A stretch of DNA of 64,000 nt from contig OY783211.1 in NCBI GenBank assembly GCA_963678705.1, positions 10,864,603 through 10,928,602 of the forward strand, given 5' to 3'. The stretch is from Panorpa germanica (Eukaryota; Arthropoda; Insecta; Mecoptera; Panorpidae). Below, one piece after another: positions 1 through 64,000 of the stretch. A program made the position numbers and the translations under genes. Under the pieces are notes generated by a model, which saw nothing but the letters and a program-made list of their open reading frames with translations, did no database searches and was not told where the DNA came from. Position 1 is the first letter of the stretch, and each line of letters opens with the position of its first letter.

Positions 1-37
1 GCAAGTCCCCGGGCGGCACCCCCTAAGGCCGCCTCTG
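1..37 (-). mobile_element. family C (hAT-like) terminus cut by window edge
   Basis: The inverse complement begins CAGAGGCGGCCTTAGGGGGT, matching the ends at 18173 and 57604. The body lies outside the window. Confidence 0.55.
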
Positions 38-1964
38 ATTTGACCCATAAAAAGTTCATACGACAGGTAGCTTTTATGTAAAAAACAACATAATATATGT
101 ATGTTTATTTAAAGCATGCGTTAATGAGACTACAGTGACCTTTCCAAAACAAGGTTAGTGTGCTACATCTTTAATGAAATTGCGTTATAGGGAATTGTGT
201 GAGAAACAAGTTCGAGAGACGCATTGTATAAAAAGTTGGCGCAATATCTTGCTCTTGCGTTATAGTAAAGTCTACTATATTCTAAATTAATAAGATTCAA
301 TTCGATTGATTGCGGGACAAATTGGACAAGAATTCTTGAAATAGTTTGAAATATATGAAATTCCTGGTAAAATATTCCACGGCTTAACTAAAAGGTATTA
401 TTGTCCACGTATATGTCCATCTCTAGCATAATTGTCATCTGTAATGAACTGACTTATATGATTTATCCTCTAAGTCATGGACCGAGAAGCTTATGACAAA
501 TGGTTGAATTCTCGAACGTGTCCTACATGACTATTAGCTGGACCCTTATCGATCATAATTAGTTAAAGATTTAGACGAAACACCCGTCACTATAATCCCT
601 TCCTTATCCAAGGCTTAGAAATGATAAGGACTTGAAATTTTATGATATTTTAGCTATCAAACGAAAGAAAATATTTGACTGCGGTATCTTCCAAATAAAA
701 TATAAGATTAGTTGTGTTGTAACTGGGATAAGATACTCGTCTTGTTCAATTAATAAAGTAATTCGTTTTAAAGAGTTAGAAAAAGTAATTAAACAGTTTC
801 CAGATAAATTAGGTTACGTATACGTAAAGAATTCACAGTTTGATCTAATTATTAAAAACAAAAATCTTCTCAAATGTTAGAACAACAATTAATGATTCTA
901 ATTATTTTTAAATAATCGTAAGAAATTACTACTTAGATAGGGTTCGTATGTTAAAATGTAAATTTGAACTGTCAATATCTAAGAATTAAGTACGGCAAGG
1001 AATATTGAAACTTTTTAACTGCATATTAAATAAATATAAATATTTAAATTTTCCAGACATGTGATTTTGTTGGGGTTTCGTTAAGTATTTTTATTATTCA
1101 TGGAAATAATTAATATATCTTTCGCCATTGATTCTTAAAAGAAGTTTCGTCTTGTTATAAAATCTATTTTTAAGCAACCCTCAATCTTATGTATCCGATC
1201 CGAAGATAAGGAATATTATACCAACCATTATTTTCTCTTCAGTGAAAAGTTAATATAAATCGATCCAAGAAAACCCTAATAACTAAAACTGTATAAAAAT
1301 TAGCTCTATATTCTGATATTCATGTCTGTACAAAATGGAGTGAACTATTGAACCATGAGTTCAACCCTAAGAAGACTCGGAGTGGTAAAATGTGAGTGGG
1401 AGAGAGATAGGGAGAGGTAGGGTGACCCGAACACACCGCATTGATTTGATTATAGCTATACCCATCGAACATTTGTGGTTAGAGCTTACTGAATACCTAA
1501 TACATGTAAATGAGGAACTTGCCACTTGTTCGGTCCCAATTGAGGGTTACTTGCGGTTAAAAGGGGTTGTACTACCCCCAATCAAATTTTAAACAATAAG
1601 ATATCAAAACTTTATGTTTCATTTTATTTAAGTTACATACATAAATATGAATTAATGGGTTCGTTTACAGAGGCGGACATTGGTGTATACCCTAAATAAA
1701 AATAAATTTAAAAAAATAATAATTTTTACATTTTAGCGTCTGATGTGAAAGGACCTCACGGACCGACCCTGCTTTTATCTATATAAAATGTATATAATAA
1801 CTAATGCATTAAGGGGGTTCTTTCGTGTGATGAGTTCAACAAATTGATTTTTTTTACATAAATTTCTTCCTTGACATTTGTAGAATATGCTGGCAAAGTG
1901 ATACTTTTAAATTCGAAGTCGTTATAAAGATATAGCAGTTAAAAGAAGCAGGTGTTCGGAGCGC
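38..1964. other. non-coding stretch, nothing recognised
   Basis: AT-rich with scattered stops in all frames. Frames at 632-880 and 1392-1592 lack motifs. cagaggcggacattgg at 1669 resembles a decayed family C end. Confidence 0.5.
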
Positions 1965-2180
1965 GCAGTTGAATTTTGAAACTTTAAACGCGTTTTTCTG
2001 AAAACTGTGTTTTTCAAAGTTTCCTCCATCATATCTCGAGAACGGTTTGACCGATTCAATTAAAATTCATAGGATAGATTCAGTACATGTAGACGCACGG
2101 AATGACAAAAATATTCAAAAAATTCCAAGTATTTCTAATTATTTCGAAACGAAAAAGTGAAAAAAAGTCATGAAATTTGA
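1965..2180. repeat. dispersed insect-type repeat (aaacgcgttt core)
   Basis: gaaactttaaacgcgttttt, then atatctcgagaacggtttga and ccgattcaatt. It shares the core with the palindromic repeat at 10200-10395, in inverse orientation. No coding potential. Confidence 0.4.
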
Positions 2181-5030
2181 AACTTTTTTATAAAACGAGA
2201 AAAACTATTTAGCATATAGTTTATTAATAGTAAAACCATGAGGCGCAGTTGTAACAATATTAAAAATTGATCAAGATAAATTTTTCATCTACTAATCGTT
2301 TGCAAAGTTACGAACGTCATGGGCGATGTTAAGAAAATGTTCAGACTTTGTTGAAATAATATAATTCAAGTTATGCTCAGTAAATTCCGAGGTTACCTTT
2401 AGGTTAGGAGGAAGTGGATCACTGGATCCAGTAGTCCAGTGACATCAAATATTTAATATTTTGATTTGAATAAATTGTAAATTAAAATAGTTAATCCAAC
2501 AAAAGAAAAAGTAATCATCCGGTAAACACATATTTATCGGAACTGTGCGCGTTGTTATATACTCCCATGTCCTCTAGAGAGTAACCAGTATTTCTAGTGT
2601 GCAATTGCCCTTAAAATCTGCATCCGTTGACTGCATTTAATGAATATAGCATAGTTATTTCGTAGTACCTACTAAAATCTAATTAAGATATTTTACGATT
2701 TGAACTACGTCGTTATAAACTGGTCAACTACTAAAATAGCCATCATTTATTACATGCGAGAATAATATTAGATGAGATGCTCAGTTTCTGTAGCAATAAA
2801 ACCTTTGAACTACAACCCTGGTCATTAATAGTGTAACCATGTTATGATCCTGACTGCCATTAACATCTTCATTGAATATTATGTTCTCTGGTATGACTAC
2901 TATTACTATAACTAAACACTAGGATGTTGACAACAATTTAATGTCTTCTTCCGGAAGGGTTTGCAGTGGTGGAGAAATCGTCTTATGTATTCCAATTAAC
3001 TTCAAGTTAACGTCAACATACGAGTATATATATAAACATTTTGGCGCAACTAGACTTGAACTAATCTTGCCTTGAGGGCAGCACATTTCTGGTCTGTAAA
3101 TGGATGTGTATGGACATCCTAACAAAAGAGGTTTTTAGAGTGTCTGTTTCTGATGTTGAATACAAAAATAATAATTGAAAATTATCAGCGACACTAATTG
3201 GGCAGAGGATCTAGAGTAGTATCTAAAAAATGTAAAGATCTAATGTTCAATCCCCAGCTAGAACAGTCGACTGATGTCTAGTTACTTTTTACAGAACGAG
3301 TATTACACACTTTGGGTAAAATTGCAACAAATATAACGGGAAAAAAGAATATCTTTAAATTAATAAACATTAATGTATATAATTAATGTATTTCAATTAA
3401 AAAACATTAATTTTAAGATATTCTTTTATGTTTACTCTTTAATGTTTTTTCTAGCAATTTATTTATTATTGTACTGAAGTATTATCTTTAATTTTCAATT
3501 TAGTTGTTTTTAATAAAGTACAAAAAACTGTTCTTATTTAGAAAAAAATATACGACTGAAATATACTATGTTATTGTTTTCTTGATTTTTGTAAGAAAGG
3601 AATAGATACATAAAATAATTCTTAAAATGTGCAAAACCATGTATTTTCTTTTAGATATTAGGAAAATTTATGTTTTTGTTTTTGGTTTTGGTAGAAGGAA
3701 ATAGATATATATTTAAGGAATAAAATGTATTGTACTAAGGCAGAAGAATGTAATGCCGAAAGGTAAACATTAAATAAGTAAATAAATAATATTGTAATTT
3801 AGCACACTCAATACAGAAAATGTCTTGTTTATAATAATTTTGCAATAATTCCGCTAAATACAGTTATATATATATTAGGTTTATTTATTAACAATAACAT
3901 GTTACATTACATTATTTAGTTTTATGTAAGGTTATATAACAAAAGTTATATATCAATTTCATTTACGTTTCCTTACGTTTATGAAATTTTTTATGCAATA
4001 TTATATAATGTTATATAAAATATAACAGAATTTATAAAATTTTGGGATATGGTAAAAGTAAAAGGTAAAAAATATTATGTTAAATAATAAATTAGTTTAT
4101 ATTTTGTGTTACAATTATTTGTCTGTTAAAACTTAAATACTTTAAAATTAAATTAAAATATATGTTTAAAAAATTATAAGCGGTCATGCATAAACTATGA
4201 GGTCCCATTTTGATTCCGGCGGGTGGAACGTAGTTTACTACTTTCTCCTTACAAAGAAAAAGGTTTTTTTTTCTTGCATGAAATAAAATTTTACAGTTTA
4301 TTGTACCAAATAAAATAAATGAAGAAAATATGTAGCTTTACTCTAACTCAAATTTTCAAATTTAATTTCTTTATAAAAAGAAAGAAAATATTTAATATAC
4401 CCTTAAATCCGACGCCAATGGTCTCTAGTGTAATTTAACGAAACCATGAATATGATTTTCTGACCTAATATCACAACATTAGTTTTATTCAAATGCTATA
4501 ACTACATAAATAAATTAAGGGTCAGTGGAATTCAAGTGAAGGGAAACAATTTGATAACGAACATACAAAACCTAAATGGCCACTTGAAAGGTTTGCTTTG
4601 GTTTGTTATCTCAACGTGGGAAAATTTACGAATGTAATAGGTGTTACCTAATGGCTATAGTATTGCTAGATACTAAATGTATGCTTAAAAAGGTAGTTAC
4701 ATAGAAACCCTTTATAAATACAAATCTATTGTTTATATATAGCTTTCAAATTATATTTTTTATCATATGTATATATTTCATGTTGGCAGGTTTTATTGTT
4801 TTGATGTCTCATGTATGTCGACTACATACATTTATGATTATATTTTGCATAACCATTTAAACTAAGCAACAACTAAAGCAAGGAAATATAGCGCTGATAA
4901 AGGTATGGAGTCGTAGAAAATCAATCGGGTTGTAATTTGTAAATCATATCTTTAGTCCCACACAAAGTGTTGATATTATAACAAACTCTATACCAAAGTA
5001 AAATTCATAGAAAGTTTAAAAAACACTTAC
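2181..5030. other. non-coding stretch
   Basis: A minus-strand frame at 2919-3125 has mixed composition but no recognisable domain. A LINE tail is at 3715-3795 (listed). Otherwise AT-rich filler. Confidence 0.45.
3715..3795 (+). mobile_element. LINE 3' tail fragment
   Basis: ggcagaagaatgtaatgccg, then aaacattaaataagtaaata matches the 3' tail of the LINE fragment near 27813-27860. Only the tail is recognisable. Confidence 0.45.
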
Positions 5031-5116
5031 CACGTGCCGCAAGTCGGCGCCATAGCGTCTGCTGTCCAGAGCGAGCTGTAGGCACAACTCAAGATCTTAA
5101 GCAATCTCAAGTTCAC
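5031..5116 (-). other. candidate minus-strand exon of an unidentified gene
   Basis: On the minus strand a GC-rich segment ends CACGTG|gtaagt, a strong donor, and is preceded by acceptors ttgcag (long form) or cctacag (45 nt form, 5031-5075). The short form is open in phase 0 and reads LALDSRRYGADLRHV, vaguely like the SET-domain strand D-A-R-x-[FY]-G-N-[DE]-A-R-F of SETD5/MLL5 proteins. No partner exons were found, so this stays speculative. Confidence 0.3.
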
Positions 5117-7445
5117 CTGCAACTAGTGAATTTAAAATATTGTTAATGCTGTTGGAATAATACATAAGGGGTACATATACATCAAAGGGCATCCGATTAT
5201 TGGTTAAATATTAAAAAATCCCACAAATTAAACAATCATGTTATAATATAAGAAATATAATATTAAAACTAACCTCAAAAATACACACAGAGAGAAATGC
5301 AGAAATAAAATAAAAAAACATAACACCAGAACGGTCCTTTCGGTTAAACGCACGCACTAAAACTGATTATAATTTTTAAAATATATTTTTTTATACAATA
5401 TTCATTTTTAACAAGTATGGACAAGTTAGTTTTAATTACTCCCACTCCTAGTCGCCTGACTATCCGTAAGACAACATCCAGCCAATCAACGATTCGTAAT
5501 ATGTATTTGCATTGTTTTGATACATTTTTTGTTTAAATTACATTTGTGTACACTGGTTCAATGAATTTTAATGAATGCATTTCAAATTTATCTTCAGCTA
5601 TTAAAATTATAATGTACAATGTTATGCTTAGATCCTCGTACAAGTTTCAATCAACTTTTTAAAAACATCATTTAAATTTTTTTTTTTAATTACCAAAATA
5701 CTTTTAACATAATTAATTAAGCAGATGTATAGGGATGAATATTTTTCTTTTAAATTTGAAACGAACAAATGTCAAAACAATAAATTATCTATAAATAGAA
5801 TTGACAGATATTCAAAACAATGAGAGATAAATTATTTTAAAATACAAATGTTTTTAAAATATAAACATCTGGCTGTTAGCAAATTTAAAAACTTATTTTG
5901 TATGTTATTTTTATTAGTTATAAAATTTTATCGCTGATGATGACGTCACATTACCGTTGCAATAATTTGAAAATATTATTTAATTTTTTTTAGACGTTAT
6001 TGTGATACCATACAATTCTTTGTTAAGGATTTCTTTCTTTTCAATTCGTTTTTTTCAAACCTTATGCAAAATAGTATTCATAAATCAATTTTTATGGAAT
6101 TTTATAGAATGTTCAATGAATAATTTTACTAAGACAGTTGGATTACATTTACTGCCACTAGGTTTGCGCTCAAATAAAGTTAACACCGTGGAAGTAACAA
6201 GCCGTATAGTCATTATCTTCCTCGCAGAAACATCAATATGTCGTAATTTTAGAAAATATACAAATCCATAAATCAAATCATAAATCTAACACGTCTAGAT
6301 GGAACTTATTTTACAGATAAAATATAGATCATGTCTCGGTGGAGAAGAAAAGGAGAACTTGCTTTCTCGCGGTATATGTGTAAAATTTACATAAGACTAA
6401 ATAGCATCTGTGACAAATTCATACTGGATAAAATTGCGTTTGAGATCAACGAAATAGATTATTATCACACTGTTAGAAATACATAGTCAAAATGCTATGT
6501 GCAACAGTACATTATAGAATAGTATTAAATGTAAAATATATTCATTAAATTTTCCGAAGAAATGTTATATTTTTAAATAAAAGCTGTCTTAAACAGCCAG
6601 CATCTCCAACAAAGTCCAAACATCACCAACGAAAAACAAACTTCTGTAAAATAGATGCAGTAACGATGATCGATAAGAAAATCTCGTATTAATCAAAACT
6701 TGTCTTGATAGTTGAAAAGTATTTTTATTTTTTGCAATTTAAACTATTATTTATTTTTATTTTCAAATTTAGCGGGATAATTTTAATGAGATAATAAAGT
6801 TTGTTGCTTTCTCCATATCCTCCACTTTCCACTCTACTCTTCCTTACCACCACTCTACGTTCAAGTTTCAACTTGCAATCGAATTGATTTTCTTAAATTA
6901 ATATTGTTTGAAAATTATTTTGTTAGATTGGTATGAAAACTATTTCCATCTCTTTTTTTCAACACTCAATGAGACAGTCACTTGAATGAACTGCCTCAAG
7001 CTCGTCTTTAACTATAACAAACCAAGTAAATTACACTAACATTAAATTTATTTCTTTACTTTTTAAATATTTTTATGTTATCGTTGCGCTTCTCTTTTGT
7101 TTACATAGAAATTTGTTTAATGAAAATAATACTGCTCTAACACGTTATCATAATTGTACTATAAAAATAAACATCGCAAATGTATTAATAGAGTAGAAAA
7201 CAACTTGTTAAACAACGGTTATTGACCTCTTCGAGAGTATTGAAGGGCGTATTGTACAGATATTTTTGTTTAAAGTACCATGTTGGTTGCCTTTATGGTG
7301 TCAGGGCCTCATAAATGTGAACTCCACCGCTGCTCAAGAATATTTTAAGTTTTCATTGCATACGTAATATTGAATTGAATACGTAATACCGACAAAGCGT
7401 GCCGATGTATTACGTCAAATGCTACCGCATGTTGGAGTTATACTG
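5117..7445. other. non-coding stretch
   Basis: AT-rich; overlapping opposite frames near 6002-6276 are shadows of each other with no motif. Confidence 0.5.
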
Positions 7446-8072
7446 AATGGGCTTGTGTCCTCATTTTTTAGTGGTCGATTTTTCAATTGTTGATTGATAT
7501 TGATGTGTATAAATGTGTATTGGCGTGTCTATTTTATTAAATATCTAAATATTGACGGACATATAGCAATTAAAAGTTTGAATTGTAGTTTAAGCGCTAG
7601 AAATGGTCGGCCATATTTGTATGACGTGAAATGCATTTTAACGTCAGTTATTTGTTGAGTAGTTCAGTGTTGTGGTAATATTCTGTAGCTGTTGGTAGTC
7701 AAATAATCAAGTCAAATCAAAGAATAATAAGTTTTTATTTTATTTAACCCTGCTAAGGCAGACATAATATTGAAATTTGATTGTTCCTGCTGCTGTAAAT
7801 AATATTTGATATTTTGATATATAAATACATATAGCAGAGATTTATGATCTGTAAGGTTAGTAACCTTACACAAGGATTGTGATGTCACATGCACTTGGTA
7901 TGTATACAACGTTAAACTCTTTAATAATTAGAGAGACAGAATGACTTTTTTAATTGTTAATATCTCTTAACATATAAGGAGTTATTAAAAAATAATTAAA
8001 CATTCTAGTAACCCACTTTATCAATATATAGTACACTTTTATAGAAATTAAGACATAGGACACAAGCCCATT
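7446..8072 (+). mobile_element. family A inverted-repeat element, copy 1 (complete)
   Basis: Ends are AATGGGCTTGTGTCCT and its exact inverse complement, 16 bp each. About 627 bp with no coding frame, so a non-autonomous DNA transposon (MITE). No target duplication is visible in the flanks. It is the first of two copies in direct orientation. Confidence 0.85.
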
Positions 8073-8415
8073 CGATGAAACATTACGTAAGCTGAGGGAG
8101 TCTGTTCCAGTCAGATACTAAATATTAAATTTTTTCGTTATTCGTTAAAAGATCTTTTTAAATAAATTATAGCACATTAGCTATAAACAGATTATTTTTG
8201 TTTTATGTCGTTTTTCTCTTTTTCTAATATATTTTTAGTAGCTAAAGAGAATTAAAAATCATTTTGCGTCATTAAGGACAAGATTATTAAACGTAATATA
8301 GCGGAATTATGTTTGATGGTTTTAATAATCATTAAAGAACTTATTAATATATATATTATACAATATTAAAAATTTTATCCTTATGAAATGTTATTTTAAA
8401 GTAAAAGGTTACAAA

Positions 8416-9030
8416 GTTTTTTAGTGGTCGATTTTTAATAATTGTTGATTGAAAGTGATGTTAATAAATGTGTATTGGCGTGTCTATTTTATTAAATATC
8501 TAAATGTTGACGGAGATATAGCAATTAAAAATTTGAATTGTAGTTTTAGCGCTAGAAATGATCGGCCATATTTCTATGACGTGAAATGTATTTTAAATTG
8601 AGTTATTTGTTGAGTAGGTCAATGCTGTGGTAATGTTTTGTAGCTGTTGGTAGTCAAAATAATCAAGTCAGGTCAAAGAATAACAAGTTTTTATTTTATT
8701 TAACCCTGCTAAGGCAGACATAATATTGAAATTTTATTGTTCCTTGAAATAGCTGTAAATAATATTTGATATTTTAATATATAAATACATATAGCAGAGA
8801 TTTATGAGCTGTAAGGTTGGAAGCGGTTGTGATGTCACATGCATTTCGAATGTGTACAACGTTGAATCCCTTTAATATTTGAAGAGACAAAATTACTTTT
8901 TTAATTGTTTATATCTCTTAACATATAAGGAGTTATTAAAAAATAATTGAACATTTGAGGTTCTAGTAACCCACTTTATCAATATATAGTACACTTTTAT
9001 GGAAATTAAGACATAGGACACAAGCCTATT
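8416..9030 (+). mobile_element. family A element, copy 2 (left tip missing)
   Basis: Matches copy 1 from the sequence TTTTTTAGTGGTCGATTTTT to the right terminus AGGACACAAGCCTATT. The first ~20 bp of the left terminus are absent. It lies 343 bp downstream of copy 1 in the same direction. Confidence 0.85.
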
Positions 9031-10199
9031 ATTAATAGTTTCTCTTTTTCTATTTCACTTATATCCATCTCTAGCACTTCACGAACTTGGCAACTCTATC
9101 TATGCCTAAATTGAATTTAATCACACGGTTCACATATATTGTGTTCTTTTAGGTTAATTCATAATCCGTAACCCGCAATAAGACTAACTATCATACATCG
9201 AAACATAATCAATATCCAATAAACTGGGCATTTGACTGCATAATTTATAGTTAATATATTTACCGTAGTATCTGAACGTGGCGCTGCATTCAATAAAAGT
9301 CATTTGTCATAATTAATAGTCATTTAGTGATCCGCATTTAGTCTCGAGGCCAGCAACATACGAAAACAGCTCTATTGAAGCAAACAGTGGACCACAATGC
9401 AATGCAATATACTAGTACCCATACATTACACAATACGATTTGAATTTTATTTGATTATCGGAAATTATAATACAAACGTGATATATGTAGCCAAGTTGTT
9501 TAATTTCTAACAGGACTTTCAAAGGTTTCTAATAGCTAGAAACTGTAACTTTATTAAACACTAAAGTCTATAGTTAACACACAACAATGTTAACACAGAT
9601 AGGAATTATGAAAAACTTATGTTCCGTAAATTATTGAAAATCTCGTCTCTGGTAACACTGGTGTCTGTTAACTTTACAGTTTAGTTATCGATAAAGTTTA
9701 GTATCTAGTTTGAGTTACAAATTCTGCTTTGCATTTAAGTGAGGGTAGGGTCAAATCGATACAAAAAAGCACATTTTCGATAATATTTTTTGATGACAGA
9801 TAATATATTATAATTATTTCTATAATTACAGAATGATAAAATAACATTTGAAGAATACTTTGTGAAATTTTCATAAATAAATATCAAGAAATGAGGCATA
9901 GACAGCGAATCTCCGCAGACGTCACAAAAAAAAAGATAACATTACAGTGCCACTCATCACTCATCACTCATCACTGGATTATCTGAATACAAAAAACCAA
10001 AATTATTTCATTATTTGATAAATTTCTGCAGGTAACTCTGTTGAGTTCTTTTTATTTTATTGATTTTTCAATTTTTTACAGTACTTAGAAGTCAAAATAC
10101 CGATTTTTCATGAAAAAAATCAGAGACTTTGTTATATTAAAATACATTAAATTAAAAAAAAAAACTCGACAGCGTTACCTCGGCATTTATGTAAAGAAA
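9031..10199. other. non-coding stretch
   Basis: Nothing recognised apart from a short tactcatcac-type tandem run near 9953-9973 (cactcatcactcatcact). Confidence 0.5.
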
Positions 10200-10395
10200 G
10201 AGTGTGCAAAATTTCAAAAGGATCGGTCCAGTAGATCTTTAACTAGAAAGGGCACCGACTCTGAAAATGCTGTGTATGAGAAACACGCGTTTAAAAGTTT
10301 TAAAGAAAGACCAAATCAGACCAGAGAGGTGAAGACTTAAAACTGTATATCTCCGACAATTTTACTCCAACCGACTTCAAATTTGCACACAATAA
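10200..10395. repeat. palindromic MITE-like repeat
   Basis: gtgtgcaaaatttcaaaagg at the left pairs with the inverse of ccgacttcaaatttgcacac at the right, giving ~28 bp imperfect inverted ends around a ~195 bp unit. The core aaacacgcgtttaaaag resembles 1980-1995. The reading frame crossing it is a by-product. Confidence 0.5.
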
Positions 10396-13300
10396 CTTAA
10401 TATGTTGTACATTAATATAAATAACAAAAAAAAAGGGGAAAAACAACTTGAAACCTTAAATAACACTATTGAAATTATTTTATAAGAGTACAAGAATAAA
10501 CTAATAAGAACTGCCTTTACAAGGCTGTGGCCCTCAGTTTGCAAATCACTGCTATAAGTATTGAACACAAGTAACTCACCCACACGTATTATATTGACAT
10601 GTTATTACCTAGAGTCATATCTCGTTATAATTATATGCAATATAGTATATCATGCATTAGCATACATTGACTAATGCCAACGCGTACCCCGCGTCTCCGC
10701 CCCACTGCTCATGCATTCGTGGTACATAGGGTTTATAGTGCAGTGCACAGAGTATACACAAATTGACATATGACGTCATGACAGATACAGACACAGTAAC
10801 GAACGCATGGTGGAGTTTTATTTCCTAATTAAAGCTAGTAGTTCATATGATGTATGGATATGGACACCAGAGAGGTGTTTAAATAGGGCGTAAAATAACT
10901 AGTTCGTTAACTGATCTGCAATCAAATATGATATGCAATTAAATTCATAATTTGTAATGATTGTGATCATGATATTTTGTAGCCAACTAGCCACATAACG
11001 GAGGCATCACTCGGAATTCTTTTGATAAATAATATAATTACATACTTTACTAATTGGATTATAAATCATTGAATTTTGTATGTGAATTTTGACTGAAATA
11101 CGAGTATATACAATAGTACCTATGTATTTTTTAGTTTATTAAAAATAAAATATTTGGCGGATGTATAACTACGTAAAATTTGAAATTCTTGTTTCTTGCT
11201 CAATTTTATGTGAACTTTTTATTTTATCAGAAATATATTTAAATTAATTTTAAATTAATTTTTTTAAAATCATTTCAAAAGATATGTAATATTTTTATAA
11301 TCTATAATGGGTTAAGAAATATAAACAAAATTGTAAGCACTGTTGAATGTTGTGCATTGTTTTAAATCAATATTAATTTTCAATGATGTGCTCTTCTTTA
11401 CAATTAGATATACAAAATAAAAATGACGTACGCACAAATTGTAATAAATTGAACCCTCTATCAAATTAATAAAATCTATTTTTATTGTAAGACCTTCTTG
11501 TAAGGAGATATAACAAAATCAGAACACCCAAATTAGTTAAAAAAAACTTTATTTGCTAGCTTTTCCGTCAATTTGTCGCATGACATGATTTGAAGACATA
11601 TTTACAGATGGTTATACCCAGACTATGATGCAGAATTGTATTTTCTGTTAGGTCCAACCAAATCTGAGGAGTAATTTTAATACCGCCACTGAAGAGTTTT
11701 GCAAAGTCGAAAAAATACCGCCTTTAAGCAAACCAACAGCTTGACAAGTGTTATTCGAATTACGGTATTTTTTCACAATGCTACAAACCACCAATGTTTT
11801 GAAAATAGCGTTTCTAAAATCACTGTAGCTCATAAACTAATAATCGGAATGTCATAAAATTTTGACACATTTCGTTTGAAGATTGGTTCTATATAATAGT
11901 CATATTGATTTGTCAATAGTGGCGCCATTTATATCTCATCCTACGAACTTATTGAGTGATGTAACAAACTTTAACATTTTAGAGTAATATAACCCCTTAA
12001 ATAAATATATAGCACTATGCTTACATAAATATTGTATATACTCGTATCTTTGCATAAACGAGAGCGAATTTTCTTGAATGTTTTCAAAACTTTATGACAG
12101 AAATATTAATAAGGTGATAAGCGACATGTTGAGTTTAGTAATTTTCCGACCGCGGTGTTTCATTTCCACCAGACACGTTCGTTACAATTATAATTTAAAA
12201 CAAAAAGAAAATGAGTTAAAAAGAAATTGGAAAAAAGAGAGTTAAAAATGTGTAGTTCAGCTCGCCGCGACTAAAATCAATATTAAAAATAATTAGTATT
12301 CTTTTACTCCGTTTCCAAGCAACGCAAGGTTTTCTCAGAGTTTTCTAGAGTTTACTTTTCTTACATCGGGAAATATGAATCCACTATTTTATAAAGTGAG
12401 ACTATTAGTAAAGTATATCCTTATAATACGTTTTTAATAATTAATTATAAGGTTTATTTTCTTTTCTGTTTTGATAAAAACATCAACGGTTGTCTGGTTT
12501 TAAACCAGTGGTTGTTAACCTTTTCAATATTATTGTTGCAAAATCCCACTTGCTAGCTTAGTACTAGCTACAGTGCGTTACATTTTCCACCTAAACCTTG
12601 TAAAGTTTCTCATTATAGTCTATTACATATGTATTTCAGGAGTACTTGACAAACGATTAAATATAAGAACACATCACGCAATTAAGTTTTCAATTGAAAC
12701 TAATAATTAAATCTAAAGCAATTAGCTAAATAATTCAAAATAAACATCCAACATAAATTGATACCAAATATTTATTTAATTAGCCCCCAAAAAAGGTGGG
12801 TAAACATAACCTCATTCAATTTTCTTGTGTCACTCTGTTTACTCACGAGATTTGAAAGGTTATGTGCTTTTAGGGATAGAGGGTGCTAAGCAAAGCGTAG
12901 TGCCAATGGAAGGAAGCGGTCCCTATGATTCTTGGGATGGACCCAGTTAAGAGATGTACTAGGTTATTGGATTGGATATACTAAGAGATTTAGAAAATGC
13001 TATAAATAGTATGTTTTAACCAGTGAGGAACTGATATAAGCCATCCCTCTACGTTGGAATATAAATAACACCTTCCCTCGATATAAAGGTTAATACACTA
13101 CTATCTAAATTGGGCCTTTTTGGCTAGTGAAAGATCCATTTCGCTCCTGTTTTGAGTTTATAGTGACGTGGATCAAATAATATATAAGGAATAAAATGAA
13201 ATGAATAAATAAAAAACGCTCCGCATTTATAGAGACGTGAGATAAAAATGAAATTAAAAAATTGATTTCATTTTTTATTGGAATATTTTCATATCACTGA

Positions 13301-14894
13301 AATTTAATAGTTTCAGTATAATTCAAACCAAACACAGTTACGCTTGGTAATTGTATCTAAGGTAATAAACCTGAAATAAAATAGATATAAAGGTGTTACA
13401 TAAAAATCAATACATTATTACGTGTGTACATTTTATATAATCTTTATATATCAACTTTTGATAGTTATTAGCGCAAAAATATTATATACATTTGAAATTA
13501 GGACATTAAATCAAATTGTTTAATGAAATGAATTAGATTTTTGGAACTTTAGATTTATTGATAGTATACTCATCACTTTTTCTTTATTTTATATAGTATC
13601 AAAATACTCTTAATTATTACTAACTAAATCTAAAATGCTAAATCATTCCAAATTAACAACGTGTCTAACGAAACTGTTTTGCATGCATGTTCATTGACAC
13701 ATATCAACTTGCACGGTAATTTATTTGGTGGTTCTGTACCCAGTCTTTATATTTGACAGTTTGGGCCTGAATTTCATCGCCACAGTTGAAATGGCTCAGC
13801 TACAATTACACTAAGTACTTTGAATTGAACTCCATGTTGTAGAGAATTAAAGCAATACTCGTATGTTGCTATGCTTCAGTCAATGAGTTGAAACTGTAAC
13901 CAGATACAATTGATTTTCGTGGGGAAATTACAAAACGAGTAACATGACATTCTATACATAGAAAATTTCATTTTTGTCCTGCGACCTAATTTAAAACTTG
14001 GCAACTGTGGTTACCCATAAATAAAGCAATGCCAATAGTTATAATACCTTAATTTTGAAAAAACGATAAAATGTATCTGTAACTTGGAATTGAGTAGTAA
14101 GAAGGTTAGTCTAATTCCCATTTTCTAGATCAATCTTCCGAGTCTTATAATAGTCATTTTATAATTTATAACAGCGATTTTGAGCGGTCCTTCAAGTTGC
14201 AAAACAGAATAAGCTCCTATGTGACGTATGGAATTTGTTGGGACCTAATTAATAAATATATATAATTAATAAATAGATACAGTTGTGTCACTGGACACAT
14301 ATCGTGCAAATTTAATTTCATCGTAAACTTATTGTTAAACATGTATATGACAAATAGTAATATAAATAAATTTAAATTAACTAAAAATATTTGCGTGAAA
14401 CCTTAAAAAGTTGATTCAAAAAAGATTTTCTTGTGTAAGAATTACTTAGGTGTACTAGTTTCTTTCCAGTTCTTTACAATACTACCCCCAAGAGGTAGGA
14501 CTCTTTGGCAAACTCTGTATTTTAGTGTATCACTGGTACTTAACCCTTTTAATGAATCCCCAATCCCTCTCTCGTTAAATCTCTTCATTAAAAAAAAAAG
14601 AATTACACAGAATATAAAACACATCCTCATCTCTTGGTAATGACGTCACAGCGCGAACGCCTTACTTAATAAACATTATCCGCGGTGTAAATGGACTCGT
14701 TAACTCAACCCGGTGTATTTTTTCTATTGCACATTACAAAAGTTAAAGACCCAATGAATATAAATAGAACAAATGTCTAATTCATTCTAAACAGCAGTCT
14801 GGAGAGCCGTTTACCAGCCTTATTCTAGCTGTAGCCACACGTGTACCAAAAAAAAAACATTAAAAAGAACAATTTAAAACAAAACCAGTATTCA
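10396..14894. other. non-coding stretch
   Basis: No coding frame with motifs. A slightly GC-richer patch at 12880-12990 (ggaaggaagcggtccctatg) looks like an eroded repeat. Otherwise AT-rich. Confidence 0.45.
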
Positions 14895-15090
14895 GTAATC
14901 ATTTATAAGCACCACGTCCTCCCCGGGTGCGGGTGCGAGCAACCCTTCTATATCTGGTGGATATAGACACTCCTCCACCCACTGCAGTAACCCCTGCGGT
15001 TCGGGATACTACAGACATGGCTAACGGGTTGCCTAACGAATGACAGGGTTTTAAAGCAGTGGTCCTGTTTTTCGGTAAATAAAGAACAAG
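14895..15090 (+). mobile_element. GC-rich insert, probably a retroelement 3' end
   Basis: A sharply GC-rich block (cctccccgggtgcgggtgcg, then cctgcggttcgggatac and gggttgcctaacgaatgac) closes with ggtaaataaagaacaagaac, like a poly(A)-type tail. The two overlapping minus-strand frames have no known domain. Family not identified. Confidence 0.35.
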
Positions 15091-17860
15091 AACAAACAAG
15101 CAAATATATGTGGGTGTATATACGTATTATATGTGTATTTATATACCACATATATATGATTTTTATGTGATTATATTTTAAATAGGATTATATTTAAATA
15201 TGAATGTTTTGAGTTGACATGTGAAAAGAGCTTTAACCAGTCATGTAAACGAGAGAAGTATGAATAGTTTTTGAATTCATCCAGAGATGGCGCTATTATA
15301 TTACATTACATTTATTTACTATTTTCGAACGAATATTAAGATATTTACAGAAAGACGAAAAACAAATTACAAGTTAAGCTTCATTCCCACTCGCTGTTTT
15401 AATATTTAATTAACTGTTTTTATTTAATATTGTAATCTAGATTTTAGGTTCTCGTCTAAGCATTCCTTTTCACATTTGTTTTTTAATTTAATTTTTGTTT
15501 ATTTAGTTGGTGCGTATGCATCGTTAGTAATATAAATTCTGACAGTTCATCAAAATTGCATGTGAAATAATTAAAATTGCTATTTTTAATAACAGTTAGG
15601 AATAGAAATTGTTTTCACTTCTATATTTTTCAAAAACTGACATTAAACTTCTTTTAAAAGTAAATCCTACTGCATTTTGACAGATTGTCACATTTTAGAG
15701 GTTATAATATAATACAGTTTTTCTTAATTTAATATTTTTAATTTAAAACATTGGACCTTGTAAGGTTCTAAAAAAAAATAAGAAAACTTAAGAAATAAAT
15801 TAAATTAAAAGTGGTACTGTGAATGACTACGCGTATTGCCATATTCTAAACAATTTAAATTAAATACAAAATACAAAATTAAATTAAAGCAGGGAGGTAA
15901 TGATACTATAGGGCCCGTAACTGAGTAATTTTGCATCCGAAGTGAAAAAAATTCCAAAAAAATTTGTCTTGACATCTAGAAAATATGCTGGATCGTAGCA
16001 GTTCTTAGCCTAATTTATGGGTTTTGCTATGGTGACTATATACTCAATCGCAATCGCACGGATAGCTGCTTTAATAGTTATTAAACACAAACTAAATGAC
16101 GTAGGTTCTTCAGTAGTTGACAGTAGTCTATTAATAGATGGCAGTTGAACGGAACTGCGCGGGAAATTCAAAAAGTCACAGAATTATCAACTCACCCTCG
16201 TATCAAACAGAGACCGTCTCACAAATGATACCAATTAAAAACGCTTTAGTTTCTTCAATCATAAATCTTTTTATTTAATATTTAAAGAGATTGTTTAAAA
16301 TATATTAAATTTCATGAAAACCATGTTATTGTTTGATTTGATTACCCTCTGGCGCGGATATGGCATCAAGTCTTCCGATGCCATTCTACTACCGCGAGTA
16401 TTATAATTGGCACTCCAAAGCTAAACCTAAAACCGGCCCTGCAATACTGCAAATGCATACTATTTATTTAAAACCAATGTATGTTTTTTTAATAATGTTC
16501 ATTCTTTTATTTTCTTAAAACATGTTACCTGAAATGTACAAAATATTTCCTGTTGTATTAAATTGATATTAAATGCTGATAATAAAATGTAAACGTGAGA
16601 GGGAAAAAGAATATAAAAACATCCCTTAGGAATAAAACAAATGTGAACAAAATAAGAAAATGGAGACAATGCACTATTATGAACGCTGAGAGCGGATTCA
16701 CATGTAATCTGATAGATTTAAATTGTCTTTTTTTTTATTTCTCATGTTATAGAAATAGACAAGGACCTAATTTTGTATACCATATAACATTCTTAGCTGC
16801 ATATTCTGAATAATGTTATACGAGTATAATATACAACAATTTCATCTATAATAAGAAAATTGAGAAGATTTTTAAGAAATTGCATCAGAAAATTGTTTAT
16901 AATATGTCCTCTCAACTTGTGAAGCTGAAAAAATGATAAAACAAAATATATTTAGTCTAATGGCGTTTTCTTTTCAAGAAAAAATGCTGCTCTCGTTTTG
17001 CACTTTTTTTCTTAACTTTAAGTTGGTAAAGTTATTTTTGTTCTCTATTGCAATATGACTGTTATCTTATGAATGTAAATGTATGTGTTCTATTGATAAA
17101 AATAACGTCCTCTGTCTCTGTAGATCAAAAAGAAGTGCCCCATTAGATTAATTATATTTAAGTATTTGTCATTCCTTTTCTTTTTGTTTATACATCATTT
17201 TTGGATTCCATTCTATACAGCGTTTATTTCTTCTACACTTCATTTTACATAAGTGTTCATTTTTCCAAGATTTAATTTTCTCTCAGAATCCATTTTATCT
17301 CGTGATACTGAGACTAATAGGAGCTTCTTTTTTTAACTCCCACGTAAAATTAATCATATCTAGTCACAATTGCTTCCATCCTATCGAAAATTACAATTTT
17401 TTTTTACTTAACACGTGAAATCATTTGTATCTCGACATATAATTAAACTGAGCCTACACTTCGCAGTACACTTTGCTATTTTATCCAGTGTAAATTTGTA
17501 TAACCTCCAAGTAATTTTTCCAAATTTCATATTTCTTTCGACTTCTCTAGGAAGGCTATTGATTAGGTTATAATAACTGGATAATTGATTTAATATTTAT
17601 TACTTTAGGGTCTAAGAGAATTCTGCTGAATTGTATCAACTACTGCTTAGAAGAAAACAAAACAGAAAGAGACATAAATATAACAGAAAATTAAACACCG
17701 TTCGTAAATTAAACAGAAGCCGGTGTAATTAAACGTACACCTTTAAGCTGCATTTAGAAACGGAAGCAGCTCTTACAAATGGCATAGAGATATCAGTAAT
17801 ATTAACGGCGGTCTATACTCAACCAGTTCGTTCCAATTTACATTTAATTATAGTCTAACA
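15091..17860. other. non-coding stretch
   Basis: Only the dispersed repeat at 16095-16190 is recognisable; the rest is AT-rich with poly-T runs. Confidence 0.45.
16095..16190. repeat. repeat shared with 44985-45090
   Basis: aaatgacgtaggttcttcag, then ttgacagtagtctattaata, gatggcagttgaac and aactgcgcgggaa, ending gaattatcaa. Dispersed repeat, same orientation as the second copy; no coding content. Confidence 0.5.
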
Positions 17861-18140
17861 TTATAGCAAGGCGGCAGCACGAGTGCATACGGGCAAAGCA
17901 CAGGCACGTTGTATCTGTTCTACGGATAAGATCACAATTCCAGATGCAGTTGTTCTATTGTTCCTAGATAAGTATCCATCCACCTTGAAGTTGATCTCCT
18001 GGTTGTGTTCAATCGGACACTTTAAGCGAAAGCTTTGTACTTTAACCTCAGATCTTTCAAGTCATTCAATAAGCAATTCAAGTGCAGATTCGTCAATACA
18101 TATTAATGATTTTTGGTGGTCGGTTTATGACTACACACAC
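17861..18140 (-). pseudogene. coding-like relic, family unknown
   Basis: On the minus strand a protein-like frame includes KVQSFRLKCPIEHN, then FKVDGYLSRNNRTTASGIVI and RACALPVCTRAA before its terminal stop. It has mixed composition, unlike the AT-rich surroundings, and looks broken. I do not recognise the family; a decayed mobile-element gene is the simplest reading. It abuts the hAT-like terminus at 18173. Confidence 0.35.
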
Positions 18141-18172
18141 ACCTATTCGGTTATACATACTATAAATACACA

Positions 18173-18245
18173 GAGGCGGCTTTAGGGGGTGGCAAGCAGC
18201 AAAGCCTCGCATTTTCGCAGCGAAAATTTTTTTTTTCGTATTTTC
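18173..18245 (+). mobile_element. family C (hAT-like) left terminus
   Basis: CAGAGGCGGCTTTAGGGGG followed by tggcaagcagc and a cgcagcgaaaa(T)n stretch, as at the right end of the 57604 copy. No matching right end was found nearby, so it is probably a fragment. Confidence 0.5.
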
Positions 18246-21200
18246 ATTATTAAATAATAAACGGATGGACCGATTTGAAAATACGTTTCATATTTAAAAT
18301 CAGCGGGAAAATAATTTGCTTTTTCGTTTTTATTGGTTACTCTTAATTTAGTGTCATTAGAAATTCAAATCTAAAATACTGTTTACGAATTTACGACCTT
18401 CAGAAAAATTCGTGTCCAAAGCAAGCACTTTTACAAAATAACTATTACACCAGCTAAAAATAAGATTGAAGCGTATGGAACTAAAGATTATCGTCGAACT
18501 GAAGTATGAACGTCATTATTATATAAAATGTACGCAAATACCGATATTTTAAAGCGGTGATACTGCTCTTTTTGACTTCCTTCTACATCTTATCAAGATT
18601 GACATCGATGTAGCTAACACCCAGTGCACAATACATACACTTTGCTGTTGCCATAAAATATTCTCTAACTATGTTTTTTTCTCATACAATAATTTTATTC
18701 TTTATTTCTTCCATGTTTTGTATCTTTTTTTTTTGTACTGATGGTCGATAAAGTAGTATTTTGTTTTACCAGTATCCCCTTTATTATAGCTTTATTTATA
18801 TCTCGAAACAAAAAATAAATAAATTAAGTTGTTTGCTTAAAGTAATTTCACCATCACTCTCTTCCTTCCCCTCCTCCTTCTCCTGCTTCTTTCTGCCACT
18901 CGTATCTGACTCGTGTCTGACTTTTTCTTTTTTTTTTTTGATACAATTTCTCTTCTACAATAAACATCAGAATTAGGCGTGGTTCGTTAATTTTCTATTT
19001 ATTCGCTTTACATAATAATAAATTAAATCCAAAATATTACTCTTATTATTTATTTATTCATTCATTTTTTAATTTTTTTTTTGTTAATTTTGTTTTTCTA
19101 TTTTGATAAAATGTAGATATATATAAAAATAACAATACACGTGTAATCGTAAATTGCAAATAATGTACTTTGTTTATTTTAAATGTTTTAACAAACAGGA
19201 CAATACTGCTAATAAATTCTGACTATGTGAATATAATATATTTTTATTTATGATTTAGTATTTCAAAAGAACAGCTGATTTATTTATACTGTGTTTTTCT
19301 AATTAAACAATTTTAAGTTTCTAAACATCTTGGAAACAGATTTTTTGCTTTTGTAAATATTCGTATACCATAACGAAATACCATTAAAAATATATTCTAT
19401 TATTAATGCTTGTAATATTGTTAATTCTTCAGTTATACAATATGTTTTAAATAAAGCAAGTTTTTCAATCTAATTTTATTCATCATTTAAATCACCTACA
19501 GATAACTTTCCAAATACATAAAGCGATTCTCGAAAAACACTACGTGATCAAGATTACAGCTCTAGGAGACTTTTAATTGAGATGTACATTTGAACAACTT
19601 ATAAAAGGATAATGATCAGCGAGTATGGTAAAACAAGGAGTGAGATGTTATTATCATGTATAGCCGAGACCTTATTTTATTATACTGCTGTGACGTCATA
19701 TGCAGAGCTACCAAGAAGCAAATTTTTAATAGCTATATCTCCGTCAACTTTTGGATATTTAATTAAATAGAAACGTCAATATACATATATTAACCTATAT
19801 TTCAATAAAAAATTAAAAAAACAACCACTAAAAATTCACAGACACATTGTATGAAATAGCTTAATGAAATGGGATGGAATATAATTAAAAACAAATTTCT
19901 TTTGTACGCTTAGAAACACAGCCGTGTTTTGTTTGACTTTACAAAAGTTTGCGGTAATTGTCTGTACTACATTTATTTAATAAACTAACGTTAAACTGTA
20001 CGAAATTAATTAATAAAACGTAAGTACAAAGTATGTTTACTCGGTGGTTTAATTCAGTAAGTTGATTAACTGTTGAAGTATTTATTTACTACAGGTGTTG
20101 TGTTTAAACTTTACACATTAAAGTCACACTATTTTATCAACCCTTAGATGGGGATGTAGTTTTCCTATTAATTTTCCACCCTAGTGAATAGTTTCCTTAT
20201 GTTTTGTGAAAAGTTGTGCAAACGAACGACTAAATTAAAGTAGACATGTACGAGTGTAATAATATTACGTTTCTTCCACTCCCTTAAGTAATGTTTCTAA
20301 TTAATTTAACTAATTGAGATCTTACGGAGTAGCCAAGAACGTGTGGAGTTGACACCACTTTGCCATCTTTTTTAATTTGATACTTTCTCGATCACGATCA
20401 GGAATATCTCATGACTTCCCTATCGGGGCATTATGTGGTATTCATTATGATTACCCGATCGGACTAAACTTACGAGAAACCCTATCATGTATCTCGGGTA
20501 ACATTTCTAATCAATTGTTATCTTATAGAGTATAATTTGCAGAACTAATAAATTCTAACTACAATTTTCATTGCATTAGTTCTTTTTTCAAAAATGTAAA
20601 ATATGTGGTTTATGCATATAATATTATAAATTATTATAAATACATCTTGTAGAGATTTTTAAACGAGAATGTCAATAATGTCAACCCTCACCTCCGCTGT
20701 AAACATAATTTATGTAGATTATTCAACCACCCTGTAAATTGTTTCTGTACAAACCTCTATCTAGAACAAACTACTTGAAATTCAAACAAATATCTTATGG
20801 ATTTTCTTCAGGAAATACAATATTTTAATATTTTTTTATGACAGGAACACCTGTTATACAAAATTTCATTACAAAATACTTTTTTTATAACTTAGAATGC
20901 ATTTTATACAAGCTAAAGTTATTTATTATATAGATACATTAGAAGTTTTAAAGATTCTTTCGTTTAAAACAACAAATTGCCCATCTTTGTTGGTTACAAT
21001 TACATTTTAACTAAGTAAATAATTAAATACATTCATGCAGTGACGGACCGACACAAATAGGGGCCTTTAGTGGTACTAAATGTACAGGCCTTTTCGAAAT
21101 TAATGGTATCCAGTTATAATTGAAATTAGTTTTGTGGACATATACCTCTTCCCCTTCGGTATGCTTCTGAATCCATTTTTAAATAAAAGTTAAGTTGTTC

Positions 21201-24200
21201 TTTTCGTATTAGAACCTGGAAAGAACTTTAACAACAATTGCAGGTACTGTGATTAAAAATAGAATTACTTTTGAATAAAATTATTTCTTTAGAAACTTGT
21301 AGAACAGTTATAATTTGTTTTGAAACTTTTAACTCTTTGAGCTGAGAAATCTTTGAGACAGGATAGTTTGAGGTGGGATATAAAGTACAACAAATCAAAT
21401 TTCAGTTCTGTCTACCAATTAAAGAACTAATTAAAAGTAAGATAAGGTATTTATATTTTAATGAAAGTAGAATTTTGCCGAGGGTAAACTTAAATTTTTG
21501 CTGATTTTGTAAATTAAACGATTGTGCCTAAAAAACTTTCTGATATGTAAAAGAAGATTGTAAACTTTGAAGTTGATCAGTGCAGTAGTTTTTGAGAAAT
21601 CGTGATCATCGAGTTTGCAAATGCCATTTTGAATAAAACATGATTAGGGTCATTCATAAATTATACGTCTCTGAACTTTCATTGTTCATTGTTACTTCTT
21701 GTTACACTTCGTGGACCCTGTTGTAACGTCATATATTTTAAAAAAAATTTAATTAATGTTTTTAATCTTCTTAGATTTCTATAGACTTCTTGTCACACTC
21801 TGTGAAACGCTTCCGACTCCTTTGTGTGTGACGTAATTAATGAATGGCCCCTTAAAAATGTTAAGACGAATATATACGAGTTCGTAACTGTAAATGCCCA
21901 TAACTTCCCCAATTTTGAACTTTTCGACTTGAATTTTTTAGAGAATATTTTTGAAAATGTAATTGAATCTGTCACTTCTTTAATAAATTTTAATTTCGAT
22001 TTTTAACTTAACACAATTTATAAAATGTGTCTTGTCCGTACCTGGTTTTACGTAAGTTTTAACATGCATGTAAAGTTATAAACTAAATCCAAAGTGAGTT
22101 ATAAACTTTATAAAGTTTTGTAACAAACAATGAATGTGAGTTGCGCGAATCAAGTAGCGAGAGCTATGATTATTGAAAATGCAATTTGTGAAACAGTAAA
22201 GAAAAATGAATAGCTGTAAAACTACTTTGTTAAATGTTGCCTGAATTCAGCAGTCGAGAATCTGTGAGTACAAATTGCTCTAAAGTCAGCGTTGCTTTCA
22301 TACCCGTTGTAAAATCGAAATTCAGCAAACTTATGTATTATTTGTGTGAAAAGTTGGGAAGTATGATCGTTTGTAAAACTTCAATCTTAAATTTATGGAC
22401 CAATAAATTGTTAAGTACATGTAAACTAATCAAGAATTTCAAATCATCTTATAGAACTTAGTTAGGGATTATATATGTACTCTAAATTCACTTTTAAAAG
22501 CGTTTAAAGTTTCAAAACATTATGTTCTTAAATTTTATATTAATTATTCTGTAACGACCGTAACACACATTACGTTCATTAAAATAGTGGCATTTATATG
22601 AAATAAATTAATTTAGTATATTAATGGAAACATTAAAAAAAATTTTGATAAAGTTTTGCTAACATTACTCATTTATATTCGAACAAGGTACATATGTGTA
22701 ACGCATTGTAACACTTAAATTAGCTTCCAGGTAGAAAATAGTCTTGGGAGTGCAGGTTTAAAACTTAAAAGTAGCGTTATTTATGTTTGGTGTACAAGGC
22801 TTGGTATACAACCTAACTGCAAGGTTGCTACTATAATAGTATGCAACACAACTCTAAACTAATAATTAAGCATTAAAATTAGCTATCTAGTAGCTTATTT
22901 TCCAAGCGTTCTATGAAATTTGGTATGCTCATTTTATAAGTGTAGCGCAAACTTGCTGAAAGAGTAAAATACATGCGTTTTCCAATTGGATTAGCTAATC
23001 CTGCAAGGTTATTCAGATTAATTACATTTAATTTTGCACCAACCTAAATAATAAGCTTAAAATTAGCTAATGCCTTGCAAAGATAGCTTTATAAAATCTA
23101 ATTTCAAGATTCATTTCTACCTGTGATTGTAGTAACCAAAAATAATAGAAAATGAATCTTTGAATTAGCTTGTAACAGTTTACGACATGATTTTGGTTAG
23201 CATCTATCAATGAGTAAGCGAGCACCGCTTATGTATGATTAGCAAGAGAGCGAAAGAGATAGTTAAGCACTTGCCGAGGTTCAATAGGCTTTTTATTATA
23301 CATGTTATTACTAATATAATTATATACTGGTAATATACATATTATTATAGAAACGTGTTATAAATCATAGGTTGTCTCTGTTTGTTGAATGTGTTTATAT
23401 AGTGAGGTCTCTATCTATCTTCGACATAGACAAAATTATCTTACTACAGCTTTGTCTTTGGTCTACACACTCATTTATGGAAGTCGAAATAAAAATTTGT
23501 ATTAGTCCTGCACGTGTGGTCGCAAGACAATTTTATCTTTAAGGCGGAGCCAAACGATGCTCGAACACCGTTGGACGCTTCGTGTGGCCGATGCTAGAAC
23601 TAAGTGTGTCCAATGTCATGTATCCAACGTTCATGTTGGAAGAAGTTCGGGCTGTTGTCGGTCTTTTGACCCGCGAATTTTCCTACTGCATGAAACGTAC
23701 AACAATGGAAGGTTTTATATTTGAAAGTTTCTTCATTACTTTGAAAGTTAAACAGTGTCAGTGTCAATAATATCAACAAATTAATGAAAGAAATGAATCA
23801 TTCGGTTCAAACATTCGTCCCACCGTGTAGCAGAAAACTTGCCATGTCAATCTTTCAATATTAATTCATTTAAATCATCGTCTAGAGCCGGTTATAGACT
23901 TGTCGCAAATGTGTGTCGCATCTAACTTATATCGTAAATGTACGAATTCTCATATATTTATCGTAGATTCACAATAAGCAAGATATTAGTTTATTAATAA
24001 TTGACTTCGCTTTTATTGAACGAATGTTCAATACAAACCGCTCGATGCTGATATATGAACGCAGAATTCATAAAGTTGCCTGTCAGACTATATTCGTCGG
24101 CAGTGCCGGATTGTGATGTGTGGAGGACCTGGGGCACCGAAAGAGCCTCTAATTATTTTCGGAATAAAGGAACAATTTCTTTCTGTCAAGTCTTTCAAAA

Positions 24201-25189
24201 ATTTAGTGCTTTGATCTCTATTGTGGAGGCCCCTTTTTGTGGGGGCCTCTCTCAAATGCGGGCCTGCAATGTCGCCGTTTAGTACGCATACGATACTGAA
24301 CAGTGAACGCACTTGTATGAGTAGCTACAGTAGTAATAATTTCCATGTTGTTAATTTTAATTAATTCTAGATACGTTTTCGAATATAGTAAACATATCTC
24401 AATACATTACTACACTGAATATAAGACACGTATACTCGTATATTTAACACCGTACCTAAAGAAGTTTTACTTTGCTGGAACACAATCCCATTGAATAAAT
24501 GAACGAACCACGGTGTTGGATATTTTGTTGAACAAACATTTCAGTCATTCATAAGTTACATTCATGAGGCTATATAAAACCTTACTAATACACTGATATA
24601 TACTATTTCTAGTTCATAGAGTAAATAGTAAACCAGAATCAATGTTGTATAAAATTATGTAACTAATAACATCGCAGAGCAGCACAACACAGCGCCTGAT
24701 AGTTAGATATCCCTTCTAACGTTGTGTAACGACGAACAACGTTATTAGAGGATAGACCATGTAATCCTCAGCAGCTCAGTAACTATTGTTCGAAGTCTGA
24801 TGATACAAATAGAGTTAGACAAAGTTTTCAGAGTTAACTAAAGTCTAAAGGAGGTATCACACTATAGAATACAATAATGTGTACTAGCAGAACTATCTGG
24901 GAAACTATTTGTAGTAAAATAAAGGCTTTATTTCAACTGTCAAAAGTTGTGTTAGTGTAACTGAGCTATCTTATTTAGAATTATGGTTTGAGTGAGTTTT
25001 CTTGTAGCTAAAATAGAAACGTCTGTTTTAGTATCAGTTAATTTTATTAGTTTCTAGTTGTTTGCTTTAAAATATGACTCATCTTGAGAGAACCTTCTTA
25101 GTTATCTAACAGACAATTTTAATTATTTTTATCAATTTAAACGGACATAATATATATATAAGTACGTTGCAAACATAAAACCTTTTTAC
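18246..25189. other. non-coding stretch with eroded repeats
   Basis: Contains the old family A fragment at 19680-19850. AATTAGCT-type octamers cluster at 22720-23180. A patch at 24100-24270 (cagtgccggattgtgatgtg to gggggcctctctc) looks like an eroded transposon end. No gene recognised. Confidence 0.45.
19680..19850 (-). mobile_element. diverged family A fragment
   Basis: Inverse complement of the family A left third (gacgtcatatg, then ctatatctccgtcaac, then caaccactaaaaa). More diverged than the other copies, so older. Confidence 0.55.
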
Positions 25190-25252
25190 TCCAGTGGTAG
25201 TCCGAAAATCGAACCCAAAAACACATATATACTCTCGACCACTGTGCCGTTC
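25190..25252 (-). mobile_element. tRNA-derived SINE fragment
   Basis: Minus strand: GGCACAGTGGTCGAG (A-box-like), then gggttcgatttt (decayed B-box). It joins directly onto family A copy 3. Confidence 0.5.
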
Positions 25253-25867
25253 AATGGACTTGTATCCTCATTTTTTAGTGGTCGATTTGTGAATTGTTGA
25301 TTGAAATTGATGTTAATAAATGTGTATTGGCGTGTCTATTTTATTAAATATCTAAATGTTAACGGAGATATAGCAAATAAAAGTGTGAATTATAGTTCTA
25401 AAAATGATCGGCCATATTTGTATGACGTGAAATGCATTTTAACGTTAGTTATATGTTGAGTAGTTCAGTGCTGTGATAATGTTTTGTAGCTGTTGGTAGT
25501 CAAAATGATCAAGTCAAGTCAAAGAATAATAAGTTTTTATTTTATTTAACCCAGTTACGGCAGACATAATATTGGAATTCTATTGTTCCTTGAAATAGCT
25601 GTAAATAATATTTGATATATAAATACCTATAGCAGAGATTTATAAGCCGTAAGGTTGTCAGCGGTTGTGATATCACATGCATTTGGAATGTGTACAACGT
25701 TGAATCCTTTAATAATTAAAGATACAAAATAACTTTTTTAATTGTTAATATCTCTTAACATATAAGGAATTATTAAAAAATAATTGAACATTTGAGGTTC
25801 TAGTAACCCACTTTATCAATATATAGTACACTTTTATAAAAATTAATACACAGGACACAAGCCCATT
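25253..25867 (+). mobile_element. family A element, copy 3 (complete)
   Basis: Termini AATGGACTTGTATCCT and AGGACACAAGCCCATT. Internally nearly the same as copies 1 and 2. It abuts a tRNA-derived SINE fragment on its left. Confidence 0.85.
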
Positions 25868-26696
25868 CAATATTCAAAATTATTATACATTAAGCAAAAT
25901 AAAAAATACTATATATATAAAAACAATACTCAAAACAAAACATCAATACAATTTATTTATAGCATGCACAAACTTGTCCCAACTTGCAAAGACATGTTAT
26001 ATATTAAAAAAATATATACTGTGAAATATAGAGAAATTAAAAGTCACTGACCTTGCCCAACGCAGGTGTTCTTTTACTGAGTGGAAATCCAGTACACATG
26101 CACTTATTAACTTTTATTTTCAAATTGTTTGTCTCTTTCTTACACATATAAAAAATTTAGTTTTTTAAATTTCTCGTAAAGTTTCGTTTATTATCGCGCA
26201 TCGCTCGGATCAGGTGATCTTATTGACCAATAGCGTGCAAGTAGTTAAATTAAAATAAATCTTTAGGAAACAACAAATATTAATTATTTTCATTAAATAT
26301 AACTAACATAACCTTAATTTTTGAAATAATTAGTACACTAAAATTGTGTAATTACTTGTATAAATTAAGTAACTAATTTTACACAAACACACACGCACAC
26401 AGATACACACAAAACTTTTGTAAATTTTAGCTTTATTAGGAAAAATTACTAAATAATATTTTTAAAATATCACACGACCTGTTTCTTAAATTGACGGAGC
26501 GTGACTGATTTATATTTCAGGGGGAGGGGAAATATAACAGCAAATTTAATGCAATTCAACAATGGCGGATATTTATTTTTTCAAACCGTTATTTTTAAAT
26601 TTAAATTTAAAAAAAAATTATTATATTTTAAAATTAATTTTTTCAAGTTTTGATTTAATTATTTATATTATAATAAATTGATTATAAATCATTCGA

Positions 26697-26759
<63 letters not shown>

Positions 26760-27416
26760 TATTAATTTCTCCATAGAATATGATATCAGTTCTCATTTAT
26801 CTCTAACAAGTACAAGATCTATTGATTTAAGAGTCCTGTCGCACTTGATCTAGATTAAGCGGTAAATAAACAAGACGAAGATTGAATTGGCTCTAAAGGA
26901 GCTTTAAGAAAATAGATACAGATAAGGGTCTATTTACAATATATACTCAGGGACGAAAGATTATTTTTATAAGAAAACACAAAAAATACTTTAGATGTAT
27001 AAGAATATAACTTTTATCTTACATTGGTAAAGGATAAAATCGATTAATATGTTATAAATGCGGACTATAAATATCAGTTTATTTGTATATTATCATTTAA
27101 CAATTAGCGCACATTTCTCGTCAAAATGAATAAAATTATTTATAATAATATTTAAATTATAATAAAAATATTTACAATCAATACTTTATATTAATACTCA
27201 AAAAGAAGACTTTTATAATATATCTTAATATATTATATCTTTATATCTAATTATCTAATGATCTTTTGTTTCGCATACCAAATTATATTTTATATTATAA
27301 TAATTTAATTATTATTAATTATTGTTACTGATTTATAAATATTAATTTTATTATTTACAATTTTCATGTATTCCATTTTATACCAATTCAGTAAAATATA
27401 GTGCCCTCTGTTGTAT
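25868..27416. other. non-coding, very AT-rich stretch
   Basis: Holds the (TA)n run at 26699 and an AC-rich patch near 26388-26410. No gene. Confidence 0.5.
26699..26756. repeat. (TA)n microsatellite
   Basis: Uninterrupted TA dinucleotides for about 55 bp. Confidence 0.95.
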
Positions 27417-27480
27417 ATTAATAATAATAATAATAATATAGATGTATTTGTAATAATAATAATAATAATAATAATAATAT
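27417..27480. repeat. (AAT)n microsatellite, two blocks
   Basis: Two AAT runs separated by atagatgtatttgt, immediately before the LINE 3' fragment. Confidence 0.9.
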
Positions 27481-27488
27481 AGATGTAA

Positions 27489-27870
27489 ATAGCGAAGAAA
27501 GGATGTGTAGAGTGTGCGGAACGGAGTTTGAAACACTGGAGCACATTAAGTTTTCTTGTCAGAAAAAAGTAATTAGCGAGAAGAATATTGTGCAGTTATT
27601 AAAGGGAGGCAGTGAAGGGAAGAGGTGGATGACGAAAATAGAGAAAAGGAACGAGGTAAGAAAAGTAACGCCAGAGCAGAAGTGATTTTAATCTAAAGTG
27701 ACAAAGAGACAAAGAAGACAAGAGGTGCAGGTTTTTTTTTCTTCTGGAACTGGAATGTAATTAAATCTTTTGGAATGTAATTAAGCACAATGATATGTAA
27801 TTTATGGATTTAAGGCGGAAGAATGTAGTGCCTAATGGCAAAAACATTACAATAAATAATGACGATAATA
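27489..27870 (+). mobile_element. LINE 3' end fragment
   Basis: The frame ending at 27685 reads CRVCGTEFETLEHIKFSC, the C-x2-C-x8-H-x4-C end of many non-LTR retrotransposon polyproteins, then about 60 codons to a stop. A 3' tail with ggcggaagaatgtagtgcct follows and ends in aataaataatg. ATATAGATGTA occurs just before (27478-27488) and just after (27870-27880), a likely target-site duplication. Confidence 0.65.
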
Positions 27871-30800
27871 TATAGATGTATTTGTAATGATTATGTAATT
27901 TTATACAAAATAGTAGCTTTTCAATAAACGCCTCTTATAACTAAGTGAAAATTGTGTGATAACTTAGATTCTTTCCGAACAGTAATAGATCCAACTTAGC
28001 AAAAACTTCAAACTAACATCAAAGAGAATAAAAATTCACCCATAATGTTATAAAACTATTAAAGTAATATTCTCTATTTTCCAATAAGTTTTCCATATTT
28101 TATTTACTTACACTAAGACTTTAATAAAAATCTGGTTTAAAAAAAACCAACATAGATACCATTATGATATCAAACAAAGCCTGGAAAAATCTACAAAACT
28201 TTTAATATTTATATAACTTTTCCAATGAAAATAAAATTATAAGAAAAGAAAATATTTTCAATATCGTCCGCTATTCCCTTCAACCCCTTTATCTTTAAAG
28301 TAAAATCTGTATTCAGTTTTCGTTAAGCAGAAAATCCTTAAAAGATTATGTACAAAATAATCTCTAAGAATTTTAATACACTGGGTCATTCTATGTAACG
28401 TTCAATGAATTCTTAAATTAAAAAATCTTTTTTATTATTGGTATGACTAATTTCAAATTATTGATTGATTGAATTAATTAATAATCAGTTAGTTATAAGT
28501 TTTTATAATTTTGTATGATAAGCTCTGTTAAATGTAATTCTTGTTTAAGGTTTGACAAGTTGTATATTATAAGTTTATAGGTATATTTTGAACTTAAATA
28601 AGTGAGGGCAGGTTTTATAACCCTCAGGAAAAAACCAACAGTTGTTAGGAATAAAGATTAGATTTATTTATTTAGGACTAGGTTTCATTTGTTATCTGGA
28701 ATTATAGTTAATCTTAAATAGAGAAAATCTTAAAATGGAATTATCTTCTATAATACCGAAGACAATACATTTTTAACAAATTAAATAAATTTAATAAAAA
28801 AAATTGATATTTTGAAGGTTATAAATATTTCCAATATGAGTTAAGAAGGTACATGACGTACCATCAGTCCAAATCTGAAATGCAGTTTATCGACGGATGA
28901 ACATTTATCGAAATTAAATGACTTTTTGGATGTTCATTTTATTTTTAATGCTTATAATAGTTAAATAAATAAAATAATAAATTAAATGATTTAAACATTA
29001 TTTAAAATTAATTTTTCTTAACATAATTTTTTAACATATTTTCTGTAACTTACTAACATATTCTTGTGATCTTTTTCTTTTTTCAAAAAGAGAACGGACG
29101 GTAAATATGGAAATTGTCTATTTATAATTATTTAAAAAAACTATGAACCCCAGGTCCCTAAAATTTTGAGACTGCATATATTTTATCTATTTTTATCGTT
29201 CTCTAAATTTCACGATATTTTCATCATTTACGTAAAGCTCTTGCACCTCCTTAACATAAATAATAGAATATATTTGAAGTGAATTGACTTGTAAGTCACC
29301 CTGTAACGTGTAAACAAGGTACGTACCTACAATAACATGGTGTGAACAGAAGACAACGATAAATAAAAGTAACTTGACTTTTATACTTTCACATAATCAG
29401 ATTATGTTTATGTTTTTTTAACTTTTCATTTTATTATAAAGTTTTTTTTTATTCTTATTAAATTTTATGTACAATTTAATATACAATGTTATGTTTAGAT
29501 TTTATTTTAGAATAAATGTCCGGTTAATTTAATTTATAACCGTTTTTATTCAAGTTCTTGTTCTGATTGGTCCCCTAAGGATTTAAAATGGCGACCTAAC
29601 AAGACAACAATAATTTAATTCATGTTTTGATTATTTATCTCGATGAAAATTATTTACTTTTATATGAAAATGAAAAGCAAATAACTTTGTCACTGAGTTT
29701 TTCAAAATGATTTATATATGAATTCGTATTTCCATATAAATGTTTATTTTGATGATAACATAAATATGTAAAAACATTTTAACAAAAACAAAAATACGTT
29801 GGAAATTTATACAATTTATAAAAATACAATATATATATTCGTTATTTTGAAAATTGAATTACGAGACAATTTATTTTTTAACTATATTATTGAAATAATA
29901 ATCATTATACTAGTACAGGCAATACTGCTATATCGACCATTTTAGGTACAGAGATATGCCCTCTAACCAAAAAAAATTATTCTATTAATTTACATTTACG
30001 TTTAGCTAAACCCGGCTAATATTCGCTGTGGCTTAGTCTGATATGAAATGAGTGGAAAGTATATAAGATACACACAAATATAGACGAAAACATAGGCGAC
30101 AATCAACTGGAAAGAAACATAACCTATAAATTTCGTTTTCGAAAACACGCGCATATTCCAATGCAAAGTTGTGTCAAAATTTCACTACTTTTCGAGTTTT
30201 TCGAGCTCAAACCTACGTAGGCTGCTTTTTATACATAAAAATAAGCTAAATGTTGCCATTTTCTTGTATAGCTGTCACTTTTTCGAAAAATTTTAATCAG
30301 ACATTTGGGATCAAGTAATAAGAGTGACAACAAACACAACTAAGTTTTGAAGCCGTCTTTATTTAATTTAATTTATTCGGTCGGTCTATTTCCGATGATG
30401 AGTGTTATCACCAACGATCTTGTACTATGTTGGAGTTCTTTATGGTCTCGTACTCTCATATATGTTAATTACACCTCCGCCTAATAAGGTTATGATGATT
30501 CCAAACCCAGAAAATATACCTCTGTTTCGGGGATCGAACCCAAAGACACAGCAGTGGTCTAGGCTACTATGATAACAAGAGTCCATCTGTCACAAATACT
30601 AAGACACACTTGCTGTACTCATAATTATCGCAAAAGTTAGTTAACATGTTTGATTAAAGAGAAATATGCTAAGAAAATATTAAATACACATTCGGAGGCT
30701 CTGGGTGTGCGCACCGCCTCTGCATTTTGCTTTTGTAAAACACATTCTGTAACTTATTTTGTAATACGTATTTTTGTTTAAAATTGAATCTGTTACATAC

Positions 30801-31856
30801 ATTTCGTAGTAGCATTATGTTTTCTAGAACTATCAGTGTTTTCTTAATAGTAAAAAATTCCAGACGTAAGATGTATCTAGTTCCTCCATACAACACAGTC
30901 TTTAAGAATCTCGTACTAAAATAACAAGCAGACATTACAAAATAAAATATTGAAAATACTTTTCTTAAAATCACAGTTTAACTAAAGTTTATCGTCAGAT
31001 TTCGCTACTAACTGCTCTTTTATGGGTACAAAAAACGTGTTAAGACTTGTAGAAAACTTTAGGTAAAGTAGAACGTTTTACTACGTTAAATTATGGACAC
31101 TGTAATACATTTTAGACCTTAGTGATGTCAAAAGGTTACATCCCAAATCAATAAAAATAAAAAGACTTGTAAATTGCAAATTAAGTGTCATTGTAGACTT
31201 CAGTGGCTATATCATTTGTAAACACGTGCTTACAGGCTTTTCATGGCGTTCAGCGTTCATAAAACCTACCATTAATGCTAGAATATTTTCCAACGCCTCA
31301 CAAACTTTTCCAAACATTTTTAACAACAGGTTCTTTTAATGCGAAGGGTATTATAATGTACATAATATTTTGTATGTGTAAAAGATATAATAAAACCATA
31401 ACAAAAAGGAAATATATTATTATTACGCCATTATATGATAACGAGCGCCTTAATGGTATGCAAATATTTTAACAACAGATTTTCAGTATACGGAGGAATA
31501 TTTTTGTACATAATTAGAATAGAAATATTTTTTAAAAACATTCTTACTTTTGAACGTAAATATATTCAATGAATGGAAAATATTAGCTTTGTTTAAAAAT
31601 GCACATTAATTTCCGGTTTTGAATATAAAATATTTGTATTTAAATTTATTATATAAAAGAAAAATATTAGCAAAACTTGAAACAGAATCTGTGTTTTATA
31701 TGAGTTTTAAATTATCTGATTATAACTTATCAGGAGTGTCTACGCGTAGATAATATAACAGCAGACCCAAAAGATGAGATAATACATAAATATTTCCACA
31801 TAAGCTTATTCCCCGGTTTCTTGAGTTGATTTCTCGGTTGATTGAGTTTCTAATGC
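27871..31856. other. non-coding stretch
   Basis: Only the SINE at 30486-30592 is recognisable. A 101-codon minus-strand frame at 30669-30974 has no domain. Confidence 0.45.
30486..30592 (-). mobile_element. tRNA-derived SINE
   Basis: The minus strand has a B-box GGTTCGATCCC (30530-30540) and an A-box-like tagcctagaccac upstream of it, followed by a shared tail (ttttctgggtttgg). It does not fold as a full tRNA, so it is a SINE head. Confidence 0.6.
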
Positions 31857-32437
31857 AATGGGCTTGTGTCCTCATTTTTTAGTGGTCGATTTTTCAACTT
31901 TTGATTGAAATTGATGTTAATAAATGTGTATTGATGTGTCTATTTTATTAAATATCTAAATATTGACGGAGATATATCAATTAAAAGTTTGAATTGTAGT
32001 TTTAGCGCTAGAAATGGTCGGCCATATTTGTATGACGTGAAATGCATTTTAACGTCAGTTATTTGTTGAGTAGGTCAGTGCTGTGGTAATGTTTTGTAGC
32101 TGTTGGTAGTCAAATAATCAAGTCAAGTCAAAGAATAATAAGTTTTTATTTTATTTAACCCTACTAAGGCAGATATAATATTGAAATTTTATTGTTCCTT
32201 GAAATAGATGTAAATAATATTTGATATATAAATACATATAGCAGAGATCTAAGAGCTGTAAGGTTGGTAGCGGTTTTGATGTCACATGCATTTGGAATGT
32301 GTACAATGTTGGAATCCCTTTAACAATTAAAGAGACAAAATGACTTTTTTAATTGTTAATATCTCTTAACATATAAGGAGTTGTTAAAAAATAATTGAAC
32401 ATTTGAGGTTCTAGTAACCCACTTTATCAATATATAA
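31857..32437 (+). mobile_element. family A element, copy 4 (right end missing)
   Basis: Left terminus AATGGGCTTGTGTCCT is intact. The copy stops at TATCAATATATA, about 45 bp short of the usual right terminus, and passes into unrelated sequence. Confidence 0.85.
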
Positions 32438-35400
32438 ACGGTCAGAAGTAATTTTTAGTTGTTGATATGTCTGCTTGGAGCGCTGGTTAAATTTTGACTG
32501 ATTTATTTGTAAATGTTGGAATGAGGGAGAACTTAATTGAACTTTACACGAATAGGGGATGTTTTGTATTGTTTCTAAATGTGATACAGATAAAGGGTTA
32601 AGGGTGTCGATGCGATGTTGATTGAAATTAATTAATCATTATTATACGGGTGATACAGACGTATTATGCGTTATTAATTCATGCTGAATCTGTTGTTTTA
32701 TTGATGAATTGATTGACAGGTTGACATTATTATTTCAGTAGCTGTGTGAACATACTTGGAACAAGGTATTTCGTCTAAAGGGAGTACTGATTCCGTTTAT
32801 AATTTAATATGTAATATAATATATTATTTAAGAATAAACCAAGTAAAATCTATGTAGTTTCATTGAAATTCTTTGGTTTTTAATATTTTTTAATATTTAT
32901 TGTCTATTTTACAAATTACTGTTATGTTTTATTAAATAGGTGTCGGTGGTAAACATCTCATTAGCGACACCAACAATGTTCATGACGGGTCACGTGCTGT
33001 GTAACTTAATCATCTCAGTTCCCCCATTAATAAATGCGATTATTTCCTCTTCTTTCTTTTTGGTATGGACTCCACCCTACGACAGTTAGTCTGATAGTCG
33101 TGGAGTTAACATCTCTAATCAATCACCACCTTAGTCTTTAAATAAAAAGCATTAAGTAGCGTCGATCACTGTCATATAACAAAGAAAAGAAAAATAACTA
33201 TATTAAAATAAAACTATAAAAATAATAATTTATAATTAAAATGAATTGGTTTTACAGTATCGGAAAATTAATAGAAAACTAAAATAAGATGAAAACATGC
33301 TAAGTTATTACGTAAACTAATTATTAACAAGATAAATAGATGCTATTATCTTAGCGTGGTAGTAGTGAAGCTAGCTGCGCCTGATACGCCGCTACTACTC
33401 CTGCCGCTGAACATGATTTATCGTCATACACAAAGCTAATTTAAAGTAGAAAATTGTTGGCTTTCGTATATTCAGTACAGAGTTTGTATGTATATGTATA
33501 TGTGTATGTGTGTTGAGATTTTGCCAAGCCTGTGTACAGAAGAATCAATTAATGTAAAGCAAACATAAATATCAGGAGGCTTACGTTACGAGTAAGCTGA
33601 TAAAACTGTATGTTGATGCAAATTATGGGTTTGAGAAAGAAAGACAATGTAATTATATTTGTTTTATCATTGATGCATTGTTGTATGCATTTACAGAGAA
33701 GATTCAAAACCGATGATAATAATTATGGTTGTCTTAATAACGACTAGATATTTGATAATCGCATTTTAGAAGCAATAATCAGTTTAATGTTCACTTCATA
33801 TAATTTGCACTGACTGTCTCACGCGGTAGGCGATGTATCGCATATTCCATATTGAGCAGCAAAATTTTAAAGAGAAATTAAAAATCTTTAACAATAAAAT
33901 CACATTTAAGTGTATTGGTTTAATGTCAAAAGAGCTTCCTTTAGTTCCTCAATTTTTGGCGCTGCTGTCGCGTAATAATAATGTTGCACTAGCAAAAAAG
34001 AATTGCTTTATCCTGAACCATTCCACCATTCAACTTGTTCTTTACCTGTTGTTCCTTCGAAGTCCACAATATCAGAAAACTTTGTAATCCCTCAGGATCT
34101 TCTCTATTTTTAAAACACAAAGTATAATTATGTAAATCCGGTTGCGATTACAGCACGATTACTCCAATATAACTTAAAATTAAACCAATGCCATCTATTG
34201 GTTTTCAAGTAAAATAATATATTCAAATTACTTGTAAATTTATTAATATATATTCTGTTGTTAAACACAAAGCAAAATCCCCACTCTTTTGTTCTTTAAA
34301 CCTTATGAATTATTTTGACATAATAATTTTCATCCCTGTTTTTTTGACCATAAAATAATAAGACTCAACTCGACTCAACTTAGGGGTGTTTAAAATGATC
34401 CCCTTGTCACATAAGTTCAATTGTCTTAAAAGTTTACAAAGTAAACAAAAGTTTGAAGTATCTGATTCACATTAAAGAATATTGTTACTCGAGTTCTTAA
34501 GTGTTTACAGCATTCGCTTTATTGCGACGACTACTTTATTAGAATTAAAGTGGAATTGGATATTGTTGTACGTATATAATTTATCATTATTACACTGAAA
34601 TTGAAAGCAAAACAAGTGGTTGCTAAAAAAGTTACACGTTGAAGTTTAAGGGTGGAAAATATTAGGGTTACGCATATTGGAATACGAGGCAGAGCGAATT
34701 TAGTAATAGTCCTAATACATTTAGATCTGTTTTTGTTGGGTCTTTTAAGTGCTAACGTGCAAAATATAATAGAAAAGTGAAAGATACTGTGTAAAATTAT
34801 ACTGTAGAAGATTTCTGGAATAAAATATTAACGTCTGAGGAATAGTGGTAGATATTTGTAAAGAGGGAATGTCTAAAAAACCTTATTGACTTTATCAATA
34901 AAATTAATTTAATCTCTTTATTTTAAGTACCCATACTCGTGTCTATAAGTTGTAATAATAGTGCTAATAACTCTTGAAAGTTGATGCACTCAAATAAATA
35001 TTATAAAAAAATAATAATAACGCTGGTGTTATACTTAAATATTGCAAGAAACCTTACTTTGTTGTCTCCTTAGAACATTTTAAAAATAGTGACGTTGTAC
35101 GTGTAACGTCATAGATGTTCATGACGTCGATAGATAATAGCGATGGTTGATTGGTATTTTACAAACAATCACTGGCACTTTATGGTTGATTACGTGTAGG
35201 TATCAAATGTAATCGAGAATCAAATTGTAATTTAAATACTGACTAGAGCAGCGCTTAATCTGTGACTGATGAAAATCAAAATCGTATAAAAGAAGGATGG
35301 AGAACGCGTTAGAGCTACTCATGAGACAGTAGCTATTCGTGATCTGTGCATGTAGCAAACGGTTGCAAGCTACATCTACTGAACAGAGCAATAAACAAAA

Positions 35401-36374
35401 CAAACTTGCGAAATAGTGGCTTAACAATAAGAACAAATAGCACGACATAATAAAGATCATGACAATTAAACAATTATTAATCAGATACATTCATGACCCT
35501 AGTTTGAACAAGCAATGACTTAATTTTATTATTATACTAAGCCGCAAAAAGGTAAATTTATATTTCAAAAAGTAAAATAAGTTTATTTACGTAACAGGTA
35601 ATTTTTCTTTTGTTCATTATCGTAAAACGCTTCTTAGGAAATGAAGCTTTGGTAACCTACGATGTAGTTTACAAAGCAAGAGGGGATTCTAAAGAGGCTA
35701 AAAACACGTCATTTATGAATAACTCAAAACGTGAATTAAAATGTCGAATTGTGTTTTAAAATATTTTTTTTTCAAGAATTGTAGATTTTTTCTAAATGCT
35801 GGTATTCATATTAGCTAGATCACAGTACTAACCATAACATAAAATAAGGGTTAAGAGTAAAAACGTGTTTAAAAAATATAACATTAATTTTCATCCCTTC
35901 ATACTCGTATCACAGTTATTAAAAACCTGTATCGTCACGAAAACGGAACTTACAAAAAGCAGAAACCCTTCAATATAATGGTTCTCATTTACGATAATTA
36001 ATAAATACCTATCCCTTAATAACAACCCTTTTCATCACAAATAAGGGTTAAATATCATATTCTATATTAACAAATTTAACTTTTTCTCTTTGATATTAAA
36101 ATAACAAATATTCAATGTAACAGACAAAGTGTCTTACAAAGTCACGACAAGAATAATACTTCAAAATTTTTTTTTAATATAAAACAAAAATAAAACTTTT
36201 CAAAATATTATTTGATCTACTTTAATTAAAAATTGTTTTTTTAGGTTAAACTTTTAACTAAATGGTTTTTAATTAATTCAATTAAAATTTACAACGTAAC
36301 AATTATAAATGAACGTGTTTTGCGGAGGATTATGTGAATGAATATCAGTAAACTAATTTACATATCTAGCGTTT
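32438..36374. other. non-coding stretch
   Basis: No recognisable exon. A GC-rich patch at 33354-33415 has gtagtag/ctactac symmetry. Frames at 33833-34087 and 35203-35490 lack motifs. Confidence 0.45.
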
Positions 36375-36500
36375 AGTTTGGATTTAACACCGACAGGGCG
36401 TGCTGCTGATTGAAACTAGCTGCGAGTCGGAAGTGTCGAGCATCAAAGCTTTCACGCATAGTGTCGTCAAAAATATACCATAACTGGGCCATTGTCACTT
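36375..36500 (-). other. GC-rich patch with a small minus-strand frame
   Basis: The minus strand has a 39-codon ATG frame (MAQLWYIFDDTMRESFD, then RLAASFNQQHALSVLNPN). It is complex sequence in an AT-rich setting, immediately left of family A copy 5. Could be a short gene, an exon or a decayed element; nothing recognised. Confidence 0.25.
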
Positions 36501-36512
36501 GTAAAAAGTATA

Positions 36513-37162
36513 AATGGACTTGTGTCCTCATTTTTTAGTGATCGATTTTTCAATTGTTGATTGAAATTGATGTTAATAAATGTGTATTGGCGTGTCTATC
36601 TTATTAAATATCTAAACTTTGACAGAGATATAGCAATTAAAAATTTGAATTGTAGTTTTAGCGCTAGAGATGGTCGGCCATTTGTATGACGTGAAATGCA
36701 TTTTCTACGTCAGTTATTTGTTGAGTAGGTCAGTGCTGTGGTAGTGTTTTGTAGCTGTTGGTAGTCGAAATAATCAAGTCAAGTCAAGAATAATAAGTTT
36801 TTATTTTATTTAACCCTACTAAGGCAGACATAATATTGAAATTTTATTGTTCCTTGAAATAACTGTAAATATTATTTGACATTTTGATATATAAATACAT
36901 ATAGCAGAGATTTATGAGCTGTAAGGTTGGCAGCGGTTGTGATGTCACATGCATTTGCAATGTTGTACACATTACGTTGAATCCCTTTAATAATTAATCA
37001 GACAAAATGACTTTTTTAATTGTTAATATCTCTTTACGGAGTTATTTTAGTAACATATAAGGAGTTATTAAAAAATAATTGAACATTTGAAGTTCTAGTA
37101 ACCCACTTTATCAATATATAGTACACTTTTATAGAAATTAAAACATAGGACACAAGCCCATT
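36513..37162 (+). mobile_element. family A element, copy 5 (complete)
   Basis: Termini AATGGACTTGTGTCCT and AGGACACAAGCCCATT. About 650 bp; longer than its relatives because of small internal insertions near 36960-37060, where a segment containing ggagttatt is partly repeated. Confidence 0.85.
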
Positions 37163-39951
37163 ATTAGTTCATCTTAAATCCAAAATGTTGAACGAGGTTT
37201 TAACGAATACACATAAAATCTATCCTTTATCCACAATTATAAAATAAATTCTCCTACATTCATATTATTTATCCATCCATCCATCAATCAGTTCTTCAAA
37301 CAAGTTGACATTTTTAAGTACCGGGTATCACACACAAGTATGCCAGTATATTTCTGACACAATTAGTGTGAGAATAACGGTAGCTAATCACGTCACCCTT
37401 TTAGGTTAGAAGCTCCCCCTCATATCACCCAAGAAGGGAGAGGCAGGGGTGCGGTGACAACCCCGGACATCGCACAAACGTACTGAAAGGAACATACGAA
37501 TGGTACAGAACACAGAGCTGTTAATGGCTCAGATCTAGCGCAGTCATTTAATGAACATACATACTGAATCACTCACTAGCCCCCTCCCCCCACCGTTCTC
37601 CACCACCCCATGGTTACTATGGCGCGGTTTTTCTTACTTATGTCCTATATAGAGATATTATCTTTAGTAAAATTGAAATATGAGATGATAAAAGCTGTTG
37701 ATAATATTTTTGAAATATCGGCTACAATGTCAATTTTCTTGTTCTATATCGCTAAAATAATCGAAGATAAAGATTAAATATTATATGGATCTTTAATGCC
37801 TCTCTCACACTGGAACCGACCTGACCAACTTCTTCTTAGTAGGATGTTATCACTTTAGCACACTTCATCATGAAAAAACGTTTCTTTTTCTATGTTTATT
37901 AATGTAGCACTGTACTGTACAAGTCCGTATACATAATATTTTTCATATCAACAACTAAATAGATCAGTGCAAAGTGCTCTCTATGTATGTGAAAGGACGT
38001 ATATATCCAGAAGATGCTTGGAAACATGCATCCTCGTACTTGAATGTAAGCGTTTACCTTTGTGCTTCTGGACAGACCAACCAATTTAGCTGCAACTTTT
38101 ATTCGAATATTTTACGATTGGCGCTGATTTTCCGGCATGCGAAACTGTAAATGCAGTAAACGTATTACGCACTACTTAAAAAGTCGGCGTCGCTAGTCAG
38201 TTACAGTGAGGAAGGTGCGACATATCGCACGTTGATTTTGCACTGATCTGGACAGACCATAAGGGCTTACACACATGAGACGGCTGATTGCAAACCTTAG
38301 CCCCGAATCTGCCCGAACCGAATGAAAATGCAACTGTGTTGTTAGTGAGAGAGCGAACGTGTATACGAGTGAGAGAAAACACACGGCAAACTAAACTGGT
38401 TTGGAGTATGTTTTCAGCGACTCTGTACGTCGGTCGCAGGGCCAAGCTTGGTTGCAAGTGGTTGCATGCTTTTGATGGTGACATCATCAACAGAGATGTG
38501 CACAAATACTATTCAAAATTATTTAAATACATACAAATACGACACAATAAAATCCCATGTTATGCTATTGTTAGAAATTCTATAGTCACGAAACACGGCT
38601 CGACTAGATTGCAATCAGTCGATTTACGTAAAAGATCAAACATATTCATAATTTTAAATGAATAAACTATTACAAAACTAAATTAAAATTACTAAATGTA
38701 ATTGTAAACAGAACCAATAAGGTTAGTAACCAAGCAATTGCGGATTCAAAATTCAAAAAGTATCTTAATTTCCATATTGAATTAATTACATAATTCCACT
38801 TCACAATATTATTATATTTTAAAGTGTTTTCTTTGTGTTTACTTTGGAAAAGTTTGATTACTTTGGTAAAAGGTCGTTGAATTCAAGTCGCGTATAATCA
38901 TTTTCCGGACAGCCTCTTTTCATAGATTATTATTTATAAAATGTAATAAAGATATTTTGTATGATTTCTACATAATGAAGCAATGTCATTTCCCTTTAAC
39001 CTGAACAACTAATTACTAAAACGAAGCTCAAGATCTTAATGAACTTCTTATCATAATAAGTACACGAGGTGATAGAGGTGCCATCTTGTGGCCTCTCATC
39101 GTAACAGTTACTCACAAAAGTAGAGATAGATTTTGTAATATAACTTTTTTCATTATTTCTAAGTGATGCTATTAATTTTTATTATAGTTAATTAAGGATT
39201 AAGACGACCATTTTTTAATTTTTATAAAATATATTTTATTTTATATGAATAATAATAAGAAAATATCTTGGATATTATTTTCGAACAATTAACCTTAATA
39301 TCTGGCATTTTAAAATATAATTACTGCTATTTATAATGTTTAAGTTGAAATACTTTATCGTATTTATTTACTTAATTATTATAATTATACTCATTAACGC
39401 TGCTTAAATAAGAATGCAATACGGTAGGCGACAACGCCATCTGTTGTCAAGTAGATTATTCATTAAAAGTGTGCTTTTAATTCTAATTTGATATGGTAAT
39501 ATTAAGTGATTTATCGTGTACTTTAGTCATTAGACTTTGTACTTTTATTTTTCTATTTCTTGAACATAGAACATAGAAATTAATTATATAGAGAGTCTCC
39601 TGGTGCCGATTCAAATGGGTGGGATTTGTTTTCAAAACTAGGGTTTCTAGATGAATCAATAGTGAATTTATTGTGAACTCAAGTTCGTTCCTTGAATAAC
39701 TTTAACGAATTCCATTTAGTTTAAAATCCATTTCAATGTAATTGAAGTAAATATGAATTCTATTTGAAATAATATCATGTCGTTGTGTGTTTTACCACCA
39801 CCACACACGACATCACCCGAATGCGCTATACTATCCGCTCGTTACGAATATGCGCTCCGGTACCCCGTCTGGTCAAATTATTTTGTATTTGTATTTTATT
39901 TCTCTTTAGAAATAACACTCGCCTTATTAATTGTTTATTTTTTATTTTCAG
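37163..39951. other. sequence upstream of the first visible Neto exon
   Basis: Presumed Neto intron. No signal peptide or CUB1 N-terminal exon was found here. It includes the GC-richer island at 38180-38500 and a ccaccaccacacac patch at 39796. Confidence 0.4.
38180..38500. other. GC-richer island with overlapping frames
   Basis: Long frames occur on both strands (125 codons on plus, about 102 on minus), as expected from composition. Neither shows a domain or splice-linked partner. tctggacagacca occurs at about 38068 and again at 38246. It may be an old transposon body; no family assigned. Confidence 0.3.
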
Positions 39952-40037
39952 CGCCTCCAGGATATCAAATTACGTTGGATTTTCGGGATTACTTCAACAT
40001 TGAGCCTTCCGAAAAATGTGATTATGATTACTTAGAG
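39952..40037 (+). CDS. Neto: Neto exon (CUB1, middle)
   Basis: The exon follows a tttattttcag acceptor and ends GAG|gtaata. It reads PPGYQITLDFRDYFNIEP then EKCDYDYLE, the conserved centre of Neto CUB1. It enters in phase 1 and leaves in phase 0. The open frame that extends upstream of the acceptor has no CUB-like residues and is intron. Confidence 0.9.
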
Positions 40038-43000
40038 GTAATAATAAAGAAACTAATTTCATTACTTTGAAATATTTTTATTTTAGGTTCTATTTCAATT
40101 TAAAAAAAGCTTTTAAGGTGAAAAGATATTTGGCCATTTTTCTCGCGAAATATAGATGGCGATACTATACAGCAAGTTAAATATTATCAAAGAAAACATG
40201 TTTTTTTTATGTTTAAATCGTTTTATGTAAGTAAATATAAACGCGAATCAAAATCTAAAGCTGCAATTAGTTAGATGAATAACGTATCTACATTTTAAGT
40301 TTTCTATCACTGACTTTTAATGAGTTGGAACCGCAAAAATACGTTATGAAAATGAATATTCAAGTCATATAAAATTCCGATTTCTATATGACTGGTAACA
40401 TTTCTAAAGGTTTTTCATAAATTTTATAACCTTTATTTACAACAAACCGTTATCACACATCAGTTATAATTTCTACTGTAATTTGAAAGTGTGGCTCCTC
40501 TAATTTGAGTATCCAAGACAAGAACCAGTTAAGGCATAAACACAAAAGCCTATTTATGTATTGTTAATTATACAAATTTTTCATCTTGTGTTGATAATCA
40601 TTCAACGGATTGTCAGCGAACGAAGTAGCTCAAGGGTCTAACGTTACACAGTTGATGTTGATTTTTTCTTCGGTTATTTGTACAACATGACCAAACAAGT
40701 AATGGGTACTTCCAAATATACAAGAAAAGTACAAACTAGACTTCAAACATCGCCCATAAAGTTAACTCTTCTTACTTTTCTATTCATATAACAAACATTA
40801 AGATTTTCTTGCAATCACCAGCAGTGGTAGTGGCAACTGGCATTTTTACAAACTGCAAATAAACTACCCCGTGTAAGTTTCTACGCCCTAGTTCTCATTC
40901 CGAGAAAAAACTGCACAGAAAAATAAGCACCCAGAATGCTAGTGTAATTAATAACTTCAAGAAAAAGTTTTCCTTTAAAGACTAATAACTAGCAGTTACA
41001 AATGTTTTTCTTTTTTTCGTTTTCAGGTAATGGATGGTGCATACGGTTTCTCAAGCCCACTTGGAAAATTTTGTGGAAGAACGTTCCCTGGAATAATAGT
41101 CTCAAAAGAGAGATATTTGTGGTTGCATTTTAAATCTGATGATAACATTGAATACGCTGGTTTTATAGCAGTCTATGAGTTCACACCACGGCCATCTAAC
41201 CGTGAGTTTATTATTTATTAATATACCGTTATATTTGGACTGGGTTTATCCGACATTAATTTATGTGGTAGACCCTTTGTAGTCCAGAAGCGCTCTTACA
41301 GCGACATTTTGTAACACAATTCCTGCTGATGTTTTCTTTTCATAATTTTTTCTGATATTTTTTTTTTTGCTCTTTTATTTCTGTTCTGAGACAAAGAATA
41401 GAACAAAAAATATTCTGTTACTCTTATTTATATTGTTTGTCAAATACACTCTCTATATAAATTTATAAAAATTACCAATTATTATATGTATAACTATCTA
41501 GCAAAATATAACCCATCTGTCATCACTGTAATAGAATAATAATTTTAAGAAAACCAATTGCTCCAAGCATATTTTTTACTTTAATAGAACAGAGTATACT
41601 TCATGTACCGGAAGTGCAAAGAAACAATGTAAATAAGAGTAAATTTTCTCTGAAAATAAAACACCATATGGTGTCGCTAAGACGTCAAAATGTAATGCAA
41701 TTTGATGCTTGAATTAGCTTATAGGAAGTATGAAACTTTCATTGCAAGAAAATTTCTATATGAAAACTAAAAAAATTAAATTGGAATTAGCTAGCAAGTG
41801 TGAATGCACACTGCAAGATCTGGTTAATTTTGCTAGATTTTTGTTTTGTTTCTTTCCCCAGAAAAATAACATTTTTGAATTTAGCTGACGTAAAAAGTGT
41901 TTATTATGCATAAATCTTTTAAGTTAATAAATAAACAGTACTGTATAGACTATATTATGTACTAAATAATTGACATTTTTTGTAATATGTTAACAGAATC
42001 AACCCCACCGGATATGGAAATGTGTCTTATAGAGCACGGTGGCAACGAGGGCCTTGTTAAGCGAGATGACATACCGAAAGAACGTGAGGAAATCGTGAAA
42101 AACTACTCCTTGGTATTGGACTGCATGTGGGTCATTACTGTTAAACAAGGATGGAGGGTAACCAACCAACTTTATTATTTATTTATGAACGTTTATTAAA
42201 GTTGAGAATATACCCCAGTAATTAACAAACTTGATGAAAGATGAGACGCTTGTTTTTTGTGTTGTGTAATGACTTTCCTTAATTAGAAGTACGAGTATGC
42301 CGGATTAGGTGTTGTAGGCGTATATAACTTATATTTTCTTTTTCTATATTTTCTTATCGGAAAAGTTGTGACTGGTTCTTCAAAGTGATAAGTAAGATAT
42401 TTGTTACTCATGGCAGGTTGCAAAGGCTTCGTATGATTAAATTTCTTAGAATTAAAATAATTTTCTATTATATTTACCGCCTTTGATCTGCCTAACGACA
42501 AGCCTAGTTCATGTTTTACTCTCTCTCTCCCTCTATGAATTTTAACAAAACAATATTAAATTACGTCATCCACTTCCATAATGGTGGCACCTTCCTGAAT
42601 ACGAGAATACTTGACAGGCAAGTCTGTCTTAAGTAAAATGGTAAATCAAAAAATATTAAGAAATCAATAATTTTTCTTTTTGAAAAAAAAGTCCTTGAAT
42701 TTTTAGAACCCCTTATAAAATCCAAAATAGTTAAGATATTTCAAAGTTTTTAACGCAGTTCGTCTTCTTAAATATAAATGGATATAACTGCATTAAAAAA
42801 TATTTAGAAATCAATAATTTTTCTTTATGAAAAAAAGTTTATGAATTTTTAGAACCCCTTATAAAATCCAAAATAGTAAAGATATTTCAAATATTTTAAC
42901 GCAGTTCGTCTTCTTAAACTAAAATGGATATAACTGCACCAAAAAAAAAAATTAAGAAATCAATAGTTTTCCTTTTGAAAAGAAAGTCCTTGAATTTTTA

Positions 43001-46000
43001 GAACCCCTTATAAAATCCAAAATAGTTAAAATATTTCAAATATTTTAACGCAGTTCGTCTTCTTAAACTAAAATGGATATAACTGCACCAAAAAAAAAAA
43101 TGAAGAAATCAATAGTTTTCCTTTTGAAAAGAAAGTCCTTGAATTTTTAAAACCCCTTATAAAATCCAAAATAGTAAAGATATTTCAAATATTTTAACGC
43201 AGTTCGTCTTCTTAAACTAAAATGGATATAACTGCATCAAAAAAAAATTTAAGAAATCAATAGTTTTCCTTTTTGAAAAGAAAGTCCTTGAATTTTTAGA
43301 ACTCCTTATAAAATCCAAAATAGTTAGGATATTTTAATTTTTTTAACGCGATTCTTCTTCTTAAACTTAAATGCATATAACTGCAATAAAAAAATTAAAG
43401 AATCAATAATTTTAAAAAAAAACTCCATGAACTTTAAGAACCCTTTATAAAATTCAGAAAAATTAAGATATTTCCAATTTATTAACACAGTTCGTCTTCT
43501 TAAAGTTTAGTGAATATAACTGTATCAAAAGTTTTCAAAGATCCTAAATTTTCTCTAGAAAAAATTGTCCATGAATTTAAAAAAGGTCGCATAGAATTCT
43601 AAAATGAATTGATGTTTAACGTATGTACTTGATGTATGAAACGTCCAATGTTAAAAGTATAACAAGCAAAGATTTAACTAAATTGTTTACTGGATGGAAT
43701 TCTATTTATACATTACCTGCAACGCAGTACACACCGCATGTCGCACGTCTCTCGTCACACCTCATATCTAATTTCACTTCAAAGTTTAAATTATACATTT
43801 AAGTTAGTTACCGTGGTGATAACAATATCTCGTTGTAATGTGATCGTCAGAGTAATATCACATAATGATAATAATAATGATAGCACAAAGTGAAGCGTGA
43901 ATATTTTGCGTTTACCATTAACAGTAACCGGGGGAGTAGGAGGGCGTGCGTGTGGATGTCTAACAACATCGAAGGAGTTAAAATGAGATGACTGACTGTG
44001 TCAGGTAAACTGAATATACCAGAAATATCAAAAATAATGAGCAGGAAGCACGTAACATCTAAATCACTTCTCTATCTAATTCGTATTGTTTCGTATTCTG
44101 TTTTCATGAAATGGGCCCATGAAAGTTGTTCATTATTTTGGTTCTAAGATTTCTACTACTACCTATGTACTACAACTTAAACAATAAACTGTGCTTGAGT
44201 TGAAATATACCAAGAAACTTTCGATTGCGTTAATTTCTGTAATTTGACACGCACACTACACATTCTTGGTACCCGCTAAAATGGTTTCAATTTTGAATAA
44301 AATTTTCATATGTTTCATATATTTATTTAATAGTTTTGTTATTTAACATGAATGTTACCTCACGTCCCTAAACCATAAAATGTTTTATGATTATATTATT
44401 GAAAAATAAACAGAATATGTTGCATTTTAAGTATCATATTTACGTAACAAGTAACTTTTATTATGTTGATTACATCTATTTAATGTTTTTTTCACATATT
44501 ATAAGTTACCTGTTGCGTAAACAATGTTACCTAATATACTTTCTTCTTAAGAAGATAGTTTTAACGATTATAGAATCTAAAAAAAGTTATTTTAAGAATT
44601 AATGGTTTTTAAACTAGCTATAATATAATAAAATACATAATAAAAGGCTTCAGTGACTTCTTTATAAGAAAATTTCTCGCTCAAATTCTCAATAAAAGAT
44701 TTTTTTTTCGTCAAAAAGGTGCTTGATTTATTAACATAGTCTCCTATAAGCTCGTTACATTTAGTCCAGCGTTTTTTCCATTTGTTTATTCTTTCCAAAT
44801 AATAGGTTTTCTCAAATCGCTCAAAATAGGCGTTTGTTAGACCCAAATCTCTTACGGCCCAGCTATTTCTTCAGGTTTGGAAACAGGAAATAGTTGCAGG
44901 GGTCTAGATTTGGTTCGCAGCCCAATTTATGGAGCTTTGGCAGTTGCTTTCAACAGCTGGTTATCTGTTTTCAATTCCTGTCAAACATAAAAAAAATGAC
45001 GCAGCTTGCTCAAATTTGACAGTAGTCTATTAATAGATGGTAGTTAATGAAAGCTGCGCGGGAAGTTCAAAAATTCTCTGAATTATCAAACATAGATTAA
45101 ATATTCTCAAGTTTTGTTAAAGTATTAAATTATATAAATGTAAGATAACATACTTGACATATTCTTATACTTCTAACGTTAATAAATTTAAATTTCTCAA
45201 GTTCCTAAATCAAATGCTTGCTTTAAATCAAATTTCAATTACGACAAAGTATATTAAGAATTTCATAAATGTTACGAAATTAGGCAGACGTTTAAAATGA
45301 TTTAAACGTAATTATCATAATGTATAAAGGAGTACTTCAACTACACACGAAAGTAAACACACACACACACACACACATAGATGTATCACTTACATAGGTA
45401 TGTGTACATAACCTAATTTAAAATTAAAACTGATTTTCTCCGTCCTCCTGACATACCATAAATAATAGCTTTCTACATTTTCAATGCCTTGTCGAGTCGA
45501 GATGGTGGTAGATATTTTATTCTTGTTTTGCTACCCTTATAGGGGTTGTTTTTCAGCCTTATACCCTTACATCGCCCTTCCGAATCCTGCATTTATATAA
45601 GTAGGACTCACTCTTGCTTTAAATTAATTACCCAACATTTTATGCTTGAGCTTTATTTAATTATAACCCGTAATAAATGAAAATTTAAATAAAAGAAAAT
45701 CAATGAAACTTGTAATATTAATATAGGAACCAATAGGAACACAATACTTTTGCTTTATATCGTGTCCGGTAGTGGTGTATTTTAAAATTTCGCAACCCAG
45801 TAAACAATTTGGTGAAGTGTCCTATTTGGTGAAGTTCGAGTCACTCGTACAATTTTATTCTAACGCTTTACAAGTTCGAAGCAACAACACAGAAACCAAT
45901 TTTAGTTAAAATTTATTCCCTACCTGTCAAGATTTTGTGAAATAAAATCTGATATATGTAGTCTTAGCAAGTTCGTTAATAGTTCAAAAGTGGTACACAA

Positions 46001-49000
46001 AAGTCGCTTTTAGTTAAAATTCATTCTCTACCTGTCACAGATTTTTCATAATAATATTCTTTCTTTTTCCAACATCATTCATTAAGTATTTCTGTTCCTT
46101 TCACACATCGATATATTTTTTTTAACTTCACATTCAGTTCATTTATTACAAAGTACAATTAAAGTGAGAGAGAAACGAGATGTGTTAGACAAGCAAAATA
46201 TATTTTTCACCGTTACACTTGTAAACTTATAAAGTATTTCGTTCAGGACAGTATGTATAAAGTATATGCTATCCTTTTTCAACAAATATTTCTTTAATGG
46301 TAATAAACAGACGCTGTCTCCCTCAATCCCCGAGAATAAACGAAGATCTATTCCGCGTTGTTAAGACAGAGGTTTTAAACCTAACGCAGACCTGACAATC
46401 GTAGATTTTTGAATCACCAGAACAATGTAAAAAACTAATATAACCAGAATTGTTAAAGATGAAAAATATTCATTAAAAAAATCACGATCCGTACTAAAGA
46501 TTACATCAATTTATTTCTTAATTTAAATATTTATATTTTACAAATTTAAAAAAATTGAATTCATTAAGTTTTATACCCCTGATCATCCCCAACAAGTGGA
46601 ACAAGTAGCGCCAACTAGCGATAACAAATGCTCGTCCTAGCTATTATCTCTGGTCCTAGAGTCCTGTCAGTTACTAAGTTTCTTTGTGTAATATTTTGAT
46701 AGTTTTGTGAAATAATATATGTTCTTAATCAGTTTTAATACTGCATTAAAAAAACAATAATATAAAATAGTGTTCAAAGAAATTATAAGTTTCTTAAATT
46801 AAATGTTTGGTAAGTTATACATATATATTCAGTCGCCATTTTATGAAGCATCTTATATACGTTTCTTCACTACATATATTTCAACATTTTTCATTCAGAA
46901 ATTTGTTTTAATTTTTCTCTTATATTTCAGACACAAAATTAGACGGTACCCAAAAATTGTTGTAAGGAGAAATAAGAAGAACTTAATTACAAATCAAGAT
47001 TTGATCTACTGATTTGATTTGATTACTGGTAAATAAAATGGTATCCTTACAAGATATTATTTATAAGAGTTATTACTATATAAATATGTAAAGTTCATGT
47101 AATTTCATTTTCAGAAACTGTCTCCTAGATAAAACTAAAGCTAAAGTTCAAGCCCAGTGTATATTCAAGTATATAGAATACTTAGTGTATGATTATTTAA
47201 TGTTTAACAATGTAGACTAATGTTATATTAACAATTGATCAAAAATAATGCTGTAAATAAATTAAATTTAATAAAATATTAATAAAATTCTTACATAAAG
47301 TTATTTATAAATAAGTTTCATTATAAATTTGTTTTCTAATAAAAATCGATTTTATTTTTCAAAATAAATACTCTGTTTAAACTTCCCGCTTAATTTTATT
47401 GTAATTTCTCTGTCCAATCACAGCAGGGCATAAATTATAATTTATAACTCCGGTCATAAATCATAAACCGACTCCGCTTTTAATTCACCAGTGAACCGTC
47501 GTTGCAATGTCTGTAGCTCATAAATAGGCCATTTCCTATGAACGAGTGAATAGAAAACGAATACGTTCCAGACAAAAAACTCATGATATGTAATGGAAAT
47601 TAAGTCGAATTTACTCCAAAATGTTTACTGGGAAACTTGAAAACTGGCACCCAAAAAATTTGTTTTTTTTTTAAATATCTCCTTATCAGTAGCTCTACGA
47701 TAGAAATAGTTATTATCAGTCTGATAGAGGACTCAATTTGCTACAATTTGCAAATATAACATTTTTTTGTTTATCCGAAAAATACACTATTGTCAAGAAG
47801 AGTACTTCGCTAAAAATTGTTAACGATCCAAAACAGCCAAAGACATTCAACAGCGAGACAGATTACACGCACAGTGTAGTTAGATTTCTGTTACAAATAG
47901 AATATTCGCAATACTATTTATAAACAATCAAATACACTTATTCATAGAAATTTCTAAATATATCACTTATCTAAAAATAATTACGGGACGTATTTGATTG
48001 ATTGCGTGGCTTATTGTTAATTAATGCTATAATGTAATTATAAAAGCAATATTCAAGTATTAAAGTGTCAAAGAAATAGCAGAAGGGATTTCCAATAAGA
48101 TGCGTAAATAATGCGTTGTATTAAAAGCTCAACAGATGTGAATTATTTATAGGTTCATTTTATATTCCAGCTAAGGCTTCACTTGAAGAGCTATATCTCA
48201 GATAATTCATACTGAATTCAACTGAAATTCAAATTTTTAATTGCTATATCTCCGTCAACATTTAGATATTTAATAAAATATACACGCCAATACACATTTA
48301 TTAACATCAATTTCAATCAACAATTGAAAAATCGACCACTAAAAAATGAGGACACAAGCCCATTTCTTTTTTTTAATTTATTTGAGTCACTTAAAATAAA
48401 GAGATTAAATTAGTTTAATTAATAAAGTCAATAAGGTATTTCAAACTGCTTTCAAATATCAACCTACATTTGTTATGTAATACAACTATTTGTTACATTT
48501 TAAATTAATATATTAGTAAATAAATTAATTAGTATTTAATGAATATGTATAAAATTATGTTAAACTTCAGTAATAATATAAATAAAATATATTTGATAAC
48601 AAAAATTAAAAGCTCAACATTTAGTAAATTTTAAATTTGAATAATATATAGACATTTCAAAGGAAAATATACATATTATTGTATAATACTTATTTGTACA
48701 TAGTTTAATTATACAATTTTCCTTCTAAATCCAGTATAGTAACAATATTTTTGATTACTTTCAGATATTTTTACATTTCAACACATTTCTTCTTTCAAAA
48801 CCAAATGAATGTGACAAGAATGTTGTTGATATTTTTGAAAATAGAACAGATAATGCAGCAAAGATAAAAAACTTTTGTGGATCAGCTGCAGATAATGCTT
48901 TTTCAAAATCAAATATTTTATATATTAGATTTGTAGCTACTCCAGCTGCTTTAGAAAAATCAAAATTTGAGATTTTATATACTGCATACAGGGAACGCGC

Positions 49001-52000
49001 TTCAAAAGATGAATGTAAGTATGGCTAATAAACGAGAAATTGTGAGTTATTTATGTATATAATTATTTATATAATTTTTAGCATGTAAAGAGCATGAAGA
49101 GTACGACTGCGAGGATCAAACCTGCATAAGCGCTGATCTTGAGTGTAACAAAAACGTTAATTGCAGATTTGGCTGGGATGAAGATGACTGTCCGGTAATA
49201 TAAGTATTAATAAAATATTTAAAATAGTCACTGTGAGTTAGAACACTAATTTATCTCACTTTTTATTGTTACCTCTTTCTGTCTAGCTCTAACTCTCCTT
49301 CATTCTGTATAAATTTCGACTCCTAACCTAAAAAATCCTACAGATACAAAACAGAAAAAAAAAAATTACATAAATTAATTTTCTTTTAAATAAGGAATGT
49401 AAAATTATAGTAAAAGTAATCTCTTAAATGTATTAATCAATGGCAACTATAGTAGTACTGGAGTTTTAATTGCTTTTAGGTTAAAAATACATTTAATTTA
49501 AGATGAGTTTTTCGTTAAACTTCAATCAATGAAAGACTATTGTTAATTATCAGACTCGATAATACAAACAAATGTTCAGAAGTGCAAGACATCGTATAAA
49601 TTAAATTTACAAAGTTTGATTATTGATTTTAGGTTGCCGAAACGGATGGAGATATGGAATCGGATAATATTGTTACCATCCTTGTTATATTCTCTTTGAT
49701 CCTGGCAGGATTATGCACAGCATTTCTAGTCAGCTGCATCAGAAAGCTGATGCGAGATCACGAAATTATACAGGTATGTTAAATCGCTTTATTTCATTTA
49801 AACAGTATATCAATTTGACATTTTAGGTAAAATAGTTCATGTAATAGATAACTTTTGTTTTCTATCCATCTATATAAATATAAACTAAATGACAACGACT
49901 GGCTATTCGCGATTCAGCTAATTTTTTTTTAATGTTTATAATAGTTTGAGTAAGGTTTTCAGAGAAAAAAATTAGAAAAGTTGTTCGGAAAATGTTTCAA
50001 ATGTGTCAAATTGCGAATCAAGCTAATAGCGACGAAAATTGGCACAGTTGTTCATTTTCTGTTGAATTGTGAAAAAATGTGTTTTAATTTGTACTGCACT
50101 TTTAATTTAAGAAAATTAAATTTATATTTTATTATATAAATAAGTCTGCTTTAATAGATGCCATGATATCAAACAGATTGAGAACCACCGCGGACAATAT
50201 TTACTCACTTTTTCATAATTAACAACAGTTATTCTTCAAGTCAAGAAGACAGGTTTTCATTGAGATTCTTAAGCATTTCGCTTAGTAACTAGTATAACAA
50301 TCGCGTCTTAACAAAAGTTTCAAGTAATTATCCTTTAAATATAAGACAATTAGATTCTATATTAGTAAAAGCTTTTAAGAAAAGTGTACTCCCAGTTCTT
50401 TAGACATTTTCCGCTATTAATATCAATTATTTTCACCAAATTTCTGACAAAAGGTTGCTGTAAGATTAATAATAGATAATTTATCCTTAAGTAAAATTGA
50501 ATGGAACGCTGGGAAACGGTGAAAGGGATGTACACACCCGTACAAGAAGTCAAATCCTAAATAATACGATCCATTATTTACCATAAGGGCTTTTTAAACA
50601 TTTTCTTTTCTTTTTCTTTTGACGTAAAAATTCTTTTAAAATTTTCATTTTATTTACAATATTATTATTATTGATGATTATCATTTATCACTAAGTAATC
50701 CATCAAATTAAATTAAAATCTTAATTTATTATAATGTTATTTGAAAAGTTACTTTGCTTTGTGGAAACTGGAAGGGAAATTATAATACAAAAGAGGGTTT
50801 TATTATTACCTACTTTGCGTTCACCATTTTTTCAAATTATGCTAATTAACTGAGATGTATGTAATAATGTATTTCCTTCGGGAAATCCTTCATTATTCAT
50901 TTAATTTTTCTCTTAACATCTTTATTAAAGCTGTACTCCATCCTTAACGATATTAGCTTTGTAACGATTTTAAGCTCGTCGTTTACGCTTGTTAAATTCA
51001 TCAATAGAATCGTTATTAATATTATTTTTTCGTTATTATAAGATTTACGTTGTATATTATTTTTACACCTGGTTATAACATTATGAGACCTATGCCTTTC
51101 TCCTTTAGACACACAATTTGTAACATAATCTCTTATTTCATAATTTTAAACCGCCTGCGGAGGGTGAAATGCAACCTAAATAACACTTCTTTGATTAATA
51201 AATATTTAAGGCAAAAATCAATAAACGTAATTAAAAATTGTATTGTTTATATAATTATTTCATTATATAAACTATTGATATATGTCTGGAATTGCGGTAT
51301 TGCTCAATTATATAATTACAAAACATGAATTATTATTATTTTATAACGAATAAATTTTTAATCTGAAAAATAGAATTTAATTCATTCTTTATTACCTATA
51401 CTTATTAAAAATTTCACATATATATACCTCTCACTTATGCATATTGTTTCTAAAATACACAATTTAAAATTATGAAATTAATGTTATATACTTTTGTAGG
51501 AACACATACGGCAATCCCAAGAAAATGATTTAGATGAAATAGGCCGAAAATCTACGAAAACACCAGAAGATATAACAAAACATGGTCATAGTAAACGACG
51601 ATCGCCAAGTCCAGATACAAACCAAACACAGCACAACCTAGCGGTAGATAGCTTAAACTGTTACGTACCTACAGATACATTAATCCCGATTATACAAAAA
51701 AAGAATTCAAATCTTAATAACGGTGATATATTTATAAGAGATAATAGAAGTAATGAATTATTAAGAAAGAGAGGTGATATGGAATTACAATTACATGAAA
51801 CCGAAGAAGTAAGTATTGTAGATTGTTATTATAAGGTTTAAATCTTGGATAATTTATTTTTTTAAATAATATTTTACAGAGACAATATGATTCGGATGAT
51901 TTAATGGGAAGTGGGAATACAAACGAACTAGAGCCAATACCGGAAATGTGTGATAGTGCCTGTCAAACACGGGAAAGTTTATTCCGCCCTCAACTTTCTT

Positions 52001-53137
52001 CCAGCAGTGGTACGGATTCCCCGCACGTCCTCAGTAGTCACGGGACTCTGGTGCGAGATCGAGGAGTCCAGAGTCCACGATTTTCTACATTTGGGTATAG
52101 TCATTAAAATTACTTTAAGGTGAAACGATACTTGGCCATTGTTGACTCGCAAAATATAGATTTCAATATTCATTTTCAAAATTTATTTTTGCGGTTCCAA
52201 CTCATTAAAAGTCTGTGGAAGAAAGCTTAAAATGTAGATACGTTATTCATCTAACTAATTGCAGCTTTAGATTTTGATTCGCGTTTATAGTTACTTACAT
52301 AAAACGATTTAAACATAAAAGAACATGGTTTTCTTTTATATTATTTAACCTGCAGTGTAGTATCGCCATCTATATTTCGCTAGTCAAAATGGTCAAGTAT
52401 CGTTTCACCTTAACGGGCTTGGAAACGATGAATAAATTTCTATAAAACTGTACTAAGTATTGATAAAGTTGACTATCAGAACCTCAAATAATTTTGGAAA
52501 AAGTAAAAACACCAATTTAAATTTAAAAAGAATTCGCAAACTTATTATTATTTCTTGGATCGTCCAATAACAGGAAATAAAATATTCTAAAAAGTTGTAC
52601 GTAAACTTATTATATTCTAATTTCAGATACGATGATTCAAGAAACAGAATAGACCAGCAACATACACTTCCAAAACAAAGTGAACGGTAAGATTTATTCG
52701 CTTTTTAAAAACTTAATAAATAATATTCTAATCAGATAGTAGAGAAAATAGGACCATACATTTTTCAGATTATATAACATAAAATCTCTTCTTCCAGATA
52801 CAAAGCAGAAGCTGTCATAGAAATGGAACAAATCAGGGACAAATCTCGCAGTAAAACTACAACGAATCCTGAATACGATTCAAATCGAACAATAATAAAC
52901 ACAACAACCCCAACACCACCTATTGGCTGGGATCTCCAAAAATCAAACGTACCTCACTCCTTTTCACGAAGCCCTCAAAACTACCGAGTGCACGACAGCA
53001 GCTCGAAGAAACACGAAGCAAATAGAAATAAAAACTATAACGAAAATGTAAATAAACACGATTTAAAAGAAAATAGAGGTTTCAGTGTTGAAACAACAAA
53101 ATCAGCACCGGATGTAATTATAATGACATCACACTGA
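39952..53137 (+). CDS. Neto: Neto-like CUB/LDLa membrane protein, 5' incomplete (10 exons)
   Basis: Neto proteins are single-pass auxiliary subunits that cluster and modulate ionotropic glutamate receptors (at the neuromuscular junction in flies). Exons seen: 39952-40037, 41027-41201, 41997-42157, 48765-49014, 49082-49194, 49633-49773, 51500-51808, 51880-52094, 52627-52686, 52798-53137. All have GT/AG borders and the phases chain without error, giving 616 visible residues. Residues 1-86 are the second half of CUB1 (CDYDYLE, GKFCGRTFP). Residues 90-222 are CUB2 (EHGGNEG, KPNECD, NFCGS, ILYIRF). Residues 224-262 are an LDLa repeat with six cysteines. The membrane segment is about 274-297, followed by IRKLMR and a tail of about 316 residues. 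Signal peptide and first half of CUB1 are missing: exon 1 enters in phase 1 from an exon I could not find. The order CUB-CUB-LDLa-TM is diagnostic of Neto. The gene is probably transcribed through a very long 5' intron. Confidence 0.88.
40113..40366 (-). mobile_element. family B MITE, one end lost
   Basis: From TTAAGGTGAAAAGATATTTG this follows the inverse complement of the copy at 52115-52413 to about 40366 (shared core gcgaatcaaaatctaaagct). The far terminus is absent. It lies in the Neto intron after exon 1. Confidence 0.75.
41027..41201 (+). CDS. Neto: Neto exon (CUB1, end)
   Basis: Acceptor ttttcag; donor C|gtgagt. It begins VMDGAYGFSSPLGKFCGRTF and ends YAGFIAVYEFTPRPSN, completing CUB1 with the usual cysteine and the final Y-F strand. 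It leaves in phase 1. Confidence 0.9.
41997..42157 (+). CDS. Neto: Neto exon (start of CUB2)
   Basis: Acceptor gttaacag; donor AGG|gtaacc. It carries PPDMEMCLIEHGGNEGLVK, then DDIP, and ends DCMWVITVKQGWR. The HGGNEG...IP block is a Neto CUB2 hallmark. Phase 1 in, phase 0 out. Confidence 0.9.
42635..43620. repeat. tandem array, ~148 bp unit, 6-7 copies, in Neto intron
   Basis: The phrase aaatcaatar (or close variant) recurs at 42661, 42808, 42957, 43106, 43254 and 43401, spaced 147-149 bp; a decayed seventh unit ends near 43620. Each unit also holds tagaaccccttataaaatcc and acgcagttcgtcttcttaaa. Copies in the middle are most alike and the edge copies more diverged, the usual pattern of a satellite-like array. 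Confidence 0.85.
44443..44522. repeat. hairpin-forming inverted repeat
   Basis: atttacgtaacaagtaactt pairs with aagttacctgttgcgtaaac across a ~40 nt spacer. The same arm (tttacgtaacaggtaa) occurs singly at 35587. Possibly a tiny MITE. Confidence 0.5.
44592..44960 (-). mobile_element. mariner-type transposase relic
   Basis: On the minus strand, the C-terminal mariner block reads ERINKWKKRWTKCNELIGDY. Preceding pieces, in shifted frames, read like CNYFLFPNLKK and GRKRFGSNK of the mariner LFPNLKKWLGGKRFGSN motif. Stops and frameshifts separate the blocks, so it is inactive. It lies in the long Neto intron. Confidence 0.65.
44985..45090. repeat. repeat shared with 16100-16190
   Basis: aatgacgcagcttgctcaaa, then ttgacagtagtctattaata and gctgcgcgggaa, ending gaattatcaa. 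The same order occurs at 16095-16190. Because it adjoins the mariner relic, it may be flanking or 5' sequence of the same element. Confidence 0.5.
45356..45377. repeat. (AC)n microsatellite
   Basis: Eleven AC units in the long Neto intron. Confidence 0.9.
48229..48364 (-). mobile_element. family A fragment (left end only)
   Basis: Inverse complement of about the first 135 bp of family A, ending in GAGGACACAAGCCCATT. It lies in the long Neto intron. Confidence 0.8.
48765..49014 (+). CDS. Neto: Neto exon (rest of CUB2)
   Basis: Acceptor attactttcag; donor T|gtaagt. It continues W-R|IFLHF, then KPNECD, DIFENRTD, IKNFCGS, ILYIRFVAT and FEILYTAYRE, completing CUB2. The 6.6 kb intron before it holds a tandem array, a mariner relic and a family A fragment. 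Confidence 0.9.
49082..49194 (+). CDS. Neto: Neto exon (LDLa repeat)
   Basis: It encodes SCKEHEEYDCEDQTC through WDEDDCP: six cysteines of an LDLa module with the acidic GWDEDDC calcium corner. Acceptor tttttag; donor CCG|gtaata. Phase 1 in, phase 0 out. Confidence 0.9.
49633..49773 (+). CDS. Neto: Neto exon (membrane segment)
   Basis: Acceptor gattttag; donor CAG|gtatgt. It reads VAETDGDMESDN, then the hydrophobic run IVTILVIFSLILAGL continuing to FLVSCI, then the basic stop-transfer IRKLMR. This is a single-pass type I anchor. Confidence 0.92.
51500..51808 (+). CDS. Neto: Neto exon (cytoplasmic tail 1)
   Basis: 103 codons, phase 0 on both sides, acceptor cttttgtag and donor GAA|gtaagt. 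The peptide is polar and likely disordered (EHIRQSQENDLDEIGRKS, SKRRSPSPDT). The SPSPDT stretch offers possible proline-directed phosphorylation sites (inference). Confidence 0.85.
51880..52094 (+). CDS. Neto: Neto exon (cytoplasmic tail 2)
   Basis: Acceptor attttacag; donor GG|gtatag. It is serine/acid-rich with MCDSACQTRESLFRPQLSSS. If the next intron is retained, the frame continues GYSH and stops at 52105-52107, which would give a shorter tail of about 187 residues. Confidence 0.85.
52115..52413 (+). mobile_element. family B MITE with TTAA ends (complete)
   Basis: TTAAGGTGAAACGATACTTG at the left is repeated inverted at the right, and the ~45 bp ends match with few differences. 299 bp with no coding frame. 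The TTAA borders suggest piggyBac-type integration; a TA-targeting Tc1/mariner origin is also possible. It lies in the intron between Neto exons 8 and 9. Confidence 0.8.
52434..52496 (-). mobile_element. short family A fragment
   Basis: aatttctataaaactgtact, then tattgataaagttg and cagaacctcaaat match the family A right end in inverse orientation. It sits 21 bp after the family B element in a Neto intron. Confidence 0.5.
52627..52686 (+). CDS. Neto: Neto exon (small, cytoplasmic tail 3)
   Basis: A 60 nt exon between aatttcag and CG|gtaaga. It reads YDDSRNRIDQQHTLPKQSE and keeps phase 2 on both sides, so skipping it would leave the frame intact. Confidence 0.8.
52798..53137 (+). CDS. Neto: Neto last exon to the first stop
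   Basis: Acceptor cttccag. It begins RYKAEAVIEMEQIRDKS and ends SAPDVIIMTSH before TGA at 53135-53137. The tail is hydrophilic and rich in N, K and S. A second acceptor-like site lies at about 52768, but using it would not preserve this frame join. Confidence 0.85.
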
Positions 53138-53314
53138 CATCCAGGATGCGAGTGGGAGCCCTATAAAAGGCGCCACCCGCGAAATTTCCTCAGAACTAAA
53201 TCCTTATCTGTTTCTAGTAATGATATACCCAAACCAGCTCCTTGTGCTCCTGAATTTCCTGTAAATTATATATTTGTTAGGAATTGTCAAACTCAAACTG
53301 ATATTGAAACATGA
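53138..53314 (+). CDS. Neto: candidate readthrough extension of Neto (58 codons)
   Basis: Directly after the Neto TGA the same frame stays open for 58 codons and ends at TGA 53312-53314. The peptide looks like real protein: HPGCEWEPYKRRHPRNFL, then KSLSVSSNDIPKPAPCAPEF, and it ends NCQTQTDIET. Its codons are more GC-rich than the AT-rich 3' DNA that follows. The stop context is TGA-C, which is known to be leaky, and arthropods have many conserved readthrough stops. Alternatives are a base error making a false stop, or a splice form using the AG at 53145-53146. No transcript evidence is available here. Confidence 0.5.
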   Translation, partial: HPGCEWEPYKRRHPRNFLRTKSLSVSSNDIPKPAPCAPEFPVNYIFVRNCQTQTDIET

Positions 53315-53365
53315 TATTTTAAACTGCAGGAATTGATTTCGATCAAATTTGATTATTTCATTATT

Positions 53366-53371
53366 AATAAA
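53366..53371 (+). promoter_or_regulatory. poly(A) signal of Neto
   Basis: AATAAA about 50 bp after the downstream TGA, followed by T-rich sequence. It fits a short 3' UTR for the extended reading and about 230 nt for the first stop. Confidence 0.5.
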
Positions 53372-55626
53372 GATTTTGTTTGTATTTATCTTGTATGTAT
53401 ATAATCATTTTTTACATATCAAATTAGTTATTTTTTTAAATACATAAATTGTTAGCTCTATACAAAACATGCTCAATTGATGAAAATAGTCAGGCAATAT
53501 AAAACCCATATTTTGTAACTGTTTGACTATTTTGTAAATGATTTTTCCAAGGTTTATATTTCTAAATTAGGCTATAAGGAAAGGCTATTAGGCAGGAAAA
53601 TAAGTCGCATACCTTGGTGAAGACATAAGGAGCCTAATTTAACAAATACTTGAAGAATCATTAGAATTTATTGGACGCCTGTTAAACAGTTTCAAAATAC
53701 CGGTATACCATTTCCTAGGTAAATCATGATTTTAAATCTATTCTCAATAAAGTGATGGTGTTATTGATGCAGTATGCTGCTCAGGCGTTTATATTTTTTA
53801 TAAGAAATTGTTAATTTATAAAAATACGTTATTATGAATTGATGACTTAATGTTCACTTTTGATAAATAGACTTAAGCTAATCTCACACTGTGTCTGTCA
53901 TTTTCAATAGAGTGTTTTTGAATTGTTTCGCATTAGCACATTTTATCGTAAGAGTAAATTTCTATTTTAATGTTTATCAATACACTGCTGCTGTGAAATA
54001 ATATGTAGTTCTTACGTTCGTACTCATAATGCGCTTCCATGCGTATGTAGATAAAAGTACCGCTTTTACTTTATCATTAAAAGTTGTGTACATTACTTTC
54101 TACAATTATTTCTTCTAAATTAAATCACACGAATGCTGCGCTAGGTCATTAATTCATATCAGGTGTTTACCTTTATAAAATGTTTTAGATAAATGCAGTA
54201 ACACTTGGTCATCAAAATTATTTACCTATTTTTATGATTTTGGATATTTTTTATATGTTGATTCCAAAAACACACGACTTTTTCTCGTAGCAGCTCTATT
54301 TTTTGGGATGCATTTGCAATGATTTTGATAATTTGTTAAAAATGGTTAACTTTATTCTTCGATGGCAAAGAGTCTATGCTGTCGAAATTCTTTTTGGAGG
54401 TTTTGGAGCTATCGGAGCTCTTTCGAATGTCCTAAAACATACAAAATTTCATTGCCAAAAGAGTAAAATGTATAGCATGAATAATTCATGTGGCACAAAG
54501 CTATTGTATATTAAGTTTTAAAGTTTTAAAAAATATCCTAAGAAAAATTACTATTACTGATAACAACAACAGATAAAAGAAACTATAAGAAAAAAACATT
54601 ATTATTATTATGAAAATAAGTGAAAATATATTGTTTCAAATGGACAATCAAATCAAATACACAAAATTATATCAAAATTAAATGAAAGAAATTTATTGCT
54701 TTTTTTACGTTCATATTTGTAATGATTTTGTTGATTTAATAACTTTGTAATTGATCTACTTCTTAACTGTTTTATTAATAAAATTAAATAGAGAATTTAT
54801 CAAATCAATTAAATATTTAATTGCAAATTAGTTAAACTAAAGTTCAAATAATAAAAGAGTTATCTGTAAACATTCATTTATTGTATATTAGATAAGAAGG
54901 CATTGAAAATATGTTTATATGTCTAGTGGCTCGCCAAATCTCAGTACATCCATCTTAGCAATGTCTGCATAAACAAAACATAAATCATCCCACTCTAAAT
55001 TTTATTATATCCACTGCAAATTTCTTTGTAAGGTTTCAAGTACCGACCAAACCAGTGCGACTACAAAAAGTTATTATATATTTCAATCCAAATTTCAATA
55101 ATCCAGGATTAAAATCCATTGAATTCAAATGAACATTTCTTTAGGAATAACATACCGTTCCAAGCACTGGGCTACAGAGAACATTTCTGTATCAATTATA
55201 TTAGTTATTAAATTTAATCAAAATCAAATCAATTGTGTTAAATTATATAATTTCCTATTAATAATATTAGTAAACAATGAATAAGTGAGGCGTTGAATTA
55301 TAATATTATTACTTATAAATTGTTTTCAGTTTGTAAACAAAAGAATGCGTACAATGCTTGTAAAATAACGTTTCAAAATTCACTGCAAATCCGTGAACCC
55401 TTGAACCCGACTTATCCCAACCCTGTAGATATATATAAAAAACAGCGTACCAAATTATTGTAATATATTAATCATTTTTAAAATAAATAATAAATTGTAA
55501 ATAAAAAATACTAATGTGTAATAATCTTTACATTATTGTACACAAAATGTTTTAATAAATAAAAAAAAATATGTCACTTGTTTTTCTTTACTACTGGAAT
55601 TAGGATTAGCATTTGAACCCCTGACT

Positions 55627-55785
55627 TAATTTCTATAAAACTGTATTACATATATTGATAAAGCTGGCTACCAGAACCTCAGATATTTTAGGAGATATTA
55701 ACAATTAAAAAGTCTCTTTAATTATTAACGGGATACAACGTTTTGAAAATTCCAATGCATGGTACGTCACATCAGACGATTTCCC
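55627..55785 (-). mobile_element. family A fragment (right end)
   Basis: Inverse complement of the family A right third: tttctataaaactgta, tattgataaagc, aacctcag, aacaattaaaaagt, gggatacaacg, ccaatgcatgg. Terminus lost. Confidence 0.6.
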
Positions 55786-56275
55786 ATATCGTTTATAGAA
55801 CAGAGATACGTACGAGTGTGTGTGTATGTGATACATCATTTACTTGTAACAGCTGGGCACATCACGAAGGTTGTGAAAAAGGAAAAATAATCTCGACTAT
55901 TTGTTTCTTCTGTGACGTATTGCGCATATCTAAAACATGTGGCAAAATTGATATTTAACTTATATATGCGTTCATAGGTCCGCACCGTATGTGAATGTGT
56001 CTTATCAAATGGAATTAAGTATTTTTTCTATTGATAGTCTATAAAACAATATAATATTAACAAATTAAAAATTATTTTAATGGATATAACAAATAAAAAT
56101 GAATCAATTCAATAATAACACAATGCTGCTACAATGTTGAATTCAGTAAACAAAATCACGTAATTAAAAATAATATTTACAAAATAAATATAATTCTTTT
56201 AAGTTTTTTAAAATTATTTTATTTTACTTAAAGTCTTATTACCGAAGGTGTATGATTTGTGAGTATTAATTCTGA

Positions 56276-56350
56276 TAAAAACCAAACCCAGAAAATATAG
56301 CGATGGTCCGGAGAGCACACTACAATCACAGCAGTTTGGTATCAAGCTTA
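56276..56350 (-). mobile_element. decayed SINE fragment
   Basis: ccaaacccagaaaatata, then cacagcagtttgg align with the SINE at 30500-30560. The promoter boxes are eroded. Confidence 0.4.
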
Positions 56351-57287
56351 ATGCAGCATCTAACACTTTCAAGAGTCACTAAATATTGTGTGATTTGTGG
56401 TTGCATCCTTATCACAGTCTTCTGCGGACGAACATCAGTATAAGACAAGAAACAGTATTGTTGTAACACTCAGTGAATGCAGTCGTCATAAATGTATTAA
56501 AACAGTTTTAATTTATATAACAAAAATCAAATATTACATAAAGGTAAGTTTCTTTTTATCTTTAAGATTAATAATGTAGTATATAGATAAAAATATGGAG
56601 TTAGTTACAGAATTATTTTAAGAAATATTATTAGAAATTTGATTTTAGATATATTTTATTTTTTTAAAGCAGATGTAGTTTTTATTTCACTGCACGTGTA
56701 CTTTTATTGTTGTTGTTCTATCTGCTTTAAAATAATTTCTTTTTACAGCTTGTAAAATTAATTTAGACAAATCTACAAGTTTTAATTAACAGTTTGTGCA
56801 TTTAATAAGAACAGGGCTAATCAGATAAATCAGTGATTAATTAAATATTTTCATTTTTACTACCTATTGTGTTTTGGGCACACTCAAGCAGTTGTAAAAT
56901 TTTATTGCTAAATACTGACGTCAATTGACCCTTACGGCATCTTATGTCATAAGACTCATAAGTAATTTATAAGAACAATCTTATGATAAGATCGCTGAAA
57001 ACTGCACATTAGAACAACGATTTTGCTATGTGAATTAAGGCCTATAATAGCCATTTTCTGCGCACTTATACAAGCACGGCTAGAGCCCCAATATTTTGAA
57101 TTTCCCGCTTAATATTTTGAACACTACCAGAGTTTTACTTAAACAAAACCTGCTAATATTAAAGTAACTTTTTACATGATATATCATTCAGAAATCAGTA
57201 CAAATGACGTAACATCTCCCTTTTTGTTTTGTCTTTTTATATTTTTATTTTAGCTAATAAATTTTTCGTTTTGACAGTAACCTAATC

Positions 57288-57489
57288 ATGTGGCGGCCAA
57301 TTTTAGCTTTGATAATATGCATCACTGTGGATCCAACTGAAATGAAACCTGGTATCACTATAGGAAGATTGAATTTTGAATGTTATATTAAAGATTCGTA
57401 TCAATGCGTAAATGGAAATTGTGTCCTTAAAGAAAAACATTGTGATGGAGTAGAAGATTGTGCTGATGGAAGCGATGAGTTGGAATGTG
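57288..57489 (+). CDS. VgR: VgR exon 1 (signal peptide, LDLa 1)
   Basis: Starts [19 protein letters not shown], a hydrophobic leader, then LDLa 1 with six cysteines and the calcium motif [11 protein letters not shown]. Donor G|gtaagt. An acceptor-like ttttgacag sits 10 nt before the ATG, so a non-coding exon may precede it. Confidence 0.85.
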
Positions 57490-60400
57490 GTAAGTTCATT
57501 AATTTATATGTGTACCTCAGAAACAGAAAAATAGCATTTATGTATAACGTTTCTTCATAGTATAAGCATAGTAAAATACATAATTAATATAAATATATAA
57601 CACCAGGGGCGGCCTTAGCCATTACGAGGCCCCGAGCAGCAGATCTTTGCGATGCCCCGGGCTGCAGATCTTTTCTTGTTCTTTGGCACTTGTTCTTTGT
57701 ATAATTTAAGTAAACTGTAAGAAGGTATTTTTGATGATAATTGACGAGAAATAAAATTTTATATTGGAAGTTTTATAAAAGTTACCAAGCACAAAGATGA
57801 CAAATATTAATGATGATAAACTAAGGTACATGAATACCTTAATGGAGGACGCAGTGATTCAAGTGGGATTTCTAAACAGCGAGGCGCGAGATTCAAATAG
57901 ATATGTAGTAATGATTTTTTCTACTTGGGTTGTTGCGCGAAAGAGAGAAAAAATTAACATATTTTTCCGCTGCGGAAAAAAATAATATTTCCGCCGCGAA
58001 AAAAAAACTTGCCACCCACTAATACGTCTGTTTATAACATAGAAAATATTGACGTTTTAATTTTTGTAAATGTCCAAAAGTTGACGGAGTTATTGCTATA
58101 TCAAATTTAAATTTGTTTTGGTGCATGTTTTAGCTATGCACAATACGTCACACAATAAATAAATATTAGAGATATTAGAAAATATAAGAATTCTAGCTTT
58201 TGAAAAATGAAATATACATATAATATATTTACAACATTCCTTACGATTCTAATAATATATTAACTGTGTTAACCGGGCGGTCTATTGCATTGTTATTGTT
58301 TTCAGATAAATACCATTGTACACCTCCCAACTGGTACAGATGCAAAGAAGGCACTTGCATTTCTGTAGTTTATAAATGTGACGGAGAAAATGAGTGCATT
58401 GACGGGTCTGATGAAGTGGACTGCGAAGGTGAGAGACAAAATAACATACTGTGTATTATATTAAAAGAAACTATGATTTTATTGAAGTTCACACGCTAAA
58501 CGAGAGAATAACAACGAAATATTTTGTAGGTTATGATGATAATCGGCGCACAAATGTCACTTGCACGTCAGATGAATGGAAATGCAATAACACTGACTGT
58601 ATTCCAAAGGATTTTGTGTGTAATGGACAAAAGGATTGCAAAGATGAATCTGATGAAGTTTTTGGATGTGCTATTCGTGTAAGTTGTGATAAGTGAATCT
58701 TTTTTATTATATATATATTTACGCGTCTCACTTAGAGATGGCGCCACTGTATTATGAAAAGTGTGTATCTCGAAACTACTTCTTTTTTCCTGTTCACCAC
58801 AATATATCGAAAACGCCTCATTTGATTTTAATAAAAATTACACCATATCTTCTTTATAAATTTATCTTTATAAAATTATTTTATGATTGGATGTCTTATT
58901 GAATTTTTTTAACTTACAGTTTTAACAAAAAAAACGTCATTTTCACAAAAGGAATTTAAACTATATGCCCTATGCTCGATAGATAATACCAGCAAAACGA
59001 TTTGAGTAATTTGTTATGTAAATACATTCACAAATGTTTATAGTATTTAATTATGATAAAAAAATACATTATGTATACCTCCTAATGGTTGCGTCAAAAA
59101 ATCCAATCCTTTTATATCAGCTTTTAATAGTTTTTACTTCATTAATTTATTCTAGTATCCATGTCCAGGATTTGTCTGCAAAGAAGGCAGGTGCATTGAT
59201 AAGAGTTGGATTTGTGACGGTGCTCAGGATTGCGATGATAATGATGATGAAAAGAATTGCGGTAAGAAATAATCACAAACATTTTGTACAAACCTCGTCA
59301 TAATAACACTAAGAAACGAAACATCTTACTTCGTATTGATAGATGATAGACCAGTCAGCTTTATGTGCGTGTTAGAACATGATCATTACCCATGTCGTGA
59401 CAACTCCAGCTGTATTCCATTGAGCAAAGTCTGCGATAACATTAATCATTGTAAAGATGGTTCTGATGAAGGAGAAGCGTGTTCCGCAAGTAAGTACATT
59501 TTTATGATTGTGCTGGTCTTTAAATATCTTCTAAAAATTAGGTTAATTTATCAACAGGTGTGAATAAATGTCAAATTACAAAATGCGGTCATGAAAATTC
59601 AACATGCGCTGTAACTCCTGCAGGCGCTAAGTGTATTTGTCCTAAGGGCTATCAAAACGTTATGCATTCTTCATCGGATATTTACTCCATCTACAACAAT
59701 CAACAACGATGTGTCGACGTGGATGAATGTGCTACCATCTATGGTCTTTGTAGTCATGTCTGCATAAACACTCCCGGTTCCTACAAATGCGAATGCGATC
59801 GCCACTACCTTCTTCAACCGGATGGATCTTCTTGTAAAACTGTTAGTAAGTAATTTAACAATTGGCTTGTGTCCTCATTTTTTAGTGGTCGATTTTGCAA
59901 TTGTTGATTGAAATTGATGTTAATAAATGTGTATTGGCGTGTCTATTTTATTAAATATCTAAATTTTGAGCAATTAAAAATTTGAATTGTAGTTTCAGCA
60001 CTAGAAGTTATCGGCCATATTCGTATGACGTGAAATGCATTTATACGTCAGTTATTTGTTGAGTAGGTCAGTGCTGTAGTAATGTTTTGTAGCTGTTGGT
60101 AGTCGAAATAATCAAATCAAATCAAACAATAATAAGTTTTTATTTTATTTAACCCTGTTGTAACAGACATATTATTGGAACTTTATTGTTCCTTGAAATA
60201 GCTGTAAATAATATTTGATATATAAATACATATAGCAGAGATTTATGAGCTATATCGGTTGTGATGTCACATGCATTTGGAATGTGTACAACGCTGAATC
60301 TCTTTAATAAATAAAGAGACAAAATGACTTTTTTAATTGTTAATATCTCTTAACATATAAGGAGTTATTAAAAAATAATTGAACATTTGATATTCTAGTA

Positions 60401-61653
60401 ACCCACTTTATATAATACACTTTTATAGAAATTAAGACATAGGACACAAGCCCATTGCTGAGGAAGTCAGTTTCAAGTTTTTTCAATTTATTTCATAAAT
60501 TGCAGATTCGGATCCGGAATTGCTATTCAGTACAGAATCAGAAATTAGAAGTCTGTTACTAAAATCCAGAGTTTTAAAACCCGTTGTTGAACGTGCTGAA
60601 TTAGTGGTTGGCGTTGGTCACGATGATCATTATATTTATTGGACCGAACTTTACGAACAATCTGAGTCACTGATGAGAGCTAAAGAAGGCGGAGAGCACG
60701 AAGTTAGGAACCATAGTTATTTTCATTTTACGGTTTGCTGGGTTGTTAAATGTAAAATATATATTTTTTTAATTTTTCAGATTTTGGTGCGATCTGGTAT
60801 TTTAACTCCGGAAGATTTAGAAGTTGACTGGTACACAAATAATATTTACTTTACCGATTCAGAATTAAGTCATGTGGCAGTATGTACGAATGACGGTGAC
60901 CATTGCACTGTGTTGATTAATAGTGATATCGAAAAACCTCGAGGAATAGCTCTGTATCCTGCAAAAGGGTAGATAGATTCCAATTACGTGAACTACCAGC
61001 TGTTCAAAACTTAATTACATTTAAATTGAAATATTTCTAGATTGATGTATTGGTCCGATTGGGGCAAATATTCAAAAATTGGTTCTTCCTTTATGGATGG
61101 TTCAACACCAAAGGCATTGGTAGCTGAACATTTGGGATGGCCCAATGGAATTGCCCTTGATGTATCTAATGATAGAATATATTGGGTAGATGCTAGGATG
61201 AGTAATGTTGAAAGCGTCAAATTGGATGGATCAGACAGACGTGTAAATTAAAAATTCATTATTTTTACTAGGATTATTGAAATTATTAACTCTAAGTTAA
61301 CATAACTAACACTGACATATTTTGTAATAATAGATAGTTCTCGAAGGTGGTTCCAAACATCCTTTCAGCATCGCCATCTTTGAAGACAATATCTATTGGA
61401 GTGATTGGAAATCTAAGAGTATTCAAACATGTCATAAGTTTAACTGCAAGAATCGAACAACTGTTATTAAAGTGGACAAAAGATTAATTTACGGTATACA
61501 TATACGCCATAGTGCACTGCAGCCAAAGTTTAAAAATCCCTGCGAGAACAGTAAATGTACTCACATTTGTCTACTGAAAGGAGTCGATAATCACGCGTGC
61601 GCTTGCCCTGAAGGTCGTGAACTTAGTAGTAATAAATATGAATGCAGAGGTAC

Positions 61654-61724
<71 letters not shown>

Positions 61725-63948
61725 ATATTATTTATTTATTTATTTACTTTGACTTTTATTCGTCATAGCCACCATCTAACATTTTTTACATATTTCACAT
61801 TTTATAATTCTATTTCACAATATATCACTAATTAATTTTGAATCACTTAACAAAAATTTAGAATATTAACAGGAAAAGTTTAAACCACATCTAATATTTC
61901 ACTATTGAATTTTTATCTTTCCGGCTAAACTATAATATTAAACTATATATTTAAACTATAATTTATGCATTCAAATATAATATGATCCAAAGTTCCTATT
62001 TTTACTCCTGGAGTTTTACAATGATTACTTTTGATTTTGATTATAGTTGATATAATTTTACGGGACTCATTTCTAAACCATCTTTTCTTACTTAAATTTA
62101 GATGTAACATATAATAATCTCTTCCTTTTAACTGACTTTTGTTAATGAAATCTTGGTTTCTCAAATTGAAGTTTAATTTTTTGATTATATTAAATTTCAT
62201 ATGAAGGTAATTTCACTTTCATCTCAATTTCCAAATTTATTGATTCCTTTGCCAATTTGTCCGCAATTTCATTTCCTCTTATTCCACTATGTCCTGGTAT
62301 CCATTTTATGGTATTATTTTTAGTTATTATATTGAAATACAGCTCCTTAATTTTGCATATCAAAATATCATTTTTTAATTTGTAATCATTAGAATTTAAA
62401 TTTTTTAAAACACTTAAAGAATCCGTTATTATTATATTTTATTATTGTTCATATTTTCATTAATTTCCAATGCTTTTAATATTGCTAATTTTTCTTCAGT
62501 ATAAGAGCTAACTTTGTTATTTAATTTAAATTTATCATATAATAAATGTATTTGTTCATATATAGCAAATATTATTGGCGTATCTGATACAGTTTTCTTT
62601 TGCAGTTACTAACGGAAAACCGGAATTAGTGCTTGGCGCTGGAAGTTTATTCATAGCGTTATCGCATCAAATTCTAGGAAAACACAACACAGCAGGCATT
62701 CCTCTTGAATTAACAATTAGTGAAATGGTTTACGATAGCAAAAAGGGGCGGATCTTTATGGCAGATAATATCCAACGAAAGATCTTTGCTTTTGACCCCA
62801 AAGACGTAATGACGGGTTCTCGGAATTTGTCAGTTATAGTTCCTTCTACAGAGACTGTGGAAGCAATGGATTTTGATCCATTTGGAAATAATTTATACTG
62901 GGTTGACAGTACATCTAAATCAATAGAAGTATTTAATTTGGGGGTAAAAGAACATGCTTTGCTCTTGCACGACTTGGAAGATGAAACTCCAATTGGTTTA
63001 GCTCTAGTTCCCGCTAAGGGAGTTATGTTTATTGTATTTAGAGCCACTAATCATACTTATATTGATAGGATGCGTATGGATGGCAAAGGTAAGTTGTCAC
63101 AAAACAAACACTTTCCATTCTGCTTGTAGATGTGTCGCACTTTTCACTTTTTCTATTCTAAATTTTATTATCTGCGGACAAACGCTCTGTTTAGATCCCC
63201 CAGTAGATTAATAATATTTTACCAATGTGCAGGTGAACGAACTACCATAATTTCCCGAGGATTATCCATAACTGGTATAATCAGATTGGCTTTTGACGTA
63301 AAGAGTCATCGTATATTTTGGACAGATCAAGAGTCTGGTAATATGGAAAGCACATCTGTTGAAGGAGATGATAGACAATTGTTCAGGAAATTGTTGAATC
63401 TTCCAATTGGTTTAGCTATACTACAACATAACATTTATTGGACTTCTAAACACTCAAGCACAGTACATTGGGTTGATACACATCATCCTAAAACCAATTT
63501 TAAAAAAACAATTAGTCTAGGTGATAATATGTTCGCTTTTGTAGTGTTACAAATTTTTATACAAATTCCTAATGAACATTCATTATATTATTTACAGATC
63601 CTCTAAACTATATTAGGCCAGATTATCCAGATTCTCTTCTACATTTGGAAGGTTTTGAAAATCTACGAATTGCTGCAGTGACAGGTGTTTATCATTATAT
63701 CCATCCCTGCCAAGAATCAAATGGTAATTGTTCGCACATATGTGTTCCTCTCTCATACAAGACTACTTCATGTTTGTGTCCACCTGGTTTGACTTTATTG
63801 AGGCCAGAATATCTACGGTGTATAGTCAATATTAGATGCAACGTAAATCAGTTTAGATGCTACACTTCCAATAGCTGTATTCCTATTGCATTAAGATGTA
63901 ATGGAATATCTAACTGCGCTGGAGCAGAAGATGAAATCGATTGTGATG
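57288..63948 (+). CDS. VgR: vitellogenin receptor (yolkless-like LDL-receptor family), 3' incomplete
   Basis: Insect VgR is the oocyte receptor that takes up vitellogenin by clathrin-mediated endocytosis. Exons: 57288-57489, 58306-58428, 58530-58678, 59156-59261, 59343-59489, 59558-59845, 60506-60702, 60781-60968, 61041-61242, 61334-61649, 62606-63088, 63233-63520, 63598-63948; phases chain for about 1013 residues. Order: signal peptide ([14 protein letters not shown]), five LDLa repeats (about residues 29-240), two EGF modules (244-338, the second with DVDEC), propeller 1 (340-600), EGF (about 605-639), propeller 2 (640-910), EGF (about 930-970), and an LDLa repeat opening cluster 2. The remaining cluster 2, membrane anchor and endocytic tail lie beyond the window. 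The ATG is the first in frame after an upstream TAA. LRP2 or LRP1 is less likely because the 5-repeat cluster followed by two propellers is the VgR plan. Confidence 0.8.
57604..58032 (+). mobile_element. hAT-like non-autonomous element (family C) in VgR intron 1
   Basis: Left end CAGGGGCGGCCTTAG; right end is the inverse of CAGACGTATTAGTGGGTGGC. Flanked by TATAACAC (57596-57603) and TATAACAT (58033-58040), a near-perfect 8 bp duplication typical of hAT elements. Contains mirrored ccgctgcgg and ccgccgcg runs. No transposase. Confidence 0.65.
58306..58428 (+). CDS. VgR: VgR exon 2 (LDLa 2)
   Basis: One complete LDLa repeat: [14 protein letters not shown] through [11 protein letters not shown]. 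Acceptor tgttttcag; donor G|gtgaga. Phase 1 on both sides, the classic symmetrical LDLa exon. Confidence 0.88.
58530..58678 (+). CDS. VgR: VgR exon 3 (LDLa 3)
   Basis: [13 protein letters not shown] through [11 protein letters not shown], six cysteines, with NVT and NNT glycosylation sequons. Donor CGT|gtaagt in phase 0, as required by the next exon. Confidence 0.85.
59156..59261 (+). CDS. VgR: VgR exon 4 (LDLa 4)
   Basis: [13 protein letters not shown] through [12 protein letters not shown]. The calcium corner is DDNDDE instead of DGSDE but keeps the acidic ligands. Acceptor ttattctag; donor G|gtaaga. Confidence 0.85.
59343..59489 (+). CDS. VgR: VgR exon 5 (LDLa 5)
   Basis: [16 protein letters not shown] through [11 protein letters not shown], the last repeat of the first ligand-binding cluster. 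Acceptor attgatag; donor A|gtaagt. Confidence 0.85.
59558..59845 (+). CDS. VgR: VgR exon 6 (two EGF modules)
   Basis: The first EGF runs [15 protein letters not shown] to CPKGYQ; the second is calcium-binding ([16 protein letters not shown], then [13 protein letters not shown]). This EGF pair precedes the first propeller in the LDL-receptor family. Donor A|gtaagt. Confidence 0.88.
59860..60456 (+). mobile_element. family A element, copy 6, inside VgR intron 6
   Basis: Left end AATTGGCTTGTGTCCT, right end AGGACACAAGCCCATT. It occupies 597 of the 660 bp of the intron, starting 14 bp after the donor boundary and ending 49 bp before the exon 7 start. Confidence 0.87.
60506..60702 (+). CDS. VgR: VgR exon 7 (propeller 1 start)
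   Basis: [14 protein letters not shown], then [14 protein letters not shown], the first YWTD blade. The donor GAA|gttagg is weak but gives the right phase 0 join to the next exon. Confidence 0.8.
60781..60968 (+). CDS. VgR: VgR exon 8 (propeller 1)
   Basis: [16 protein letters not shown], a YWTD-variant blade, ending [12 protein letters not shown]. Acceptor atttttcag; donor GG|gtagat, phase 2. Confidence 0.85.
61041..61242 (+). CDS. VgR: VgR exon 9 (propeller 1)
   Basis: LMYWSDWG, then [20 protein letters not shown] and [10 protein letters not shown]: two further blades. Acceptor atttctag; donor CGT|gtaaat. Confidence 0.88.
61334..61649 (+). CDS. VgR: VgR exon 10 (propeller 1 end, EGF)
   Basis: [19 protein letters not shown], then IYWSDW, ending the propeller with LIYGIHIRH. 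The EGF follows: [14 protein letters not shown], then CACPEGREL. Donor G|gtacta leads into an intron full of (TA)n and an antisense LINE. Confidence 0.85.
61655..61722. repeat. (TA)n microsatellite in VgR intron 10
   Basis: About 34 TA units directly between the exon 10 donor and the tail of the antisense LINE. Confidence 0.95.
61720..62590 (-). mobile_element. LINE 3' fragment, RNase H domain, antisense in VgR intron 10
   Basis: Reading on the minus strand from about 62590: [26 protein letters not shown], then [20 protein letters not shown], the conserved RNase H blocks (the catalytic D of TDS, and H and D of GHSG..GNEIAD). Further on, GRDYY, KKRWFRN and TLDHIIFEC resemble the C-terminal zinc-knuckle region. 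There is a frameshift between the first two blocks. The 3' side ends in an AATA-rich tail next to (TA)n. The I/R1/Jockey-like clade is not resolved. The element is 5' truncated. Confidence 0.75.
62606..63088 (+). CDS. VgR: VgR exon 11 (propeller 2)
   Basis: Begins [19 protein letters not shown] and contains [24 protein letters not shown] and [10 protein letters not shown]: degenerate YWTD blades of the second propeller. Acceptor ttttgcag; donor G|gtaagt. Confidence 0.87.
63233..63520 (+). CDS. VgR: VgR exon 12 (propeller 2)
   Basis: [20 protein letters not shown], then [16 protein letters not shown]. Acceptor aatgtgcag; donor CTA G|gtgata, which joins in phase 1 to the next exon as GAT. Confidence 0.85.
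63598..63948 (+). CDS. VgR: VgR exon 13 (EGF, first LDLa of cluster 2)
   Basis: [13 protein letters not shown] ends the propeller. The EGF is [17 protein letters not shown] with [10 protein letters not shown]. LDLa 6 is [14 protein letters not shown] to [10 protein letters not shown]. Donor G|gtatgt; the gene continues past the window. Confidence 0.87.
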
Positions 63949-64000
63949 GTATGTATAAATGCGAACCTTTAACATTGTTTTATCCAAGTAGTGTTCCATA

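Follow-up and report, generated by a model that had tools for sequence, protein, structure and literature searches.

A candidate UGA readthrough stop followed by a predicted stem-loop in the neto gene of Panorpa germanica

The neto gene and its first stop codon

The window, which is the whole stretch of 64,000 nucleotides analysed here (Panorpa germanica, contig OY783211.1, positions 10,864,603 to 10,928,602), has a GC content of 29% and carries on its + strand a gene that looks like neto, judging from its CUB, LDLa and transmembrane layout and from the presence of Neto2 among the best PDB matches. All features described below lie on the + strand. The neto exon assignment starts with the exon at 39952..40037, and nothing upstream of 39952 was assigned. 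This exon holds part of the first CUB domain (Pfam CUB, E 1.3e-05 on the surrounding ORF), and its splice sites were placed by eye and then checked. The next CUB exon was found at 41027..41201 (Pfam CUB, E 2.6e-07 on the surrounding ORF), with cubilin as the first and Neto2 as the second match in the PDB (E 1.5e-10). The exon at 41997..42157 was assigned from its frame and splice sites and had no Pfam match; its frame leads into the second CUB domain, whose exon lies at 48765..49014 (Pfam CUB, E 3.7e-10 on the surrounding ORF; top PDB match Neto2, E 0.0015). It is followed by an LDLa exon at 49082..49194 (Pfam Ldl_recept_a, E 0.00066, 20.3 bits, under the cut-off of 24.1) and by a transmembrane exon at 49633..49773 (VAETDGDMESDNIVTILVIFSLILAGLCTAFLVSC...), which was recognized by reading the sequence by eye and gave no informative Pfam match. 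The Neto layout of CUB, CUB, LDLa and a single transmembrane segment was present, with the LDLa domain under the Pfam cut-off and the transmembrane segment assigned by eye. The same layout, followed by a long cytoplasmic part, is described for Drosophila Neto-alpha and Neto-beta in excerpts of PMC4408064.

The cytoplasmic part is encoded by exons 7, 8 and 9 in our own numbering (51500..51808, 51880..52094 and 52627..52686, respectively), which were assigned from splice sites and frame, and by the last coding exon to the first stop (52798..53137), which was assigned from its frame. Exons 8 and 9 both end in a phase-2 donor. When the four exons 51500-51808, 51880-52094, 52627-52686 and 52798-53137 were joined, they formed a single open frame that ends at the TGA at 53135-53137, giving 307 cytoplasmic residues from 51500 to this stop compared to 351 in fly Neto-beta (PMC4408064, excerpts). 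The original prediction had placed ...SAPDVIIMTSH directly before a TGA followed by C, and the joined exons bear this out, with the TGA in the Neto frame and the leaky-type context TGA-C at 53135..53138. Within the window, no gene 3' end other than that of neto was identified, and the TGA is taken as called in the assembly.

The open frame behind the stop and its composition

The predicted continuity of the frame also held. Past the first TGA, 58 codons (53138-53311) remain open up to a second TGA at 53312-53314, and the first poly(A)-type signal beyond it, AATAAA at 53366..53371, follows shortly after. The extension with its stop (53138..53314) reads HPGCEWEPYKRR...NCQTQTDIET, has a computed pI of 8.6 with a basic stretch YKRRHPR, and looks disordered. 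The remaining two frames of the extension had lower codon scores and contained stops, and coding scores fell past the second stop.

Background frequencies were taken from both strands of stretches treated as noncoding (1-39700, 42250-48650, 50000-51450 and 53400-57200); they are rough, as positions overlap, unrecognised exons may be included and the frames come from both strands. On this scale, a run of at least 58 open codons followed 99 of 7658 background stops, the codon-usage score of the extension was reached by 2 of these 99, and TGA-C together with at least 58 open codons occurred at 4 of 7508 stops. The open run after the TGA exceeds chance expectation as measured by these rough frequencies.

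The protein-like composition that had been claimed for the entire extension was found in its distal part (53219-53311) and not in its proximal part (53138-53215). For the whole extension, GC at codon positions 1, 2 and 3 was 0.47, 0.48 and 0.24, respectively. The values were 0.48, 0.42 and 0.06 in the distal part, a strong signature, and 0.46, 0.54 and 0.46 in the proximal part, where the third-position signature was absent. The excess of GC at positions 1 and 2 over position 3 seen distally was matched by none of 694 open post-stop segments and none of 10230 open segments of the background, compared to 407 of 1025 and 5933 of 14702, respectively, for the proximal part. Likewise, among open segments, the codon score of the proximal part was matched by 725 of 7356 and that of the distal part by 173 of 5131; GC-matched controls changed these proportions to 42% of 1745 and 0.4% of 5042, respectively. 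The best change point, which opens a low third-position GC part at 53192..53311, was at 53192, with 53204 nearly as good.

A missing signature over the 26 proximal codons does not exclude coding, because several of the ten neto exon pieces, in which third-position GC ranged from 0.12 to 0.53, are also without bias. Moreover, a GC-rich stem in this region would by itself push third-position GC up. If the first TGA were the only stop in use, the run would be an ordinary 3' UTR that happens to stay open. Runs as long as this one do exist in the background, the first 26 codons are background-like, and some 20-codon windows within the extension score below zero (about -0.10 to 0.19). However, none of the 694 post-stop segments reached the distal signature, and we regard this explanation as improbable.

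No relative was found in scans of viral_contigs and genome_contigs or by tblastn of the extension on plasmids; these collections are not meant for insects. The extension had no match in Pfam at E up to 1 or in NCBIfam at E up to 5, and its three PDB matches (E 0.56 or worse) were treated as chance. Six short peptide strings had no match in the paper texts searched.

A predicted stem-loop and a possible competing splice acceptor

Folding of the 60 nt after the TGA (-18.4 kcal/mol) predicted an RNA stem-loop at 53143..53190, which starts six bases past the TGA and spans +9 to +56 when the T of TGA is counted as +1. The full structure of 48 nt carries a 5-nt bulge, and its inner hairpin (53147-53181) is 35 nt long with a loop of 8. 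Among the 7508 background stops that had sufficient downstream sequence, a 60-nt fold this stable was found after 24, and together with a 58-codon run after 1. Equally stable 60-nt stretches numbered 14 among 3197 sampled across the window and 4 among 221 sampled in coding exons. The inner pairs had a mean probability of 0.74-0.90 in six of seven folding contexts; in the seventh (53135-53314) it was 0.44, and the best fold there differs. Against dinucleotide shuffles, three short cuts had 29, 7 and 15 sequences of 1000 folding as well, compared to 27 of 200 for a cut of 100 nt and 37 of 200 for one of 180 nt, in which the best fold differs, so that the support which shuffling lends to the modelled hairpin is uneven. 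Part of its stability is simply GC, since the first 43 nt are 63% GC, a value reached at 0.3% of window positions.

The inner hairpin passes the stem-loop shape criteria published in PMC13170385 (a length of 35 nt or more, 3-10 nt in the loop, bulges of at most 2 nt, within 60 nt after the stop). The same criteria were passed by 709 of 7508 background stops when applied with our own script, which is not that of the PMC13170385 authors, and by 1012 fly genes in the published screen as excerpted, and shape alone is weak evidence for this reason. The rare features are the stability, the position and the combination, not the shape of the stem-loop. TGA-C, a 58-codon run and a fold of this stability occurred together at none of 7508 background stops, which speaks further against an ordinary 3' UTR. 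The six bases CATCCA after the TGA also agree with CARYYA, the consensus of plant-virus readthrough, at five of its six positions.

Two other explanations of the stop were considered. The ancestral protein could have ended at the second stop, in which case the TGA would be a nonsense mutation of recent date, a polymorphism or a miscalled base. The coding-like distal codons agree with such a history, but it leaves the C after the TGA and the adjacent hairpin unexplained, and we consider it quite improbable. Selenocysteine insertion or RNA editing would each need a UGA, as is present here. However, no Rfam family reached its gathering score in the whole window, and the three matches obtained in 52700-54900 at E up to 5 included no SECIS element; selenocysteine at this UGA was rejected on these grounds. 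ADAR enzymes disfavour an A preceded by G, as at this TGA. Recoding by either route is extremely improbable.

A more substantial alternative lies within the extension itself. The donor of exon 9 (52686) or that of exon 8 (52094) could join an acceptor at 53218, bypassing the 52798 exon with its TGA and making 53218..53314 an alternative 3' terminal exon. The sequence before 53218 is AACTAAATCCTTATCTGTTTCTAG, with CTAAA 18 nt upstream of the acceptor. When scored with a matrix built from the nine real neto acceptors, 53218 reached 7.6, compared to 2.0-12.7 for the nine themselves (leave-one-out) and to 95th and 99th percentiles of 5.2 and 8.8, respectively, for the 3042 AGs of the window. Its phase suits both donors, and the frame is open to the second TGA. 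The joins would read ...LPKQSER-NDIPKPAP... from donor 52686 and ...RFSTFG-NDIPKPAP... from donor 52094, and the isoform made from exon 9 would end in ...LPKQSER-NDIPKPAPCAPEFPVNYIFVRNCQTQTDIET. A second, weaker in-phase acceptor was found at 53281 (score 4.8). The limitation of the coding signature to 53219-53311 fits this splice route, by which the coding-like part of the tail is reachable from the in-phase acceptor without readthrough, and alternative cytoplasmic exons are known from fly neto (PMC4408064, excerpts).

On the other side, splicing to 53218 requires that the used acceptor at 52798 be skipped, and it makes the TGA-C, the position of the hairpin and the 26 open codons between TGA and acceptor coincidental; open runs of 26 or more codons followed 1025 of 7658 background stops. 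Moreover, the change point at 53192 falls two bases beyond the hairpin and 26 bases before the acceptor, though 53204 fits nearly as well. Because TGA-C, hairpin position and open codons are left to chance, splicing was ranked second, behind readthrough, and we judge it rather unlikely. Both the stem-loop at +9 to +56 and the acceptor at 53218 are new relative to the original prediction.

An intron within the last exon that would remove the TGA was considered separately and rejected. The GT donors are of phase 0 or 1, no matching acceptor beyond the TGA scores above 0.2, and the single phase-2 GC donor, at 52989, is not consensus-like.

Proposed readthrough of neto and its relation to known systems

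The preferred explanation is UGA readthrough of neto, predicted from one sequence, to which we give a probability of roughly 60%. The majority of ribosomes would terminate at the TGA and yield the form ending in ...SAPDVIIMTSH. In a minority, a near-cognate tRNA would decode UGA-C while the stem-loop, placed at the mRNA entry side, would hamper termination; these ribosomes would reach the second TGA and produce Neto with 58 additional cytoplasmic residues. The frame, the TGA-C, the predicted hairpin at +9 to +56 and the distal codon signature argue for this reading. The lack of a third-position signature in 53138-53215, the in-phase acceptor at 53218, the uneven shuffle support and the common shape of the stem-loop argue against it. 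The readthrough originally proposed is therefore upheld as to frame, stop context and a stem-loop at a stimulatory position, and weakened by a signature that is only distal and by the splice route through 53218. With the hairpin the interpretation is strengthened and plausible, and it faces a real rival in splicing. Readthrough of the mRNA, folding of the hairpin within cells and the role of the tail are inferences.

The closest known system is dfr/vvl of Drosophila, in which a stem-loop at +9 to +59 promotes readthrough (PMC13170385, excerpts). According to the same excerpts, deleting or weakening this stem-loop, or shifting it by 3-9 nt, lowered readthrough, whereas closing its bulges raised it; a block of conserved nucleotides reaches from -18 to +68, and it is only past this block that third positions change synonymously. 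The predicted neto stem-loop (+9 to +56) lies in nearly the same place, and in both genes the codon-like pattern is found mainly past the stem-loop, by composition in neto and by substitutions in dfr. Neto has a C at +4. Unlike the UGA of neto, the dfr stop is UAG. Furthermore, conservation of the dfr element extends over 29 Drosophila species plus two further flies, and the element was tested in cells and larvae (PMC13170385, excerpts), whereas that of neto is a prediction from a single genome.

Readthrough of this general kind is common in insects. In the excerpted text of Jungreis et al. 2016 (PMC5100048), 353 functional readthrough stops are given for Anopheles gambiae, with a preference for TGA and for C as the next base, and conserved structures were predicted for 9% of readthrough candidates compared to less than 1% of other transcripts. 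Their single-genome test indicated no abundant readthrough in Tribolium and Apis, for which missing annotation may be the reason. Of the 851 readthrough candidates in bumblebees, at least 306 were deduced to be functional (PMC7826183, excerpts). Neto resembles the genes of Jungreis et al. 2016 (PMC5100048, as excerpted) in its TGA, the following C, the in-frame second ORF and a structure predicted within 100 nt; multi-species PhyloCSF is the basis of their candidates, whereas the neto case is built on the composition of a single sequence. Readthrough of Neto was not found in the literature searched, which comprised listed titles and the starts of abstracts. The name 'Neto' is absent from the main text of PMC5100048, PMC3840789, PMC7826183 and PMC13170385, whose candidate lists sit in supplements. 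In flies, the tails of Neto-alpha and Neto-beta come from alternative exons, and the excerpts of PMC4408064 make no mention of readthrough.

The C-terminus of the predicted tail, NCQTQTDIET (53282..53311), contains an LC8-like core, TQTD. The tail peptide considered for LC8 was VRNCQTQTDIET. Compared to the natural LC8 motif [D/S]-K-X-[T/V/I]-Q-[T/V]-[D/E], the agreement is confined to the last four positions (TQTD), with N and C at positions -4 and -3 in place of D/S and K. Of 20000 shuffled versions of the extension, 76 contained a TQTD-type core, a count to be read with the fact that the motif was picked after being seen. The C-terminal -DIET is presumably an unlikely PDZ ligand. Since the LC8 motif is loosely characterised (PMC3078936, excerpts), the predicted tail could bind LC8 weakly. 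The postsynaptic scaffold GKAP is a binding partner of LC8 (PMC12797016, excerpts), and fly postsynapses hold dynein puncta, the loss of dynein enlarging receptor fields while receptor levels are unchanged (PMC11959486, excerpts). As a guess, the terminal NCQTQTDIET might link a minority of Neto to LC8. The tail could also be made by both routes, through hairpin-stimulated UGA readthrough and through direct splicing of exon 9 to 53218, which we consider very improbable. If such a dual route were true, the cell would set the dose of tailed Neto, with its possible dynein-light-chain docking site, apart from that of bulk Neto.

The neuromuscular glutamate receptors of flies have Neto as an essential auxiliary subunit, whose cytoplasmic parts influence which receptors are assembled into the receptor composition of the synapse (PMC4408064, excerpts). 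Insects have hundreds of readthrough stops, and neto would add one that is notable for its gene. If true, it would be a UGA case with a hairpin near the dfr position, which bears on stem-loop position as a general rule of insect readthrough, and a translationally controlled Neto tail would represent extra tuning of the synapse that ordinary gene annotation overlooks.

Repeats in neto introns

An intron of neto, which encodes a glutamate-receptor auxiliary subunit, was found to carry a tandem array of approximately six 149-base units (42648-43530). A MITE-like element with terminal inverted repeats of 26 bases, 96% complementary, was also located inside a neto intron (52115-52413). A related copy in inverted orientation lies approximately 12 kb upstream, at about 40112-40366 and likewise within neto; 230 bases of the element were 90% complementary to this stretch.

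LDL-receptor-like gene downstream of neto

An LDL-receptor-like gene follows on the same strand (traced over 57261-63606), with LDLa and EGF domains (Pfam) in two of its ORFs and additional repeats recognised by eye. A TA-rich microsatellite of approximately 90 bases (61654-61743) is directly 3' of one of its exons.

CQT-type motifs of the neto tail

The cytoplasmic tail of Neto contains two CQT-type motifs, DSACQTRESL (51954-51980), upstream of the first stop, and NCQTQTDIET (53282-53311), the C-terminus of the candidate readthrough extension. Together they possibly form a pair of docking sites.
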